From: Acidobacteriota bacterium | Lineage (GTDB): Bacteria > Acidobacteriota > Terriglobia > Terriglobales > Acidobacteriaceae | Assembly (NCBI GenBank): GCA_021779935.1 | Contig: JAJXZT010000001.1 | Coordinates: 62,001 to 126,000, forward strand | Length of the DNA stretch: 64,000 bases | Reading direction: 5' to 3' | Shown: piece by piece, positions 1-64,000 of the stretch | Layout of the letters: the number at the start of each line of letters is the position of its first letter | How positions within the stretch are numbered: the first letter of the stretch is position 1 | The notes under the pieces: generated by a model | The model's database searches: none | The model's input: only the letters and a program-made list of their open reading frames with translations | What the model was told of the DNA's origin: nothing | Position numbers and translations under genes: made by a program

Positions 1-688
1 CGTTTGAGAGAGAGTGCTCTAGGCGTGAAATGTTCCGTCCGTAACGTATATGCAGTCGGTGAGCTATGTCACGTACTTGAGTGAGGAGGAATTAAAGTGC
101 CATAAGCGACTAATAGACAATGGGTTATTGATTTTCTAATATTTACCCGACACCACGGTCTATAAAATATGCATATCAATTAGAGGAAGTGCATATTCCG
201 CTGGCTTTACTGCTAGGTTTTCTATGTATATGCTACCGTACAATGTATGTAGTAACTATTTAGTAATAATAAGTGATATTTTTGCTTGCCTCCGAGGGGA
301 CATTCCTCGGTCGTCGCCACAGGAGACTCTTTCTCAACCGAATTTTCCTGCCTGGATCGCGGATCGAAATCCCGAAATTTCCCACCAACGCGGAAACCGG
401 CGTCGCGGCAAGCCGCTGTTCATCGGCAAGCGCATGGAGTCAGCGGAAGGCTTTCTCCAGCGACTTCAATTTTCCGCGCATGTGACGTTTCATGCTTAGG
501 ATGAACTGCTTACGACGGATCGCCCGTTCACCCCTCACACTTCCCTGTGACCAGCATCACTTCCCCCATGGAACATGCGGCCACAGAATGAATGTCATTG
601 ACCGCGTGGGGTGTTAGGTCCCCATGCACAGTTCATAGCATTCATGTTCTGGCTTTTTGTGTACCTGCCAGGAGGGAAAGAAGGATTC
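1..688. other. Leading stretch without a recognisable gene
   Basis: The first 300 bases are AT-rich with stop codons in all frames. From about 330 to 490 the sequence becomes GC-rich and gives several short overlapping open frames in the same direction, none with a convincing ribosome binding site or a recognisable protein. The last 150 bases should carry the promoter of the following kor operon, but I see no clean -35/-10 pair. It may be plain intergenic DNA or a decayed gene. Confidence 0.5.
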
Positions 689-940
689 ATGCCACGAGGT
701 TCAGTATCGATTGTGGTGGAACGATGCAAGGCTTGCGGATTCTGTGTAGAGTTTTGTCCGACCAAGGTCCTTGCACTGTCCTCCGCGTTCAATTCCAAGG
801 GATATCATCCGCCCCATGCTGTTGCGCCCGAGAAGTGCAGCGGTTGCGACCTGTGCGGAATGTACTGCCCCGACTTCGCCATCTACGGATATCGCAATGA
901 CAAGAATGCCCCGAAGGAGGACGAAGCCGATGCACGCTGA
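689..940 (+). CDS. korD: 2-oxoacid:acceptor oxidoreductase, delta subunit (2x[4Fe-4S] ferredoxin)
   Basis: An 83-residue ferredoxin-type subunit that passes electrons from the 2-oxoacid-oxidising core to soluble ferredoxin. Two cluster-binding motifs are visible: CKACGFCVEFCP near residues 13-24 and CSGCDLCGMYCP near residues 48-59. The start is placed at the ATG behind a purine-rich stretch (GGAGGGAAAGAAGG, 671-684); a longer reading from 611 adds 26 residues of hydrophobic, non-ferredoxin sequence. Its stop overlaps the start of the alpha-subunit gene, so the four genes are translationally coupled. The substrate (2-oxoglutarate or another 2-oxoacid) cannot be read from this subunit. Confidence 0.9.
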   Translation: MPRGSVSIVVERCKACGFCVEFCPTKVLALSSAFNSKGYHPPHAVAPEKCSGCDLCGMYCPDFAIYGYRNDKNAPKEDEADAR

Positions 941-2087
941 CCCGCAAGGAGTTCTCACCGGCGCTCACTTTCTCGACGGCGATCATGCTGCCTGTGAAGG
1001 TGCCATTGCCGCCGGTGCCCGCTTCGCCGCCGGATACCCAATTACGCCCTCGACGGAAGTCGTAGAGCGCTTTGCCATGCGCGCTCCCACTGTCGGTGGA
1101 ACTTTCATCCAGATGGAAGACGAGCTTGCCGCTTCCATCACCATCCAGGGAGCGGTCTGGGGCGGAGTAAAAGCCTTCACCGTGACCTCCGGACCTGGTT
1201 TCTCGCTCATGATGGAGCACATCGGTTACGCGGCCATGACGGAGACACCCTGCGTCTTCATCAATGTGCAGCGCGGTGGGCCTTCCACCGGACTTCCGAC
1301 GCTTCCGGCCCAGGCGGATATGATGCAGGTTCGCTGGGGCTCCCACGGCGACTATGAAATCATCGCTCTCTGCCCTAATTCTCCGCAGGAATGTTTCGAT
1401 CTGACCATTAAGGCTTTTAACTTTTCCGAGCAGTATCGTGTTCCCGTCTTTGTGATGTTGGATGAAGTCGTTGGTCACATGACGGAGAAGGTGATCATTC
1501 CTCCCGCCGAAGAGATTGAGATCGAGCCGCGTCACTTTACCAAGAAGGCCCCCAAGGATTTCCGGCTTTACGAGCCCGAAGCCAACCAGGTTCCTGACAT
1601 GGTCAAGGCCGGTGACGGCTACAACATCCACGTTACCGGACTGACACATGACCAACGCGGCTATCCCGACATGACTCCTCCCATGCAGGACGTCCTCGTC
1701 AAGCGCCTTCAGAGCAAGATCCTCGACAACGCCGACAAGATCTGCCTGTTTGAGAAAGAGAATGTGGAAGGCGCCGATGTTGTCGTGGTCTCTTACGGAA
1801 TCACCTCTCGCGTAGCACAGCGCGCCGTCGACCAGGCTCGTGAAAAGGGAGTCAAGGTTGGCAAGCTGCGTCTCATCACGGCGTGGCCATTCCCGGAGAG
1901 GGTCATCAGCGAAATCGCGCCCACCATCAAGGGCTTCGTCGTTCCTGAGCTCAATCTCGGGCAGATGGTTCGCGAAGTAGAGCGTTGCGCCGGCGGCAAG
2001 ACTCGCACCGTTCGTGTTTCGCATGCTGGCGGCACCGTCCACAACCCGGAGAGCATCCTCAACGCCATTCTGGAGGTGGCACGATGA
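930..2087 (+). CDS. korA: 2-oxoacid:acceptor oxidoreductase, alpha subunit
   Basis: A 385-residue alpha subunit of a ferredoxin-dependent 2-oxoacid (probably 2-oxoglutarate) oxidoreductase, which oxidatively decarboxylates a 2-oxoacid to the acyl-CoA. The pyrimidine-binding domain opens with the family motif GYPITPSTE near residue 35. A QMEDE motif follows, and a C-terminal transketolase-C-like domain (VVVVSYG, then ITAWPFPE) fills the last 120 residues. The start is the ATG at 930, which sits behind GGAGG and overlaps the end of korD; a longer reading from 771 would run through korD in another frame. It overlaps korB by ATGA. I see no extra N-terminal gamma domain, which agrees with a separate gamma gene downstream. 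Confidence 0.93.
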   Translation: MHADPQGVLTGAHFLDGDHAACEGAIAAGARFAAGYPITPSTEVVERFAMRAPTVGGTFIQMEDELAASITIQGAVWGGVKAFTVTSGPGFSLMMEHIGYAAMTETPCVFINVQRGGPSTGLPTLPAQADMMQVRWGSHGDYEIIALCPNSPQECFDLTIKAFNFSEQYRVPVFVMLDEVVGHMTEKVIIPPAEEIEIEPRHFTKKAPKDFRLYEPEANQVPDMVKAGDGYNIHVTGLTHDQRGYPDMTPPMQDVLVKRLQSKILDNADKICLFEKENVEGADVVVVSYGITSRVAQRAVDQAREKGVKVGKLRLITAWPFPERVISEIAPTIKGFVVPELNLGQMVREVERCAGGKTRTVRVSHAGGTVHNPESILNAILEVAR

Positions 2088-2998
2088 GTTCTGTCGCGAT
2101 CCCGCAAAATCCTGTAGAGCCGTTCCTGCGCTCGGAGCGCATGCCGCACATATGGTGTCCCGGCTGCGGCATCGGAACTACCGTTAACTGCTTCACCCGT
2201 GCGCTGCTCGATTCCAAGGCGGATCTCACCAAGCTTGCCATCGTCTCCGGAATCGGCTGCACTGGCCGTGTCGCCGGCTATACGAACCTCGATTCTTTCC
2301 ACACCACGCATGGACGTGCGATTCCTTTCGCCACCGGCCTTAAGCTGGCGAATCCAGAGCTGAACGTTGTCGTCTATTCCGGTGACGGCGATCTCTTTGC
2401 GATCGGCGGCAATCACCTGATCCATGCTGCTCGGCGCAACGTCAACCTCAAGGTCATCTGCGTAAACAACCTGATCTACGCCATGACTGGCGGGCAGACC
2501 GCGCCGACTACTCCCGGCGATGTCATCACCTCCACGGCGCCCTACGGCACGTATGACCCGGCCTTCAACCTGCCATACCTGGTGGAAGCCGCCGGAGCCG
2601 TCTACGTCGCACGCTGGACCACTTTCCACGTTCGCCAACTTGCCAAGTCCATGGCTGAAATGTTCCAGAAAAAAGGCTTCGGCTTCATCGAAGTTCTGTC
2701 TCCCTGCCCAACGCTTTACCAGCGTCGCAACAAGATGGGTGACGGGCTGGATGCGATGAAGTTCTACAAACAGGTCAGCAAGATTAAGCACGGGGCTCCC
2801 ACCAGCGAAGTTGCACTCTCCAAGTCTGGTGAGATTGTCGTCGGTAAGTTTGTCGACCGTGAGCGCCCCGAGTATATCGGGACCATGAATACGTACCTTG
2901 AGCAGCAACTTGGCGAGCGTTACGTCGAGCCCCACACCCTCAGTGACGACGGAGGTTGTTCGGGAGGAGAGTTGGAGGTTATCTCATGCAATCGTTAA
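2084..2998 (+). CDS. korB: 2-oxoacid:acceptor oxidoreductase, beta subunit (TPP-binding)
   Basis: A 304-residue thiamine-diphosphate-binding subunit. The WCPGCG motif near residue 24 begins the iron-sulfur/substrate region, and GDGDLFAIGGNH (about residues 103-114) with the following VNNLIYAMTGGQ is the Mg-TPP binding signature of the family. The start at ATG 2084 gives an ATGA overlap with korA and sits behind TGGAGGTGG; the longer frame from 1985 lies wholly inside korA. It ends 13 bases inside korC. Length fits KorB/VorB-type beta subunits. In aerobic heterotrophs such enzymes can stand in for 2-oxoglutarate dehydrogenase. Confidence 0.93.
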   Translation: MSSVAIPQNPVEPFLRSERMPHIWCPGCGIGTTVNCFTRALLDSKADLTKLAIVSGIGCTGRVAGYTNLDSFHTTHGRAIPFATGLKLANPELNVVVYSGDGDLFAIGGNHLIHAARRNVNLKVICVNNLIYAMTGGQTAPTTPGDVITSTAPYGTYDPAFNLPYLVEAAGAVYVARWTTFHVRQLAKSMAEMFQKKGFGFIEVLSPCPTLYQRRNKMGDGLDAMKFYKQVSKIKHGAPTSEVALSKSGEIVVGKFVDRERPEYIGTMNTYLEQQLGERYVEPHTLSDDGGCSGGELEVISCNR

Positions 2999-3585
2999 AT
3001 GAAATTCGCGTCGCGGGCTTTGGCGGCCAGGGTGTTATCCTCTCGGCCATTGTCATCGGCAAGGCGGCCTCCATCGTCGAAGGCAACTTCGCCACCATGA
3101 CACAGAACTTCGGTCCTGAGGCCCGTGGTGGAGCGTGCAGCGCGCAGGTAATCCTCTCCAATTCTCCAGTACTCTACCCATATGTTACGCATCCTGACGT
3201 GCTGGTAGTTATGTCCCAGGAAGCGTATCTCCGCTTTGCACCCGAGTTGAAACCAGGCGGAATCCTCCTGATCGAGCAAGACCTTGTGCGCATCAAGGGT
3301 CTTTCTCCCGCCGAGACGCGCGTGTACGGCATCCCCGCCACGCGAATTGCCGAGCAGATTGGGAAGCGAATGGTACTCAACGTTGTCATGACCGGATTTT
3401 TCGGAGCCATCACCGGGTTGATCAGCCGCGAAGCGCTTCGGAAAGCCGTCGAGGACTCGGTTCCCTCCAGCTTCCGCGAGCTCAACCTGAAGGCGTTTGA
3501 CAGTGGCTATGACTACGGGCTTCAGCATCTTGAGAGTGGAGCATTGGAAGCCAGTGAATTCGAGGAAGTTACGGTTCGCGAATAA
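2986..3585 (+). CDS. korC: 2-oxoacid:acceptor oxidoreductase, gamma subunit
   Basis: A 199-residue gamma subunit of the same complex. The family start EIRVAGFGGQGVI is seen at residues 5-17, and QNFGPEARGGACSAQV follows near residue 40, typical of the CoA-proximal gamma fold. The ATG at 2986 is preceded by GTTGGAGG and lies inside the end of korB, so the delta-alpha-beta-gamma order is one coupled transcription unit. A strong hairpin with a T-rich tail lies about 30 bases after the stop codon. Confidence 0.92.
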   Translation: MQSLNEIRVAGFGGQGVILSAIVIGKAASIVEGNFATMTQNFGPEARGGACSAQVILSNSPVLYPYVTHPDVLVVMSQEAYLRFAPELKPGGILLIEQDLVRIKGLSPAETRVYGIPATRIAEQIGKRMVLNVVMTGFFGAITGLISREALRKAVEDSVPSSFRELNLKAFDSGYDYGLQHLESGALEASEFEEVTVRE

Positions 3586-3614
3586 CCCTCGCAACAATCT
3601 TTGCTTTATTAATC

Positions 3615-3655
3615 ACCCTGTCCCAGTTCTGCTGGGACGGGGTTCTTTCTTTTGA
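3615..3655 (+). terminator. Rho-independent terminator after the kor operon
   Basis: An 11-bp stem (CCCTGTCCCAG pairing with CTGGGACGGGG, one G-U pair) is followed by TTCTTTCTTTT. It lies between korC and the convergent sensor kinase. Confidence 0.85.
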
Positions 3656-3689
3656 AATGCTTATTTGTGAACGAGCCAGCGCCAACTGA

Positions 3690-6600
3690 CTAAGCATCCT
3701 GCTGGGCATCCAATGGCATCATTCGAAGAATAGCGGCGATCAGATCTTCAGCGGCAAATGGCTTGGCAATACTTGGTAAATTATTTGCGGCAAGAAAACT
3801 GCGAAGGTCGCCTTCGCCGGATTGCGGTAATGTGAACAGAATTCGCCTCGCCATGTGTGGTTGATTTTCAACGATCCAGCGGTAAATATCAGGTGCCGAG
3901 GGCGTCCCGAAAAGCTTGCCGTCGATGACGATTGCCCCGAATTTTTCATCACTCAGCAACTGGATGGCATCGGTTCCATTACACGCCGACGCAGCATCGA
4001 CACGGGTTTGCTTGAGAGCCGAAATCTCGAATTCCAAAAGGACCTGCTCGTCTTCAATCACCAACACGCGACCGGAGCAATCCTTCTTTCCATTGGCCGG
4101 GCTGTTCCACTGAGTCCGCGATTCCGGCTGAGGCGCCAGGGGAAGCCGAATAGTGAACACCGCGCCGCCGTCGGGATGATTCGAGGCAACAATGTCTCCC
4201 CCATGTTCTTGAATGATGCCGTAACAGATAGAGAGCCCCAACCCTGTTCCCTTTCCGACCTTCTTGGTGGTATAGAACGGATCAAACACGCGGTTCGGCT
4301 CGCGGATGCCATTGCCCGAATCCTTGAATTCCGCAAACGCGTCGGTGTCGTCATTCCAGATTCTGATGCGTAGAGCGCCGCCGCGAGCATTCTCAAGCAT
4401 GGAGTCCACTGCGTTGTTCACAATATTGAGGAAAACCTGTTCGAGCTGATGTGCGTCGCCGAAAATCATTGGAACTTGCGTATCGCCATTACGCTCGACG
4501 GTGATGTTGTTGATCTTCAGGTCGTACTCACGAAGGACCAGCGTGTCGTTAACAATCCGGCAGAGGTCGACGGCCTGCTTGTGGGGCTTGCGCTGACGGG
4601 CAAAAGACAGCAGGTTCTGCACTACCCTGTGCGTACGCTGAGTCTGCCGGTAAAGCTTGGCGACGAAATCGCTGGCCCGCTCGCTGAGAGGTTCGGATTC
4701 CAGCAACTGTGCATATCCAAGGATCGCAGTGAGCGGATTGTTGAGTTCATGCGCAACACCGGCAATGAGCTGTCCAACAGCCGACATTTTCTCGCTCTGG
4801 AGGAGTTGTTCCTGCGTTTGCCGGAGGTTCTCATATGCACGGGACGTCTCTTCGTAGAGGCGCACCTTCTCAATTGTGCTGGCGAGTTGCCGGCCAATCG
4901 CACAGATCAGGTTCTCGTCTGTTTTGACGAACTCGCGTTCCAGCCGGCTGCTCACTCCGATAACGCCCAGCGGCCTGTCCTGCGACCACATCACGACCCA
5001 CATCCACGCGCGCAGTTTCTCCTCTTCCAACAATCGCCGCATGACCGGTGGAAGGCTGGGGCCGTGGACTTCGTTAACGATCTCGGTACGGGTGGCTAGA
5101 AGCCTCTCCCAAAAATCTTCCGGAATTTCCATTTCCAGAACGGACGGGCCGGCAGACGAAATAACTCCAAACGATGCACGGGGATGCAGCACCCGTGAAT
5201 TCGGTTCAGCAACCAGGATCGCCCCCATGTCCGCGGCGAACAGATCCACAACCTGGCGCAGTGTAACGTTGAGAATTTCGTCGAGATCAAACGATTGCGT
5301 TGCAACCACGGCGATCGCATTCAGCGCATAGAGTTCGTGATTGCGGCGTTGGATGTCTTCTTCGGCGCGTTTCTTTTCCGTGATGTCAACAAGAAACCCC
5401 TGATAGCGGTCAACACGACCGTCCTCGTGCCGGGTAGCAAAGCTGTTTTCCAGCAGGGTAATAGTAGTGCCGTCCTTCCGCCGCACGGTGACTTCGTGAT
5501 TCCGTACATATCCGTTGGCCCGCATCTCCCTCATGAACCGCGTCCGGTCCTCGGGATGCTTATAGAGTTGGGTCGCGATATCCATCGTGAGGACCTCGGC
5601 ACGGGAATCGTAGCCAAGCAGACGGACAAACGCGGCGTTGCAGTCCAACAGCCTTCCTTCTGGCGTCGAAACAAAAACTCCTTCCTGTGCCTCTTCAAAC
5701 AAGAGGCGATAACGTTCCTCGGCGGCCCGGCGATCCGTGGTGTCGGCAATGATGTGGACAGTACCGATGGTATTCCCGAGCTCCTCGGTATATGAGGACG
5801 TGGAGACCATGGAAAACCCGCCAAAGCATGCGTCGGGACCTTCCCCGCCTCCTTCCTGTGAGCGATGACAGTATGGGCATCCACCCCCGGCGTTCGGCAG
5901 AACGGCTGCGCAGGTTTTTCCGACAACCTCTGAATGCGGCCGGCCCAGCCGCTGAAGCAATGCACGATTGACATTGAGGACCCGCTGCTCGCAATCGTGC
6001 ACCAGGACAAGATCGTCGATGGAATCGAAGGTTCGAACCCATTGCCGCTGCGAACGGACAATCTGCTCAACCATGCCAAGGTTCTCGGCAGCCATTCCCA
6101 ACTGGTTTGCGGTGGTGGCGAGAAAGCGCATCTCGTCCGGTGTGTAGGAACGAGCCCGAGGCATTCCGAGACACAACATACCCAAGGCGGACGATTTCCC
6201 CGATACAGGAATCAGCAACAAGTGCTCAAAACCGGCTTCCGCAGCGTCGTTTGCATGCTCCGCTTCGAGCGTGGTAACCCTGACTTTGGCGGCAATCTTG
6301 TCGCGCATCAATCGGGCGCTGTAGGCAGTGGCGAGTGGAATTTCCTGGTATTTGCGGACGTACTCGTCCGGCATGTCGATATGCTGACTGAGAACCAGCG
6401 TATCCCCCTCCAGGGATCGAAACCAGGCAGCACGGGCCCCAAGCAGATTTTTAAGTTGGGTAAGCCCCGTCTTCATCATCGTTCCGTTGTCCTGCGCCTC
6501 GGCAATCGCCGTCGTCAGTGCGTTCACTACGGCCAGCCGCCGTACATTTGCCCGTGAATCATCAAGGACAAGGAACAACATCCCAAGTCCGAGGAGCACA

Positions 6601-7193
6601 ATAATCGCGGTATCGACCCCGGGAAGGCCCCAGTGGATGGTTCCAGGCGATTCGTCGAGGTGAAGGAGAAGCAACATCACCGTCAACATCCACGGCCCCA
6701 GCTCCCTTCGGCCACGGCTGAAGAGCGCCATGCGGACTGCCCCGATTGCGGCAATCACGTGGTAGACGGCGTGCATCGCGTACATGAAGCCCAAGGATGA
6801 GGGAAACCACAAAGTACGCAACAGCGAGATGTCGATGCCAACAGCGGAAAGAAGTCCAACCAGCAGCAAATATTTGCGCGAGTTCGAGTACAGCAGGACG
6901 GCGACTACAAAAAAAGTGACGGCAAGCAGGAAGGCGACGTAAGCAATCGCGTTTGCAAGGCGGGGATCACCTGTGAACGGCCCAGCCGCTAGAGCCTCAA
7001 GGGAAACAAAGTACAACAGCCAGCCTGCGATCCATATCAGAAGGTAACGTTCACGGAAAGTGCGATAGACGAGAATCGCCGCCGCCAGGAGCGCAAGCGT
7101 ACCCGCACCTTCGACCATCGACTCGGTCGGGAGAAATCTCAGCAACTGGAGCCAAAAAACTGCCGGGGACAAAATCATCAGGGTCCGAAACAC
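3690..7193 (-). CDS. Membrane hybrid sensor histidine kinase (7TM-GAF-PAS-PAS-GAF-HisKA-HATPase-REC)
   Basis: An 1167-residue hybrid histidine kinase. About the first 220 residues hold roughly seven hydrophobic helices. A GAF-like domain follows (about 235-380), then a PAS domain carrying clustered cysteines (CPYCH), a second PAS/PAC domain (S-box, about 490-610) and another GAF domain (about 625-785). A coiled coil leads to the HisKA H-box GVAHELNNPLTA (about 815). The ATPase part shows the N box and GKGTGLGLSI, and a C-terminal receiver domain has VLVIEDE and a central VID aspartate. The receiver ends with a KPF motif. It is divergent from an HD-GYP response regulator across about 120 bases, so the two may be partners. 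The signal is unknown; the CPYC pair could sense redox state or bind metal. Confidence 0.9.
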   Translation of the reverse strand: MFRTLMILSPAVFWLQLLRFLPTESMVEGAGTLALLAAAILVYRTFRERYLLIWIAGWLLYFVSLEALAAGPFTGDPRLANAIAYVAFLLAVTFFVVAVLLYSNSRKYLLLVGLLSAVGIDISLLRTLWFPSSLGFMYAMHAVYHVIAAIGAVRMALFSRGRRELGPWMLTVMLLLLHLDESPGTIHWGLPGVDTAIIVLLGLGMLFLVLDDSRANVRRLAVVNALTTAIAEAQDNGTMMKTGLTQLKNLLGARAAWFRSLEGDTLVLSQHIDMPDEYVRKYQEIPLATAYSARLMRDKIAAKVRVTTLEAEHANDAAEAGFEHLLLIPVSGKSSALGMLCLGMPRARSYTPDEMRFLATTANQLGMAAENLGMVEQIVRSQRQWVRTFDSIDDLVLVHDCEQRVLNVNRALLQRLGRPHSEVVGKTCAAVLPNAGGGCPYCHRSQEGGGEGPDACFGGFSMVSTSSYTEELGNTIGTVHIIADTTDRRAAEERYRLLFEEAQEGVFVSTPEGRLLDCNAAFVRLLGYDSRAEVLTMDIATQLYKHPEDRTRFMREMRANGYVRNHEVTVRRKDGTTITLLENSFATRHEDGRVDRYQGFLVDITEKKRAEEDIQRRNHELYALNAIAVVATQSFDLDEILNVTLRQVVDLFAADMGAILVAEPNSRVLHPRASFGVISSAGPSVLEMEIPEDFWERLLATRTEIVNEVHGPSLPPVMRRLLEEEKLRAWMWVVMWSQDRPLGVIGVSSRLEREFVKTDENLICAIGRQLASTIEKVRLYEETSRAYENLRQTQEQLLQSEKMSAVGQLIAGVAHELNNPLTAILGYAQLLESEPLSERASDFVAKLYRQTQRTHRVVQNLLSFARQRKPHKQAVDLCRIVNDTLVLREYDLKINNITVERNGDTQVPMIFGDAHQLEQVFLNIVNNAVDSMLENARGGALRIRIWNDDTDAFAEFKDSGNGIREPNRVFDPFYTTKKVGKGTGLGLSICYGIIQEHGGDIVASNHPDGGAVFTIRLPLAPQPESRTQWNSPANGKKDCSGRVLVIEDEQVLLEFEISALKQTRVDAASACNGTDAIQLLSDEKFGAIVIDGKLFGTPSAPDIYRWIVENQPHMARRILFTLPQSGEGDLRSFLAANNLPSIAKPFAAEDLIAAILRMMPLDAQQDA

Positions 7194-7315
7194 TCGAAGG
7201 TGCTGTATACCACAAATCGAAACAGATGCCAGTGAATTTCAATTCCTTTTCGCCAAACGAACACGCTCAAGCCGTGTACAATTGCGCCACAGACAGAGGA
7301 GTACTCCCTTAAGTC

Positions 7316-8440
7316 ATGTTGTCAGAACGCATCTTGGTGGTGGATGACGAAGAGCCGATCCGCGAGATCGTCTCTTCCATGTTGTGCAACGCAGGGTTCC
7401 ACTGCGAACAGGCCTGCTCTGGAGTCGACGCGCTTGCCATTCTTGATTCGGGCCAGAAGTTCGAGTTGATGCTATCAGACTTGATGATGCCTGAACTGGA
7501 TGGAATCGGCTTGCTGGAGCGCGCCAAGGAAAAGTTCCCTGACATGCCGGTCGTAATGGTTACGGCCGTTCATGACATCTCCGTAGCACTCGCCGCCATA
7601 CGCAATGGAGCTTACGATTACCTGCTCAAGCCCTTCGAACGTGAACAACTGGTCGCCATGGTGCGCCGGGCGCTCGAAAATCGCCGGCTGAAGCTGGAAA
7701 ACCGCGCATATCAGACAAATCTGGAATCGCTGGTAAGCGCGCGCACGGAGCAACTGCGCCAGGCGATGGGTGACCTCCGGCAGGCGATGTCCGATCTCGA
7801 ACGGTCTTACGACATCACTCTGGAAGCACTTGGCGACGCCCTCGATCTCAAGGACGCTGAGACGGAAGGTCACTCGAAGCGAGTCACCGCTTTCACCATT
7901 GCCATGGCTCGATCCATGGGGCTTACCGACGACAAGATACGCGTCATAGCGCGCGGGGCCTTCCTGCATGACATTGGCAAGATGGCGATTCCCGACGCAA
8001 TCCTGCGGAAACCCGGCGCCCTTACGGAAGAAGAAAAGGAATTGATGAAGGAGCACTGCTACCGCGGATACCAGATGCTCCGCAAAATTCCGTTCCTCGA
8101 AGAAGCCGCGGAGATTGTCTACGCACACCAGGAGCGCTATGACGGAACTGGCTATCCACGCGGATTGACAGGTGAAGAAATTCCGCTGGGAGCAAGGATT
8201 TTCTCCATCGCAGACGCTCTCGACGCGATTACATCCGACCGCCCATATCGTGCTGCCCAGAGTATTGATGCCGCGCGTGACGAGATATCGCAATGGTCTG
8301 GCCGCCAATTCGATCCCATGATCGTTGAAGTCTTTCTCGGCATGCCTCAGACCACGTGGCGCGATTTGCGGCGAGAGATTGATTCGCAGGTCTACCGGTT
8401 CTCGACCCCACCGAAATCAACCGGCAGAGCAAACGCCTGA
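7316..8440 (+). CDS. Response regulator with HD-GYP domain
   Basis: A 374-residue two-domain regulator. The receiver domain (residues 3-120) has the acidic pair VVDDEE, the phospho-acceptor in LSDLMMPELDG and a KPFE lysine. A coiled-coil linker (about 125-165) with repeated LRQAM..DL units joins it to an HD-GYP domain. That domain shows HDIGKMAIPD and HQERYDGTGYPRGL, the metal-binding and GYP signatures of c-di-GMP phosphodiesterases. The likely role is lowering c-di-GMP when phosphorylated. It is divergent from the large hybrid kinase, a probable partner by position. The start ATG has only a distant purine-rich site (AGAGGAG, about 7296). Confidence 0.9.
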   Translation: MLSERILVVDDEEPIREIVSSMLCNAGFHCEQACSGVDALAILDSGQKFELMLSDLMMPELDGIGLLERAKEKFPDMPVVMVTAVHDISVALAAIRNGAYDYLLKPFEREQLVAMVRRALENRRLKLENRAYQTNLESLVSARTEQLRQAMGDLRQAMSDLERSYDITLEALGDALDLKDAETEGHSKRVTAFTIAMARSMGLTDDKIRVIARGAFLHDIGKMAIPDAILRKPGALTEEEKELMKEHCYRGYQMLRKIPFLEEAAEIVYAHQERYDGTGYPRGLTGEEIPLGARIFSIADALDAITSDRPYRAAQSIDAARDEISQWSGRQFDPMIVEVFLGMPQTTWRDLRREIDSQVYRFSTPPKSTGRANA

Positions 8441-8500
8441 AGACACGTTCTCAGGCTTAAGGGATTTCGCGTCGCACTATCAAGAAGACTGGAGGGCTGA

Positions 8501-8785
8501 ATGGGTAATCCCATGCAGAATTCAGACGTACAAAAAGCGTTGGTCTCGCTCCCAGGCTGGGCTCAGAACGGGCCGGCGATCGAAAAACTCTACGAATTTC
8601 CCAACTTCGTGGATGCCATGGTCTTTGTGAACAAGGTAGCGGAACTCGCCGAGGAGGCGAACCACCACCCGGACATTAAGATCGTCTACAACAAAGTCAC
8701 GTTGCAGTTGCTCTCACATGATTCTGGCGGGGTCACGCAGCGCGATTTGCGAATGGCTGGACGGATCAACGAACTTGGCCGGTAG
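8501..8785 (+). CDS. phhB: 4a-hydroxytetrahydrobiopterin dehydratase (PCD/DCoH family)
   Basis: A 94-residue pterin-4a-carbinolamine dehydratase. The family pattern is clear: LPGW near residue 15, then EEANHHPDIKIVYNKV (about 45-60) with the catalytic His-His pair, a LLSHD histidine and TQRD. These enzymes recycle oxidised biopterin for aromatic amino-acid hydroxylases; in organisms without one they may act in molybdopterin or other pterin metabolism. GGAGG lies seven bases before the ATG. It follows the HD-GYP gene by 60 bases and may be co-transcribed; no hydroxylase is visible nearby. Confidence 0.9.
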   Translation: MGNPMQNSDVQKALVSLPGWAQNGPAIEKLYEFPNFVDAMVFVNKVAELAEEANHHPDIKIVYNKVTLQLLSHDSGGVTQRDLRMAGRINELGR

Positions 8786-8851
8786 GTTTTAAAGGCAGAT
8801 TTCGGATGCGGCGCCGGCAACAGGCGCGCCGCGTGTACGATTGAGCTCTGG

Positions 8852-9079
8852 CTAGCGTTGTACGGTCTTCACTTGCAGAGACTCCGACAAGTCGTTCAGC
8901 GCGTTTTGAATGCTTTGAATTTCCTGCTGTGCCGTCTCGTTCCACCCGGCAATCTGGTCTGGGGCTTCCTGCAACCGGGCAAAGATCCACCCGATCGCCT
9001 TGCGCCCTCGCTCGGATAACAACAGCGCTCCTACACTTCCCACTCCCAGGACTGTTAACGGCAGCGCCCATTTACGCAT
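8852..9079 (-). CDS. Small single-span membrane protein, YtxH-like
   Basis: A 75-residue protein with one N-terminal hydrophobic segment (about residues 5-22, LPLTVLGVGSVGALLL) directly followed by a basic SERGRKA stretch, then an amphipathic helix rich in Gln and Glu. The layout resembles small YtxH-type or gas-vesicle-like general-stress membrane proteins, but no diagnostic motif is present. Its start is preceded by AGGGAGAATTGCC, a reasonable ribosome binding site. It is convergent with the pterin dehydratase. Function unknown. Confidence 0.6.
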   Translation of the reverse strand: MRKWALPLTVLGVGSVGALLLSERGRKAIGWIFARLQEAPDQIAGWNETAQQEIQSIQNALNDLSESLQVKTVQR

Positions 9080-9275
9080 GGCAATTCTCCCTGAAATATC
9101 TCATAGCACCATTGGACGTTTGCACGAAGAGAAAGTTTCAATCTGTCCCATTTCTTTAGTAACAAATTCGATTCCACGGGAAATTCCATTTCCGGCGAAT
9201 TAAGCCCGCGGTATCTCCAGCGCTCGACCAAGAGTAATATGAACCCACGGTTCGTCAAGCCATGAGGAAACGAAG

Positions 9276-9989
9276 ATGAAACGCAATTACCTTATTCTCG
9301 GACTGCTCCTCTTCACCGGCATCACCGTAATCGCCCAACAACCTCCTGTTACCCAGCACCCAGACAGCGTGACGGTCAGTGCCGATGGTAAGTTCGAGGT
9401 GGCCCCGGATACTGCCCTGATCCAGTTCAACATCTCGGCGCAGGAACCCCTGCTCAAGGCCGCTTACGCTCGCGCACAACAGGCCGCTGAACAGGTACGG
9501 CAGGTTCTCCGCAGCAACGGCATTGATCCGCACCAAGCCGAGATTGGGACCTTGCAGGTCAGCCCGGTTTATGACTATCGCAACCCGAAGCGCAAGCTGG
9601 TCGGTTATCAGGTAAATAGCGCCATTTCCGTCAAGGTCAAGGACTTCAGCAAAGTCGGCCCTCTGGCGGACGCCTTCTCCGGCATGGATGTCACCGCCAA
9701 TCAATCGATCTCGTACACGCTCGAGGACATGGATGCCGCTCGAGTGAAGGCTGCGGAAGATGCGATGCGGAAAGCTCGTGAGTTGGCATCTGCTTTGGCC
9801 CGCAGCGCCGGACGAACCCTTGGCGAAGCCCGACAAATCAATCTCGACGCCTACAGCGTCCCCGGTCCCCGCCCAGTTATGTACGCTCGCGCTATGGCCA
9901 CCGAAGCTGCCCCGCCGCCGACGGCTGAGTTCAGTCCCGCGAAAACTACAGTCACGGCCCACGTAACGGTTGAATATGCGCTGAAATAA
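9276..9989 (+). CDS. SIMPL domain (DUF541) periplasmic protein
   Basis: A 237-residue exported protein. Residues 1-20 form a signal peptide (basic MKRN, then a hydrophobic core). The body is a SIMPL/DUF541 fold: VTVSADGKFEVAPDTALIQF at the start, then YDYRNPKRKLVGYQV and a second half with alternating strands and helices that ends VTAHVTVEYALK. Family members are periplasmic or outer-membrane-associated (E. coli YggE is the best known, linked to oxidative stress), but the biochemical activity is not established. GAGGAAACGAAG gives a good ribosome binding site. A terminator lies 15 bases downstream. Confidence 0.85.
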   Translation: MKRNYLILGLLLFTGITVIAQQPPVTQHPDSVTVSADGKFEVAPDTALIQFNISAQEPLLKAAYARAQQAAEQVRQVLRSNGIDPHQAEIGTLQVSPVYDYRNPKRKLVGYQVNSAISVKVKDFSKVGPLADAFSGMDVTANQSISYTLEDMDAARVKAAEDAMRKARELASALARSAGRTLGEARQINLDAYSVPGPRPVMYARAMATEAAPPPTAEFSPAKTTVTAHVTVEYALK

Positions 9990-10003
9990 TCGGTTTTGGG
10001 CAC

Positions 10004-10040
10004 AAAAAAGCCCCGCGTCAAGGCGGGGCTCATTTTTGTC
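10004..10040. terminator. Bidirectional Rho-independent terminator
   Basis: Stem AGCCCCGC/GCGGGGCT with a six-base loop, flanked by AAAAAA on the left and TTTTT on the right, so it can end both the SIMPL gene and the convergent gene. Confidence 0.9.
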
Positions 10041-10056
10041 TGCATGTCGAGATTCC

Positions 10057-10782
10057 TCAGGGCTTGGCCAGCGCCCGATCCCGGTTGATCTCCACCGGCC
10101 GTTCCAGCACCATTTCAAGCGTGGTGCCGGTATCAAATCTAAGATCAGGACCACGCGAGAGCAGCACGGTGGCTAGCCCAACCAGTCCACCTCCGAGAGC
10201 GCCGACCCCAGCCCCTTTGGCATCGCGTCCGACCAGGCCTCCAATGGCCGTCCCAGCCATCGTCGTATTGGCGACCGTCGCAGCGTCTTTGCCCTTGCTA
10301 CCCGAACCCTCAACCGTTCCCTCATCACCCTTCATCTTGGAATTCTCCGCGCCCGGCACATGGTCGAGCGATCCCGGCAGCAGCACCGTGTAGCCGCTGG
10401 GAAAGATCATCGAAGTGAAGTGGATGAGAATCTGGGCACGGCCTTTGACCCGTCCGGGCCGCTCCACCCGCGAGACCACACCTTGGACGTAGGTTCCCGG
10501 GGGTACAACGACTTTGCCGCTTACGACGACCGGAAAATTCGTCTCCGCATAGACGGGATCACCGCTGCGGGCGCTCTTGGTGGAAATAGCCTGTTTCAGG
10601 ACCAGTGGAATCTTGGTTCCCTCGGGCAGCGTCACTCGGATGGCGGAGGCTTCGTCCCCGGAACCTTCTCGTAAGACCGTCGGCTGATTACTCTGGCCGC
10701 CGGATGGCTCCTGCTGGGCAAATGAAACCTGTGCCAGTGTGATCGCGGCGGTCAGGAAACAAAACAGAATTGGCTTGCGCAT
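10057..10782 (-). CDS. Exported protein with TrbI/VirB10-like core and glycine-zipper segment
   Basis: A 241-residue secreted or periplasmic protein. It has a signal peptide (residues 1-22, ending SFAQQ) and a beta-rich region from about 50 to 135 (VTLPEGTKIPLVLKQAIST, VVVPPGTYVQGVVS) reminiscent of the TrbI/VirB10 beta-barrel entry. A Gly/Ala-rich segment (about 170-205, GGLVGRDAKGAGVGALGGGL) looks like a glycine zipper that could insert in a membrane. The end (TTLEMVLERPVEI) repeats the beta pattern. No type IV secretion genes are near, so this is probably a stand-alone envelope protein. Function unknown. Confidence 0.6.
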   Translation of the reverse strand: MRKPILFCFLTAAITLAQVSFAQQEPSGGQSNQPTVLREGSGDEASAIRVTLPEGTKIPLVLKQAISTKSARSGDPVYAETNFPVVVSGKVVVPPGTYVQGVVSRVERPGRVKGRAQILIHFTSMIFPSGYTVLLPGSLDHVPGAENSKMKGDEGTVEGSGSKGKDAATVANTTMAGTAIGGLVGRDAKGAGVGALGGGLVGLATVLLSRGPDLRFDTGTTLEMVLERPVEINRDRALAKP

Positions 10783-10840
10783 CGTTCCTCCAAACCTGTG
10801 TACGAGAATGAACCCCGATCACGGCGTCTGGTTGCGCTTC

Positions 10841-11749
10841 CTAGTGGCTGCTGACTTCGCCTCCCCAGGCGCCGACGATCTCTTTTGCCATATGGCCGAT
10901 GAGGATTTCAGCCTTATTCTCAGGAGTCCAGCTCTGGTCCTTGTTGTCGTAGGTGAAGGCCGAAATGATGAACGTGCCTTTCTTGGTGATAATAAAGGCC
11001 ACATCGTTTCGAACCGCATCCAGCGCACCGATCTTGTCGCCGATTGCCGACAGCCCCTCCGACGTGTCTGCCACTTCGAGATATCGAGGGATCATTGCGC
11101 GGTATTGCTGATTCCGCAAGATGAATTGCATATCGTCGCAGAGCTTCGGATCTCCCAGTTTGCATTGGTAGATCGCTTGCATGACTTCCGCCATTTCGCG
11201 CGCGGTGGTTTTCCCCAGTCCGAATTGCTTGAAGTCCGGAGGCAGGGGTTCTGTCGCTTTCACGTATACCTTTTTGTAGAAATACGTGTTCTTTAGACCC
11301 ATTGCGGCCGTCATTTCATTCGTCGGCTTCAGCCCCACCTTGTCGATGACCAGGTTCGTCGCCGTGTTGTCACTCAGAACCACCATCAAGACCAACGCAT
11401 CGTGCAGTGTCAAATTCAGGCCGGGGTGGAGGAACCCGAGCACCCCTGAACCCTGTACTTGATTCTCTTTCGTCAACGGCACCGGGTCGTCCAGTTTGAG
11501 CTTCCCTTCCTTGACCTGTGTATACGCCTCCAGCAGCAGCGGCAGCTTAATGACCGACGCGGTTTGGACGGGGCGGTCTGCATCTATGGCGACCGTCTCT
11601 CCAGTGGCCAGATTTTTGGCGAATAACGCTACCTTGCCCTCATGCTTCGCAGCCAGAGCCTCAAGGTCCTTCTGCAACTGTGCGGTCCTGTCAGTCGCGA
11701 ATACCGATGCGACCAGCATCAACACCACAACGGTCACTTTTCGTATCAT
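10841..11749 (-). CDS. Class A beta-lactamase-like serine hydrolase
   Basis: A 302-residue exported protein (signal peptide about 1-18) of the penicillin-binding/class A beta-lactamase fold. The active-site S-x-x-K is ASVIK (about residue 65), the SDN triad is in VLSDNTATN, and the third motif reads DKIG, a variant of KTG. The omega-loop E-x-x-L-N that supplies the deacylating glutamate of true class A enzymes is not visible in the expected segment (around KATEPLPPDF). It may therefore be a slow beta-lactamase, a DD-peptidase-like enzyme or an inactive binder. It lies nine bases downstream of the NamZ fusion gene and is probably co-transcribed with it. Confidence 0.75.
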   Translation of the reverse strand: MIRKVTVVVLMLVASVFATDRTAQLQKDLEALAAKHEGKVALFAKNLATGETVAIDADRPVQTASVIKLPLLLEAYTQVKEGKLKLDDPVPLTKENQVQGSGVLGFLHPGLNLTLHDALVLMVVLSDNTATNLVIDKVGLKPTNEMTAAMGLKNTYFYKKVYVKATEPLPPDFKQFGLGKTTAREMAEVMQAIYQCKLGDPKLCDDMQFILRNQQYRAMIPRYLEVADTSEGLSAIGDKIGALDAVRNDVAFIITKKGTFIISAFTYDNKDQSWTPENKAEILIGHMAKEIVGAWGGEVSSH

Positions 11750-11757
11750 CGGATTCC

Positions 11758-14199
11758 TCAGTAGAGCAGATACTTCGCTCGAATCATCTCGAATGCCGAC
11801 AGTGCGTCTTGCCCGTCAGCCTCAATGCGTCGTGGATCTTCTCCTGCCTTCAAGGCTTCAAACGCCGCTTCGTTCACCAGCAAGTGCGGCATACGCTCCG
11901 GCTTGTACTGGTCGGGATAGAGCTTCATCAACGCCGATGCCAGTTCCAACCCCAGTTCCGGAGAATCAAGCGCATTCCGGTCAATGACGATCATGCTCAC
12001 GCCGTGGCAGAGTTCGTGGTTGTACGGAATCCACGAGTCAGGCGAGTTGGGGGTGAAATCCGTGGGCATGAACCGTATACCCGCAAGTTTCCGCGCATTG
12101 AGATATGCGGACAATAGCCGAGCATCGATCCATGGCGCTCCCATCAGTTCGAACGGCGTGTCCGTGCCGCGTCCAACTGAAACGTTCGTCCCTTCCACCA
12201 GTGCAACACCGGGATACAGAGTCGCTTCCGTCAAGCTGCGAAGGTTTGGCGAAGGATTCGTCCACGTCAATCCGGTCGAGTCGAACCAGTCGCCGCGCAA
12301 CCATCCTTCCACGGGCACAACCGTCAGTTGTGCGTGAATGCCGCGCTCTTCATTGAACATCTTCGCCAGTTCGCCCACGGTCATTCCGTGCCTTACCGGA
12401 ACGCTCGAATAATTAACGAACGACTCTTTGCCAGGATCGGAGACCAGACCCTGCACGAACGATCCGGTGATAGGATTCGGTCGGTCGAGCACGGTCATCG
12501 GGACATTCACCTTGGCACAGGCTTCCAGAAAATAGCCAAGCGTAGTCTCGTAGGTGTACCAGCGCACCCCCGCATCCTGCATATCGAACACGACACGGTC
12601 GAGAGTCTTCAACACATCGAGCGAAGGCCGTCTCTGGTCTTCCTTGGCTCCATAAACGCTGTACACCGGGACACCGGTAGCGGCATCACGTGTGTTGCCA
12701 ATCTCCGTTGTGTCCAACTTGCCTGCGATCCCGTGCTCCGGACTGAAGATGGCCACGAGTTTGACGCCGTCCAGATGGGCCAGTACGTCAATCGTGCGCC
12801 TTCCCTCGCTATCCAACCCGGTCTGATTTGTCACAAGCCCCACACGACAGGGATGATCGTCACACGACGCATTACTTCCCGGTCCGAAGAGGTTGCCCCA
12901 CTCTTCCACCCGGTCGATTCCGGTCTTTACCTGGCCGTTGCGGGCCTGCAACCGCCGCTCGCCCACCATTGCTTCGTTGTAGCCCGTCAACGAGAGCATC
13001 CGCCGTTTTTCAGACTCGCTCACCGTGAGGCGGAGATCCGCAGCAACGGCGCTGGAGACTTTCGTCCTAAGCGCGACCGCTGGTGCCCCTGGCCGCAGGT
13101 TCGGATGCACTGCATTGATCAGCAGAACGATATACGTATCGGTTGTAGGATCTACCCAGATGGATGTTCCGGTGAATCCTGTGTGCCCAAAACCGCCTAC
13201 GGGCAAGAGTTCGCCGCGATTGCTTGCGAACGGCGAATCGATATCCCATCCAATACCCCGCAGCGAGGTTCCCGTTGGCGGCTGTTCGGGAGTCGTCATT
13301 TTCTCCAGGCCTGCCGTCGAGATTACGAACTCCTTCGCCACATTGTTCGGGTCGGCCAGTTGATCCAACATCGCCTGCGCAAAGTGTGCGACATCGTCGC
13401 CTGTCGAGAACAATCCCGCGTGACCGGCGACGCCGCCCATACGGCGTGCGGTCGGGTCGTGAACAACGCCGCGCAGCATGTTGTGGTTCTCGTCATATTC
13501 CGTCGGAGCGATTCGCGGTAGCCAGTCGGCGGGTGGCAGGAACCGTGTGTCCTTCATCCCGAGAGGCCCGAATATCTTCTCCTGCGCGTACTCTTCCAGT
13601 GGCATCCCGGAGACGCGCTCAACCAGTTCGCCCAGCACAATGTAGTTGATGTCCGAGTAAACAAAGCTCGTGCCTGGAGGCGAGACAGGCGTCTCGTCGT
13701 CGGCCATCTGATAGGCCGTATCTTTGCCCGTCCACGGCTGCTTCAAGTCGAGGTCTGGCGCCAGACCCGAGTAATGGGTGGCGAGCTGGCGAATGGTGAT
13801 GTCCTGCTTCCCATTTTTCGCGAACTCGGGAATGTACTTCGCCACCGTGTCATTGAGACGAATCTTCCCCTCTTCCACCAGTTGCATCACGGCATTCGCC
13901 GTCACCATGCATTTGGTGATTGAAGCCATATCGAAGACCGTATCAATCGTCATCGGCTCGCGTGTTGGCTCCAGCGAACGCTCGCCGTAGGCCTTGCGAT
14001 ACACGACCTTCCCGTCGTGCCCAATCACCAGCACAGCCCCGGGAATCTGATTGTCCTGGATCGCCTGATTGATCGCGGCGTCGACGTTCGCAAACTGGGT
14101 GGAAGAGTTCTGGGCAGCAGCGGCGCCGGCAAGAAAAACGATGAGAAAGACGGCCGCCAGGGCAGAGAGGATGGATTTGTGTCGATAAAAGTTGTACAT
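11758..14199 (-). CDS. Class C beta-lactamase-fold serine hydrolase fused to NamZ-type (DUF1343) exo-muramidase
   Basis: An 813-residue two-domain exported protein. The start at 14199 gives a clean signal peptide (MYNFYRHKSILSAL..., ending about residue 30); a longer reading to 14253 only adds a basic, non-signal stretch. The N-terminal half (about 35-400) is a class C beta-lactamase/esterase fold with ASITK (S-x-x-K), YSDIN (Y-x-N-like) and GHTGFTG. The C-terminal half (about 440-813) is a DUF1343/NamZ domain: VGLVTNQTG, FSPEHG, FDMQDAGVRWYTY and LDRPNPI. NamZ enzymes remove N-acetylmuramic acid from cell-wall fragments. The fusion suggests one periplasmic protein that trims peptidoglycan muropeptides, perhaps cutting a peptide or ester first. 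The gene downstream is a second serine hydrolase. Confidence 0.88.
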   Translation of the reverse strand: MYNFYRHKSILSALAAVFLIVFLAGAAAAQNSSTQFANVDAAINQAIQDNQIPGAVLVIGHDGKVVYRKAYGERSLEPTREPMTIDTVFDMASITKCMVTANAVMQLVEEGKIRLNDTVAKYIPEFAKNGKQDITIRQLATHYSGLAPDLDLKQPWTGKDTAYQMADDETPVSPPGTSFVYSDINYIVLGELVERVSGMPLEEYAQEKIFGPLGMKDTRFLPPADWLPRIAPTEYDENHNMLRGVVHDPTARRMGGVAGHAGLFSTGDDVAHFAQAMLDQLADPNNVAKEFVISTAGLEKMTTPEQPPTGTSLRGIGWDIDSPFASNRGELLPVGGFGHTGFTGTSIWVDPTTDTYIVLLINAVHPNLRPGAPAVALRTKVSSAVAADLRLTVSESEKRRMLSLTGYNEAMVGERRLQARNGQVKTGIDRVEEWGNLFGPGSNASCDDHPCRVGLVTNQTGLDSEGRRTIDVLAHLDGVKLVAIFSPEHGIAGKLDTTEIGNTRDAATGVPVYSVYGAKEDQRRPSLDVLKTLDRVVFDMQDAGVRWYTYETTLGYFLEACAKVNVPMTVLDRPNPITGSFVQGLVSDPGKESFVNYSSVPVRHGMTVGELAKMFNEERGIHAQLTVVPVEGWLRGDWFDSTGLTWTNPSPNLRSLTEATLYPGVALVEGTNVSVGRGTDTPFELMGAPWIDARLLSAYLNARKLAGIRFMPTDFTPNSPDSWIPYNHELCHGVSMIVIDRNALDSPELGLELASALMKLYPDQYKPERMPHLLVNEAAFEALKAGEDPRRIEADGQDALSAFEMIRAKYLLY

Positions 14200-14256
14200 G
14201 GCAGAATCGCGTCCGACTCTACCATGTCGCTTTCGCCAATGCGACAGTTTCATGCA

Positions 14257-14286
14257 ACAGAAAACGCCGGAGCCTGAGCCCCGGCG
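14257..14286 (-). terminator. Rho-independent terminator of the P-loop kinase gene
   Basis: Read on the minus strand: GCCGGGGC-TCAG-GCTCCGGC (8-bp stem, one wobble) followed by GTTTTCTGTT. It lies between the stop of the P-loop gene and the start of the NamZ fusion. Confidence 0.7.
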
Positions 14287-14302
14287 CCGGTTCGGAATCT
14301 GT

Positions 14303-15271
14303 TTACTCTTCGGGGTCGGCTAGCGGCTCAGCGGGAGTTTCCTTCTTCTCCGCTTGCTTCAACCTCACTATCGTCACCTTCGCGAAGCCCTCGTCAAATT
14401 TCGGAGGACGCAGCTTATTCGCCATCCGGACCATGATCTCGTCGGGAACATTACGAGAGCGCTTCCGGTTCCGTTCCATGCAGACGTCGGTCGGCACGTC
14501 AAAGAACACGGCGTGGGCCTCGTATCCGAAGTCGCGGGCCATCTTGATCCAGCTATGGCGCTCCTTCGGCGAAAGGTTCGTTGCGTCGATGTAATTCATC
14601 GGACGCCCTGCTATAAGACGCGCCCGTAACAGTGACCGAAGCGACGAGAACACAAGGTCCTGATAACGCTGCTCGGTCGGGTCGTCGAATAACAGCCCGC
14701 GGACCAAATCGCTCGAAAGCGGAATGATATTGTGTCGCCGGAACCACGAACTCTTGCCCGAACCTGGCAGTCCAATCGCCAGCACTACCGCTCCACGGGG
14801 CTTGCCTTTCTTGGGAGGGGGTACCGCGGCTGCCGCTTCCGCGGACGGACTTTCGGCCGGAGCAATCGGTTCCAGCTCCGAGGCTTCTCCGGTCGCCTGT
14901 CCCGGATTAATCGGAAGACCTGGTGCACTCGCGCCTGCTGGCCTTTGTTCGCCGCGCTGGCGGTTCCGTCCCCGTCCGCCACGGCCCCGGCGGCGGGAGC
15001 GATCCCGGCGCATCGGCTTGTCGGCTTCAGAAGACTCCTGTGAGCTATCCACTTCAGTCGGATCTGCTTCAGGCTGGGCCTCATATTCCGGCTGCCGAAC
15101 AGGGGCGACTGCGGGTGCAGTTACAGGGGTTATGATCTCGTCGCTCGGTACGGCAGCTTCGCGATCAAGAAATGTCGGTTGCAGCGGTGCTTCCTGCTGC
15201 GTATCGGGCTGTTGTCCCGGCTTCACCGGTTTGTTGCGCCGCTTAAGGCGGTCGCGCATCCACTTGCGCAT
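14303..15271 (-). CDS. P-loop nucleotide/polynucleotide kinase-like protein with long disordered RGRG-rich N-terminus
   Basis: A 322-residue protein in two parts. The C-terminal half (about 160-310) is a P-loop phosphotransferase of the polynucleotide-kinase/AAA_33 type: Walker A GLPGSGKSS, a following LSSDLVRGLLF helix, IDATNLSPKERH and a lid-like RNRKRSRNVP with conserved arginines. The first 155 residues are low complexity: Pro, Gln and Glu, then a basic RDRSRRRGRGGRGRNRQRG tract (about 90-110) like an RGG box that could bind RNA. The kinase part resembles enzymes that phosphorylate 5'-OH RNA/DNA ends or tRNA; the actual substrate is unknown. It stands alone between other leftward genes. 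Confidence 0.7.
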   Translation of the reverse strand: MRKWMRDRLKRRNKPVKPGQQPDTQQEAPLQPTFLDREAAVPSDEIITPVTAPAVAPVRQPEYEAQPEADPTEVDSSQESSEADKPMRRDRSRRRGRGGRGRNRQRGEQRPAGASAPGLPINPGQATGEASELEPIAPAESPSAEAAAAVPPPKKGKPRGAVVLAIGLPGSGKSSWFRRHNIIPLSSDLVRGLLFDDPTEQRYQDLVFSSLRSLLRARLIAGRPMNYIDATNLSPKERHSWIKMARDFGYEAHAVFFDVPTDVCMERNRKRSRNVPDEIMVRMANKLRPPKFDEGFAKVTIVRLKQAEKKETPAEPLADPEE

Positions 15272-15346
15272 ACGGGACTTATAACACGTTTGCCCCGGCT
15301 TGAGCGAGAGCCACGAAAGGAAAGTTGAGTACGCCGATGGTTCCGG

Positions 15347-16045
15347 TTACTTTGTGCGGTCAGCCGACTCCGTCGGGTCATAGTCGCAAAGTCCCCGTAT
15401 CGTCTTGGAAAGCGGGGCCAACGGCAGGCAATATATGTAGGGCCGCGGCTCCTTCCCCATCCCTGTTCGGTACACCTCGTAGAGCGATCCTTCGTATCGA
15501 ATCGTCAGGGACGAGTTCCAGTCCTCTTTCTGGCGACAACTGGCAACCACAATCTGGTACTCATCGTTCTCAGGGTTCTTCTGCACGAGGTCGGGAATTC
15601 GCGGGCCCAGTTTCTTTTCAGTCCAATAGTCGTTAAAGGCGACTGTCGCCCTGTGCAGGAGAAAGAACGGCAGCGTTCCAACCACTTCTCCGGTCGCGAC
15701 GGCTGCCGACATACGAAACGCACCCTCCAGCGTGAAGTAGATGAGCAGGATGGTGAGAGGCTGCAGCAGGAACTCCATGTAGGCACTGATACCTGCCCCA
15801 AAAACCGCGTGCATATCCCCCAGCACTCCCCCTTTCTCCATGAGGGCGGCTGTCAATCCGCTCAACCGATACGTCATGAACGAGTAATAGCGAACGAAAA
15901 GCAGGGAGATCATCAGCAGAAACTCAATGGCGCCAGAGATGACCGTCGCCGCCGAACTCTCGGATGGAACTGCATGCAGCCACTTCCGCCGGACTTCTTC
16001 GGGGCATAGCGTCGCCAGCACCTGCATGGTGAAGACAAAGGGCAT
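15347..16045 (-). CDS. Membrane protein of unknown function
   Basis: A 232-residue protein from the ATG at 16045; a TTG at 16102 would add 19 residues. Hydrophobic segments are near residues 35-55 (ISGAIEFLLMISLLF), 90-110 (YMEFLLQPLTILLIYF) and 115-140. The last third is hydrophilic and beta-rich (EYQIVVASCRQKEDWNSSL, YEGSLYEVY), probably cytosolic or periplasmic, and ends in charged residues. I do not recognise the family. It is divergent from gapA and shares the intergenic region with it. Confidence 0.6.
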   Translation of the reverse strand: MPFVFTMQVLATLCPEEVRRKWLHAVPSESSAATVISGAIEFLLMISLLFVRYYSFMTYRLSGLTAALMEKGGVLGDMHAVFGAGISAYMEFLLQPLTILLIYFTLEGAFRMSAAVATGEVVGTLPFFLLHRATVAFNDYWTEKKLGPRIPDLVQKNPENDEYQIVVASCRQKEDWNSSLTIRYEGSLYEVYRTGMGKEPRPYIYCLPLAPLSKTIRGLCDYDPTESADRTK

Positions 16046-16133
16046 CGCCGAGGATTGTAGTGCAGAAAAATGGCATTTGGAGCCTATTGGGAGAGGAGAC
16101 AAGCGATATTGTCCCGTATGGGGCGTCAGATGT

Positions 16134-17239
<1,106 letters not shown>

Positions 17240-17379
17240 GAGAGTACGGGCGGCCGCGCTGGAAACGGTACGGCATACCGCATGCAGTTCAATGGACGAA
17301 GGGGAGCGCACCCCGTTCCCCTTCGCGCGATGCACGGCAGGCAGTTCCCTGCTACGGCCCGTCCGAGTGAGACACTGCT

Positions 17380-18588
17380 ATGGCGAAACTGTCGATTCGA
17401 GACCTTTCCCTCAACAACCACCGCGTATTTATGCGCGTCGATTTCAACGTCCCTCTCGACGGCGGTCGCGTCTCGGACGACACGCGTATACGCGAAACTC
17501 TTCCCACCATTGAGTACGCTCTGCGCCACGGCGCCAAGCTGGTGCTCGCTTCCCACCTCGGTCGCCCCAAGGGCAAACCGAACCCGCAGATGAGCCTCAA
17601 GCCGGTCGCGGAGCGCCTTCGCATTCTGCTGGATGAAAAGATTGGGCGCGGCCAGAACGTTGGATTCTCGCCTGACTGTATCGGCATCCAGGCCGAAGAG
17701 ATGGCCGGCAAGCTCGAGCGGGGCCAGGCACTCCTTCTGGAAAATCTGCGCTTCCATCCGGAAGAAGAGGCCAACGCCCCGGAGTTCGCCAGGCAACTGG
17801 CCAAAGTAGCGGACTTCTACGTCAACGACGCCTTCGGCTCTGCGCATCGCGCACACGCTTCCACGGAGGGCATCACCCACTTCGTGCAGAAGTCAGCCGC
17901 AGGCCTTCTCATGGAACGTGAGTTGGAGTACCTCGGCAAGGCTACGCAGCATCCGGCCAAGCCATTTGTCGCGATTCTCGGAGGCGCCAAGGTCAGTGAT
18001 AAGATCGGCGTTATCAGGAATCTTCTTCCCAAGGTAAATGCGCTGATCATTGGCGGCGGCATGGCCTACACGTTCCTCAAGTCGCGAGGAGAAGAGGTAG
18101 GCAAGTCGCTCGTGGAGACCGACAAACTCGAACTTGCGAAGGAGCTTCTCAACGAGGCGCACACCCATAACGTCAAGCTGCTGTTGCCGGTGGACCACGT
18201 AGTGGCCGACAAGTTTGACGCGAACTCCACGCCGATCCTCGTCGCAAAGGGTGCACCGATTCCCGCCGATAAAATGGCGCTGGACATTGGTCCCGAAACC
18301 ATTGCGATGTTTGCAGAAGAGATCGGACGCGCGCGGACCATCATCTGGAACGGACCGATGGGCGTCTTCGAGTTCGATCATTTCGCGAATGGGACGATGA
18401 AAATCGCCGAAGCAGTCGCGGACAATGCCGGCGCTACCTCCATCGTTGGCGGCGGCGACAGCGTTGCGGCTGTCAAGAAGGCTGGTGTCGCCGACCGAAT
18501 CTCGCACATCTCGACCGGCGGTGGCGCATCTCTTGAATTCCTGGAAGGCAAGAAGCTCCCAGGAGTTGAGGCCCTCACCGACAAATAA
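17380..18588 (+). CDS. pgk: Phosphoglycerate kinase
   Basis: A 402-residue PGK that transfers the acyl phosphate of 1,3-bisphosphoglycerate to ADP. The family signature [15 protein letters not shown] is seen at the N-terminus (about 14-28), and [10 protein letters not shown] (about 62) and the nucleotide-binding [11 protein letters not shown] and [14 protein letters not shown] near the end are intact. The upstream ribosome binding site is weak (GAGTGAGAC), and the leader of about 140 bases has no recognisable switch. A hairpin terminator begins directly after the stop codon. Confidence 0.97.
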
Positions 18589-18592
18589 GCCC

Positions 18593-18620
18593 CGGGGCGG
18601 CTTTGAGCCGCCCTTTTTCT
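18593..18620 (+). terminator. Rho-independent terminator between pgk and the macro-domain gene
   Basis: Stem GGGCGGCT-TTG-AGCCGCCC followed by TTTTT. It ends only about 10 bases before the ATG of the next gene, which therefore depends on readthrough or on a promoter inside pgk. Confidence 0.8.
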
Positions 18621-18629
18621 GAGTCACCC

Positions 18630-19238
18630 ATGGGTGAAGTCTTCGAGCTGAAACTGCCGGGTGCCGTTGTCACCGCTCTGGTCGGAAACATCGTCCAGCA
18701 GGATACCGACGCGATCGTAAACGCCGCCAATTCCTCTCTCATGGGCGGCGGCGGAGTTGATGGTGCCATTCATCGTGAGGGTGGGCCCGCGATTCTCGAA
18801 GATTGCAAGCGCGTCGTTACGCAGATTGGCCGCTTGCCAGCCGGTCAGGCTGTTGCAACTACTGGCGGCAATCTCAAGGCGCGTTATGTCATCCATACCG
18901 TCGGCCCCGTCTGGAGCGGCGGCTACTACGGCGAGCCTGATCTGCTGGCAAGCTGCTACCGCGAGTGCCTCAGCCGAGCGGACGAACTTCGCATCCACTC
19001 TGTCGCTTTTCCTGCCATCTCCACTGGAGCTTTCGGCTATCCGTTGTATCTCGCCGCCGAAATCGCGGTCGCGACAACAATTGAAGCGCTCCAACAAGCC
19101 TCCCATGTTCACCAAGTCAGATTCGTGCTCTTCGACGACAAAGCATGTGAGATCTACAGGAAATTGCTGGCCGAAATCCACGTGAGTTCCCATGAACTCG
19201 GAACCAATATTCTTCGATTTAAACCTGAACAAGAGTGA
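18630..19238 (+). CDS. Macro-domain ADP-ribose / O-acetyl-ADP-ribose hydrolase-like protein
   Basis: A 202-residue protein with a single macro domain of the MacroD type over about residues 10-175. It shows DAIVNAANSSLMGGGGVDGAIH (given here only as the family signature), YVIHTVGPVW and the SVAFPAISTGAFGYP loop, the three binding-site elements for ADP-ribose. MacroD-type enzymes remove acetyl from O-acetyl-ADP-ribose or take ADP-ribose off acidic side chains. The ATG at 18630 is chosen; a TTG at 18603 lies inside the terminator hairpin. No good ribosome binding site is visible. Its stop is nine bases before the tpiA start, so it is embedded in the glycolytic run. Confidence 0.88.
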   Translation: MGEVFELKLPGAVVTALVGNIVQQDTDAIVNAANSSLMGGGGVDGAIHREGGPAILEDCKRVVTQIGRLPAGQAVATTGGNLKARYVIHTVGPVWSGGYYGEPDLLASCYRECLSRADELRIHSVAFPAISTGAFGYPLYLAAEIAVATTIEALQQASHVHQVRFVLFDDKACEIYRKLLAEIHVSSHELGTNILRFKPEQE

Positions 19239-19246
19239 AAGGTCCC

Positions 19247-19996
19247 ATGCGAAAGAAAATTATTGCCGCAAACTGGAAGATGTATAAATCTCCCGCTGAA
19301 ACAAAAACTTTCATGGAAGCGTTTCTTCCCCTGGTAAAGGGACACGCACGCGACGAGATCGTCATCTGCCCGCCCTTCATCGATATCGCGATTCTCCTCG
19401 AGACTGCCAGGGGATCAAACGTGCACGTCGGAGCGCAGAACATGTACTGGGAAACGGAAGGGGCCTTCACCGGCGAAATCTCCGGCAAGATGCTGGCGGC
19501 AGCTGGTTGCGAGTTCGTCATCATCGGACACTCCGAGCGTCGTCAGTATTTCGGTGAAACCGATGACACCGTCAACCGCAGGCTCGAAGTCGCCCTTGAA
19601 GCCGGGCTCGCGCCAATCTGCTGCGTCGGCGAGGTGATCGAAGAACGTGAAGCGGGCATCACGGAAGAAGTACTAAGCCGGCAGTGCTCGCGCGCCTTTC
19701 GTGGCATTTCAGCACGGAAAGCTGCCAAATTGGCGATCGCTTACGAACCCGTGTGGGCTATTGGCACCGGCAAAACTGCCACGGCGCAGATTGCTGCGCA
19801 AGCGCACGAGGTCATCCGCCATGAGGCCGCGAAGGCCTTCGGCAAAGACTTTGCCCAGCAGCTTCGGATTCTCTACGGCGGCAGCGTGAAACCGGAGAAC
19901 GCAAAGGAAATGATGTCGCAGCCGGAAATCGACGGCGCTTTGGTTGGCGGCGCAAGCCTTAAGCCCGACTCGTTCGCCGCGATTGTGAAGTACTGA
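19247..19996 (+). CDS. tpiA: Triose-phosphate isomerase
   Basis: A 249-residue TIM-barrel enzyme interconverting dihydroxyacetone phosphate and glyceraldehyde-3-phosphate. Catalytic residues are all present: the lysine in AANWKMYK (about 11), the histidine in IIGHSERRQYFGE (about 96) and the glutamate in AYEPVWAIGTG (about 168). The phosphate loop LYGGSVKPEN follows. The ATG at 19247 is preferred over a GTG at 19235, because the family begins close to the lysine motif and AAAGG lies just upstream. It follows the macro-domain gene with only eight bases between them. Confidence 0.96.
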   Translation: MRKKIIAANWKMYKSPAETKTFMEAFLPLVKGHARDEIVICPPFIDIAILLETARGSNVHVGAQNMYWETEGAFTGEISGKMLAAAGCEFVIIGHSERRQYFGETDDTVNRRLEVALEAGLAPICCVGEVIEEREAGITEEVLSRQCSRAFRGISARKAAKLAIAYEPVWAIGTGKTATAQIAAQAHEVIRHEAAKAFGKDFAQQLRILYGGSVKPENAKEMMSQPEIDGALVGGASLKPDSFAAIVKY

Positions 19997-20109
19997 TATT
20001 TCGCTTCACTGTCGGGTTGTCACCTCTCACCTGTGGCAGCCCGACAGCCCGAAATTCTGTCTCTTCAGTCATTTCCACAGTCGAACCCTTCCTGAGGGTG
20101 CACCGTCTT

Positions 20110-20118
20110 TGGTATAAT
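20110..20118 (+). promoter_or_regulatory. Extended -10 promoter for tRNA-Leu
   Basis: TGGTATAAT is a perfect extended -10 element about 80 bases before the tRNA. No good -35 is visible at the matching distance, as is common with extended -10 promoters. Confidence 0.55.
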
Positions 20119-20195
20119 TCAGTCGCTGCTGTACACGTTCTTTGGAACCAGAGTTGCCCTCCGCCGCAGCATTTCCGCGGCGTGCAGGTCGATGT

Positions 20196-20284
20196 GCGGA
20201 AATGGCGAAATTGGCAGACGCACCAGCTTGAGGGGCTGGCGGAGAGAAATCTCCATGGGGGTTCAAGTCCCCCTTTCCGCACCA
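20196..20284 (+). tRNA. tRNA-Leu (GAG)
   Basis: A type II tRNA of 89 bases including encoded CCA. The acceptor stem GCGGAAA/TTTCCGC is perfect. The anticodon arm CCAGC-TTGAGGG-GCTGG gives anticodon GAG (reads CUC/CUU). The long variable arm GGAG...CTCC is characteristic of leucine tRNA, and the T arm GGGGG-TTCAAGT-CCCCC is intact. Confidence 0.95.
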
Positions 20285-20394
20285 TAACACTCACATCGGT
20301 TTCCGGAACCTTTCAAGCAGGCGAAGTTAGCACCTTGTAGCGCTCGTTGCTGCCGAACTATCCTGGTAGTTGCGGGCTGGAGAGTAGAGTAACT

Positions 20395-20694
20395 ATGCTG
20401 ATTTTGATCACCATCATCCACGTCATCGTTTGCCTCTTCCTCATCGTGGTTGTGCTGCTGCAGAGCGGCCAGAGCGGCGATATTGCCGCAGCCTTTGGCG
20501 GCATGGGAAGCCAGACGACGTTCGGACCGCGCTCGGCGGCCAATGCACTTACCAAGGCGACTGCGTGGGCGACCGTGATCTTCATTATCACTTCGTTCAC
20601 TCTCGCCATCATGGCGACTCGCCGTGCCGGCAACGCCGGTTCGGTTCTGAATAGCACGCAGACAACGAAGAGCGCCCCGGCAAAATCCAAGTAA
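20395..20694 (+). CDS. secG: Preprotein translocase subunit SecG
   Basis: A 99-residue membrane protein with two hydrophobic helices (about 3-24 and 57-75) joined by the SecG loop: VVLLQSGQSGDIAAAFGG followed by a polar stretch. SecG stimulates the SecYEG channel. The start is the ATG at 20395; the longer reading from 20347 adds 16 residues before the first helix. The gap-pgk-tpi-secG order is a common bacterial arrangement. A strong terminator follows. Confidence 0.92.
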   Translation: MLILITIIHVIVCLFLIVVVLLQSGQSGDIAAAFGGMGSQTTFGPRSAANALTKATAWATVIFIITSFTLAIMATRRAGNAGSVLNSTQTTKSAPAKSK

Positions 20695-20713
20695 CACCGC
20701 TGCTTATCGAATT

Positions 20714-20746
20714 CAAAAAGCCTCGCGTCGCTGCGAGGCTTTTGCT
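20714..20746. terminator. Rho-independent terminator after secG
   Basis: Stem AAAAGCCTCGC/GCGAGGCTTTT around GTCGCT. The A and T flanks make it work for secG and for the convergent MBL hydrolase operon. Confidence 0.9.
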
Positions 20747-20765
20747 TTCCCCAGAATCTCCCACC

Positions 20766-21395
20766 TTATTTCTGCAAAAACGGGTTTGCCAGCCGCTCAT
20801 CGCCGATGGTTGTTGCCGGTCCATGCCCCGGAATTACCAGCGTCTCATCCGGCAGTGCCAGCACATGCTCATGGAGCGACCTCATGATGCTGTCATACGA
20901 CCCGCCCGGCAAATCCGTCCGTCCAATCGAACCTGCAAACAGCGTATCGCCAGCAATCAACATCTCCTGCGGCGCGAAATACAGGCATACCGAACCTTCC
21001 GTATGCCCGGGTGTATGAATCACTTGCGCTTCCAGGGCTCCTGCCTTGACCAGGTCACCGCTCGCGATTCCTCTATCGATCTCGACGTCTTCGGGAGGCT
21101 TCATCCCCAGCCAACTAGCCTGCACGCCCAGCATCTTCAGCAGCGCGTTGTCATTTTCGTTCAGCAGAATAGGCGCGCCCGTCAATTGCTTCAGCCTGGT
21201 AGCGCCTCCAACGTGGTCAATGTGAGCATGTGTGATGACGATCTGCTTCACCGTCAAGCGATGCTTGCGGACCGCCTGCATGACCATCTCGATGTCGTCG
21301 CCCGGATCGATCACCATCGCTTCGCGTGTGGATTCGTCGCCAATTACCGAGCAGTTGCATTGCAGTGGCCCAACCGCAATGATTTCGTGAATCAT
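20766..21395 (-). CDS. MBL-fold metallo-hydrolase (glyoxalase II-like)
   Basis: A 209-residue metallo-beta-lactamase-fold hydrolase. The metal-binding motif THAHIDHVGG is at about residue 55, HTPGHTEGSVCLY at about 130, and IPGHGPATTIGDE near the end supplies the last histidine. The size fits the short glyoxalase II-like/thioesterase branch (YcbL-like), which may hydrolyse S-lactoylglutathione or related thioesters. The ATG at 21395 overlaps the stop of the dienelactone hydrolase gene by four bases, so it is the last gene of a three-gene operon. An earlier start at 21449 lies inside the upstream gene and is less likely. Confidence 0.85.
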   Translation of the reverse strand: MIHEIIAVGPLQCNCSVIGDESTREAMVIDPGDDIEMVMQAVRKHRLTVKQIVITHAHIDHVGGATRLKQLTGAPILLNENDNALLKMLGVQASWLGMKPPEDVEIDRGIASGDLVKAGALEAQVIHTPGHTEGSVCLYFAPQEMLIAGDTLFAGSIGRTDLPGGSYDSIMRSLHEHVLALPDETLVIPGHGPATTIGDERLANPFLQK

Positions 21396-22126
21396 CGTGT
21401 CGCGTCTCCACCCATGTGCATGGCAAGGAACTCCAGCGAAAGTTTCCATGCAAGCCTTGCCGCCTGCGGCTGATAGGCAGCCCGCACATCGCAGAAAAAC
21501 CCGTGGTCGGCATCTGAAAATTCAACGTTCGTGTATTGCTTGCCGCTGGTCTTCATCGCCTGCAATACCTGCTGCCGCTGATCGAGCCCGATGTGCTTGT
21601 CCAGCTCTCCCCAGAAGAAAAGCATCGGCGCATGCAACCCGGCCACTCGGTCGAGCAGTGTAGGAATATTGCCTCCGTAGAAAGAGATGGCTGCGCACAG
21701 CGGAAGGCATGAGTTCGCGAGGAACGCAAGGCGTCCTCCCATGCAGAACCCAATCGCCGCGATCCGGGAGCCATCGACGTAAGACTTCGACTTTAGCCAT
21801 TCATGTGCGGCGCGCAAGTCCATTTCAGCTCCCTTGTGCGTCACCGACTGCATGTGCGGCATCACGCCCGCAAAATCCGTATAACTCCCCTCGAAGCCCG
21901 GTTCCGCCGTGCGATGAAATATCTCCGGCGCAATCGCGACATATCCCTGCTGCGCTAAGCGGTCCGCCACATTGCGGATATGCACGTTGACGCCAAACGC
22001 CTCTTGAATCACAATCACGCCGGGCTGAGTCGCGTCATCGTCGGGATGCGCAACGTACGTTTGCATCGTCGCCCCGTCGCTCACATTGAGGCTGTAGAAA
22101 TCCGTCACAATATTTAAATCGCTCAT
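21392..22126 (-). CDS. Dienelactone hydrolase family protein
   Basis: A 244-residue alpha/beta hydrolase. The nucleophile elbow is GFCMGG (Cys nucleophile), with the acidic residue near LDKHIG and the histidine in DADHGF; QEAFGVN near residue 45 provides the glutamate typical of dienelactone hydrolases. Such enzymes open dienelactones in chlorocatechol breakdown, but many homologues are general esterases. The ATG at 22126 follows GGGTGAGAAG; upstream ATG/TTG codons at 22165-22174 would add up to 16 residues. It starts right after the aminotransferase gene and overlaps the MBL gene downstream. Confidence 0.83.
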   Translation of the reverse strand: MSDLNIVTDFYSLNVSDGATMQTYVAHPDDDATQPGVIVIQEAFGVNVHIRNVADRLAQQGYVAIAPEIFHRTAEPGFEGSYTDFAGVMPHMQSVTHKGAEMDLRAAHEWLKSKSYVDGSRIAAIGFCMGGRLAFLANSCLPLCAAISFYGGNIPTLLDRVAGLHAPMLFFWGELDKHIGLDQRQQVLQAMKTSGKQYTNVEFSDADHGFFCDVRAAYQPQAARLAWKLSLEFLAMHMGGDATR

Positions 22127-22174
22127 CTTCTCACCCAGGTTTCCGGTATCCGTGTCTTTCATCATAAATCTCAA

Positions 22175-23338
22175 TTAGCGTTGCAAGTAACGCACAATGC
22201 GCTTGACGCCCGCGCAAAACTCCTCTGTTGGTGTGATCAGGCTGACCACCAGGTATCCGTCTCCAGCGAAGTTAAAGAAGTGTCCGGGATGCACGAGCAC
22301 TGACTCGTGTTCCAGCAGCTCAATTGCGAGATCTTCATCCGTACGCGTTACCGGAACCCTCAGCACCGCATACCACCCGCCTTCCACCCGCAGCCTCTCC
22401 AATAGGTGCTGCTTGGCAAGTTGCCGGTCCAATTCCGTCAGATTGCTCCTGGTACGTTCATTCAATTGACCTTGCACTCCCCGGCGCGAGCCAAGCAACG
22501 CCGGCAACGCCCACTGGACTGGCGCATTCGGTGAGAGGTACGTGTCGGCAATCACCTCCAGACGGCCCAGTGCCTCGTGAGCGACTGCTTCCGGCCCCGA
22601 CACCAGGATCCACGCAGCTTTCATCTGCGGCAATCCGCTGATCTTCGACAACCCGCTTAGCGTGAAAGTCAGGGCGCCGCGATTTTCCGCAAAACTGACC
22701 CTTGATCCCGCTTCCAGCGCGTAATCGAGGAAGACTTCATCCGCGACGATTGCCATTTCATTTTCTGAGCAGAGAGCGTTCAGTCGCTCGACTTCCCACG
22801 CCTTCGTGTAATGTCCTGTAGGGTTGTTCGGATGGACCACCATCACCGCCCGGCTCCGCGGCGTGATCGCATGCTGAAGCGATTCGAATTCGATTTGCCA
22901 GCCGTGGTCGTAGACCAGTTCGTACGGGACGAGATTGACGTCCTGGATGTCCGCCAGAAATTCGAACAGCGGGTAACTCGGAGCCGGAACCAGCACCTCG
23001 TCTCCGGGATCGCAGAGCAGCCGGAAGCAGTAGCTGTACGCCTCGCTCGTACTCACCGTCAGCACCAGATTCTCTGGATTACACGCGATTCCCTGCTCCG
23101 CGTAATAAGACGCGACTGCTTCACGACCCACCCTCATCCCCTTGGATGCCGGTTCGTAGCCTAAGCCGCGTGGGTCAGCCAACGCTTTTAGAATTCCGTC
23201 TGTGTCGTACGTCAGTCCAACCGCCGTCGGATTCGATGCCGTCAGATCAAGCAACTCCGCACCGTGCTGGCGAGCTGCCTCTATTGCATCGGCGAAACGG
23301 TTCCGTGAAAGGTTCCAGTTTGTTCTTTGGGAAAACAT
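22175..23338 (-). CDS. PLP-dependent class I/II aminotransferase
   Basis: A 387-residue fold-type I aminotransferase. The substrate region LDLTASNPTAVGL lies near residue 35, VVHPNNPTGHY near 170 and ADEVFLDYAL near 205. The PLP-binding lysine is in SGLSKISGLPQMKAAW (about 235), followed by an arginine-rich end. It resembles aspartate/alanine-type enzymes, but the substrate cannot be told. It leads a tight three-gene leftward operon with a dienelactone hydrolase and an MBL hydrolase, and is divergent from the GT-C/TPR gene over 79 bases. Confidence 0.85.
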   Translation of the reverse strand: MFSQRTNWNLSRNRFADAIEAARQHGAELLDLTASNPTAVGLTYDTDGILKALADPRGLGYEPASKGMRVGREAVASYYAEQGIACNPENLVLTVSTSEAYSYCFRLLCDPGDEVLVPAPSYPLFEFLADIQDVNLVPYELVYDHGWQIEFESLQHAITPRSRAVMVVHPNNPTGHYTKAWEVERLNALCSENEMAIVADEVFLDYALEAGSRVSFAENRGALTFTLSGLSKISGLPQMKAAWILVSGPEAVAHEALGRLEVIADTYLSPNAPVQWALPALLGSRRGVQGQLNERTRSNLTELDRQLAKQHLLERLRVEGGWYAVLRVPVTRTDEDLAIELLEHESVLVHPGHFFNFAGDGYLVVSLITPTEEFCAGVKRIVRYLQR

Positions 23339-23417
23339 GCTCCACTTACCTTAGTTCGTCGCCCATTCGTTCGCAATTGTCCTGTACACCTTCGACAGTG
23401 TACTTGGTGGGTCATTT

Positions 23418-25223
23418 ATGATGTTGGACGGAGTTGTAATACACCCACAGGATTCCGAGGTCGCACCCATGGCCGCAAACAGACAGCACGCTCATTCGCA
23501 AGTCAAAACGGCCCGGTTGTTCATCGAGCAGCCGGGTTACATGGAAGTGTGTATTGCGGCCCTCGCATTCGTCGCCTACATGGGCAGCCTGACTTTCGGG
23601 TTCGTGACCGATGATCGCAGCCAGATCCTGAACAATCCGGAGATACATAGCTGGGCATCGCTGCCGGGATATTTCACCCATGCCGTTTGGTCCGTCATCG
23701 CACCATATACTCCCGCCAACTACTATCGCCCCATTTTCTTCGTTTGGTTGCGCGCGAACTACATGCTGTTCGGAACAAGTTCGGTTGGATGGCACGCGTC
23801 AGCGGTTCTTCTCCATGTCATCGTGTGCGTATTGATGTTCCGCTACGTATGGCGTCTGTTGGGAAGCCGATCCATCGCCGCGGTGGCGACTCTACTGTTT
23901 GTTCTGCATCCAGTACACGTCGAATCCGTTGCCTGGATCTCCGGGGCAACCGATCCATTAATGGCGGTGCTGATGCTGATCTCGGCCCTGGCGTTTTTGC
24001 AATGGTCCGCAAACAAGGGACTGGGGTGGTATGCCCTCTCGCTTGTCGCAGGATTCCTTGCGATGTTCACCAAGGAAACCGCTCTACTTCTGCCGATATT
24101 GCTTGTCGCAACGGCTCTTACCTCCCAGCTTCCACAGGCCACTCGAGCGCGACGCGCGATTTTCCTTGGATCACTTCCTTTCGTTGCACTGGTCGGGCTC
24201 TACCTCGGAGCCCGGGAATGGGCACTGCATGCCTTTGCACATAACGTAAAGGGTATTGGCATTGCCACAATGGTAGAGAGTTGGCCGGCCGTTATGGCCT
24301 TCTATATCCGGCAACTGATTTTCCCGGTCACTCTCAGCCCCTACTACAACCTTGATTTTGTCCATACCTGGCGCAGTGGTCAGTTTTGGCTTCCGCTTCT
24401 GTTCGTCGTCCCGGTTCTCGCACTTACTGTCTATCTGATCCAGAAGGCTCCCGCGCGCCGGCAACTCTGGACTGCGACGCTCTGGCTCGTCCTTCCCCTC
24501 CTGCCGGTGCTATATCTGCGAGTATTCAGCCAACGCGAACTCGTCCATGATCGCTACCTGTACCTTCCATCCCTGGGACTATGCATCCTCGTCGCAGTTG
24601 GATTCGAGAAGACCGCGAGCTGGTTTTCGCGAATGCCCAGTGGCAAGGTAATTGTGCGAGCGTCTTACGCCATCATCTTTGTTTTGCTTGGCATCGCTAC
24701 CGTCGTCTACCAGACGTACTGGGTCAACGACCTCGTGCTATACACGCGCGGAATCAAGATCGCTCCTCTGAACGATACGGCAGTCGTAAACCTCGGCGTC
24801 ATATACATCGAGCACGGTCAACTCCAGCAGGGCATGTCCATGTTCGAAGAGGAAATTGCCCGGAATCCGGATAACGCCACCGCCCTGTTTAATCTTGGCC
24901 GTGCGGAATACGGCCTCGGTCACTACCAGAGTGCCGAGACCTTGGTCGGTCGCGCCATCGTGCTCGCTCCTGGCCGTGCGGATTGGTGGCTGATGTATGC
25001 CGGCATAGAAATCAAAGTCGGCAAGTATGAGCAAGCTGAGGCTGCTGCCCGTCGTGCGCTCGCGATCGACCCGAACGGCAACGATTACCACGTCGCATTG
25101 GGCGCGGTCCTGCTCACAAGAGGCGACCGGGAAGGTGCCGCTGCCGAATTCCGCAAGGAGTTGGAGCTCCATCCCGGTGACCCACGCGCCCTGCAGGGAC
25201 TGGCACAGTTACAGTCGCAATAG
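23418..25223 (+). CDS. Polytopic GT-C-type glycosyltransferase with C-terminal TPR repeats (TMTC-like)
   Basis: A 601-residue membrane protein. After a short cytosolic start it has about ten hydrophobic helices (residues 40-435). The first periplasmic loop carries FVTDDRSQILNNPE, where the paired aspartates match the catalytic DD of the GT-C/TMTC family, followed by NYYRPI and a LHPVHVESVAWISGATDPL motif typical of that family. The last 150 residues form about four TPR repeats (MFEEEIARNPDNATALFNLG and others). Eukaryotic TMTC proteins are O-mannosyltransferases. In bacteria the role is unknown; glycosylation of periplasmic proteins is possible. Either ATG 23418 or ATG 23469 could be the start. 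Confidence 0.75.
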   Translation: MMLDGVVIHPQDSEVAPMAANRQHAHSQVKTARLFIEQPGYMEVCIAALAFVAYMGSLTFGFVTDDRSQILNNPEIHSWASLPGYFTHAVWSVIAPYTPANYYRPIFFVWLRANYMLFGTSSVGWHASAVLLHVIVCVLMFRYVWRLLGSRSIAAVATLLFVLHPVHVESVAWISGATDPLMAVLMLISALAFLQWSANKGLGWYALSLVAGFLAMFTKETALLLPILLVATALTSQLPQATRARRAIFLGSLPFVALVGLYLGAREWALHAFAHNVKGIGIATMVESWPAVMAFYIRQLIFPVTLSPYYNLDFVHTWRSGQFWLPLLFVVPVLALTVYLIQKAPARRQLWTATLWLVLPLLPVLYLRVFSQRELVHDRYLYLPSLGLCILVAVGFEKTASWFSRMPSGKVIVRASYAIIFVLLGIATVVYQTYWVNDLVLYTRGIKIAPLNDTAVVNLGVIYIEHGQLQQGMSMFEEEIARNPDNATALFNLGRAEYGLGHYQSAETLVGRAIVLAPGRADWWLMYAGIEIKVGKYEQAEAAARRALAIDPNGNDYHVALGAVLLTRGDREGAAAEFRKELELHPGDPRALQGLAQLQSQ

Positions 25224-25320
25224 GGCCGAACTGCCGATCATGAAAATCACGATTTTTGTTTGACGGATATGCACACGACCGCTTAGCCTTTCGCCACCGG
25301 CGCTTTCTCATATCTCACAT

Positions 25321-26649
25321 GTGCGAGACAACAGCGTGACGAACAAGCTGAACGCGATTTTCCACATCAAAGAACATGGCTCAACCATAGGCCGCGAAGT
25401 TGTGGCCGGGATCACTACGTTCACCACCATGTCCTACATCATCGTGGTGAACCCGGCGATTCTGAAAGCCGCGGGCATCCCTGCCGACGCCTCCATGGTG
25501 GCCACCATTCTTGCTGCTGTTTTCGGATGCGTCCTGATGGCCTTCTACGCCAATCGGCCATTTGCCATTGCGCCGTATATGGGAGAGAACGCTTTCATCG
25601 CTTTCACCGTTTGTACCGTGCTCGGATTCCACTGGCAAACGGCGCTCGCTGCAATCTTTATCTCCGGCATCGCCTTTGTGTTGCTTACCGTCTTGCGCCT
25701 TCGCACGTGGATCGTGAACTCCATACCTGCCTCCCTGCGCTATAGCTTCGCCGTCGGCATAGGCCTCTTTCTCACATTCATCGGTCTCAATGAAGCGGGC
25801 ATCGTGAGCCTCGGGGTTGCTGGTGCCCCTGTGAAAGCTGGCGCACTGACTTCACCCTCTGTCCTTGTCGCCATCTTCGGATTTCTGTTGATCTCCGTCC
25901 TGGTTATTCGCAAAGTGCCCGGCGCGATCCTCATCGGGATCGTGGCGACGGCGTTCGTCGCCTTTGCCACACAAATTGCTCCCTCCCCTCGGCACTTCGT
26001 CAGCATGCCTCCGAGCATTCGTCCCAGTCTGTGGCAGCTTGATTTCCGCGGTGCTCTCACATGGAAAGCTTTCCCCGTCGTCCTCACAATGTTTGTCATG
26101 GCTTTCCTCGACACCATGGGTACGCTCATCGGACTCTCCGCCAGGGCTGGCTTCCTCGATGACAAAGGAAACCTGCCACGGATTGAGCGGCCAATGCTGG
26201 TTGACGCACTCGCCACCACCTTCGCTCCCATAGTCGGCACTTCCACCAGTGGCGCCTTTATCGAATCCGCCACCGGCATCGAGTCCGGTGGTCGCACAGG
26301 ATTGACAACACTCGTCGTCGCCGCCGCGTTTTCGCTCGCTCTCTTTTTTGCCCCGTTTGTTGCGGCTGTCCCGGCCCAGGCGTACGCTCCCGCGCTGATC
26401 GTTGTTGGACTCTTTATGCTCGCCCCCATCGTCCGCATCAACTTTGAAGATTTCACGGAGTCCATTCCGGCCTTCGCCGTCGTGGCATTGATGTGCTTCA
26501 CCTACAACATCGCGATAGGGATGACGGCGGGATTTGTGCTTTATCCCTTTTGCAAGCTCGTATCAGGAAGACAGCGGGAAATACAGAGTGGATTGTGGGT
26601 ACTCACTGCCCTGTCGCTTCTGTTCTTTGTCTTCTATCCCTACGGGTAA
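25321..26649 (+). CDS. NCS2-family purine permease (AzgA/PbuG-like)
   Basis: A 442-residue transporter with about twelve to fourteen hydrophobic segments. The family opening GREVVAGITTFTTMSYIIVVNP is seen near residue 24. MGENAFIAFTVC lies near residue 87, and the substrate-site helix region GTSTSGAFIESATGIESGGRTGLT (about 310; quoted in part as the AzgA signature) is intact. This branch moves hypoxanthine, adenine or guanine with protons. The start is the GTG at 25321; a second GTG at 25336 is possible. It is a single gene, with a GC hairpin after it. Confidence 0.9.
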   Translation: MRDNSVTNKLNAIFHIKEHGSTIGREVVAGITTFTTMSYIIVVNPAILKAAGIPADASMVATILAAVFGCVLMAFYANRPFAIAPYMGENAFIAFTVCTVLGFHWQTALAAIFISGIAFVLLTVLRLRTWIVNSIPASLRYSFAVGIGLFLTFIGLNEAGIVSLGVAGAPVKAGALTSPSVLVAIFGFLLISVLVIRKVPGAILIGIVATAFVAFATQIAPSPRHFVSMPPSIRPSLWQLDFRGALTWKAFPVVLTMFVMAFLDTMGTLIGLSARAGFLDDKGNLPRIERPMLVDALATTFAPIVGTSTSGAFIESATGIESGGRTGLTTLVVAAAFSLALFFAPFVAAVPAQAYAPALIVVGLFMLAPIVRINFEDFTESIPAFAVVALMCFTYNIAIGMTAGFVLYPFCKLVSGRQREIQSGLWVLTALSLLFFVFYPYG

Positions 26650-26662
26650 TTACGCCTCAAAC

Positions 26663-26694
26663 AAAACTGCGGCCGGTTGGCCGCAGTTGTATGT
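26663..26694. terminator. Hairpin between convergent NCS2 and glycosylphosphotransferase genes
   Basis: Stem AACTGCGGCC/GGCCGCAGTT with loop GGTT. The T run is poor (GTATGTAT) rightward and CAAA-flanked leftward (TTTTG), so it is a moderate intrinsic terminator. Confidence 0.6.
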
Positions 26695-26709
26695 ATCTGA
26701 ATCCGCGGG

Positions 26710-28131
26710 CTAGTCGCTCATGATGGATTCTTCTCGTTCAAGTTCAGCGATCCGCGCCGCAGGCCGCACGGAATCCACTCGTCTGACCGCCGTGGCGACA
26801 GTCACGCCCTCGGCTTGACGCCGCTGGAGAACGACCACCATTGTCTTGAGGATAATTCGGAGGTCCATCAAGAACGAGTGGTTGCTGATGTAATACAGGT
26901 CGAACCGCAGTTTATCGTGAGCGTTCGTTGCATAGCGCCCAAGAACCTGCGCCAGGCCAGTGATTCCTGGTTTCACGATCGCCCGAAGGGCATACATCGG
27001 GTCCTGCTTCTCGAACTGGCGAACGAAGAACTCGCGCTCCGGTCGAGGCCCCACCATGCTCATCTCACCCTTCAAGACGTTGAAGAACTGCGGCAGTTCA
27101 TCCATTCGGGTCGATCGCAGAAACTCTCCGAGCGACGTAATTCTCGGGTCCTGATGCAACGCCAATACCGGCCCCGTCGCGCTCTCCGCGCCATCGACCA
27201 TTGTCCTGAACTTGTAAATCATGTACGGAGCCCCGTCTTTGCCTACGCGCTCCTGCCGGAAGATTGCTGGTCCTTTGGATGTCCAACGCACGGCAAGAGC
27301 GATAGCCACCATCACCGGGGCCGACACCGCAATCGCAATGGATGAAAACACAATATCGAATAGCCGTTTGGCAAACGCCTGTACCGGAGCAAACGCGCAG
27401 GAGTGAACGGCAATCGTCAGAAAGTCGCCCATCCGTCCCGGAATACCTCGCATGGAGAGCAGGTCGGTAGGATCCGGCACAATGAATGCGTCTTTCCGGA
27501 ACATTGCACAACAGCGAATGATGTCGTCCCGCTCCCTGATCCCGGGGCCCAGCAAAACCATGTCGGCCGACCGAATCCGGTAGTCGTATTCCTCGAGCTC
27601 TCCCGCCACCACCAACTCATATTGCTCAAACGTTCGGCTTTGGTCTTCTTCGGCGGCCTTCGCGAGATGTTCAGCCGACTTTTCGTCTGCAGCCACGATT
27701 AGCAACGTGCGACTCGTCGAATTCCCCGAGATAAAAAATTTGATTACGCACCGTGCACCGGCCACCAGCAATACCTGGGCAGCAATAATCAAGAGTATCC
27801 ACGGCCACATTGTCCGCGTTTCTTCGAAGAAGGAGGCCATCAACAGCCCACACAAGTCCGTTCCTGCTACGACAAACGTCACGGCAATCACGATGTCAGT
27901 AACGGACTGCCCCACCCAGTCTCCGTAAAGATCGAACAGGTAAAACAGGGCGAAAGCGACGACCGTTGCCAACGCGATCGCAGCGATGTGCGTCTCTGCC
28001 AATCCGATTGGCGTAATAAGTGAGAACGTCGAAAGTGCCTGCACGGTCGCCCAAAAACCAGTGTGCAGAAGGAGTAAATCAAGTATTCCAATGAGGGTTG
28101 TCGAACCGAATGGACCGAGATGTCTTTTCAT
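26710..28131 (-). CDS. Polyprenyl-phosphate glycosylphosphotransferase (initiating sugar transferase)
   Basis: A 473-residue enzyme that starts polysaccharide repeat units by moving a sugar-1-phosphate to undecaprenyl phosphate. Four N-terminal membrane helices (about 10-125) are followed by a Rossmann-like central domain and the catalytic C-terminal domain (from about 265). A re-entrant helix FDIVFSSIAIAVSAPVMV leads to QERVGKDGAPYMIYKFRTM, STRMDELPQFFNVLKGEMS and VGPRPERE, the signature of the WbaP/CpsE family. The start at ATG 28131 is favoured over a TTG at 28173. It lies at the left edge of the polysaccharide island; its sugar (galactose, glucose or other) is not deducible. Confidence 0.92.
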   Translation of the reverse strand: MKRHLGPFGSTTLIGILDLLLLHTGFWATVQALSTFSLITPIGLAETHIAAIALATVVAFALFYLFDLYGDWVGQSVTDIVIAVTFVVAGTDLCGLLMASFFEETRTMWPWILLIIAAQVLLVAGARCVIKFFISGNSTSRTLLIVAADEKSAEHLAKAAEEDQSRTFEQYELVVAGELEEYDYRIRSADMVLLGPGIRERDDIIRCCAMFRKDAFIVPDPTDLLSMRGIPGRMGDFLTIAVHSCAFAPVQAFAKRLFDIVFSSIAIAVSAPVMVAIALAVRWTSKGPAIFRQERVGKDGAPYMIYKFRTMVDGAESATGPVLALHQDPRITSLGEFLRSTRMDELPQFFNVLKGEMSMVGPRPEREFFVRQFEKQDPMYALRAIVKPGITGLAQVLGRYATNAHDKLRFDLYYISNHSFLMDLRIILKTMVVVLQRRQAEGVTVATAVRRVDSVRPAARIAELEREESIMSD

Positions 28132-28848
28132 CAATTTGCCCCTAAGAAATAGCAAACGATCACACACGCTCAAGGCTCTACGGCCGTAGCGTAATTTCGT
28201 GCACTGGCATTATCTTCACTCGAAGCAATTACCACAGTCCTGCAAAAATCAAGAGATCGAAGGCACTTCCTTAAGCGACACCGTCGAGGTGCACTCAGAT
28301 ACGCAGTAGAAGAGCGTACGCGACACACCCGTCACGACTTTACCGATCGGTCGAACGTCACCGTTAAGACCGACGCCTGCAACGAACACAACACGGGGAG
28401 AATAAATCTGAACTCAACCACCAAGAATCTAAACAAATATAACGGGTTATTATAGCGCTATTTCACACAGAAAGCCTCTGATCTGTCTACTTTCTACTTT
28501 CCATCGGTAGTAGTTCCATTTTCAGAACGCCTCGGGCCGAAATCATACGCAGAATTTACACATACCGTCATCGCAGCCCGATATCTCTCACAATTCAAAT
28601 TTGATAATATTTCTTCGCTCAGTACCACGGAATCAGAACTATACCCCTGTTTTCCTCGAAAACAACCTTACCCGTACTGTGAAAGTAAACTCTTATCACA
28701 GCCTAAATCCAATTTAACGCAAAAGTTTGTTCTGTTCGGAATTTGAAACAAAGGACGGATCGCCCTGGTAAATGGGGAATTCAGGCCAGAATACGTTACT
28801 AGCTGGACAGTTCGGCTCAGCGAGCCTCCCTGAGTCGCAGTCTCATCT
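28132..28848. other. AT-rich intergenic region upstream of the glycosylphosphotransferase
   Basis: About 700 bases with no credible gene on either strand. The composition is AT-rich from roughly 28380 to 28760, unlike the flanking housekeeping genes. It should hold the leftward promoter of the glycosylphosphotransferase and ends at the left terminus of the IS3-family element. No repeat or RNA structure stood out. Confidence 0.5.
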
Positions 28849-29927
28849 TGACCTGCTCCCCTGAATCCGCACATAACCGAGTATGATTTCGGATTCCGGA
28901 TAAACCGGGAAAGGGCGGAAGCATGTCACGAGGCAGACACACGGAAGCGGAGATGATTGGGGCGCTGAAGCAGATGGAAGCGGGGCGCAAGGCGGAAGAC
29001 GTGGCGTGGGAGATAGGCGTCAGTAAGCACACGATCTACGCCTGGTACGCCTGAAAGGCGAAGTACGGCGGGCTGGAAGTGAACGAAGCGCGCCGGTTGC
29101 GTGAGCTCGAGGACGAGAACCAGCGGCTGAAGAAGATCGTCGCGGATCTGAGCCAGGACCGGGAGATGCTGAAAGCGGTGATCGCAAAAAACGGCTGGAG
29201 CTCGTAGACCAGAGGACGGATGCGCGCTGGCTGCGCGAACAGTACGCGGCCAGCGAGCGCCGGGTCTGCGGGCTGCTGTCGGTGGCAGTCAGCAGTTATC
29301 GCTATGAAGCACGAGGAACGGATGATGCGCTGCGCACGAAGCTGGTCGAGATCGCCCGCGAGAAGCCGCGGTTCGGCTATCGGCGTTTGCATGTGTTGTT
29401 GCAGCGAAGTGGTGAGACCGTGAACTACAAGCTTGTGTATCGGGAAGCGGGGCTGTGCTTGCGGCGAAAGAAGTGCAAACACTGCATGCGAGTGAGTGCA
29501 CCATTGCGGCAGTGCACGGCGGCCAACCAGGAATGGACGCTGGACTTTGTGCATGATGCAATCGCCGCCGGTCGTACGATCCGCGTGCTGAGCGTGGTCG
29601 ATGCGTACACGCGCGAGTGCCTGGCGCTGGAAGTGGATACGAGCTTCGCCAGCCGGCGGGTGACGCGGGTACTGGACGAGATCATCGAGCGACGTGGCAG
29701 ACCGCTAGCGATTCGCTGTGACAACGGGCCCGAACTGATCAGCCGGCACTTCCGGGCGTGGTCAATTGAGCAGAAGATCGAGCTGGTGCACATCTATCCG
29801 GGAAAGCCGATGCGGAACGGGCGCTGCGAAAGCTTCAACGGTCGATTGCGGGAAGAATGCCTGCGGGTCAGTTGGTTTGAGAACTTGTTTGACACACGGA
29901 GGAAGATCGCAAACTGGCGGCAGGTCA
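28849..29927 (+). mobile_element. IS3-family insertion sequence, decayed
   Basis: An IS3-type element with orfA and orfB in the usual overlapping arrangement. The probable left end TGACCTGCTCCCC begins at 28849. At 29920-29927 an inverted match GCAGGTCA falls inside orfB, so the right end may have been joined to orfB by a deletion, or this match may be chance. The bases next to the two ends do not repeat (ATCT versus CGGG), so no target duplication is seen. OrfA carries an in-frame TGA and orfB has lost its usual C-terminus, so the copy is probably immobile. Confidence 0.7.
28923..29207 (+). pseudogene. IS3-family transposase orfA, interrupted by TGA
   Basis: Encodes a helix-turn-helix orfA: EAEMIGALKQMEAGRKAED, then EIGVSKHTIYAW, then a leucine-zipper-like ELEDENQRLKKIVADLSQD. 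After IYAW a 9-base repeat (TACGCCTGG TACGCCTGA) has added three codons, the last a stop at 29052-29054. The downstream part KAKYGGLEVNEARRL continues in the same frame. A slippery heptamer A-AAA-AAC lies at 29186-29192, just before the orfA stop, the standard -1 frameshift site for producing the OrfAB transposase. Confidence 0.8.
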
Positions 29928-30088
29928 CGGGCGGGAGCCCTCCCATTACGCGCAGGCTTGAGATTCATGCTGGAGTAACCTTCAGAATCGAACGTGAATT
30001 CTGCCCGCAAAGTGAGCCAAACATATGTGAGAGAATGACTTACAGAATCCCTTCAGGGATTTCGCTGAGGGAAAACAATAGCACCTGA
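29186..30088 (+). pseudogene. IS3-family transposase orfB (DDE), C-terminus lost
   Basis: Read in the -1 frame from the slippery site: KKRLELVDQRTDARWLREQY, then an HTH_21-like region and an rve integrase core. The catalytic triad is present: WTLDFVHD, IRCDNGPE, and CESFNGRLREECL with 35 residues between the second Asp and the Glu. After FDTRRKIANWR the family's usual YN..RPHSSLGY..P tail is absent and unrelated residues follow to the stop at 30088, which overlaps the end of the convergent glycosyltransferase gene. The copy therefore looks truncated or deleted at its right end. Confidence 0.8.
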
Positions 30089-31087
30089 CAACACAATTCC
30101 AATCCGTCGAGCAACCGTCTCCAATAGATAGCTCCTTCGCCCGTTCATGACAAACACCGACGGATGCTCCGGAGGCAACATTAACTTACGCCTATTGGAA
30201 ATGTCGCTTCCAATCTCAACCAGTTCCCGTCGCAATCGCTGCCGATAGGAACGCGAAAGACTCCATAGCATTTTGGCAGAACGTAGGAACAAAAGTGCCC
30301 GCTGCAGAAGGATATCCGATGTCCGAGCCACTGAAACGAAAGAAGTTCGCAAGAAAAGGCGAGTGTTGCGCTCGTTGAGGAAATAGATATATTCCGACAA
30401 TGCCTGACTCGACCCGCCACGGACGTGAAGCGTGACTGCATCGGGAATGTACAGCGTTCTCCATCCTCTCGTGCTGGCACGAAACGAAAGCTCGGCATCT
30501 TCCATGAATGCAAAAAAATGCTCGTCATAGAATTCTTCGCCGATGCGAATGTCCTTAAGCATCGCTCGACTGTACATCGCAGCTGCACCACAAGCGCCGT
30601 CCACGAATTCCCGCTTCTCGTATTGTCCGCGATCTTTCTCTCCGAAACCGCGATCAATGGCGACTCCCTCCCGGTAAAAGTAAATGCCCGTAGAGTCGAT
30701 GATAGAGGTGTCCGCAGCAGACACTAATTTTCCGATAACCGCTCCAACTCGATCATCGCGGAATGCGGCGACACATTTCTCAATATAATCGGGGCGCGGA
30801 AACGCATCCGCATTAAGTATCAGTACGAACTCGCCGGAACTCTCGCGAATTCCAAGATTATTCGCTTTCGCAAATCCCACGTTTGTACCAGTGAATAGCC
30901 GCAGCCGAGCTTCACTCGCCATTCGCTGTACAAGTGCTAGTGACCCGTCCGTCGATCCGTTGTCGATTACGAGAATCTCTATCTGTGGATAGCTCTGAGC
31001 CTCAATTGCCTGGATACAGCGCTCAATATGGACGCCACTGCTGAAGTTAATAATGATGACTGTAACCAGGCCTGATTGAATCTTCAA
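30053..31087 (-). CDS. Glycosyltransferase family 2 (rhamnosyltransferase-like)
   Basis: A 344-residue GT-A enzyme. The N-terminus has TVIIINFSSGVHIERCIQAI and VIDNGSTDGSL, and the nucleotide-sugar metal motif is LILNADAFP (about 97). FFAFMEDAELSFRA (about 200) is the acceptor-side E-D-x-E-like motif of WbbL-type rhamnosyltransferases. With dTDP-rhamnose made by the rml genes in the same island, rhamnose is a plausible donor, but this is inference. The end of the gene abuts the decayed insertion sequence. About 240 bases separate it from the methyltransferase gene upstream. Confidence 0.85.
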   Translation of the reverse strand: MKIQSGLVTVIIINFSSGVHIERCIQAIEAQSYPQIEILVIDNGSTDGSLALVQRMASEARLRLFTGTNVGFAKANNLGIRESSGEFVLILNADAFPRPDYIEKCVAAFRDDRVGAVIGKLVSAADTSIIDSTGIYFYREGVAIDRGFGEKDRGQYEKREFVDGACGAAAMYSRAMLKDIRIGEEFYDEHFFAFMEDAELSFRASTRGWRTLYIPDAVTLHVRGGSSQALSEYIYFLNERNTRLFLRTSFVSVARTSDILLQRALLFLRSAKMLWSLSRSYRQRLRRELVEIGSDISNRRKLMLPPEHPSVFVMNGRRSYLLETVARRIGIVLSGAIVFPQRNP

Positions 31088-31325
31088 TGGAGTATGCCTC
31101 GTGAGTTCAGTTCGTCGAGAGAACGTACATAATCATCAACGCCAGCCTGCTGCGACTGTACGAATATATGCTTTAGCTCAGCCCGCACTTTTTTCCCGGG
31201 AGCGTGTGACATTCTTGTCGCGTAGTAGCGTGCTTCCGCACAAATATGCTCGGACCTTTTATTGCAAGCGCCGTCTTTCGCAGTCTTCGAACCGGGTAAT
31301 CAATTTCCCGAGAGATTTATTCCCT

Positions 31326-32291
31326 CTATATTCGATGCAAGAAGAATGTCGCTTGATCGCCCTCGTGTTGTTGGTTGAGTTCTGCGGCGCGACGGCAAAA
31401 CTCGTTCATACGATCCTTCGAAAAATAATCGGAAAGGTGTGGGCGGCCATCCTCCAGAGGCACGTCGAGACGATATAGCTCCGAGCCCCAAAACATGAAA
31501 TCAAACGAGTCATACACGATATCAGAGACGGCAAATCCGCTTTTCTCCGCTGCCAATCGAAAGCTTTTCTCAGAATGCACGCAGAGATGCCGAGGAGCAT
31601 CCAATTGCACCCAATCAACTCCGTATTCCTTCCACGCCCAACTAGCGAGAGGGATGCGTACGATACAAGTACCGCCGGTACGCAGTTTGGAAAGTACCAA
31701 TTGCAGGGTCCCAACTTGGTCAGCGATGTGTTCGATCGAATGATTGAAGAGGACACAGTCGAACTGCTCGGAGACGGCCTGGAGTTCACATTGCCTGATG
31801 ACTACGCCCTGGGCGTCGGAATTTCCAGGAGCGAAACGATCAATGCCCATAGCAGTAAATCCGGCCGCCCGGAGATCCTTTACAAGCAAACCAGCGCCAC
31901 AACCGACATCGAGAATGCGCATTTCGGGTTTGAGTCGCAGAGCATGAGCCAACTCGGCAGTCGTGAACCGATGGAACGGAGTCGCAGCGTTCAAGAACAA
32001 CCGGCTCTTGATAGCGCAAGAAACCAATGACTGCCTTACCCGCGCTTTGATCGCGTGATTGGATGCGGCGGCGTGCGGATTATAAGTGTGAGGATAGTAT
32101 TGCCCAAGATCCGCCGGGATATCGGAGATTCGCAAGATACCGCAGCCCGAACATTCGAAATAGGTGAACTGTTCCCGAGTGCCGAACATCATTTCACGGG
32201 CGACATACGTCTTCACTTCTTGTTGTGTTCCACAAAGTTCACACGCCATAAATTCAAATATACTATATGCCTTCGGCAACACTCTGTTCAT
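31326..32291 (-). CDS. Class I SAM-dependent methyltransferase with N-terminal zinc-ribbon-like motif
   Basis: A 321-residue methyltransferase of the kind found in polysaccharide loci. A CxxC pair (ACELCG) near residue 18 and a second one (CSGCGIL, about 45) form a probable zinc ribbon. The SAM domain begins with MRILDVGCGAGLLVKDLRAAGF (about 117; the acidic-glycine loop is DVGCGAG), with FNHSIEHI as motif post I. It may methylate a sugar of the repeat unit. The ATG at 32291 is chosen; ATG 32249 is possible. It lies just downstream of the capsule-type transferase gene. Confidence 0.8.
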   Translation of the reverse strand: MNRVLPKAYSIFEFMACELCGTQQEVKTYVAREMMFGTREQFTYFECSGCGILRISDIPADLGQYYPHTYNPHAAASNHAIKARVRQSLVSCAIKSRLFLNAATPFHRFTTAELAHALRLKPEMRILDVGCGAGLLVKDLRAAGFTAMGIDRFAPGNSDAQGVVIRQCELQAVSEQFDCVLFNHSIEHIADQVGTLQLVLSKLRTGGTCIVRIPLASWAWKEYGVDWVQLDAPRHLCVHSEKSFRLAAEKSGFAVSDIVYDSFDFMFWGSELYRLDVPLEDGRPHLSDYFSKDRMNEFCRRAAELNQQHEGDQATFFLHRI

Positions 32292-32353
32292 GCTTTGGGC
32301 GTCGTGGATTCTTGTTTTACTCCGAGTCGCCGCCAGCAATTAGAGCCGTAAGC

Positions 32354-33742
32354 TCAGCGTAGTCCTTGCACAAATTTGGAAAAAACTGCGTGATTAAAAG
32401 TTTCGAAAAAACGCGAACCGCCGGCGTGTTGCCTTGCAGGCTTAAACAATTCTTCGCGCAGTTCCCGGCCAGTAAAAAACAGATGAACATCGGGCCGCGA
32501 GAAAAGGTCCTGATGCGACACGTAGCCGCCCTTTCGCAAGATGTGCACCGGGACTCCGTGGTCCAGAGCTTCATACGCGGCTGTTGACTGCACTACGATG
32601 ACATCCGACGCATCTGCCATAAGCTCGCGAATACTCTTCTCCATGCCTACAACGGCAAGATTTGGAATTCCTCGGTAATCCGTCTCGATCTTTGCGCGAT
32701 CCGGCAATTGAGCGGGATGAAGTTTCATGATGAAGGCTTGGTTCGGCATCGATTGCGCAAGTTCCACCGCGAGTGGAGATAAGAATTTATGGAAGATTTC
32801 TGCACTCACGAACACCGCTGGCCCCGTTCGCGTTGAACGCGCACCCGCACTGGTAAACCGATTATTCCCGACGGCTACCATTTGGGTTCCAGGCATACGG
32901 CATTGATGTTTCCAGTACTCTGAAAACAACAACAACGCATCTGGAACAAGAACGGTCTCTCCCGCAGACAGGTCCGGAGGATAGGAATAAGCTGGATGCA
33001 TCAAGTTGATGACGCCATGTTGGCACTCTATGACTGGGATATGGCGCTTCCGAGCCTCACTAATCAGGCCCTTCTGTATTCCATTTTGCGTCATCAGGAC
33101 GAGGCGAGGCCGTGATCGGTCAAGAACTTCTCGCCAAACCCGCTGTTGAACCAATTGGATACTATAGGTACTGCGAACAATTTCGAGTAGATGAAGCGCT
33201 TCCACGGCAAAGTACTTCCGCGCTGCATCCGCGATCACGTTCCCCATATCGCGAAGATAGTGCTGATATGTGGCAGGGGGGCGATATACGCGCGACGCAA
33301 TACCAATGAGCGTATTGATATTAAGGTCGTACAACAGGTTCTGCTGTGATTCGATTCTCAGGATGGAGCCAACCTGCGACAGTGTGCGGACAGCATCATC
33401 GGACGCAAAATCAATCGCGCCACCATCAGAATCGTTGTACCGGCTGCAAACATAGACGGCGAAATCGGCTGGCCGAATACGCTTTAAACGGACCCACTGA
33501 TTCGCCATCGAGCTGACTTTAGACAACGCGCCGTAAAACTTCCTCACCGGATTTAACGGAATTCGATTTACGTTCACACTCGGGAGCTGGTCAGATTTGT
33601 TTACCTCGTCGAAAAGCGAGAGGAATATCTCGAATCGCACAAAATCCCAGAAAGGATCTCCATTCGGCGCGCGAAGTGCAAAAAAGCGCTCCTTTATCTC
33701 CATCTGGAAAAACATGTGGGCGAACTCATCGATCTGCATCAA
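32354..33742 (-). CDS. Capsule polysaccharide-type GT-B glycosyltransferase-like protein
   Basis: A 462-residue soluble protein. Its central motif PVIECQHGVINLMHPAYS (about 240) matches the H-G-containing region of capsule polysaccharide synthesis proteins. The C-terminal half has FIMKLHPAQLPDR and VVQSTAAYEALDHGVPVHIL, the nucleotide-binding layout of GT-B enzymes. The first 180 residues are not recognisable. It probably adds a sugar to the lipid-linked repeat unit; donor unknown. Its start overlaps the stop of the flippase gene by about four bases, so the two are translationally coupled. Confidence 0.7.
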   Translation of the reverse strand: MMQIDEFAHMFFQMEIKERFFALRAPNGDPFWDFVRFEIFLSLFDEVNKSDQLPSVNVNRIPLNPVRKFYGALSKVSSMANQWVRLKRIRPADFAVYVCSRYNDSDGGAIDFASDDAVRTLSQVGSILRIESQQNLLYDLNINTLIGIASRVYRPPATYQHYLRDMGNVIADAARKYFAVEALHLLEIVRSTYSIQLVQQRVWREVLDRSRPRLVLMTQNGIQKGLISEARKRHIPVIECQHGVINLMHPAYSYPPDLSAGETVLVPDALLLFSEYWKHQCRMPGTQMVAVGNNRFTSAGARSTRTGPAVFVSAEIFHKFLSPLAVELAQSMPNQAFIMKLHPAQLPDRAKIETDYRGIPNLAVVGMEKSIRELMADASDVIVVQSTAAYEALDHGVPVHILRKGGYVSHQDLFSRPDVHLFFTGRELREELFKPARQHAGGSRFFETFNHAVFSKFVQGLR

Positions 33743-35079
33743 TCCATCTCAACCGGTGTGATATCAGGTGCCTGCTCATTCCTCCCGTTTCGGCGCCGGT
33801 CATGTGACAAACATGCTTTCCTGCTCACCAGCGCGGAAGTTGCCGCCATGATGAATGTGGCAATCAGCATTGATACCGAAGAAGCAACAGCCAAGGAGAC
33901 ATGCATGAGCCTGGCAAGAAAATACCAGACCGATACAAACGACAAACAGCCGACACACCAATTGATGACGTAAAGATCCTGCCGTTTGATCACGTTGTAG
34001 ATGTTATCAAACAGATACAACCCCATTGCAAGCCCAAGGAACGCCGATAATTGACCTGCGCGAATTCCCGGCGCGTATTTGGGGAGCACAATATGCACGA
34101 ATGGCGGCACAAGGAACCAGCCACACACACCTGCAAAAAGTCCTACCATGGAAGCACCAAATGCACCCTTCTTCGCGAGTCGCCAGACGTCCATTGCACA
34201 GTGAGTTTCGCCATACCGATGCGCCATTTGCGGGTACAAGACCGTGGTGAAGGCAATCGGAATCGAGCGCGCCAACGTACCGGCCTGGATCGCCAGCGTG
34301 AAGTAGCCGAGTATTTGAGTAGACCTGACTAGCATTAACCGGTCCAGGGACATGAAGAACGTGCCCAACTGTCCAACAAGCCAGATTGGAATGCCAACCT
34401 TGGCAAGTTGCACAAGCCGACGCGTTCCCCACTGCGGTTTTACCGGCATTGGTCGCCGGATGTAAAAAACTACAACACCTAGGATGCTCAGCAACGAAGC
34501 GCGCAGGAGAAGTCCATGAAAATGGGCCCTCCACACCAGCAGTACAAGTGCCGCGCCAATTAGCGCAACTACAACAGCATTCCTTGCGAGCCGGTGAAAC
34601 TCGCCATGCGTCCTATAGGTCGCAGCCAAGTAAAATGTCGGCCAAGAACAAATCACAGCCACCGAAACAGCGAGTGAAGTGAAGCACAATTCCGGTTGGC
34701 CCGTCGTCCAGAACCAGATCGCGATAAGCACACCACATATGGTCGAAATTCCAACTAGGACCCATACCCACGCGTATGCCGCCTCCGCCATGTGCAATGC
34801 GCCATCCTTGTCACCGGTGCCAATCAGGTAAGGGAGTTCGCGGTTCAGGCCATTGAACACGCCCAATTGCAGGGTTGGAGTGTACAAACTGACCAGCAAG
34901 GCGGCATTCCAGACACCCATATCCCGAGGGTTTGTCCACCGGGCCACCAATACGCTGGCCACCATGGTAACCAAGCTCGCAAGAAAGTTCCCGCTGATGA
35001 GTTTGGCAACGGACTTGAGCGTAGTCGTGAGTGCAAATTGGCTTTTGAAGCGTTGCGTCAGCGAGTCGGGGATAGCCAT
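33739..35079 (-). CDS. Oligosaccharide flippase, Wzx/MATE-like
   Basis: A 446-residue integral membrane protein with about twelve hydrophobic helices. The start region SVAKLISGNFLASLVTMVASVLVARWTNPRDMGVWNAA (first half) resembles the polysaccharide transport family N-terminus (Wzx/RfbX). A flippase moves the finished undecaprenyl-linked repeat unit across the inner membrane for Wzy polymerisation. The flippase type is supported by fold and context only. It is followed directly by the capsule-type transferase and lies about 240 bases downstream of the ptmE-like gene. Confidence 0.85.
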   Translation of the reverse strand: MAIPDSLTQRFKSQFALTTTLKSVAKLISGNFLASLVTMVASVLVARWTNPRDMGVWNAALLVSLYTPTLQLGVFNGLNRELPYLIGTGDKDGALHMAEAAYAWVWVLVGISTICGVLIAIWFWTTGQPELCFTSLAVSVAVICSWPTFYLAATYRTHGEFHRLARNAVVVALIGAALVLLVWRAHFHGLLLRASLLSILGVVVFYIRRPMPVKPQWGTRRLVQLAKVGIPIWLVGQLGTFFMSLDRLMLVRSTQILGYFTLAIQAGTLARSIPIAFTTVLYPQMAHRYGETHCAMDVWRLAKKGAFGASMVGLFAGVCGWFLVPPFVHIVLPKYAPGIRAGQLSAFLGLAMGLYLFDNIYNVIKRQDLYVINWCVGCLSFVSVWYFLARLMHVSLAVASSVSMLIATFIMAATSALVSRKACLSHDRRRNGRNEQAPDITPVEMD

Positions 35080-35318
35080 GTGTAAGTCCGTTGATGGTTC
35101 CGTTGGATTCGGTGCATCACTTTCATAACGTCAGAGGCGCCTTCAGTCGCTCAGGTGGAAGCAGCTCACTTCGAGGCGACGGAAAACCGCTTCGGTATCG
35201 ATATCCAGCGATCGCCCTTCGGGCATTTCAAAGCCGACCGTCTCGTCCAATAAGAATATTTGGGAATTCTTTTGAGTTGCCACATGCCGAGGCCGCTCTT
35301 GCTATAGCCTACAAGTAA

Positions 35319-36368
35319 TCATTGGAACTTCGCATCGAACTCGGCCTTTGCGATATTCAGATCCGAATGCCGGCCAATATCAACCCAATACTCCCGGATG
35401 GGAAATACTGCATGCGGAAACTTCGCATCTATTGCTTTCTCGAACACATCCGTCATGTCGATTTCTTCCTCGTCCTGGACAAGGTCAATCATTTCTGGAT
35501 CAAGGACGTAGATGCCCGCATTCACAAAGAACTTTTGCGTGGGCTTTTCTTGAATCTCAAGAATGTGATAACCGTCGACTTTCACCACGCCGTATGGAAC
35601 CTGAAATTCATAATCGCGGACACACATCGTAGCTTTGGAGTTTTGAGTGGCGTGAAACTCGAGAAGATGGTTGAAGTTTACCTTCGTAAGAATGTCCCCA
35701 TTCATGAGAACAAAAGGTAGCGTCGGCTTCTCCTCCAACAGGCACAATGCCCCAGCCGTCCCCAGCGGCTTCGACTCGCGGAGGTATTCAATGTTGGTGC
35801 CCCAACGCGAACCATTGCCAAAATAATCAATGATCATGTCGGCCTTATAGTTGACAGCTATGGAGAAGTTACGGAACCCATACTCGACAAGGTTAAGCAA
35901 CACGGTCTCAAGAATTGGGCGTCCTCCGACCGGAAGCATCGGTTTTGGGCAATCGTCAGTTAAAGGAGACAATCGCCTTCCAAAACCTCCTGCCATGAGA
36001 ACCACGCGGTTCATCAGGATCGGCGGAGCAAGTATGTCATCGATAATCTCCAACCCGGCGAGAGTGCCGTCAAGCGTAAGGATTGGCATCTGCCGGACGT
36101 GCAGTTGCCGCATTCGAGCAACAATCGCTTCGCGACTGTCGCCCAAGATCGCCGTCTTCGGGTTCGGGTTCATGACCGTCGATACGGGATCACTTAGAGG
36201 GATGCTATGGAGCATGGCGCGACGAATGTCTCCGTCCGTCAAGGTTCCGCACAGGTTGCCGCCATCCACGACTAGCGCGATTTGAAGTGAACTTTCGTCA
36301 ATTGTCCTTATGGCCTCGGCAATCGAGGAGGCCCGAGAGATGCAGGCTCGTTTCCAATTGTGCGGCAT
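35319..36368 (-). CDS. ptmE: CBS-domain sugar nucleotidyltransferase (PtmE-like)
   Basis: A 349-residue enzyme with two CBS motifs at the N-terminus (residues 1-115; TLTDGDIRRAMLHSI and LEIIDDIL are typical) followed by a nucleotidyltransferase: VVLMAGGFGRRLSPLTDDCPKPMLPVGG, GTAGAL, and VLMNGDIL with the metal-binding Asp. CBS-NTases of this layout, such as Campylobacter PtmE, make the GDP-amino-sugar that enters the GDP-linked legionaminic acid pathway. LegB, LegC and LegG homologues lie upstream in the same operon, which supports that role. Gene symbol is by homology of layout and context. Confidence 0.8.
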   Translation of the reverse strand: MPHNWKRACISRASSIAEAIRTIDESSLQIALVVDGGNLCGTLTDGDIRRAMLHSIPLSDPVSTVMNPNPKTAILGDSREAIVARMRQLHVRQMPILTLDGTLAGLEIIDDILAPPILMNRVVLMAGGFGRRLSPLTDDCPKPMLPVGGRPILETVLLNLVEYGFRNFSIAVNYKADMIIDYFGNGSRWGTNIEYLRESKPLGTAGALCLLEEKPTLPFVLMNGDILTKVNFNHLLEFHATQNSKATMCVRDYEFQVPYGVVKVDGYHILEIQEKPTQKFFVNAGIYVLDPEMIDLVQDEEEIDMTDVFEKAIDAKFPHAVFPIREYWVDIGRHSDLNIAKAEFDAKFQ

Positions 36369-36376
36369 CGTTGTTA

Positions 36377-37057
36377 TCAGTTTCGGTCAGCCTTTTGGGC
36401 GATAACAATCCACTCAATAATGTTGGCGCTGCGATTTCCGTCAGATCGAGATACGCGATCGATCGAATTAACCTCGAGCGGACTTAATAAATCTTTGATT
36501 TCACTTTCATCGGTGAATCTGGAAACTCCCTTGCCTCTGAGGGGTCCCTCCGATGCCAGCCAGGCATTATGGCCAATTTTAGAACCGATACCATCGCCCG
36601 AAGATCCGCTGGCAAACATCTTACTGAAAAGCTTGCCACTTGGTTTCAGCACCCGATGGGCTTCCTGGTATATCCGTCTCGCGTCATCATAAAGATTCGC
36701 GTAGATACACTCATTGTCAACGACAGCGTCAAAAAAGTCGTCACCATACGGCAAGCTGGAAACATCTCCCACCGATAACTCCCCGTGTCATCCTGACACT
36801 TCGGCGGCCATCCGCTGCCTGCAAATTGTGATCGCGGTCGTTGAGCCATCGATTCCGTACGCGGAAAATCCTTCCTTTGCAATGTACCAAACGTTCGCCC
36901 CTGGTCCGCAGCCAACTTCAAGAATTCGAATGGCATCACGTTCAGGTACCGTGTAGAAATTGCGCGCAACAAAGCGTATGACGTCCTCGCTAGGATATTT
37001 CCCCCAAGCCTGACTGCGAAATATATCTTCCCATGTGCGGTCCCACGGCATATTCAA
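36377..37057 (-). pseudogene. SAM-dependent methyltransferase split by one in-frame TGA
   Basis: Two open pieces in the same frame, 37057-36788 and 36772-36377, give a single class I methyltransferase (226 codons). The first piece holds RILEVGCGPGANVWYIAKEGF and YGIDGSTTAI, that is SAM motif I and post I. After SG a TGA at 36788-36790 interrupts, then HGELSVGDVSSLPYGDDFFDAVVDNE continues with motif II and III. A single base change (for example CGA to TGA) would explain it. A GTG at 36772 could start the second half alone, but that half lacks the SAM-binding loop. It sits four bases after the FemAB-like gene. Confidence 0.8.
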
Positions 37058-37061
37058 ACTC

Positions 37062-38057
37062 CTAACGATAAAATAGAACTCGACCGGGCCGAGCTTTGTA
37101 CTGTGCGGAAAATTGCTGCTTCAACTGCTCATATTGCGCAGACAAGTATATCCGCGCTCCGTACTTGAACTCCGCCCGATGATCGGAAAATCCTGATTTA
37201 AAGAATAACAATGGATTTTGAGGCTGACGATCGGTACCTCCTCCAAGATAAAACCTGGACAATCCCGCGGCTTTGCCGCGAATCGCAGCCTGATGCAATA
37301 TCAGCGTATTCGCGCCGTATTTTCTGCCTTCCAGGTCACAACCCGAAAGGTGATACTCCAGCAATCCGCCATCGCAAAGAAATATGGCGCCACCGATAAC
37401 ATGGTCGTTGTACCTGCACAACGCTAGTTCTGCCTTTTCCCAAGCAATCAGTTCTTCGAAGTATTCTGGAGGAAACAGATAAAATTCATCTGCACCCACG
37501 GCACGCATGGCATCGCAATAAAGCCGTCTGAATTGCAGTGCGCTTTCCCTGCCCCGCGCCCAGTCCACTGCAAGTCCAAGCTTTTCTGCCTTACGAATCG
37601 CAGTACGAACGCGCGTCTCGTATTCGGAGAACAAATCGTTGCTCTCCAGATCGACCCACACCGTCAATCGATCTTCAGTGACCTGGCCGCGGAAAAACCG
37701 CCAGTTCCGTAACATCGGATGGAAGCGGACGAATTCCACCACAATCGAATGGTCACGACACCACTCACCGAACGCTGTATTCGCTCGCTCAATAAAGTCC
37801 TGCTCCTCCGTATTGCAGATCGGACCGCCGTATGGATAAGGCGATTCAATGTCGTAGTAGTTGGTCCCGGGAATTTTCTTCCGATGAAAGAACACCAGGA
37901 ACTTCCGCTCACCTTCGCCGTACAACCAGTTCATCGACTCTGCCTCGTCGATTCGCTTCGCATCGACGAGCAGGAACTCTGGCGAGACGGTAGCGGCTCT
38001 GCTCTGGGCAGCAAAGGTATCAAGGACCGCCGCTGCCTCATTCGCGCTAACCAACAT
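37062..38057 (-). CDS. FemAB/GNAT-fold acyltransferase-like protein
   Basis: A 331-residue protein of the FemAB-like (duplicated GNAT) type. The second half carries CRYNDHVIGGAIFLCDGG, then LLEYHLSGCD and ANTLILHQAAIRGKAAGLSRFYLGGG, the strand and helix pattern of peptidoglycan bridge-forming or sugar N-acyltransferases. In nonulosonic acid loci an N-acetyltransferase (LegH) follows the 4-aminotransferase; none is recognisable here, so this protein could supply the N-acyl group. That is inference. It overlaps the small gene upstream by 11 bases and lies four bases before the broken methyltransferase. Confidence 0.65.
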   Translation of the reverse strand: MLVSANEAAAVLDTFAAQSRAATVSPEFLLVDAKRIDEAESMNWLYGEGERKFLVFFHRKKIPGTNYYDIESPYPYGGPICNTEEQDFIERANTAFGEWCRDHSIVVEFVRFHPMLRNWRFFRGQVTEDRLTVWVDLESNDLFSEYETRVRTAIRKAEKLGLAVDWARGRESALQFRRLYCDAMRAVGADEFYLFPPEYFEELIAWEKAELALCRYNDHVIGGAIFLCDGGLLEYHLSGCDLEGRKYGANTLILHQAAIRGKAAGLSRFYLGGGTDRQPQNPLLFFKSGFSDHRAEFKYGARIYLSAQYEQLKQQFSAQYKARPGRVLFYR

Positions 38058-38364
38058 CTGAGACCTCGATTAGATCGTCGATCTCATAGTCGCGTAAGGC
38101 AGATTTACCCGGATATTTCCGGTACTGCGTCGCCGAAATTCCTTTTTCTGTCGGATTTACGGCGAGAGTTTCCGGGCCATGGCACAGCGTGTGATCGGAA
38201 ATCTTCATCGCCAGCTCGAATGCATCCCCTGGCGTGGCTGTTGCTCTGTGGAATTTCACGCAACTCGCCCCTGCGGCAGCCACACCATGGACACACAGCA
38301 ATACCCGATCCAGCGATCTGCTATTAGTCACTTCAGCCTCGATTGCAGTATGTATCGGGTTCAT
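38047..38364 (-). CDS. Small protein of unknown function in the legionaminate operon
   Basis: A 105-residue protein from ATG 38364. It begins two bases after the end of the LegG fusion gene and ends 11 bases inside the FemAB-like gene, so it is a real, translationally coupled gene. I do not recognise a family. The middle VLLCVHGVAAAGASCVKFHRAT and the end NPTEKGISATQYRKYPGKSALRDYEIDDLIEV faintly recall the C-terminal linker of NeuB-type synthases (...PT..E....RRS...A..I..G). A remnant or a stand-alone adapter domain are both possible. No membrane segment or signal peptide is visible. Confidence 0.45.
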   Translation of the reverse strand: MNPIHTAIEAEVTNSRSLDRVLLCVHGVAAAGASCVKFHRATATPGDAFELAMKISDHTLCHGPETLAVNPTEKGISATQYRKYPGKSALRDYEIDDLIEVSDVG

Positions 38365-38366
38365 GA

Positions 38367-40601
38367 CTATCTTAAACGTGCAAACGCGGCAATCTTTTCA
38401 ACCATGTATGCCAATTCAGCTTCTTCCAGTCGTTGATCGATCGGAAGCGTCAAGATTGTCCGACTTAAAGATATATCCGCTTCCATGCCCGAGTTTTCAC
38501 GACCGCCGATTATAGGCCAATGCACGGGACAGTACACGCGATGTTCCTTCAGGTACGCCCGTAAATCATCACGAAGCCCGTTAAGTATCCTGACCGGATA
38601 ACCCAATGGCACCTCGCCGTCACGTAGGCGCATGAGCGGCTGTAATAGACCGCCAATGTCAGCCCGCTGAATATGCCTCTCAAGAATGCACCAGTTCTCG
38701 CGGCGTGCATTCGCAACTTTTACGAAATCGGTCCGTTGCATCAAGTATTTTGAAAGCCACGACATCTTCCTCGAACCATTCATGAGATCCAGCCGTTGCT
38801 CTGATTCTTCAAGCAACGAAATAAACAGTTGGTCCTGATCGCTATCGGCTCGCAATAATTTGCCGACGAGCTTTGCTGAGACAAATTCCTCATCCGCGTC
38901 CTCAAGATGGCATTGTATGGCGTCGTCGGAACCCAACAGCGCCCCATCCATCTGCGGAACAAATTTTCGATAGCTCGTTACCGCAAAATCTCCCGCCTGT
39001 CCAATTCCCAACGTAAGCCCCGCCTGAACACAATCCTCGATAATGAAGAACTGAGATTTTCGGCGAACATCTTTGAGCCACTGGCCAACGGCATCGTTAC
39101 GCAAGCCAAAATAGTGGATGTAGAGAAACGTCGAGCCCTCCAGGTCGACCGGCAGCGCTGCCGGCGTCGCCAGGTCACCGCCCATCGAGTAATAGCGCAC
39201 CTCAAATCCGAGGGACTCAAAAGGAGCAATCACTGATTCACAACAAAACGTCGGAAGGTAGGCAAGCAGCCTTCCACCGCGTTGCAGTATCGTTTCTAGA
39301 GCTACGCGAATCGCGGATCGTCCGCTATCTACCCATAAAAGATGCGATTTTGCGAAGGACGGAACCGAGTTGACGATATCCGCCTCGAACATCGAGGATC
39401 GAATTTCTAACTCCCCGCCCACTCGCAATGCCACCGTGGGCTTCGGCGGCTCGTCGTAGAAGCTCTTCGGTGTTCCAATATTTGCAGTCTTTAAAAATCG
39501 GACGATTTGCCGCGATGCGTCACAATTGCCATACGCGGAAACAGTTGACGGCAATTTCTTCCGGAATGGCTCGGACAAGGCAGTTCGTATCGCTTCGATT
39601 ATTGGTCCTGTCTCTTCCGGACAGTCAATCACTGATGACGCCCGCAGCCTTCCTTTCTGTCGGTTTCCGATGTTTACAGTCGCCGTCTTCAGTGCCGGTG
39701 CCTCCACTATGCCGCTCGAGGAATTGCCAATCACCACGTCGCAATACTTCATCATGCTCAAGTAACGGCGTTGTCCCAGGGATGTCACTACGGTTACGCG
39801 ATCGCGGCGGGTAGAAGCATACTCGTCGATCATTTTTGCAATCACTTGTCCGCCAGTGTCTGCGTTCGGCTTCGTAAATACGATCGAAGCCTCGGGAAAC
39901 TGGTCCAACGCATCGATCAAGGCTTTGGTGGAGTGTTCCGGTGGGATATCGCTCAGGGTTGCCGGATGATATGTAACAAGAAAAGTGGGTCGTCTCAATT
40001 CAAAGTTGAGATCGCGAGCCAATTCGTCGCGTACCATGAACTTCAGTCGCACGATGTTGTCGAGCCCGGGATCCCCAAAATTCAGCACGCGGGCTGGTTC
40101 CTCGCCCATCCGGATTACCCGCTCACGGTAGGGCTCCGCAGCCACAAAGTGGTAACTCGACATTTTCGTAATCGCATGACGGATACTATCGTCAATTGCA
40201 CCTTCCGTGACTTCTCCACCGGAAATATGTGCAATGGGGATTCTCGCCATCATTGCGGCTGTGGCCGCCACAAGTATTTCGAACCGGTCACCAAGCACGA
40301 CGACCAGATCGGGAGAGCTTTTGTGAAAGATCCCGGCGAAATCGATAAGGCCTGCTCCCATCGACTTCGTTATAGCTTCGGGTGTGTCAGAGTTTAGATC
40401 AATATTGGCGCGTGCATCGATCTTGAAACCATCTTCCTCGATGCATTTGTAGGTGTTTCCGTAGGCCGGCGATAAGTGCATTCCGGTCACAACCACCTGC
40501 AAAATAAGATCCGGATCGTTCTGGATTTCTTTCATGATCCAGAACAGCAGGCCGTATTCCGCCCTGCTACCAGTCACGACGCAGATCTTCCGTCTAGCCA
40601 C
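38367..40601 (-). CDS. LegG-type hydrolysing UDP/GDP-sugar 2-epimerase fused to DegT-family aminotransferase-like domain
   Basis: A 744-residue fusion. Residues 1-385 form a NeuC/LegG-type 2-epimerase: KICVVTGSRAEYGLLFWIMKE, VVTGMHLSPAYG, VVLGDRFEILVAATAAM and GNSSSGIVEAP. It removes the nucleotide and epimerises the diamino sugar before condensation with pyruvate. Residues about 400-744 resemble a DegT/DnrJ/EryC1 aminotransferase: WVDSGRSAIRVAL, LPTFCCESVIAPF, FFIIEDCVQAGLTLG, and a lysine in TSYRKFVPQMDGALL where the PLP-binding lysine is expected. LegC upstream is a separate aminotransferase, so the extra domain may make a further amino-sugar modification. Confidence 0.8.
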   Translation of the reverse strand: MARRKICVVTGSRAEYGLLFWIMKEIQNDPDLILQVVVTGMHLSPAYGNTYKCIEEDGFKIDARANIDLNSDTPEAITKSMGAGLIDFAGIFHKSSPDLVVVLGDRFEILVAATAAMMARIPIAHISGGEVTEGAIDDSIRHAITKMSSYHFVAAEPYRERVIRMGEEPARVLNFGDPGLDNIVRLKFMVRDELARDLNFELRRPTFLVTYHPATLSDIPPEHSTKALIDALDQFPEASIVFTKPNADTGGQVIAKMIDEYASTRRDRVTVVTSLGQRRYLSMMKYCDVVIGNSSSGIVEAPALKTATVNIGNRQKGRLRASSVIDCPEETGPIIEAIRTALSEPFRKKLPSTVSAYGNCDASRQIVRFLKTANIGTPKSFYDEPPKPTVALRVGGELEIRSSMFEADIVNSVPSFAKSHLLWVDSGRSAIRVALETILQRGGRLLAYLPTFCCESVIAPFESLGFEVRYYSMGGDLATPAALPVDLEGSTFLYIHYFGLRNDAVGQWLKDVRRKSQFFIIEDCVQAGLTLGIGQAGDFAVTSYRKFVPQMDGALLGSDDAIQCHLEDADEEFVSAKLVGKLLRADSDQDQLFISLLEESEQRLDLMNGSRKMSWLSKYLMQRTDFVKVANARRENWCILERHIQRADIGGLLQPLMRLRDGEVPLGYPVRILNGLRDDLRAYLKEHRVYCPVHWPIIGGRENSGMEADISLSRTILTLPIDQRLEEAELAYMVEKIAAFARLR

Positions 40602-40604
40602 GAG

Positions 40605-41801
40605 TCACTTCTCCGACGCACTGCTTGGTATGTTTACGATTCTCTTCTCCAGGCTCTCCGCGACCGGCAGCTCCATGCGAGGACAGTTCTCGTACATGGG
40701 CAGCCGCGACATCAACGTCCAAACCGGCCGGGTCATAATTCCATCCTTGATGGTAGCGTCGAGCAGGGCGTCACGCTGCGTGGCAAACTCTTCGTCCAGC
40801 AGCAAGGCGTTGAGCCAGTAGTTGCTCTGCGTCAACGGTGGTTCCGCGATGAGTTGGACTCCGGGCACCGAGGCGAACGCAACCCGGTAGCACTCGTGGA
40901 GCAAGCGCTTGGCAACAATAAATTTTGGGAGCTGCTCTAGCTGCGCACAGCCGAGTGCCGCATTCAAATTCGGCATTCTGAAGTTGTAACCGACCTGGTC
41001 GTGGAAGTATCGCCACGGATGGGGCTGGCGCGCCGTTGTGGTGATGTGCTTGGCAACTCTTCCCTCTTCTTCATTTTGGAAGAGCAGTGCGCCGCCGCCG
41101 CCTGTTGTGATGATCTTGTTCCCGTTAAAGCTCAGGACTCCGATTCGGCCCAGTGTTCCCACGTGACGGCCTTTGTAATAGGAACCGAGTCCTTCTGCGG
41201 CATCCTCGACGACTTCGATCTTCCACCGAGAGGCCACCTCGAGCAGTGGATCCATGTCCACTGGGTGCCCGAAGGTATGCATCGGCACTACCGCCCGGAT
41301 CGGCCGGCCAGTGACACGGTTTATGCAGCCGCAGGACGAAGTTTCCGCGATTTCGTCGAGGTACTCGACGAGCCGCCCCGAGTCGATGCCCAGTGTCTGT
41401 TGGCTGCTGTCCACGAAATGAGGAAATGCTCCCAAGTAGGCTACTGCGTTGGCTGTGGCGACAAAGGTTAGCGCGGGAATAAGGACTTCGTCGCCCGGTT
41501 GCACACCGCTCAGCTTCAGAGCTATTTGCAGAGCTGCAGTGCCGTTCACCACCGCAACGACGCGTTTTGACCCTGTAAATTCCGCCAATTCCTGTTCAAA
41601 CCGGTCAACATAAGCGCCTACGGAAGACACCCAGCCCGTATCAATGCAGTCGACTAGATATTCACGCTCTCTGCCGGCGAAGCGAGGCTGGTGGAGCGTA
41701 TGCGGAACCTGCTGTGAGTCCAAGACGGAACGCAGGGTCCGGACGATCGTTTCAATGGAAAATCCCTGATTAGAGGTTGTACGAACTGGACTTATAGCCA
41801 T
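40605..41801 (-). CDS. legC: LegC-family PLP aminotransferase
   Basis: A 398-residue DegT/DnrJ/EryC1-type aminotransferase of the LegC branch. It shows PRFAGREREYLVDCIDTGWVSSVGAYVDRFE (family opening), NGTAALQIAL, VPMHTFGHPVDMDPLLEVA, and VVEDAAEGLGSYY followed by SFNGNKIITTGGGGALL with the PLP lysine. LegC aminates the 4-keto group of the LegB product. The start at ATG 41801 lies about 30 bases inside legB; the longer frame to 41867 is within legB. It is followed three bases later by the LegG fusion gene. Confidence 0.85.
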   Translation of the reverse strand: MAISPVRTTSNQGFSIETIVRTLRSVLDSQQVPHTLHQPRFAGREREYLVDCIDTGWVSSVGAYVDRFEQELAEFTGSKRVVAVVNGTAALQIALKLSGVQPGDEVLIPALTFVATANAVAYLGAFPHFVDSSQQTLGIDSGRLVEYLDEIAETSSCGCINRVTGRPIRAVVPMHTFGHPVDMDPLLEVASRWKIEVVEDAAEGLGSYYKGRHVGTLGRIGVLSFNGNKIITTGGGGALLFQNEEEGRVAKHITTTARQPHPWRYFHDQVGYNFRMPNLNAALGCAQLEQLPKFIVAKRLLHECYRVAFASVPGVQLIAEPPLTQSNYWLNALLLDEEFATQRDALLDATIKDGIMTRPVWTLMSRLPMYENCPRMELPVAESLEKRIVNIPSSASEK

Positions 41802-42780
41802 GCAGCTTTCCTGACTCCGTAAACCAACGGATAGTTTCCGCAAGACCGCGGCGGAATCCTTCCACACCTTTGTACTCCGGCTGCCAGCCTAGGAGATGTC
41901 GCGCTTTGCTGTTATTGGAAAGTAGCCGGTTCACTTCGCTGTTCAAAGGACGGACCCGGACCTCGTCTTCAACCGGCTCGACCGTGGCTCCCATCAGCTC
42001 AGCAATCATCTTGAGAGTGTCGCCAATGGAAACCTCAAATCCACTACCGAGGTTGATCGTTTGCCCCACTCCCTGTTCTGACTCGAGTGCCGCTACAAAG
42101 CCCTTAGCCGTGTCGGTGACGAAGCTGAAGTCGCGCGTAGGGTGCAGCGATCCCAGGTGGATCTTTCGCGCACCACTCGCGATTTGGGTGATGATCGTCG
42201 GTATCACCGCTCGCGCCGACTGTCGCGGGCCGTAGGTGTTAAAGGGACGCACGACTATCACCGGCGTCTCAAACGAGTAGTAGAAGGAAAGCGCAATCTG
42301 ATCGGCGCCGATCTTGCTCGCAGAATAAGGTGACTGGCCAACCAATGGGTGTTCCTCTGTAATAGGAACAAACTGCGCCGTACCGTATACCTCGCTGGTG
42401 GAGGCGTGTATGACGCGCTGGATACCGAGCTGCCTCGCCGCCTGAACCACATTCAGCGTGCCCTTCACATTCGTATCCACATAGGTATCCGGAGAATGGT
42501 ACGAGTACGGGATCGCGATCAGCGCCGCCAGATGGAGCACGGCATCACAGTCTTCCATCGCCTTATGGACCCCGTGGGGGTCGCGGATATCCCCAGCAAA
42601 TACATCCAGTTCCCGGCGCGTCGCCTCGGGAAGGTCGTCAAGCCATCCCCACCGATTAAATGAGTTGTACTGCACGAAAGCTCGCGTGGCGTAACCCTGT
42701 TTGAGCAGGTACTCCACCAGGTGTGAGCCTATAAAACCACCTGCTCCTGTTACGAGAACCCTCTTGTACGTAGGTTTCAA
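41770..42780 (-). CDS. legB: LegB-type NAD-dependent 4,6-dehydratase
   Basis: A 336-residue extended SDR. The NAD-binding VLVTGAGGFIGSHLVEYLL is near residue 8, and ASTSEVYG with the following YSASKIGAD supplies the Ser/Tyr/Lys active site. The FVQYNSFNRWGWLD segment and RPFNTYGPRQSARAVIPTII match LegB dehydratases, which form the 4-keto-6-deoxy intermediate. The start is uncertain: a TTG at 42780 gives the family N-terminus, while an upstream TTG at 42870 would add 30 residues of poor quality. It is the first gene of the leftward operon and is divergent from the chain-length gene. Confidence 0.85.
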   Translation of the reverse strand: MKPTYKRVLVTGAGGFIGSHLVEYLLKQGYATRAFVQYNSFNRWGWLDDLPEATRRELDVFAGDIRDPHGVHKAMEDCDAVLHLAALIAIPYSYHSPDTYVDTNVKGTLNVVQAARQLGIQRVIHASTSEVYGTAQFVPITEEHPLVGQSPYSASKIGADQIALSFYYSFETPVIVVRPFNTYGPRQSARAVIPTIITQIASGARKIHLGSLHPTRDFSFVTDTAKGFVAALESEQGVGQTINLGSGFEVSIGDTLKMIAELMGATVEPVEDEVRVRPLNSEVNRLLSNNSKARHLLGWQPEYKGVEGFRRGLAETIRWFTESGKLHGYKSSSYNL

Positions 42781-43518
42781 AGTGAATTCACCCGAAAAGC
42801 AATTAGTCGGCAGTATGCCGGCATGTGCAAGTGAAGTTAAACAATTCTTGCAGTGCTCAAGCCATGCCAAAAGCGGCGGCTACTGAATCCGAGATGTTTC
42901 GCCTTCCACAGTAGCAACCGAAGATTGAGATGCAGGCCGCCGTCTGAAAGCGAAGCGGAAATGCAACGTTACCGATCCCGAAAACCGCGTCAACTTCATC
43001 CGCAGATGCCTGCCGTGGCGGGAAACACTCCACAAATCGGACGCCAAATGGCACTAACTATCTGAAAACATTACCGCGTCAATACCATGTCACAAGAGAA
43101 TTTGCCCCGTCAAGTCCGAACTATTCGGCAGATCACGCGAATCCTCGTGGTTTCGAATCGTTTCAAATTGCAATGCAAATCGCAACCTGTAATTTGTCAC
43201 GCCGGCCAGGCGCCGATAGGCAAGTTCACCTCATCAACGGCGATCGCGCTCGATCATTCAACCATCGCTTTGCTCGCAAGCTCCGATGCTCTCGATGCTC
43301 CGGCCCTCCGCTCCAGATAATCCGACAGTTTCCCGATGAAGCAAAACAGTTCTCGCAATCCCATAAAAACCAACTACTTTCCGCGGAGATCCAAATTATG
43401 CAGTCTAGCGCTGGAAGTTTTCCGGACAGCAATGGATTATTGTATATTGCAGCTACGACAGCGACATCTCTGTGTCGTTCCGTAAGCGAAGCAGGAAAAC
43501 GTTCGAATTGAACTGGAT
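42781..43518. other. Divergent intergenic region, legB / chain-length gene
   Basis: About 740 bases without a credible gene. It must hold promoters for the leftward legB operon and for the rightward chain-length gene. The half near 43200-43500 is AT-richer (ATTATTGTATATTGC). No duplicated operators or RNA structure could be picked out by eye. Confidence 0.5.
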
Positions 43519-44763
43519 ATGACAACAGACACAAACATTGAGGGCGTAGGCGAGCCGAGAGAAAGCCAGGAAACAACCCCACAGGCCCCGACCGGAGCGA
43601 ATTCCGAGATCGACTTGCTGGACGTGCTGCTGACACTCGCGCGGCGCAAATGGTTCATCATCACGTTCTGCGGAATCTTCGGAGTGGCGGCGGTGGTAAT
43701 GACCTTGCGGTCGCCGAACGTGTACACCGCGAAAACAACAATTTTGCCGCCGCAACAGGGTTCCTCGATGTCGTCTCTGTTATCCGGCCAGATGGGACTA
43801 TTGGCTGGGCTGGCTGGCAAGGACGTTGGACTAAAGAGTCCGTCCGATGTTTATATCGCGATGCTGCGCAGCGACACAGCTGCTGACGACTTAATCAAGC
43901 AGTTTGACCTGGAGAAGGTCTACAAAACTAAATACCTCGTGGACGCGCGGCAGCGGTTGCGTGCGCAAAGCGTGATCAATACGACGGCAGAGGGACTTCT
44001 CAGCGTCGCTTTTACGGACAAGAACCCGAAGCTTGCCGCGGAAATCGCCAACGCATACGTCGACGAATTACACTCGATGAATGCTCGGCTGGCGACGACG
44101 GAAGCTGCTCAACGTCGTGTGTTCTTTGAAGGGCAGCTCAAGACCGCCAAGGACAATCTCGCTGATGCGGAAGTTGCCCTGAAGCAAACGCAGTTAAAGA
44201 CCGGGATGCTTGACCTGGACGCGCAGTCGAAATTGATTCTGACGTCGGTCGCAACGCTCAAGGCGGAGATTTCGGCAAAGGAAGTACAGATCCAGGGCAT
44301 GCGCTCCTTCGCAACGGCAGATAATCCCGACCTGCAGGTTGCCGAGACGGAACTGGCTGCACTCCGCGGCCAACTCTCCAAACTAGTGCGCGACAATAAC
44401 GTTCCCGAAGGTGACATCGATATTCCGACAACGAAGATTCCGCAAGCTGGACTTGAATACGTTCGGCGCTTGCGTGACGTGAAGTACTACGAAACCTTAT
44501 ACGAGCTTATGGCCAAACAATACGAAGCCGCCAAGCTCGACGAAGCGAGGAGCGTTCCGCTGATACAGGTTGTCGATCCAGCATTGACGCCAGAGAGAAA
44601 GTCCGGTCCGCCGCGGACGATTATCGTGCTGCTGACGGGAATCGCAGCATTCGTAATTTCGTGCTTCTGGGTATTGATCTCGGAAGAGTATCGCCAGCGC
44701 ACAGCAAACGATCATACACACTCCAAGATCGAACTTCTCAAGCGGCAATTATTTAGCAGATAA
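43519..44763 (+). CDS. Wzz/GumC-type polysaccharide chain-length determinant
   Basis: A 414-residue membrane protein with the PCP layout: a short cytosolic start, a helix at about 45-65 (WFIITFCGIFGVAAVVM), a long periplasmic domain with coiled-coil helices (about 200-260) and a second helix at about 370-390 (TIIVLLTGIAAFVISCFWVL). No tyrosine autokinase domain follows, so it is of the Wzz rather than Wzc kind. It sets polymer length together with the Wzy-like polymerase encoded next. The start ATG is preceded by GAACTGGAT, a weak ribosome binding site. Confidence 0.85.
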   Translation: MTTDTNIEGVGEPRESQETTPQAPTGANSEIDLLDVLLTLARRKWFIITFCGIFGVAAVVMTLRSPNVYTAKTTILPPQQGSSMSSLLSGQMGLLAGLAGKDVGLKSPSDVYIAMLRSDTAADDLIKQFDLEKVYKTKYLVDARQRLRAQSVINTTAEGLLSVAFTDKNPKLAAEIANAYVDELHSMNARLATTEAAQRRVFFEGQLKTAKDNLADAEVALKQTQLKTGMLDLDAQSKLILTSVATLKAEISAKEVQIQGMRSFATADNPDLQVAETELAALRGQLSKLVRDNNVPEGDIDIPTTKIPQAGLEYVRRLRDVKYYETLYELMAKQYEAAKLDEARSVPLIQVVDPALTPERKSGPPRTIIVLLTGIAAFVISCFWVLISEEYRQRTANDHTHSKIELLKRQLFSR

Positions 44764-44924
44764 GTTTTGGTGAGATAAGACGTTGTGGCCCCAAGGATCT
44801 ACAGCGTTTGTTGCCGGGGAGGATGGTTGACTCAACATCCAGCGTAATGATTTTGCCAAGGTGGGCAGGAACACAATAATGCGGGTGGATTTGTCAACCA
44901 AAAGACGAGGTACGACCAACTAGC

Positions 44925-46151
44925 TTGACACGATTACTCAATTTCTCTTTATTCGCGTTGCTATTTGTCATTGTGTTTGACCCGGGCGATAAGGTCACAC
45001 ATTTGAAAGTACCTGTATTCGTGCTAGCCTTTGTATTTTGGATTGCAGGAATGATTCTGCGAAAAAGAATACCGCGGATTCGCCCCGAGCTTTTGTTGTA
45101 CGTGCTTGCGCTTGGCATTATTCTGCCGCTCCTGTCCGTCCTCGTGTATTTCATCCGGGGAGGACTCTTCAATGAACTGTTCTACGGCTTCAACTTCCTG
45201 AAATCATATCTATTCCTCGGTCTGGCTTTACTTCTCAGCGCAGAGAAGATTGACCTTCAGAAGCCGTTATCCGTTGTTCTGAGTCTGCTCTCAATTGCTA
45301 TCATTGTGATAGGGAAAATTGCCTCCTCAAGCAGCGCGGCGTATTTTTTCTTATGGGAGTTTGGCCATAAGTATCAGGTGCTATACCTCGGCCAGCGGCA
45401 ATACGGCAACTTTCGGTACATGTATACGTACTTTATCAGTTCTCCAATCCTGGTCATGGCGCTAGCGTATTTCTCTTACCAAGTTCTTCACACTAAGGCC
45501 CGTGCACGATTTTGGAACATTTGTCTCCTTGTGCTCAACATGGTCGGCATGTTTCGCGCGGGAACACGCAATGACATGATTGCGTCCGCTGCGGTGCCTA
45601 TGGTCGTTTTCTTCTGGTATTCGACCAAAAAAATAAAGTTCGCAGCCGTTGCATTTATTGCTATCGGGATCATGATCGGACTATATCCCAAGGTGATTGT
45701 GGACCTATTTTCAACAAAGGATATATCCAACTCGGTGCGTGTTCACCTGGTAAGCGACTATAAGACTATACTGTCAAACCCAACAGACTTTCTTGCGGGC
45801 CAAGGAGTGGGATCCTACTTTATTTCATCGACCCGAACAGACTATATTTCGATCTCTGAAGTCAGTTATCTTGAACTGTTGCGCGAATACGGCTTGCTAT
45901 TGTATATTCCATTTCTTTTGCTTTTGATGCTTCCGCTTGTCCGGTTGCTGAACTCTCAATACCGCTCCTACCATTATTTGTTTCTTGCATTCGGATTCTA
46001 TTTACTAATGGGCGTGTCTGACCCGATGCTCGTATCATCCGACGGGATGTGTATTCTTTCCATCATAGCGTGCTGTGCATTTGGGAAAAACATCAAGCGG
46101 TTCTCTCAAGGGGATACCTCGGAGACTGTTCTCGCCTCATCCGGCAGTTGA
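44925..46151 (+). CDS. O-antigen/capsule polymerase or ligase (Wzy/WaaL-like)
   Basis: A 408-residue protein with about eleven hydrophobic helices and a large loop near residues 250-320 (YPKVIVDLFSTKDISNSVRVHLVSDYKT), the layout of O-antigen polymerases. The segment GQGVGSYFIS ... EVSYLELLREYGLLLYIPFLLLL resembles the Wzy_C/WaaL region. The start is a TTG at 44925 shortly after an in-frame stop; the exact start is uncertain. It lies between the Wzz-like gene and a GT2 gene. Its base composition is AT-richer than the left half of the window, in line with transfer. Confidence 0.75.
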   Translation: MTRLLNFSLFALLFVIVFDPGDKVTHLKVPVFVLAFVFWIAGMILRKRIPRIRPELLLYVLALGIILPLLSVLVYFIRGGLFNELFYGFNFLKSYLFLGLALLLSAEKIDLQKPLSVVLSLLSIAIIVIGKIASSSSAAYFFLWEFGHKYQVLYLGQRQYGNFRYMYTYFISSPILVMALAYFSYQVLHTKARARFWNICLLVLNMVGMFRAGTRNDMIASAAVPMVVFFWYSTKKIKFAAVAFIAIGIMIGLYPKVIVDLFSTKDISNSVRVHLVSDYKTILSNPTDFLAGQGVGSYFISSTRTDYISISEVSYLELLREYGLLLYIPFLLLLMLPLVRLLNSQYRSYHYLFLAFGFYLLMGVSDPMLVSSDGMCILSIIACCAFGKNIKRFSQGDTSETVLASSGS

Positions 46152-46182
46152 GTACTTTGACGCATTCGCCTTACATCGACCT

Positions 46183-47163
46183 ATGAAGCCTTTGGTCAGT
46201 ATCGTCCTCTTAAACTGGAATGGCGATAAGCATGTACATCGCTGTCTTGAGCATGTCCGCAAACAGACCTATCCTTCTATTGAAGTAATTGTGGTGGACA
46301 ACGGTTCGAGCGATGAATCGCTGTCAAAGATCAAGGCGAATTATCCCTCCTACACATACATTGAGAACGGCACGAACCGCGGATTCGCGCCGGGAATGAA
46401 CCAGGGGATTGAGGCATCCAAGGGCGACTTTGTCATTCCGCTCAATCAGGATGTTTGCATGCATGAACGGTTCGTGGAGGAGTGTGTATCCCGAGCAGCG
46501 GAGGATGAACGCATTGGCGCTATTGGTGGCCGGGTCTATCGCTGGATTGGGAACGAATTGACGGACATACTGCGATCTGGTGAAGGCGAGCTTTCGGTCG
46601 TGCGCAAACGTTTTCAAGGAGACTGCGGCAATTACTCCGAGCACGAAAAGTGGACGTGGGCCCCTGCGGGGTCCTTCCCTTTCTTCCGGAAGAAGATGCT
46701 CGATGATTTGCGCGCTGTTTCTGGTGATTATTACGACGAGATGTTCGTGACCGGATGGGAAGATACAGACTTATTCTTCCGGATGCACCTGCGCGGCTGG
46801 AAATGCCTGTTTTTTCCCAAGGCATTCGGGTGGCACGTTGGCTCGGGATCAGTAGGCGGGAATGATAAGTTCTTTACAAAGCAACTGGACTATCAGGTCC
46901 GAATCTTACGCAACCGCTATTTCGTATTGGCAAAAGACATTCCGACGCCAACGCTACGGTTTATTGCTCCGTATGTTCTTATTACGGAGATTGGCCTCAT
47001 TCCAATGTTCCTGTTGCGATCACCGAAGAGCATTGTTGCCCTGACCCGGGCCTGGAAAGCAGTGCTGGATTCTTGGCCGGAATTGATGCATAAGCGCGCG
47101 AAAATCATCGGATCGATGTCAGTACCTCCGACCTATCTCAACCAATTCTTCGAACGATTCTGA
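46183..47163 (+). CDS. Glycosyltransferase family 2
   Basis: A 326-residue GT-A enzyme. It begins KPLVSIVLLNWNGDKHV, with VDNGSSDES near residue 35, the metal motif PLNQDVCM near 85, and FVTGWEDTDLFFRMHLRGWK (about 190) holding the acceptor-side acidic residues. The ATG at 46183 is chosen; a longer frame from 46075 lies inside the Wzy-like gene. It probably adds a repeat-unit sugar. It is convergent with another GT2 gene, with one base between the two stops. Confidence 0.85.
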   Translation: MKPLVSIVLLNWNGDKHVHRCLEHVRKQTYPSIEVIVVDNGSSDESLSKIKANYPSYTYIENGTNRGFAPGMNQGIEASKGDFVIPLNQDVCMHERFVEECVSRAAEDERIGAIGGRVYRWIGNELTDILRSGEGELSVVRKRFQGDCGNYSEHEKWTWAPAGSFPFFRKKMLDDLRAVSGDYYDEMFVTGWEDTDLFFRMHLRGWKCLFFPKAFGWHVGSGSVGGNDKFFTKQLDYQVRILRNRYFVLAKDIPTPTLRFIAPYVLITEIGLIPMFLLRSPKSIVALTRAWKAVLDSWPELMHKRAKIIGSMSVPPTYLNQFFERF

Positions 47164-47164
47164 C

Positions 47165-48079
47165 TTACAGCTTCAACAGAACACGGTAGTCTGGAAACCC
47201 GGTTTTACCGCGGATGGCATCCAAAGTGCCCAATAGTACCGCAAACAACTTCCGCGCAGTGTTTTGTTTTTCCAGAGGAATTCTTATCAGCGGGTCCACG
47301 AGGAAGATTCCACTGAGGTGGCGCACGAACCAGCGAACGTGCTGGAAGAAATAACAGCGTGCAGTCAGAAGTGCGTTGCGCGCAACAAAATACCGACGCA
47401 ACGGTCCGGCATGGCGCAAAACCAACCTCTGCGAACCTAAACCATTGACTATAGTTGCCGCTCCGAGGGTATGTTCAAGAAGTGGCGCAGAGCTCTGTAA
47501 GACATCGAATCCGTACCTTTGGAGACGAAAGCAGAACTCATGATCCACGAAGTCGATGAAAAAGTCGTCGCGAAAAACTCCTGCTTTTTTGATAGCGCGG
47601 ACAGGAAAAATGGATCCGGACGTAATGACTGCCTCGGCCTTGCGCCATAGCGTTCCCGGTGAATGCGCGACGGCGTTCATGCCAGTCCGGCTGTCACGGA
47701 AGTTGCAACCAATCACTCCGATTTTTTCCGGTTCGGGATAAGAGTCATAGATGACAGCAAAGGCATCCAGCAGGTAGGGCACTGGCACTGAATCCTGGTC
47801 AAACGTGACGATCCATTGCCCGCCAAGTTCCAGCGCTCGGCGGATTCCCTGGTTCAGTGCTGTTGCAATTCCAAGGTTCCGCACGTTGAAGGCCGACTCG
47901 ACGGTCGATAGTGCACGGCAGACGTTGCCGATAGATTCGATCTCCGTCGGGGACGATCCGTTGTCGATAATTACAGTATGTCGGACCTGCGACGAAATGC
48001 GAGCAACTCGCTCTTCGAAATTCCCCTCGGGATGATACGTGACGATTACAGCAACGGTATTATCAGCGTTTGGCCGCAT
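47165..48079 (-). CDS. Glycosyltransferase family 2 (RfbN-like rhamnosyltransferase)
   Basis: A 304-residue enzyme. It starts AVIVTYHPEGNFEERVA and has TVIIDNGSS (about 36), IATALNQGIRRAL and VTFDQDSVP (about 92), with FIDFVDHEFCFRLQRYGF (about 175). This pattern matches the rhamnosyltransferase subfamily of GT2 (RfbN/RfbF), so dTDP-rhamnose is the likely donor and the rml genes supply it. It stands alone on the minus strand between rightward genes, and its promoter lies in the gene-poor stretch to the right. Confidence 0.83.
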   Translation of the reverse strand: MRPNADNTVAVIVTYHPEGNFEERVARISSQVRHTVIIDNGSSPTEIESIGNVCRALSTVESAFNVRNLGIATALNQGIRRALELGGQWIVTFDQDSVPVPYLLDAFAVIYDSYPEPEKIGVIGCNFRDSRTGMNAVAHSPGTLWRKAEAVITSGSIFPVRAIKKAGVFRDDFFIDFVDHEFCFRLQRYGFDVLQSSAPLLEHTLGAATIVNGLGSQRLVLRHAGPLRRYFVARNALLTARCYFFQHVRWFVRHLSGIFLVDPLIRIPLEKQNTARKLFAVLLGTLDAIRGKTGFPDYRVLLKL

Positions 48080-48388
48080 CAGACTGATCGCCAGAGTTCA
48101 AAATCGCTCTTTCTCTGAGATTCGCTGCAACAGTGTATCGCAGTGGTGCAGTTCAACGGGAAGACAATACAGGGGTTGCAGTCGGAATGTCGGTTGATGC
48201 CAGTATCCTGCGCGACAATCTCGGTTTCTTCTTGTCGTGTATCCCGAATTCTGCAGTTGAGGATCCTGAGCGTCTACCACGTGTTCTGAACTCAGAGTTC
48301 TTCTTTGTGTGGCACCAGTTTGAGTGGAATTCGCGCAATTCTGGCACTATAGTTGATGGGCCATATAGTCAGGTAGCTAGAATCGAGA
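48080..48388. other. Intergenic stretch before the gene graveyard
   Basis: About 310 bases with only shadow-length open frames. It must contain the leftward promoter of the GT2 gene. Nothing else is recognisable. Confidence 0.45.
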
Positions 48389-48740
48389 ATGAGGCAAATC
48401 CTCCAGTCAAATCAGGGTGCTCAGGTTGAATCGGTTGAAGTCCGGGTGGCTAAGCTAATCTGCAACAACGTAATGGTCCCAAACGTCACCTCCCTGATCA
48501 GTGTCGAAACGGAAAATTGCACGCTTGAATTTGCCACGGAGGCCTATCGACAGGCAAAGGACCGTCTGGATATTCCGTTACCTCTGGGTATGCGGATGTG
48601 GCATCGTCATGGAAGTGGGCGAAGAGGTGATGGATTTTGCCGTTGGCGATGCAGCCGCTTGCAGCGGATCAGGATATGCGAGTCACGCCAGGTATGTTTC
48701 CGTGCCGCAGAATACGTGCATGAAATGGAATCTGGTTTGA
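48389..48740 (+). pseudogene. Remnant of a bi-domain (Zn-dehydrogenase/Gfo-Idh) oxidoreductase
   Basis: Two pieces in different frames reconstruct the N-terminus of a bi-domain oxidoreductase common in polysaccharide loci. The first piece (from ATG 48389) reads MRQILQSNQGAQVESVEV, then TSLISVETENCTLEFA and DRLDIPLPLG. Near 48595 the frame changes, and the second piece reads VMEVGEEVMDFAVGDAAACS, then GYASHARYVSVPQN, the GroES-like Zn-dehydrogenase region. The remaining ~560 residues are gone, and a stop follows at 48738. The frameshift and truncation make it a pseudogene. Confidence 0.7.
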
Positions 48741-48948
48741 TAGTGGAGAAGGAATCACTATTGCCCACCGCCGATTGTCCATCCTCGACCTCTCGCCTGC
48801 TACGGCGCAGCCTGTGTACGGCGATGATGTAACCGTGATGCTAGCCTTTAACGGAGAACTCTATTACTTCCGCGGACTGCAGACGGAACTGAAGGCAGCA
48901 GGCCGTCGCTTTCGCAGATATTCAGACACTGAGGTATTGCAATCGTGA
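48739..48948 (+). pseudogene. Fragment of a glutamine-dependent asparagine synthase (asnB-like)
   Basis: About 69 codons in one frame read GITIAHRRLSILDLSPATAQ, then VMLAFNGELYYFRGLQTEL and GRRFRRYSDTEVLQS. This matches residues of the glutaminase (class II GATase) domain of AsnB-type proteins (HRRLSILDLS, FNGEIYN, HSDTEV). Both the start and the large synthetase part are missing. The fragment joins directly to the GT4 gene, whose GTG start overlaps the fragment's TGA. Confidence 0.8.
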
Positions 48949-50177
48949 AAATTCTTGTTTTATCTCAATACTTCTGGCCAGAGAATTTTCGTATCAACGA
49001 CTTGGTACTGGCTTTGGTCGAACGTGGCATGGAAGTAGATGTACTTACTGGCAAGCCGAATTACCCAGAAGGGAAGTATTATTCCGGATACGGTGGGTTC
49101 GGATGCCACCAGGAGTCATGGTCCGGGGCAACGATTTTTAGAGTGCCTCTGATCGCACGGGGTTCGGGGGGCGCTGTGCGGCTTCTGTTAAATTACTTGT
49201 CTTTTATTGTGGCAGGTTTAGTGTTCGCACCCTGGATCTTGCGGCGCCGGAAATATGATGTCATTTTTGTTTACGGCCTGTCACCGATATTGCAGGCGAT
49301 TCCGGCACTACTGCTGGGGCGCATGAAGCAGTGTCCGGTTATAATTTCCATCCAGGATTTGTGGCCGGAGAGTTTGTCTGCTACTGGTTATATACGTAAT
49401 AAATATGTCATTTCTGTAGTACGAAGTGTCGTTCGATTTATTTACCGGCACGCTGATCTCTTGCTGGTTCAGTCCCGTGCATTTGAGTCGCCGGTGGCAA
49501 CGTTGGCGCCAGGCAAGCAGATTGAGTATTACCCCACTTCCGTCGAAGCGGTTTTTTATGCACTCCCGTCGAAAGATGTGCCAGCTATACCGGGATTGGA
49601 GGATGGGTTTTCGGTGGTGTTCGCCGGCAACGTTGGCACTGCACAGGCTGTGGAGACGATTCTTGAGGCGGCGACGAAGTTACGTGAGTATTCCGATATT
49701 CATTTTGTGGTTGTGGGGGTCGGCAGCCGGTGGGAATGGCTGCGCCAGCAGGTTGAGACGCGGAAGTTGACCAATCTGCATCTTCCGGGTAGATACCCAG
49801 TCGATACGATGCCCGGTTTGTTAGCAAAGGCTGATGTTCTGCTGGTTACGCTTGCCGATAATCCGATTTTTGCCGCAACCGTACCAAGCAAGGTGCAGGC
49901 CTATATGGCGGTTGGCAAGCCGATTCTGGCCTGCTTGCGTGGAGAAGGTGCGCGCTTGGTGGTGGAGGCACACGCTGGATTAGCGGTGCAGGCTGAAGAT
50001 GCCGGTGCACTGGCGGATGCTGTGGTGCAATTATTCAGGATGACACCTGTCGAGCGAGAAGAGTTCGGACGCAATGGTCGGCGTTATTTTGAAGAACACT
50101 TCGATCGTGATCTGTTGGTTGATCGCTTGATCGGTTATTTTAGGTCAGTATTGCCGTCAAAAGGGGACGATAGGTGA
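48945..50177 (+). CDS. Glycosyltransferase family 4 (WbuB-like)
   Basis: A 410-residue GT-B enzyme. It begins KILVLSQYFWPENFRINDLV with TGKPNYPEGKYY at about 38 (a WbuB/WcaI family hallmark). IQDLWPESL near residue 135 and the donor-site E-x7-E region (PSKVQAYMAVGKPILACLRGE, about 320) are intact. WbuB in E. coli is proposed to transfer L-N-acetylfucosamine. The start is the GTG at 48945. The reading frame behind it carries a remnant of a sugar reductase (50174), and no intact FnlABC set is present, so its donor may have changed. Confidence 0.87.
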   Translation: MKILVLSQYFWPENFRINDLVLALVERGMEVDVLTGKPNYPEGKYYSGYGGFGCHQESWSGATIFRVPLIARGSGGAVRLLLNYLSFIVAGLVFAPWILRRRKYDVIFVYGLSPILQAIPALLLGRMKQCPVIISIQDLWPESLSATGYIRNKYVISVVRSVVRFIYRHADLLLVQSRAFESPVATLAPGKQIEYYPTSVEAVFYALPSKDVPAIPGLEDGFSVVFAGNVGTAQAVETILEAATKLREYSDIHFVVVGVGSRWEWLRQQVETRKLTNLHLPGRYPVDTMPGLLAKADVLLVTLADNPIFAATVPSKVQAYMAVGKPILACLRGEGARLVVEAHAGLAVQAEDAGALADAVVQLFRMTPVEREEFGRNGRRYFEEHFDRDLLVDRLIGYFRSVLPSKGDDR

Positions 50178-50338
50178 GGGTTCTTGTGCTTGGCGCAAGC
50201 GGTATGCACGGAAACACGATGGTCTGTGTACTCCGTAGACAAGAAGATGAGAGTTTTACGGAACAGTCCTCTCTGCCCAGCCCCGCTTTTCGGCACCACA
50301 CGGAACCAGAGATTCTTGGCATCCCCCGGATCCTCTGA
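50174..50338 (+). pseudogene. Truncated RmlD/FnlB-like sugar-nucleotide reductase start
   Basis: A 54-codon open frame from a GTG that overlaps the stop of the GT4 gene by four bases. It reads RVLVLGASGMHGNTMVCVLR, the Rossmann start of RmlD/FnlB-type reductases (family form VLGASGMLGN). It then loses similarity and stops at 50336-50338. The family has about 290 residues, so only the first twentieth to tenth remains. The intact coupling to the GT4 gene suggests the two once formed a unit. Confidence 0.65.
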
Positions 50339-50383
50339 GGCCATTACTTTGGTCTTCACCTTACGGTTGGGACGGAGTCATAT

Positions 50384-51403
50384 ATGCACGTGAAGAATGC
50401 CGTTAACACCGAGAGGACCATAGTTGTCCACGGTACCGGGTCTATAGGCATGCGCCACCTCCGGGTCTTCCGGGATCTAGCTAGCGAACTCGTGATAGCT
50501 GTCCCGAAGCGTCCGGAGCGTTGCGAGGACCTGCGCCACGAAGGTTTTTCCAGCGTTGCGTCCATGTCGGACGCGGCCGTCCCTGATGCACTCCTTGTAA
50601 TCGCCAGTGATACCGGCCGACACATCCGGGACGCCGTCGATGCCATGGCCCTCGGCTTTGCCGGCCTGCTGATCGAAAAGCCACTAGCACCGTCTGTCCA
50701 GGGGCTTCGCGAACTGGAGATGGCCTGCTCACGCATTCCCAATAAGATATTCGTTGCCTGTAACCTTCGCTTTGCCGCGTCCATGAGTGTCTTTCGGAAC
50801 CGTCTTGCCGAAATTGGCAGAATTCACCATGTCAGGATTGAAGCTCAGTCTTATCTCCCCGAGTGGCGCCCCGAGCGGGATTATCGTCAGAGTTATTCGG
50901 CCGACGCCGCGCAAGGCGGAGTTCTTCGGGACCTTATTCACGAGATCGACTACGCCGTGTGGCTCTTCGGCAGACCGGGAAACGTCTACGCCATGCTTTC
51001 CAACACGGGAAGGCTCGGCATTGCCAGTGAAGAATCCGCTGATTTGCTCTGGCAGGTTCCTTCTGGCCCAACTGTTTCCATGCGCCTCGATTACCTGACC
51101 AGGCAGTATCGCCGTATCATGACCGCAACCGGAAAACTTGGCGAGATTATCTGGGACTTCCCCACCCAGACTGTGACCCTCCGGAAAGTTGGATGCCCTC
51201 CGGAAGTCATCGTTACCCCCCAGGCGCGTGATGAAATGATGCATTCGCAGGCTGTCGCGTTCTTGTCCGCATGTCAAACTGGAGCGCAATCCCAGTTGGC
51301 TACCTTGGAGGAAGGCGCCTTTGCGGTTGCTCTTTGCGATGCCGCGAGAACCTCGTCTGAAACTGGAAAAAGACAGACTATCCCTGACTGGAGAAAGCAA
51401 TGA
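50384..51403 (+). CDS. Gfo/Idh/MocA-family oxidoreductase (PtmF-like)
   Basis: A 339-residue NAD(P)-binding oxidoreductase. The dinucleotide motif is VVHGTGSIGMRHLRV (about 13), and the family signature EKPLAPS is near residue 98. GGVLRDLIHEIDYAVWLFG (about 180) supplies the catalytic His. It overlaps legF by ATGA, so it belongs to the legionaminate half-operon. Campylobacter legionaminate loci carry the accessory genes ptmA and ptmF beside legF; this protein is the likely PtmF counterpart, but its exact substrate is not known to me. Confidence 0.78.
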   Translation: MHVKNAVNTERTIVVHGTGSIGMRHLRVFRDLASELVIAVPKRPERCEDLRHEGFSSVASMSDAAVPDALLVIASDTGRHIRDAVDAMALGFAGLLIEKPLAPSVQGLRELEMACSRIPNKIFVACNLRFAASMSVFRNRLAEIGRIHHVRIEAQSYLPEWRPERDYRQSYSADAAQGGVLRDLIHEIDYAVWLFGRPGNVYAMLSNTGRLGIASEESADLLWQVPSGPTVSMRLDYLTRQYRRIMTATGKLGEIIWDFPTQTVTLRKVGCPPEVIVTPQARDEMMHSQAVAFLSACQTGAQSQLATLEEGAFAVALCDAARTSSETGKRQTIPDWRKQ

Positions 51404-52143
51404 GTGTCCGGCCCGTGCTGGCAGTCATACCCTGCCGTGGTGGATCCAAAGGTTTGCCCGGCAAAAACATCCGGCCCCTGGCCGGTCTACCGCTGCTTGC
51501 ACACTCTATTCGAATGGCCAAGATGTCCCCGGCCATCCAGCACTGCATCGTATCCACGGACAGCGAGCAAATCGCCGCCGTCGCTCGCGAACATCAAGGC
51601 GACGTTCCTTTCCTGCGTCCTCCCGAACTCGCACAGGACGACACTCCGATGTGGCCCGTTCTGCAACATGCACTGCGGGAAATGGAAGCCCGGGATGGAA
51701 TTCGCTATGGCAGCGTCCTTTTACTGGATCCAACCAGTCCCGGCCGTTTGCCGGAAGACGTCGACAAGGCTATTGCGATGCTCGAGAGTGATCCCAAGGC
51801 GTTTGGCGTCGTCGCCGCTTCGGAACCTCATTTCAATCCTCGCTGGGTGTGCATTGAGATAGAGACTGATGGCTACATGCGCCAGAGCTACAGCAATAAG
51901 CAGATTTACACCCGCCGCCAGGAAGTCCCCTCCGTCTATCGGATTAACGGCTCTCTCTACCTCTGGCGCAGGGATCACGTTGCCCTGTCGGATGCTCCGA
52001 AATTCTACGAAGTGCCGCACCTTATGTTAGAGATTCCGGAGGATCGGGCGATTCACATTGACGAGCTTCACGATTTCCAGTTGGCCGAGGTACTCATTCG
52101 CGAAGGCCTCGTACAATTCCCTTGGTTGCAACTAGGAAGGTGA
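51400..52143 (+). CDS. legF: Acylneuraminate/legionaminate cytidylyltransferase
   Basis: A 247-residue CMP-nonulosonate synthetase. The opening VLAVIPCRGGSKGLPGKNIRPLAGLPLL is the NeuA/LegF signature (about residues 5-30), DSEQIAAVA and LLDPTSPGR (about 110) provide the CTP/Mg site, and RINGSLYLWRRD is near residue 185. It activates the nonulosonic acid as CMP-sugar for a glycosyltransferase. It overlaps the PtmF-like gene by ATGA and is followed four bases later by the PtmA-like SDR. Confidence 0.88.
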   Translation: MSVRPVLAVIPCRGGSKGLPGKNIRPLAGLPLLAHSIRMAKMSPAIQHCIVSTDSEQIAAVAREHQGDVPFLRPPELAQDDTPMWPVLQHALREMEARDGIRYGSVLLLDPTSPGRLPEDVDKAIAMLESDPKAFGVVAASEPHFNPRWVCIEIETDGYMRQSYSNKQIYTRRQEVPSVYRINGSLYLWRRDHVALSDAPKFYEVPHLMLEIPEDRAIHIDELHDFQLAEVLIREGLVQFPWLQLGR

Positions 52144-52147
52144 CCCG

Positions 52148-52948
52148 ATGAGAAGTGTGCACGAACTCATGTCTTTGCAGGGACGCGTAGCCGCCATCAC
52201 CGGAGGCGCAGGTCACATCGGGCGTGCGTTCGCCCAGTCTCTTGCGGAGCTTGGATGCAATATCTGCATCCTGGATGTGGCAAAGGACCGCGCCGAAGAA
52301 GTCGCGTCCTCCTTGCGAGATACCTACCGGGTCAAAGCGTCAAGCTTTGTGGCTGACATCACCGACGAGCGTCAGGTCGCGGAGATGGCTCAACACATCG
52401 TCAAGGCACACCAACGGTTGGACATCCTGATTAACAACGCGGCTTATCCTTCGCTTTCCGTCGCCGAAGACGGAAAGAAGCTCGAAGATCAAACACTTGA
52501 ACAATGGGAACCAAACGTAAACGTCTGCCTGCGGGGAACCTTTCTCACAACCCGCGCCGTGACGCCTCTTCTCCGGCAGTCCAAGAACGCCAGCATCGTC
52601 AACATCGCTTCAATTTATGGCGTCGTGGGACCAGACATGCGGCTTTATGATGGGCTGGAGATGGGAAACTCCGCGTGGTACGCGGCTGCAAAGGGTGGCA
52701 TTGTCCAGCTTACCCGCTATCTCGCTTCCACCCTGGCGCCCTCTATCCGCGTCAACTGCATTGCGCCCGGAGGAGTCTGGCGTAACCAACCTGAGAGTTT
52801 TCACGTTCGGTACGTGGCAAGAACCCCCTTACAAAGAATGGCCGTCGAGGAGGATCTGTGTGGCGCGGCGGTATTTTTCACCAGCGACCTTTCCTCTTAC
52901 GTGACGGGACAAGTTCTGCTGGTTGATGGAGGCTGGACTTCATGGTAA
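52148..52948 (+). CDS. Short-chain dehydrogenase/reductase (PtmA-like)
   Basis: A 266-residue classical SDR. The NAD(P) motif is AAITGGAGHIGRAFAQSL (about 16), INNAAYPS near 95, the catalytic serine in NIASIYGV and the Y-x-x-x-K in WYAAAKGG (about 180). LVDGGWTSW ends the protein. Its place between legF and legI corresponds to ptmA in Campylobacter legionaminate loci, whose SDR acts early in the pathway on the amino-sugar precursor; here that role is inferred. It overlaps the legI start by seven bases. Confidence 0.82.
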   Translation: MRSVHELMSLQGRVAAITGGAGHIGRAFAQSLAELGCNICILDVAKDRAEEVASSLRDTYRVKASSFVADITDERQVAEMAQHIVKAHQRLDILINNAAYPSLSVAEDGKKLEDQTLEQWEPNVNVCLRGTFLTTRAVTPLLRQSKNASIVNIASIYGVVGPDMRLYDGLEMGNSAWYAAAKGGIVQLTRYLASTLAPSIRVNCIAPGGVWRNQPESFHVRYVARTPLQRMAVEEDLCGAAVFFTSDLSSYVTGQVLLVDGGWTSW

Positions 52949-53994
52949 ACGCGGTTAACATTTCGCAGAGAACCATCGCTCCCGGACAACCTTGTTTCAT
53001 TATTGGGGAGGCAGGGGTCAACCATAACGGCCATTACGATATGGCACTGCAGCTCATCGACGCAGCAGCAGCGGCTGGCGTCGACGCCGTCAAGTTCCAG
53101 ACCTTCAAATCCGAAGAGGTCATCTCTCCGGCAGCGCCCAAGGCCGCTTATCAGGTGCGCAACACCGGAGAAGAAGAGTCGCAACTGGAGATGGTGAAGA
53201 AGCTCGAGTTGCCCCCGCAGGCATTTCGCGATCTCTCCGCCTATTGCCACCGGAAGGGCATCCTTTTCCTCTCGACGCCCTTTGATTTCTCCAGTGTCGA
53301 TCTCCTGGATGATATCGGCGTGCCTGCCTTTAAAATCGCATCCGGCGAGATCACCAACTTTCCTTTTCTCCGTCACATTGCCCGGACAGGCAAACCCATC
53401 ATTCTCTCCACCGGCATGTCCACCATGCTGGAGGTATCCGTAGCGGTCAATTTATTGGCTGAATCCGGCGTGCGCGAATTGGTGCTTCTCCACTGCACCA
53501 GCAACTATCCGGCCTCTCCGGAAAGCGTGAACCTGCGTGCCATGCGCGCCATGGAAGACACCTTTCATGTGCCCATCGGTTATTCCGATCACACGGAAGG
53601 CATTGCGATTCCGATAGCCGCTGCAGCGCTGGGAGCGTGTGTCCTCGAGAAGCACTTTACCCTGGATCGCAATTTACCTGGTCCTGATCACCGCGCATCG
53701 CTCGAACCCTCTGAATTGAAGGAGATGGTGCTGTCGGTTCGTAAGGTGGAAGCGGCTCTCGGCACCGGCGAGAAGAAACCGACCAGCGAGGAGCTGAATA
53801 CGGCAGCCGTGGCCCGTCGAAGTTTGGTTGCCGCCCGCAGCCTGACTGCCGGTACGGTCATCAGCGAAGACATGATTGTCATCCGGCGGCCCGGCACTGG
53901 CCTGCCTCCGTCGATGCTGCCCTCCGTCCTCGGGCGGCGCCTTAAGACCGGCATCGATGCCGGAACGCTTCTGACCCTGGAGATGCTCGATTGA
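52942..53994 (+). CDS. legI: N-acetylneuraminate/legionaminate synthase
   Basis: A 350-residue NeuB-family enzyme condensing phosphoenolpyruvate with a 6-carbon amino sugar to give the nine-carbon nonulosonic acid. It has CFIIGEAGVNHNGHYDMAL (about 16), GVDAVKFQTFKSEEV, FKIASGEITNFPFL, GYSDHTEGIAIP (about 213) and EKHFTLDRNLPGPDH. A C-terminal SAF/antifreeze-like domain (about 290-350) ends in VISEDMIVIRRPGTGLPPSML. It is in operon with the PtmF-like, legF and PtmA-like genes. A truncated legG follows at its very end. Confidence 0.9.
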   Translation: MVNAVNISQRTIAPGQPCFIIGEAGVNHNGHYDMALQLIDAAAAAGVDAVKFQTFKSEEVISPAAPKAAYQVRNTGEEESQLEMVKKLELPPQAFRDLSAYCHRKGILFLSTPFDFSSVDLLDDIGVPAFKIASGEITNFPFLRHIARTGKPIILSTGMSTMLEVSVAVNLLAESGVRELVLLHCTSNYPASPESVNLRAMRAMEDTFHVPIGYSDHTEGIAIPIAAAALGACVLEKHFTLDRNLPGPDHRASLEPSELKEMVLSVRKVEAALGTGEKKPTSEELNTAAVARRSLVAARSLTAGTVISEDMIVIRRPGTGLPPSMLPSVLGRRLKTGIDAGTLLTLEMLD

Positions 53995-54199
53995 GAAGCA
54001 TTGGCGTTGTCACAACCTCCCGCGCCGATTACGGCATTTACCTGCTTCGTTGCGTGCTCTCGATTCCGATCCGGATATCGCGCTTTCGCTCTACGTCTCC
54101 GGGATGCATCTTTCTCCTGAATTCGGACTCACCGTGCAAGAGATCGAGCGGGACGGTTTCGAAATCGCGGAACGTTCCGAATGCGGCTGGCGTGAATAG
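53991..54199 (+). pseudogene. Truncated, frameshifted LegG/NeuC copy
   Basis: Beginning at a TTG that overlaps the legI stop, the sequence reads RSIGVVTTSRADYGIYLLR, then shifts frame near 54050 and continues SDPDIALSLYVSGMHLSPEFG, VQEIERDGFEIAERSEC before a stop at 54197-54199. These are the first 60 or so residues of a hydrolysing 2-epimerase (compare VVTGMHLSPAYG of the intact copy at 38.4-40.6 kb). The remaining 300 residues are missing. The 260 bases up to the rmlD stop contain nothing recognisable. Confidence 0.78.
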
Positions 54200-54458
54200 T
54201 AGGCAATCTGCCTGAATTACTTCAACCGCAAGGATGGCATTTGTTACCGAAGTACGTGCATCGACATTTCTCGATTTAATGACGACCCAGCGCGCATCGA
54301 ACTGGAGTTAGGCGCCCCAAGCCGGCCCCACCGCTACACGGTTTTCTATGTGAATTGCTTCGTAAGCGTGTGGCCAAATACAAGGTCGACGGATGCGGGC
54401 AATCCGTCGTTTCAAAGCGTCCAGAGGTCTATCAGTCTGATACTTCGCTGGATTTTGC
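54200..54458. other. Scar between truncated legG and rmlD
   Basis: About 260 bases without a gene, probably the junction where the rml block replaced the rest of the legionaminate operon. No repeat was visible at the join. Confidence 0.4.
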
Positions 54459-55385
54459 CTATTTCAGATATCCCAACTCGTTCATCACCAGCACGAGGCA
54501 TTCGTCCCACCGCGGCATCATCACGTGGAATACCTGCATGAGCTTCTCGTTGCTGAGTAACGAATTCATCGGACGACGCGCCGGAGTCGGATATTCCGCC
54601 GTCGGTATCGCTACCACTTGCGGCGCGTGAACCTTACCATCTAATGGGAGGTAAGAAAATATCTCGCGTGCAAATCCGCACCAGCTTACTTCTCCGCCCG
54701 CCGTCAGGTTGTAGATTCCGCTAAATTTCCTCGCGGCTTCGGCCGCCGTCGTTTGTCCCGTCATTCGATCCGGCGACAGCAACTGCGAGAGCACAAGTGC
54801 CGTCGACTCAGCAATCGCACGGCTCCATGTCGGCGCGCCGGTCTGGTCCTCAATCACTCGCAACAACTCCCGTTCCGACGCGAGCTTCAACATCGTAAGC
54901 AGGAAGTTCTTTCCTCTCGGACCGTACACCCACGACGTACGAAAGATCAGGTAGCTTCCATCCACCGCTCGCACACCCTCGTCTCCCGCCAGTTTCGTCC
55001 GCCCGTAAACATTCAGCGGGGAGGGAATGTCGTCTTCCGTATATGGTACGTTCTTGGCGCCATCGAACACGTAATCAGTCGAGTAAGTCACGAACAAAGC
55101 GCCCAGCTTCTTGCACTCCTCCGCCATCGCAATTGGCGCTTCAGCATTGATCCGCATCGCCACGTCCGACTCGCTCTCGGCCAGATCAACTGCCGTATAT
55201 GCCGCCGCGTTCACGACCACTTCTGGCCGTGCGTCTCTCACCATCCGCCGGATTGAATCGATATTTGTCAATTCAATCTCTGGCCGGTCGATGGACATTA
55301 CATCTCCCAGGCACGCCAGCGTACGGCACAACTCCCAGCCAACTTGTCCGAGCTTTCCGACAACCAGAATCCGTCGACGATTCAC
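54459..55385 (-). CDS. rmlD: dTDP-4-dehydrorhamnose reductase
   Basis: A 308-residue SDR that reduces dTDP-4-keto-L-rhamnose to dTDP-L-rhamnose, the last step of the pathway. RRILVVGKLGQVGWELCRTL begins the protein, VVNAAAYTAVD lies near residue 57, TDYVFDGAK near 100 and YGRTKLAGDEGV (Y-x-x-x-K) near 130. FRTSWVYGPRGKNFL follows. It is the last gene of the leftward rmlB-A-C-D run, and its start overlaps the rmlC stop by four bases. C-terminal length is normal. Confidence 0.93.
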   Translation of the reverse strand: MNRRRILVVGKLGQVGWELCRTLACLGDVMSIDRPEIELTNIDSIRRMVRDARPEVVVNAAAYTAVDLAESESDVAMRINAEAPIAMAEECKKLGALFVTYSTDYVFDGAKNVPYTEDDIPSPLNVYGRTKLAGDEGVRAVDGSYLIFRTSWVYGPRGKNFLLTMLKLASERELLRVIEDQTGAPTWSRAIAESTALVLSQLLSPDRMTGQTTAAEAARKFSGIYNLTAGGEVSWCGFAREIFSYLPLDGKVHAPQVVAIPTAEYPTPARRPMNSLLSNEKLMQVFHVMMPRWDECLVLVMNELGYLK

Positions 55386-55927
55386 GATTCAAACACCTCT
55401 GCATCTCGGAACCTGACCCCATTCTGATCCTTCGAGGAAACAATTGGATGTCCATTTATTGGCCATTCGATCCCGATATCAGGATCGTCCCATCGGATCG
55501 TACGTTCTTCTGCCGGAGCGTAATAAGCCGTCGCCTTGTACAAGAAATCGGCGGATTTCGAGGTAACCACAAATCCATGCGCGAACCCAGGCGGTATCCA
55601 TAACATCTGCTTATTCTCTTCGTTTAGATGAACTCCGACCCACTTACCGAAGTTTGGCGAGTTCCTTCGCAAGTCCGCCGCCACATCAAACACCGCGCCC
55701 GAAACAACTCGTACCAGTTTCCCCTGGGTCTGCCGTATCTGGTAGTGCAAGCCACGCAACACATTCAGATTTGAGCGCGAGTGGTTGTCCTGCACGAATT
55801 CGTAATCGAGGCCAGCTTTCGCCAATTCCGCCGCGTTATAACTCTCAAAGAAGAACCCGCGTCCGTCGGAAAAAACTCGGGGCTCGAGGATGACTACTCC
55901 CGGAAGTGATGTCTGCTTGATGTTCAT
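55382..55927 (-). CDS. rmlC: dTDP-4-dehydrorhamnose 3,5-epimerase
   Basis: A 181-residue cupin epimerase. The signature GRGFFFESYN is near residue 23, VQDNHSRSNLNVLRGLHYQI near 45 (with the catalytic His), and WIPPGFAHGFVV at about 112. It converts dTDP-4-keto-6-deoxyglucose to the L-rhamno form. The start at ATG 55927 gives the usual family length; a frame extending to 56032 would add 35 residues that do not resemble RmlC. It overlaps rmlD by four bases and lies 133 bases from the rmlA stop. Confidence 0.93.
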   Translation of the reverse strand: MNIKQTSLPGVVILEPRVFSDGRGFFFESYNAAELAKAGLDYEFVQDNHSRSNLNVLRGLHYQIRQTQGKLVRVVSGAVFDVAADLRRNSPNFGKWVGVHLNEENKQMLWIPPGFAHGFVVTSKSADFLYKATAYYAPAEERTIRWDDPDIGIEWPINGHPIVSSKDQNGVRFRDAEVFES

Positions 55928-56060
55928 GGCGCCTGTCGCGGAAGAGACCGCATTCTGCAAAGGTGTGCGGATCGAACTCGGACTACGCCAGAAAGCGAGC
56001 TGCAGTGGCTGATTGCTATCCGATTTCGACACATTTTATTAACTTCGATAGTTGTCTGTC

Positions 56061-56972
56061 TCAGCCATCCACGGAAGAATTTGCTGGCTGTTCGGTTTCC
56101 ACAAGTCTCAGCAAGTACTGTCCATATCCGTTCTGGCGATTGGCCGAAGCCAGGAGATTTAGCGCGGCAGAATCGATATACCCCAGTCGCCACGCGATTT
56201 CTTCCGGACATGCAATTTTTAAACCCTGCCGCTTCTCTACCGTGTGGACGAACATCGCCGCGTCCAACAGCGACTCATGCGTTCCGGTATCGAGCCACGC
56301 AAATCCTCGTCCCAATATCTCTACCTGCAGGGAACCTCTCTCCAGATAAGTACGGTTGAGATCCGTGATTTCCAATTCACCGCGAGCAGACGGTTTGATC
56401 CCCTTGGCGAGTTCTACTACATCAGCATCGTAGAAATACAGTCCCGTTACGGCAAATCGTGAGCGGGGACTCTTCGGCTTTTCTTCGAGACTCTTGGCTC
56501 GACGTTGGGCGTCGAATTCAACCACGCCGTAGCGCTCCGGATCGTTCACCTCGTAAGCGAATACTGTCGCCCCCGTCTGCCGCGCCGCCGCATTTCCCAG
56601 CATCACAGAGAGACCCTGTCCAAAGAAAATGTTGTCTCCCAGGACCAGCGCACAGCGGTCATCGCCAATAAATTTCTCGCCGATTAAGAATGCCTGTGCC
56701 AACCCTTCCGGTCGTGGTTGCACTGCATACGACAGCCGAATACCCCACTTCGACCCGTCCTCGAGTAATTCCCTGAATCGAGGCGTATCTTCCGGGGTCG
56801 AAATAATCAGTATGTCGCGTATTCCCGCCAGCATTAACGTGCTGAGCGGGTAATAAATCATTGGTTTGTCATAGATTGGAAGCAGCTGTTTGGAAATGGT
56901 TTTCGTCACGGGGAACAATCGAGTTCCCGCGCCTCCAGCCAGTATGATGCCTTTCAACGCGCGATTATCCAT
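56061..56972 (-). CDS. rmlA: Glucose-1-phosphate thymidylyltransferase
   Basis: A 303-residue nucleotidyltransferase that joins dTTP and glucose-1-phosphate, the first step of dTDP-rhamnose synthesis. It opens [37 protein letters not shown] (in part, the family signature), with [14 protein letters not shown] near residue 105 and [20 protein letters not shown] near 160. The ATG at 56972 is used. It sits between rmlB (27 bases) and rmlC. Confidence 0.95.
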
Positions 56973-56999
56973 CAGATCCTTTGCTTTCGGTTTGCGCAC

Positions 57000-58076
57000 T
57001 TAGTCACGCGCTCCACCATACTGCAGGTCAACCCAGTGTTGATATTCCCCGCTGACCACGTCACGAACCCACGCTTCGTTCTCCAAATACCAAAGCACGG
57101 TTCTGCGGATTCCATCTTCAAATCTCGTTTTCGGCACCCATCCCAGTTCCGCGCGAAGCTTTTCCGCGGAGATTGCATAACGCCGGTCGTGCCCAGGGCG
57201 ATCCTTCACATACGTAATCAGTTGACCATGTGGCACACCCGGCGACGAAGCAACAACTTCATCGAGGATTTCACAGATGGTCCGCACCACATCGATATTC
57301 TTTCGCTCACTGTTCCCGCCAACGTTGTAAGTCTCTCCCGGGCGGCCCTTCGCCAGCACCTCGCGAATCGCGTCGCAGTGATCTTCGACGTAAAGCCAGT
57401 CACGCACATTCTGGCCATCGCCATAAACTGGCAACGGATTTCCCTGTAAAGCGTTGTGGATCATCAAGGGAATCAGCTTCTCGGGAAACTGGAATGGTCC
57501 GTAATTATTTGAACAGTTGGTAGTGAGCGTCGGCAAACCATAGGTGTGATGGTATGCACGGACCAAGTGGTCCGACGCCGCTTTGGACGCTGAATACGGG
57601 CTATTCGGCGCGTACGCGGTCGTCTCACTAAACGGCGGCTCTGTGGGCGTCAGCGTTCCGTAGACTTCGTCAGTTGAAATGTGCAGAAACCGAAATCGTT
57701 CTCGATCGGCAGGCGACAGATTGCCCCAATAAGCCCGCACGCACTCCAGCAATCCGAAGGTCCCTTCAATGTTCGTTCGAATGAATTCCGCAGGGCCTTT
57801 GATGGAACGGTCTACATGGCTTTCCGCCGCAAAATGGACGATTGCTCGCGGACGATGTTGGTCTAAAACGTCGCTGATTAAAGCCGCATCGCAGATATCG
57901 CCGCGCACAAAGACATATCGCGGATGCCGCTCCACCGAAGACAAGTTCCGTGGATTACCCGCGTAAGTCAATTTATCGAGGTTTACAACAGACGCGGCCT
58001 CTGAGCGCAACCATTGCAGTATGAAGTTTGAACCAATAAATCCAGCGCCGCCAGTGATCAGGATTGTGTCATTCAT
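57000..58076 (-). CDS. rmlB: dTDP-glucose 4,6-dehydratase
   Basis: A 358-residue extended SDR. The NAD-binding [16 protein letters not shown] is at residues 5-20, [12 protein letters not shown] at about 82 and [11 protein letters not shown] at about 132. The active-site [12 protein letters not shown] (about 168) is followed by [19 protein letters not shown], the RmlB signature. It makes dTDP-4-keto-6-deoxyglucose. First gene of the leftward rmlBACD operon; about 340 bases separate it from the Wza-like gene. Confidence 0.95.
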
Positions 58077-58419
58077 CGGGTAATCGTCGCGTTAGCTATC
58101 CCTACCCGATATCTTTCGATCATGGGCGGAACATGCACAAAATCTCAGCCTTTATCTTCTACCGGGGGAGGCAGAAGTTACTATTATTCTTCCAGCGATG
58201 AGCACAAATAACGAGTAACTATAGCACAATCGTGGCCCTTGTGATCGGGCGCATGCATCCTCGTTTTAATCTCTATTTTAGTTAGACGCAACGTCAAGGT
58301 GGGACACGTAGTGCGACCCCAACCCTCTCGGATTCACGCGCGCATGTGAGCCCTTGCTCAAGGTAAAGCGCCTACATTTGTATAGCGCTTTTGGTTGCTC
58401 CGTCAACTAACAGTCGCCG
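58077..58419. other. Intergenic region between rmlB and the export gene
   Basis: About 340 bases without a gene. It must carry the leftward promoter of the rml operon and the end of the export gene's transcript. An AT-rich stretch near 58165-58225 (TAACGAGTAACTATAGC) is the best promoter candidate. Confidence 0.5.
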
Positions 58420-60918
58420 CTACTTTCCGATAATCGCAATCGACGCCGCCGAAATTGCCAGTTGCGATGCAATCTGCGTCCAGTCGCGCAGGTTTCGTTG
58501 CATCGTGCCCGACTCAAGTTTGGTCGGAACCACAACCGTGTCTCCAGGCATCAAATGCAACTTGTCATACGCGTTTCCTGCCCACAGCGAGTTGCCCTGG
58601 TCCTTGCTCACCACCGTGCCGTCGGCCCTCAGCACAAACATATGTTTGGTGTCCGCCATGGGGGTTCCCTTGCCCGCCAGATCGAAGTAGTAATTCGGGC
58701 GACGTCCTGGTGTGTAGAGCAGCGCGCTTTGGTTGTACACGGCGCCCACCACGTTCACCGTCGCCGGCTTGGTTGGAATCATTACCTGGTCGCCATCTTC
58801 CAGTGCAATCGGAGGCAGGTCTGACACCGAGGAAGCAGACGGCCCCAGTTGCAGAACCACGCGCCCCAGTGCTTGCAGCTGCCGCAGTTGATTTACCAAT
58901 TGCTCCTGCGATTGCGCCTTTGCCTGGATCGCTGCCGCATCTTGAGGATTTGCGTTTGCCTCTCCTGCGTTCGACTGCCGGAGTTGGATCTCCATCATTC
59001 TCACAAGTTCGTCAACGCTCTTCTGTTGCTGCTTGCGAACCGACTCGCGTGTCAATTGTGTGCCGAAAAGGTAGGCGCCTTTTGTCAGGCCGCCCGCTCG
59101 CTCCACAATCGATTGCAGGGTATCCGTCGGCTCAATCTTGTAAATACCCGGCGCGTGGACTTCCCCTTCTACCTTCACAAACCTGGTCTGCCTGTCCTGC
59201 GGAACCGAGACATCTTTTTGCGAGAAAATCGTAACGATGTCGCCCGGCTGCAACTCGACGTTCTGGCTCTGATCGTGGTCGATCATCACCTTGCCAAGAT
59301 TGAATGGGATCAGGCTCGTCGTCAGGTCCACGGGATTCGTGCGCTGCACAACTGCGTAATCCCAGTTCACCTCTGGCGCAACCTCCCGCACATCCGTCGT
59401 CAAAGTGTTCTCGTTTGACCGCATCCGGGGCATTGTGCCTGACTCTTGCGGCATCGTCCCTCCGGTACTTGCGGGCTGATTGTACCCGGGATAATTCTCC
59501 ACTTGCGAAGGAGTACCCCCCGGCGTAACTGTTGCCCCCGGCGTAACTGTTGCCCCCGGCGTAACTGTTGCCCCCGGCGTAACTGGCTGCGGCCTCGGAT
59601 ATTCCGTCTGTCTCCCGTTGACCAGCCGCGATTGATTTAACCAGTACTGCCGCGTCAGCAGCATTTCTTTGTTCGGGATCAGGTCCGTGATGCGCATTCC
59701 GGGATGCCACGGATACCGGCCCGGGTTCACCACGTTGCCCCGCAGCGTCACCGTGTCATTGAAGCTCGGCACCACTGAGAGCACACTCACCATGTCGCCG
59801 TTCTGCACGTCGAAACTCTTCGCCTCGTCCAACGGAATTTCCTTCACGACACGCGTCGTCCGGTCTTCAATTCTCTCCACCGTGACGCGTCCGCCGCTGG
59901 CTACCGTGGAAAGCCCGCCCGCATCCTTCAGCACGCTGGCCAGGCTCGTCTTCCCCTTCAATTCATAGATGGCAGGTACGTTGACGCTGCCCGAAACCGC
60001 CACCAGTGGCCCGACCGGTGGTATATAAATCACATCGCCCGACTGCAGCGTCGCGTCCTTCGACTTGTCGCCACGAAGCAGCAAGTCGTAAAGATCGAAA
60101 TCCGTCACCACTTTGGATCCCCGCTTCAATTGGATATCGCGAAGCGATCCTTCCGGCGACGGACCGCCAGAGGCGAAGAGAGCATTCACCAGCGTGCTCA
60201 GAGAACTGACCGTGTACCGGCCCGGAAATTCCGCGTACCCCACCACAAACACTTCAATCGTTCGCAGCTGTCCCATGCTGGCCGTCAGATCGAAGTTCTT
60301 GTAGATCCGGCCAATCTCGGTTTTCAGCTTGTCCTGTAATTGCGCATAGCGCACGCCGGCCAGGCTGATTGCTCCCACTTTAGGCAGGTAAATATCGCCG
60401 TTGCGGTCCACCGTCACGCGTGCATTCAGGTTGATCTGGCCCCAAACCCGGATCAGCACTTCATCACCCGGGCCCAGAACGTAGTCGGCCGGCACCGGCG
60501 CGTGATCGACCGGAGCAAAGGTGCTTGGCGGGTTATAGAAAAGCGATTGTCCATAGATGGGAATTCGCCTCCCAACAGAGTCCGCCACCATCTGTTCGAA
60601 CTCCGTCGGCCGCTGTTCTTTTCGTATGCGCATACGGCGCATCTGTTCCTGCAGGCCCAGATACTGCGTCTGCAGGTTCGCCGCTTCCGGAGATGCGCCA
60701 GGCTGCGCCAGCGTTTCCTGCTGCCCCTGCCCTGGAGCCGCCGTATTCATGCCAAGTGCCGCACGAACCTTCTGGCAGTCACTTGGCGACAGGTTCGCGC
60801 ACGGATCCTGCTGCGTACCCGTCATGCCCGATTGCTCGGTCTGGGCGATTGCCATCCCCATCAGAGATATCAATAAAAAAATTGAGAGTGCTATCTTCGA
60901 AAACTTCGCCATTTTCAT
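58420..60918 (-). CDS. Wza-like polysaccharide export protein with multiple SLBB domains
   Basis: An 832-residue outer-membrane export protein, about twice the length of E. coli Wza. Residues 1-25 form a signal peptide ending in AIAQTEQ; there is no lipobox cysteine, so it is not a Wza-type lipoprotein. The Poly_export motif DYVLGPGDEVLIRVWG is at about 145-160 and several SLBB-like domains follow (for example VEGEVHAPGIYKIEPTDTLQSIVERAGGL, about 575). Residues about 450-475 are a tandem repeat of VTPGAT coded by an 18-base unit near 59519-59584. It probably forms the outer-membrane channel for the polymer together with the Wzz- and Wzy-like proteins. Confidence 0.88.
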   Translation of the reverse strand: MKMAKFSKIALSIFLLISLMGMAIAQTEQSGMTGTQQDPCANLSPSDCQKVRAALGMNTAAPGQGQQETLAQPGASPEAANLQTQYLGLQEQMRRMRIRKEQRPTEFEQMVADSVGRRIPIYGQSLFYNPPSTFAPVDHAPVPADYVLGPGDEVLIRVWGQINLNARVTVDRNGDIYLPKVGAISLAGVRYAQLQDKLKTEIGRIYKNFDLTASMGQLRTIEVFVVGYAEFPGRYTVSSLSTLVNALFASGGPSPEGSLRDIQLKRGSKVVTDFDLYDLLLRGDKSKDATLQSGDVIYIPPVGPLVAVSGSVNVPAIYELKGKTSLASVLKDAGGLSTVASGGRVTVERIEDRTTRVVKEIPLDEAKSFDVQNGDMVSVLSVVPSFNDTVTLRGNVVNPGRYPWHPGMRITDLIPNKEMLLTRQYWLNQSRLVNGRQTEYPRPQPVTPGATVTPGATVTPGATVTPGGTPSQVENYPGYNQPASTGGTMPQESGTMPRMRSNENTLTTDVREVAPEVNWDYAVVQRTNPVDLTTSLIPFNLGKVMIDHDQSQNVELQPGDIVTIFSQKDVSVPQDRQTRFVKVEGEVHAPGIYKIEPTDTLQSIVERAGGLTKGAYLFGTQLTRESVRKQQQKSVDELVRMMEIQLRQSNAGEANANPQDAAAIQAKAQSQEQLVNQLRQLQALGRVVLQLGPSASSVSDLPPIALEDGDQVMIPTKPATVNVVGAVYNQSALLYTPGRRPNYYFDLAGKGTPMADTKHMFVLRADGTVVSKDQGNSLWAGNAYDKLHLMPGDTVVVPTKLESGTMQRNLRDWTQIASQLAISAASIAIIGK
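59519..59584 (-). repeat. 18-bp tandem repeat inside the export gene
   Basis: The unit GGCGTAACTGTTGCCCCC (plus strand) occurs about three and a half times in perfect register. It encodes the repeated hexapeptide VTPGAT on the minus strand. Such repeats can gain or lose units without shifting frame. Confidence 0.9.
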
Positions 60919-61098
60919 AAACCGTCTGAAAACCGTGAATGATTATCCGTGCAATGTGATGAAATGCAAATGTCCGTAGCCCGATTCGCCGTGCGCTTTT
61001 TGGCGCGTATCCAGTCTGATTCAGATTCCTGCCAGCTCTCGCAAAAATTCTTCACAAGCATACAACATCAACTCTTTCGTGTGGGTCCGTAGTGCTTC

Positions 61099-63597
61099 CT
61101 ATTTTGAAGCATGGGGCTTGTATGTGAATTGAAGTGAAAAAATGAAGTTCTTGTCCGGCTGATTCGCAAGCACCGGAAAATTCCAGCGCTCATATTGCAC
61201 CATCGAAGAAACCTGGACTGAATCCTTCATCGGGAAATCATACTGAGCGCTGAAATCCGAGAGATTGCCGCCACCCACGTAATCGCGATTCACCACTTGC
61301 CGCCGGTACCCCACCTGAATTTTCTTCTGTCCGGTGAACCAATAGGTGGATTTCGCCGCAATCCCTCGCGCCTCCGGCCCAATCCAGCTTCCCATGATTT
61401 GACCGTAGTTCCGGTACCCGTCCGCGTAGTGCACATTCCGGTAAACAATGGCTGCCTGCGGAGTGCTTGGCAAGTCTGTGTATGCGCTTTCCACCCGCAG
61501 ATCAAGTTTATTGAACTTTGGAATCTTCGGCAGGTAGATACCTGGATTCCACGCCGATCTCCGCGGATATGCAATTGGGTTTGGCTGGTCCTCCGCTAGC
61601 GAACCGCTGTAAAACACCAGCCAGTTTCGTAGTCCCGGCACTTTGTACCGGAAGTCGAATCCGGTCCTCCGGTCACCGGGCTCCAGCGGTTGTAGATTAC
61701 CGCTCGTAGAAAACGTATGGAAGAAAGTCCCAAACGTCATAGGCCGCCCGAGTCCCGCAAACACAGTCGTAATGGAGAATCCAAACTCCAGGTTCGGAGT
61801 CGGTTTAAAGTTGAATTTCTCCCCCCAGATAAACGGTTGCGGATTGATCGCCTGGTTGTACGAGCCCGTCAGTTGGAATCCCTGTCCCAGCCGCAGGAAG
61901 TGATATCCCTGCAATTGTCCAAGGAATGTATCCGTCTGGATCGGGCCCATGTAACTTGCCAGCCCCGGCAGCCGGAACGGAACCACCCTCGTCAGCCGCA
62001 ACATGTAGACCGGTTCCGCGTTGTCGCTCATCATCAGGTCACTTGAGAATCCCGGCCCCCACCACAAGCTCTGTTTGCCAAACGACATTTGCCAGCCCTC
62101 GACGTTCAGAGCCACATATGCATCCAGCAACCGGAAACGGTCGATCGAGTGACTTGGAACTCCCGGCGCAACCGGGAATCCATCCGCGTTCGCAACCGCT
62201 GTCCTTGCGCTCGTCGACAGCTCCGGCATTCCCGCCGAGTGTTGGTATTCGCCGCGCACGTACACCAAAAATGGTCCGGCCTGCGCGTGTCCTGAGATGC
62301 CGGTCACGTTATTGAAACCTTCTCCATACAACCGTCCATAGTCGTTCGTAATCGTCTGGCCGAAGTGGTAGCTGTCCGTCAGCGGAGTTCCTCCAATTCC
62401 CATGAATCGCGTATATACCGAGTCCACCTGTGCGCGCTCCGGTGCGCCTCCATTCAGAACCCGCAAATCATCCTTGAATTCCGCCTTCAGCGATTGGTAA
62501 AGCCCTTCCGCGTCGGGATTGGGTGTCCCTTCTTGTTTCAGCGACTCGCCTGCCTCCTCCACCAACTTCGCGCACTGATAGCGTGTCCACGGCTTCAACC
62601 CGTCGACGTCGTGCGCAATATACCCCAGCGCATTCAGACGGTCGAACGCCTCATACACCCAGCTATCCATCGGCACGTAGGGAGATGGCAAGTTCTCCGG
62701 ATACGTTTCTTCCTTCTCCTTCGGCGTCCGCTCAAATATCCCAATCGACTGGTTTGGGAGGTTGTCTTTCGAATGCAACTTGTAAGTCTCGTAGCCTACA
62801 TACCAGCCCAGCGCCGCCCCAATCAGTACGTCCGACGTAAAGTGCTTCTGCCCCGCAACTCTCGCCGCTCCCACCGCCGCCGCGCCGCCGTACGCCAATA
62901 ACTTCGTCAGGATTCCCGGGTACTCATGCGCCACCACTGTCGCAATCGAAAACGCTGCCGCCGTATGCTCTGACGGAAACGACGTGCCTCCCTGGAAGAA
63001 GTCTCCTCTTCCGTTCCCTGCGTCTGGACGCTGCCTGCCTGCGATTGTCTTCGTCACTTCCGCAATTGCCAACGCGTTCAGCGCCGCTTGACCGCTCAAC
63101 ATTCCGGTCTCCCGCATGCGATCGTTGTGCGTATGGAGACCCCAAAAGTACATCCCTGCGCCCATACCGCCAAACGCCGCCGCGCCCAGGTTCGATACGT
63201 TCGTGGCGCGGTTAATAAAGCTTGGTGACTGGTTCAGGTCCGCTTTCACTTTCCTGTCTGCCGCAAACGCTCCAATCGAGGCTGCCGCCAGCGGCAATGC
63301 CCACCGGAAGTCCCGGCTCTGGAAACGCGCAGGACTTGTCCACAGAAATTTCTGGTCAAACAGCAGGTTCCGTCCCAGGTTCCGCATCGTGGCTGACCGT
63401 AACCCCTGCTCCGTGCTCGTCGTCGTTTTGCTCTTGCTCTCTCCTGACTTCGATGCCTCCGCCTTCGCTGCCTGCTTTTGCGCCGGCGCAGCACTTGGCT
63501 CTTTGCTCTGCCCCAAAGAAGAAGCCTGCGCCATGCACGCCATGGACAGGCAACAGATGACAGATAGGACCAGTGCCTTCGTGTGATACGGCCTCAT
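61099..63597 (-). CDS. PAP2-phosphatase domain fused to Wzi-type capsule assembly protein
   Basis: An 832-residue protein with a signal peptide (about 1-25) and a low-complexity stretch of Ala, Lys and Ser (about 30-65). Residues about 100-270 form a PAP2 acid phosphatase domain with all three motifs: KTIAGRQRP, SFPSEHTAAAF and RVAGQKHFTSD. Residues about 310-832 match Wzi/capsule assembly outer-membrane beta-barrel proteins (YVPMDSWVYEAFDRLNALGYI, GKQSLWWGPG near 530). The fusion suggests dephosphorylation of undecaprenyl diphosphate, or another lipid phosphate, coupled to surface attachment of the polymer. It precedes the export gene. Confidence 0.82.
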   Translation of the reverse strand: MRPYHTKALVLSVICCLSMACMAQASSLGQSKEPSAAPAQKQAAKAEASKSGESKSKTTTSTEQGLRSATMRNLGRNLLFDQKFLWTSPARFQSRDFRWALPLAAASIGAFAADRKVKADLNQSPSFINRATNVSNLGAAAFGGMGAGMYFWGLHTHNDRMRETGMLSGQAALNALAIAEVTKTIAGRQRPDAGNGRGDFFQGGTSFPSEHTAAAFSIATVVAHEYPGILTKLLAYGGAAAVGAARVAGQKHFTSDVLIGAALGWYVGYETYKLHSKDNLPNQSIGIFERTPKEKEETYPENLPSPYVPMDSWVYEAFDRLNALGYIAHDVDGLKPWTRYQCAKLVEEAGESLKQEGTPNPDAEGLYQSLKAEFKDDLRVLNGGAPERAQVDSVYTRFMGIGGTPLTDSYHFGQTITNDYGRLYGEGFNNVTGISGHAQAGPFLVYVRGEYQHSAGMPELSTSARTAVANADGFPVAPGVPSHSIDRFRLLDAYVALNVEGWQMSFGKQSLWWGPGFSSDLMMSDNAEPVYMLRLTRVVPFRLPGLASYMGPIQTDTFLGQLQGYHFLRLGQGFQLTGSYNQAINPQPFIWGEKFNFKPTPNLEFGFSITTVFAGLGRPMTFGTFFHTFSTSGNLQPLEPGDRRTGFDFRYKVPGLRNWLVFYSGSLAEDQPNPIAYPRRSAWNPGIYLPKIPKFNKLDLRVESAYTDLPSTPQAAIVYRNVHYADGYRNYGQIMGSWIGPEARGIAAKSTYWFTGQKKIQVGYRRQVVNRDYVGGGNLSDFSAQYDFPMKDSVQVSSMVQYERWNFPVLANQPDKNFIFSLQFTYKPHASK

Positions 63598-63834
63598 TGC
63601 TCTCCTGTGATGCTGTTCAATTGACGATATCAGGTAACGATCGTCGCGGCTTCCATGGAGTATAGAGACTCAACGAATTCCCGCGCAAATTACGGATCGG
63701 CCACCTACTTTCGTATCCCGCCGCCACTCCCTATTTCTCGCGCAACTGATGAAATCTCCATGAATTCCCAAATCGACACCTTAGTACCATCTTTGCAACA
63801 TAGCTCACAGCTAATTTCTCCATGGATGTGCATT

Positions 63835-64000
63835 ATGGCTGCGCAGTCTTATCGCAAACGAATTCTGCAGTCATGCCGTCGAACGCTCCCCAGCGAAAGG
63901 GCCTCTTCCTCTATGCGTAAATGTTATGCTGCGGTTGTTTTCCTCTGCTTTGTCCTCGCACCTTGGGTCTCTTCGGCTGACACTACGTCTGCAACCGTTC
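63835..64000 (+). CDS. N-terminal part of an exported protein, runs off the window
   Basis: A rightward open frame with two in-frame ATG codons (63835 and 63913). From 63913 it reads MRKCYAAVVFLCFVLAPWVS followed by SADTTSATV, a typical signal peptide with its cleavage site; from 63835 it has 26 extra basic residues. The gene continues beyond the window, so its function cannot be told. Confidence 0.5.
   Translation, partial: MAAQSYRKRILQSCRRTLPSERASSSMRKCYAAVVFLCFVLAPWVSSADTTSATV

Follow-up and report, generated by a model that had tools for sequence, protein, structure and literature searches.

A LegG-type 2-epimerase fused to a divergent DegT-type PLP domain in a legionaminic acid locus of an Acidobacteriota bacterium

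Introduction

LegG/NeuC enzymes (TIGR03568) are the closest described relatives of the protein analyzed here. They share its whole N-terminal domain and the company of LegB, LegC, LegI, and PtmE, whereas the protein encoded in the window (the entire 64,000-nucleotide stretch of DNA that was analyzed) adds a second enzyme domain at the C-terminus. For this second domain, which we call DegT', the described counterparts are the DegT/DnrJ/EryC1/StrS aminotransferases such as GDP-perosamine synthase, PseC, and TlmJ. These share the fold over 297–301 residues together with the lysine and the acidic residue, but identity to the DegT/DnrJ/EryC1/StrS rows listed is 12–17% and the single-sequence Pfam score falls under the cut-off.

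Fusions of nonulosonic acid enzymes have been described before. The animal UDP-GlcNAc 2-epimerase is joined to a ManNAc kinase, and Leptospira has a NeuB-phosphatase fusion in a cluster that also holds a second aminotransferase of unsure role; according to the available portion of that paper, the partners are therefore a kinase and a phosphatase (PMC3438082). Aliivibrio wodanis has a Leg cluster that also includes a second aminotransferase and that has been likened to that of Vibrio vulnificus CMCP6, the maker of alanyl-bearing Leg5Ac7AcAla. The window shares the second aminotransferase with these clusters, compared by description only, and the accessible part of the source does not mention a fusion (PMC7371886).

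Amino acids on bacterial sugars are likewise documented. Aminoacylated legionaminic acids are known chemically, among them Leg5GluNMe7Ac and Leg5Ac7AcAla (PMC13317340, PMC5207245, PMC7371886), and an orthologue of the PtmH methyltransferase has been linked to Leg5GluNMe7Ac (PMC13317340). In the parts of PMC13317340, PMC5207245, and PMC7371886 at hand, no gene is assigned to the attachment of an amino acid to legionaminic acid. A flagellin amino sugar that is N-acylated by amino acids has been described from a locus with FemAB-like and FdtB-like genes (PMC5207245, PMC5207246). As far as the extracts of PMC5207246 go, and compared by description only, this C. difficile type B flagellin locus resembles the window in its FemAB-like gene and FdtB-type aminotransferase but involves no nonulosonic acid. 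We count the amino-acid-bearing sugars in print, as given in these partial texts (PMC7371886, PMC13317340, PMC5207245, PMC5207246), as precedents for the reading that we develop below, in which DegT' belongs to a tailoring cassette.

Results

The fused gene is a single coding frame

The fusion gene lies at positions 38367–40601 on the minus strand and forms a single open frame of 744 codons with a GTG start and no internal stop. A preliminary description of this DNA had given the coordinates correctly without naming the strand, and its division of the protein into two domains holds, as TIGR03568 matches the N-terminal part and a DegT-type PLP domain makes up the C-terminal part. The LegG/NeuC hydrolysing 2-epimerase domain covers residues 1–378 (39468..40601, minus strand). 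TIGR03568 aligned with residues 4–370 over its full length (model positions 1–365 of 365) at 478.4 bits, against a cut-off of 235.9; the domain is 47% identical to the LegG of the Campylobacterales locus L039, and the 2-epimerase motifs picked out previously, GDRFEILVAATAA and GNSSSG, are both found in the N-terminal part. LegB, LegC, and LegI are all present, which is the genomic setting of a LegG/NeuC gene. By family match, the N-terminal domain is thus a complete LegG/NeuC hydrolysing 2-epimerase.

At the junction the protein runs unbroken from TPKSFYD into EPPKPTV. LegG relatives terminate in KKFYDI, RFHDL, or KKQFHDF, and the KSFYD at the junction therefore indicates that the LegG half is complete and that the join is at the natural LegG C-terminus. 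In both halves, G+C by codon position looks like that of coding sequence (55.6/43.4/57.7 in the first, 60.3/40.2/54.7 in the second). The preliminary description had allowed for a missed stop or a frameshift; such a fault in a badly read gene is ruled out by the clean frame, the join at a natural end, and the coding-like composition. It is also extremely unlikely that an assembly or base-calling error joined two genes: although the fusion was found in one genome only among the matches listed, it lies in the interior of a 307-kb contig, with a clean frame through the junction and the join at the natural LegG end. A single-sequence structure model of the whole 744-residue protein had a pLDDT of 37.5. 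The fusion is real and unusual, and we regard it as most probably the joining of a known pathway enzyme to one component of a tailoring cassette that is itself little described.

The C-terminal domain resembles sugar aminotransferases

DegT' covers residues 388–744 (38370..39440, minus strand) and was assigned by profile comparison, profile matches to the PDB, a structure model, and Foldseek. Taken alone, the C-terminal part scored 18.3 bits with PF01041, below the gathering cut-off of 19.8, and the LegC model (TIGR04181) gave no match to the domain even at an E-value of 10; in a tree, DegT' branches apart from LegC. We then used an alignment of the fused domain with separate relatives from other genomes (A2, 10 rows). 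All 10 rows, the fused domain included, matched PF01041 at E ≤ 0.01, and comparison of A2 with a LegC-type alignment in hhalign gave a probability of 99.8 (E = 1.2e-27). Against the PDB, the A2 profile found DegT sugar aminotransferases, the best being 7b0d (1.3e-30), with TlmJ at 1.4e-29.

An AlphaFold model of the domain, calculated with 50 aligned sequences, had a pLDDT of 77 and a pTM of 0.78, with poorly modelled stretches at domain residues 1–25 and 183–230. The folding alignment drew on 44 of 93 viral contig loci, picked by length and profile score. The 50 rows listed by Foldseek were DegT-type aminotransferases, judging from their titles, and the model superposed on GDP-perosamine synthase with Z = 26.2 (rmsd 4.0, 301 residues) and on PseC with Z = 25.4 (rmsd 3.0, 297 residues). 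Only G499, E522, D523, K546, and G553 are invariant across the 50 aligned rows. K546, encoded by positions 38964..38966 on the minus strand, is the predicted PLP Schiff-base lysine; it is the lysine of SYRKFVPQ to which attention had been drawn earlier, and it is kept along with E522 and D523 in all 50 rows. We take the equivalent of K546 to be the Schiff-base lysine in the DegT superfamily, and the equivalent of D523 to hold the pyridine nitrogen.

Together, these data support an aminotransferase-like fold with a PLP site that is predicted to be intact, as judged from the aligned sequences and the model. The structure prediction and structural search that had been proposed for the C-terminal part thus came out as aminotransferase-like with the predicted PLP residues present, and the original DegT-type assignment is borne out by the profile probability and by Z-scores of about 26. 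Since Pfam alone stays under the cut-off, the call made by eye was good yet would have been unsafe without profiles or a model.

The fused domain is about 20–27% identical to any relative across its length. Nineteen alignment columns do not vary among the other nine members of the family; the fused domain retains 16 of these, the lowest fraction among the ten. This divergence, with more invariant columns lost (3/19) than in any other member, weighs against membership in the cassette.

The fusion lies in a legionaminic acid locus

Upstream of the fusion on the same strand are LegC (40605..41867, minus; TIGR04181, 534 bits, cut-off 420), which directly adjoins it, and the LegB 4,6-dehydratase (41770..42870, minus; TIGR04180, 510 bits, cut-off 475). 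The standard aminotransferase step is therefore already filled by LegC, as had been claimed. Downstream, a 105-residue ORF (38047..38364, minus) is packed between the fusion and a FemAB gene; its faint NeuB-like segments score 8.5 bits, and the top-scoring one among 2000 shuffled sequences reaches 8.0. The FemAB/GNAT-type acyltransferase itself (37062..38057, minus) is an open frame of 331 codons that matches PF13480 at 49 bits and PF02388 at 25.5 bits and has relatives in loci L039, L040, L076, and L180–L182. It is followed by a methyltransferase gene (36377..37051, minus) that is 43% identical over 144 residues to the intact L039 methyltransferase and carries an in-frame TGA at 36788–36790; we considered a frameshift in this gene and ruled it out, as there is one in-frame TGA instead. 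A PtmE-like gene with CBS and nucleotidyltransferase domains (35319..36368, minus) is 45–48% identical to its L039 and L040 counterparts.

A second group of genes is on the plus strand: a Gfo/Idh oxidoreductase (50384..51403), a CMP-nonulosonate cytidylyltransferase-like gene (51400..52143), a PtmA-like SDR (52148..52948), and an intact LegI/NeuB synthase (52942..53994; TIGR03569, 476 bits). Directly after LegI is the remnant of a second LegG gene (53991..54181, plus), about 60 codons in two frames. The genome contains no NeuD/PglD over cut-off, in a search that covers NeuD/PglD and not GNAT-type LegH.

The stop in the methyltransferase gene and the LegG remnant after LegI are signs of decay among the neighbors, and the fused domain still matches the family at 24 of 33 near-invariant columns (73%), compared with 75–96% in the other nine members. 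Because of this decay and these column losses, we keep as a live alternative that the LegG stop codon was lost in a decaying locus, so that only LegG works and DegT' is a passenger being lost. We nevertheless regard this as improbable, given 357 open codons of coding-like composition, the retained active-site residues, and the open FemAB frame.

A search of genome contigs with the whole protein returned only two loci, both from Campylobacterales: L039 (JAPLGP010000004.1) and L040 (MICF01000003.1). Their genes run in the order sugar isomerase-like, SDR, LegC, radical SAM, DegT', methyltransferase, FemAB, and then LegI, LegG, PtmE, Gfo/Idh, CMP transferase, PtmA, and Maf-like, with flagellin-like genes adjoining; the isomerase, radical SAM, Maf, and flagellin genes were named by eye. 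Ten of these 14 genes have counterparts in the window, namely LegC (47–49% identical), LegG (46–47%), LegI (51–52%), PtmE (45–48%), CMP transferase (32–33%), PtmA (35%), Gfo/Idh (27%), FemAB (27%), DegT' (20–29% over the aligned stretches), and the methyltransferase. Unlike in the window, DegT' in L039 and L040 is a separate protein of 298–299 residues, in which the lysine is kept, the methyltransferase is intact, and radical SAM and Maf-like genes are present. No counterpart of the L039 radical SAM gene was found in the window, and the window does not hold the intact DegT'–methyltransferase–FemAB set of the Leg clusters, its methyltransferase having the TGA. Both differences, the interrupted methyltransferase and the missing radical SAM counterpart, count against assigning the window to the cassette.

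Among 199 genomes of the L039 order, strong DegT' matches were limited to L039 and L040, whereas at E = 0.001 a match was found in 58 of them, L039 and L040 included. An unfused Leg cassette does exist, but it is rare and is seen in two related contigs, which is a further observation against the cassette assignment.

DegT' is linked to FemAB-type genes elsewhere

In six of the first loci opened for separate DegT' relatives, an Acetyltransf_6 (FemAB/GNAT) gene adjoined DegT'. We then counted co-location across 21 genomes with members of the family: 20 of 23 DegT' genes have a PF13480 match no more than 3 kb away on their own contig, and the other three (G468:C109, G586:C62, and G805:C141) are all near contig ends. 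At E = 0.001, PF13480 is matched 2 to 7 times in each of these genomes. The count leaves out G943 and the FSFTK-type relatives, and seven of its 20 co-located cases, that of the window among them, were already known to stand beside FemAB; of the 13 DegT' genes used that had first come up in one particular search, 12 were co-located with PF13480. In the window, DegT' also stands beside FemAB, with the 105-residue ORF in between.

The most direct association was found in locus L186 (G043, same order), where one ATG-started frame of 802 codons encodes Acetyltransf_6 (96.6 bits) followed by DegT' (PF01041, 74 bits; family profile, 235 bits). Here a DegT' of the same family is fused to a partner, as in the window, but the partner is an acyltransferase and not LegG. 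Two enzymes in one protein usually work in the same pathway, and this FemAB–DegT' fusion is therefore the best single support for DegT' being a member of a tailoring cassette. Fusion to LegG in one case and to FemAB in the other could also mean that DegT' keeps its fold, may bind PLP, but docks or regulates, holding LegG near FemAB. This we consider very unlikely, as the lysine and the acidic residue are invariant across very distant rows.

DegT' and FemAB also occur in other sugar loci. On a Deinococcus plasmid, on a Priestia plasmid, and in G241 (L076), they are accompanied by GNAT and PglF/PglE/PglC-like genes; these names come in part from annotation, and the enzymes would make a sugar of the 4-amino-4,6-dideoxy type. 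Among separate relatives, the Priestia megaterium protein (NZ_CP069610.1), annotated "hypothetical protein," comes closest to the fused domain (23% over 371 residues, E = 1e-23); its HKVYYPIHWP corresponds to HRVYCPVHWP in the fused domain. A tree groups the two at 98/97, but both are long branches and the grouping is weak for that reason. The gene is between GNAT and FemAB genes and after PglF/PglE/PglC-like genes, so that this polysaccharide locus resembles the window in having the DegT' relative by FemAB and differs in having bacillosamine-like genes and no LegG in the stretch. Five of the seven FemAB loci that had not been picked by a Leg gene (L076 and L180–L185, which came from DegT' or FemAB searches) have PglF/PglE-type genes in the stretch retrieved. 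FemAB relatives are found without DegT' in L181, L183, L184, and L185, so that FemAB does not require DegT', which is another point against a cassette. No relative was found in phages or in scans of viral contigs with the DegT' domain or LegC.

We found no LegG in 32 DegT' or FemAB loci, the sole weak match, in L180, being annotated as non-hydrolysing WecB. This bears on the earlier proposal that the extra enzyme acts on what LegG releases: DegT' would aminate the sugar or aldehyde released by LegG, coupled through the fusion and irrespective of FemAB. The physical fusion to LegG, the retained K546 and fold, and the presence of LegC all fit such a role, as does the animal 2-epimerase fused to a kinase that acts on its product, as described in the available part of PMC3438082. 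However, the relatives of DegT' are linked or fused to FemAB, LegG was not found in those 32 loci, and DegT' is a separate gene in L039 and L040. The tie to the LegG-released sugar is not upheld by these observations, and we think this role unlikely.

LegG–aminotransferase fusions in other genomes

NeuC was found over cut-off in 61 of 396 genomes of the phylum, and seven such frames among the matches listed were longer than 650 residues; the source genome (G000) was the only one of the seven with a LegG–aminotransferase fusion. Searches with the domain or its alignments covered 399 genomes of the class, 386 of the phylum, and 300 of the family; among the matches listed, no DegT' was fused to LegG elsewhere, and in one DegT' domain search all frames other than the fusion were at most 634 residues long. 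None of 72,556 plasmid records covered 80% of the fused protein in one place (plasmid matches H2 and H7 are outside the set of loci opened).

A different fusion was present in G053 (L007, same class), one of 61 genomes in another search, where a protein of 888 residues has the domain order of the window protein, but the enzyme joined to LegG is an ordinary DegT aminotransferase (PF01041, 383 bits) and not DegT'. A LegG–aminotransferase fusion has therefore arisen at least two times, with different partners. In L051–L053, an ordinary DegT gene directly follows LegG and is unfused. The search for other proteins with the same two-domain order, which had been suggested earlier, thus yielded a LegG–DegT order with an ordinary DegT in G053 and no second LegG–DegT' among the matches listed.

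Several other long frames were inspected and rejected as fusions. The NeuC frames of G243, G149, G896, G785, and G832 appeared by eye to be a normal NeuC with upstream read-through, and that of G703 starts as a penicillin-binding-protein-like frame, again by eye, and continues into an incomplete NeuC close to the end of a contig. The DegT' frames of 783 and 797 residues in G630 and G697 are read-through of an overlapping FemAB gene. Frames of more than 650 residues in G058, G179, and G199 were opened and contained no LegG–DegT' fusion, and in G246 and G570 LegG and an ordinary DegT are in different frames. Literature searches on LegG joined to an aminotransferase, or on FemAB in connection with nonulosonic acids, listed no description of a LegG–DegT' fusion, and the portion of PMC6137143 that was available describes no LegG fusion.

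Discussion

On balance, we favor the view that the protein is a two-domain enzyme of the legionaminic acid pathway in which DegT', a member of a tailoring cassette, has become fused to LegG. The cassette from which DegT' would come consists of DegT' and a FemAB-type acyltransferase, plus a methyltransferase in Leg clusters. LegB and LegC would produce a 4-amino sugar, and because the genome has no NeuD/PglD over cut-off, FemAB is the likeliest N-acyltransferase; it would take the usual place of LegH/PglD and acylate an amino group, with an amino acid as one possible acyl group. DegT' may carry out a further PLP step in which an amino group is installed or exchanged, either on the sugar itself or on its acyl substituent. 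The LegG domain would release the 2,4-diamino-6-deoxy sugar from its nucleotide, with inversion at C2, and LegG, LegI, and the CMP transferase would take the decorated sugar onward, with the fusion tying the PLP step to LegG within the same complex. We infer PLP binding, transamination, the acyl donor, the substrate, the product, and the benefit of the fusion from this arrangement of domains and genes. An N-acylated legionaminic acid is the probable product. The preliminary description had suggested an unusual nonulosonic acid derivative, and this is still the likeliest outcome, although we can only deduce it.

A broader proposal, which we put forward tentatively and think less likely to be right than wrong, is that DegT' and FemAB form an undescribed two-enzyme tailoring module that is found in several phyla wherever 4-amino-4,6-dideoxy sugars such as legionaminic acid or bacillosamine-like sugars are produced, replaces the usual acetyltransferase, and builds amino-acid-bearing sugars. 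In the window, the PLP step would be fused to LegG so that no sugar enters the nonulosonic acid branch untailored, and a new derivative of legionaminic acid would result. The DegT'–FemAB pair recurs, is one protein in one case, and has its PLP half on LegG in another, and it may thereby provide candidate genes for the aminoacylation of legionaminic acid.

DegT-type domains also occur in other fusions. In L186, a locus from a genome of the same order as that of the window, a FemAB/Acetyltransf_6 domain is joined to a DegT′ domain in one 802-aa protein (1508–3916, minus strand). LegG is joined to an ordinary DegT aminotransferase in an 888-aa protein of L007 (265–2931, minus strand), a locus from a genome of the same class, and this fusion is independent of the LegG-DegT′ fusion of the window. 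The 708-aa frame of locus L056 (595–2721, plus strand), with a start that by eye is penicillin-binding-protein-like followed by a partial NeuC close to the contig end, is a chimera or misassembly.

Near the fusion gene, a methyltransferase gene (36377–37051, minus strand) carries a single in-frame TGA (36788–36790); its relatives are intact in the Campylobacterales loci L039 and L040. A 105-aa ORF (38047–38364, minus strand) overlaps the start of FemAB, and its ends faintly resemble the NeuB N-terminus and C-terminal domain, a likeness that is not significant. Elsewhere in the window, where the polysaccharide cluster ends, lies an ORF (29282–30088, plus strand) that on visual inspection is transposase/integrase-like. 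Two neighboring ORFs of exactly 832 aa each (58420–60918 and 61099–63597, minus strand) showed no significant similarity to each other when compared.

Directly 3′ of LegI lies the remnant of a second LegG gene, split over two frames (53991–54181, plus strand). LegG adjoins and follows LegI in L039, L040, L042 and other loci. Because the remnant occupies this usual place, an original LegG of the window has apparently degenerated, and the fused copy is the one that persists.
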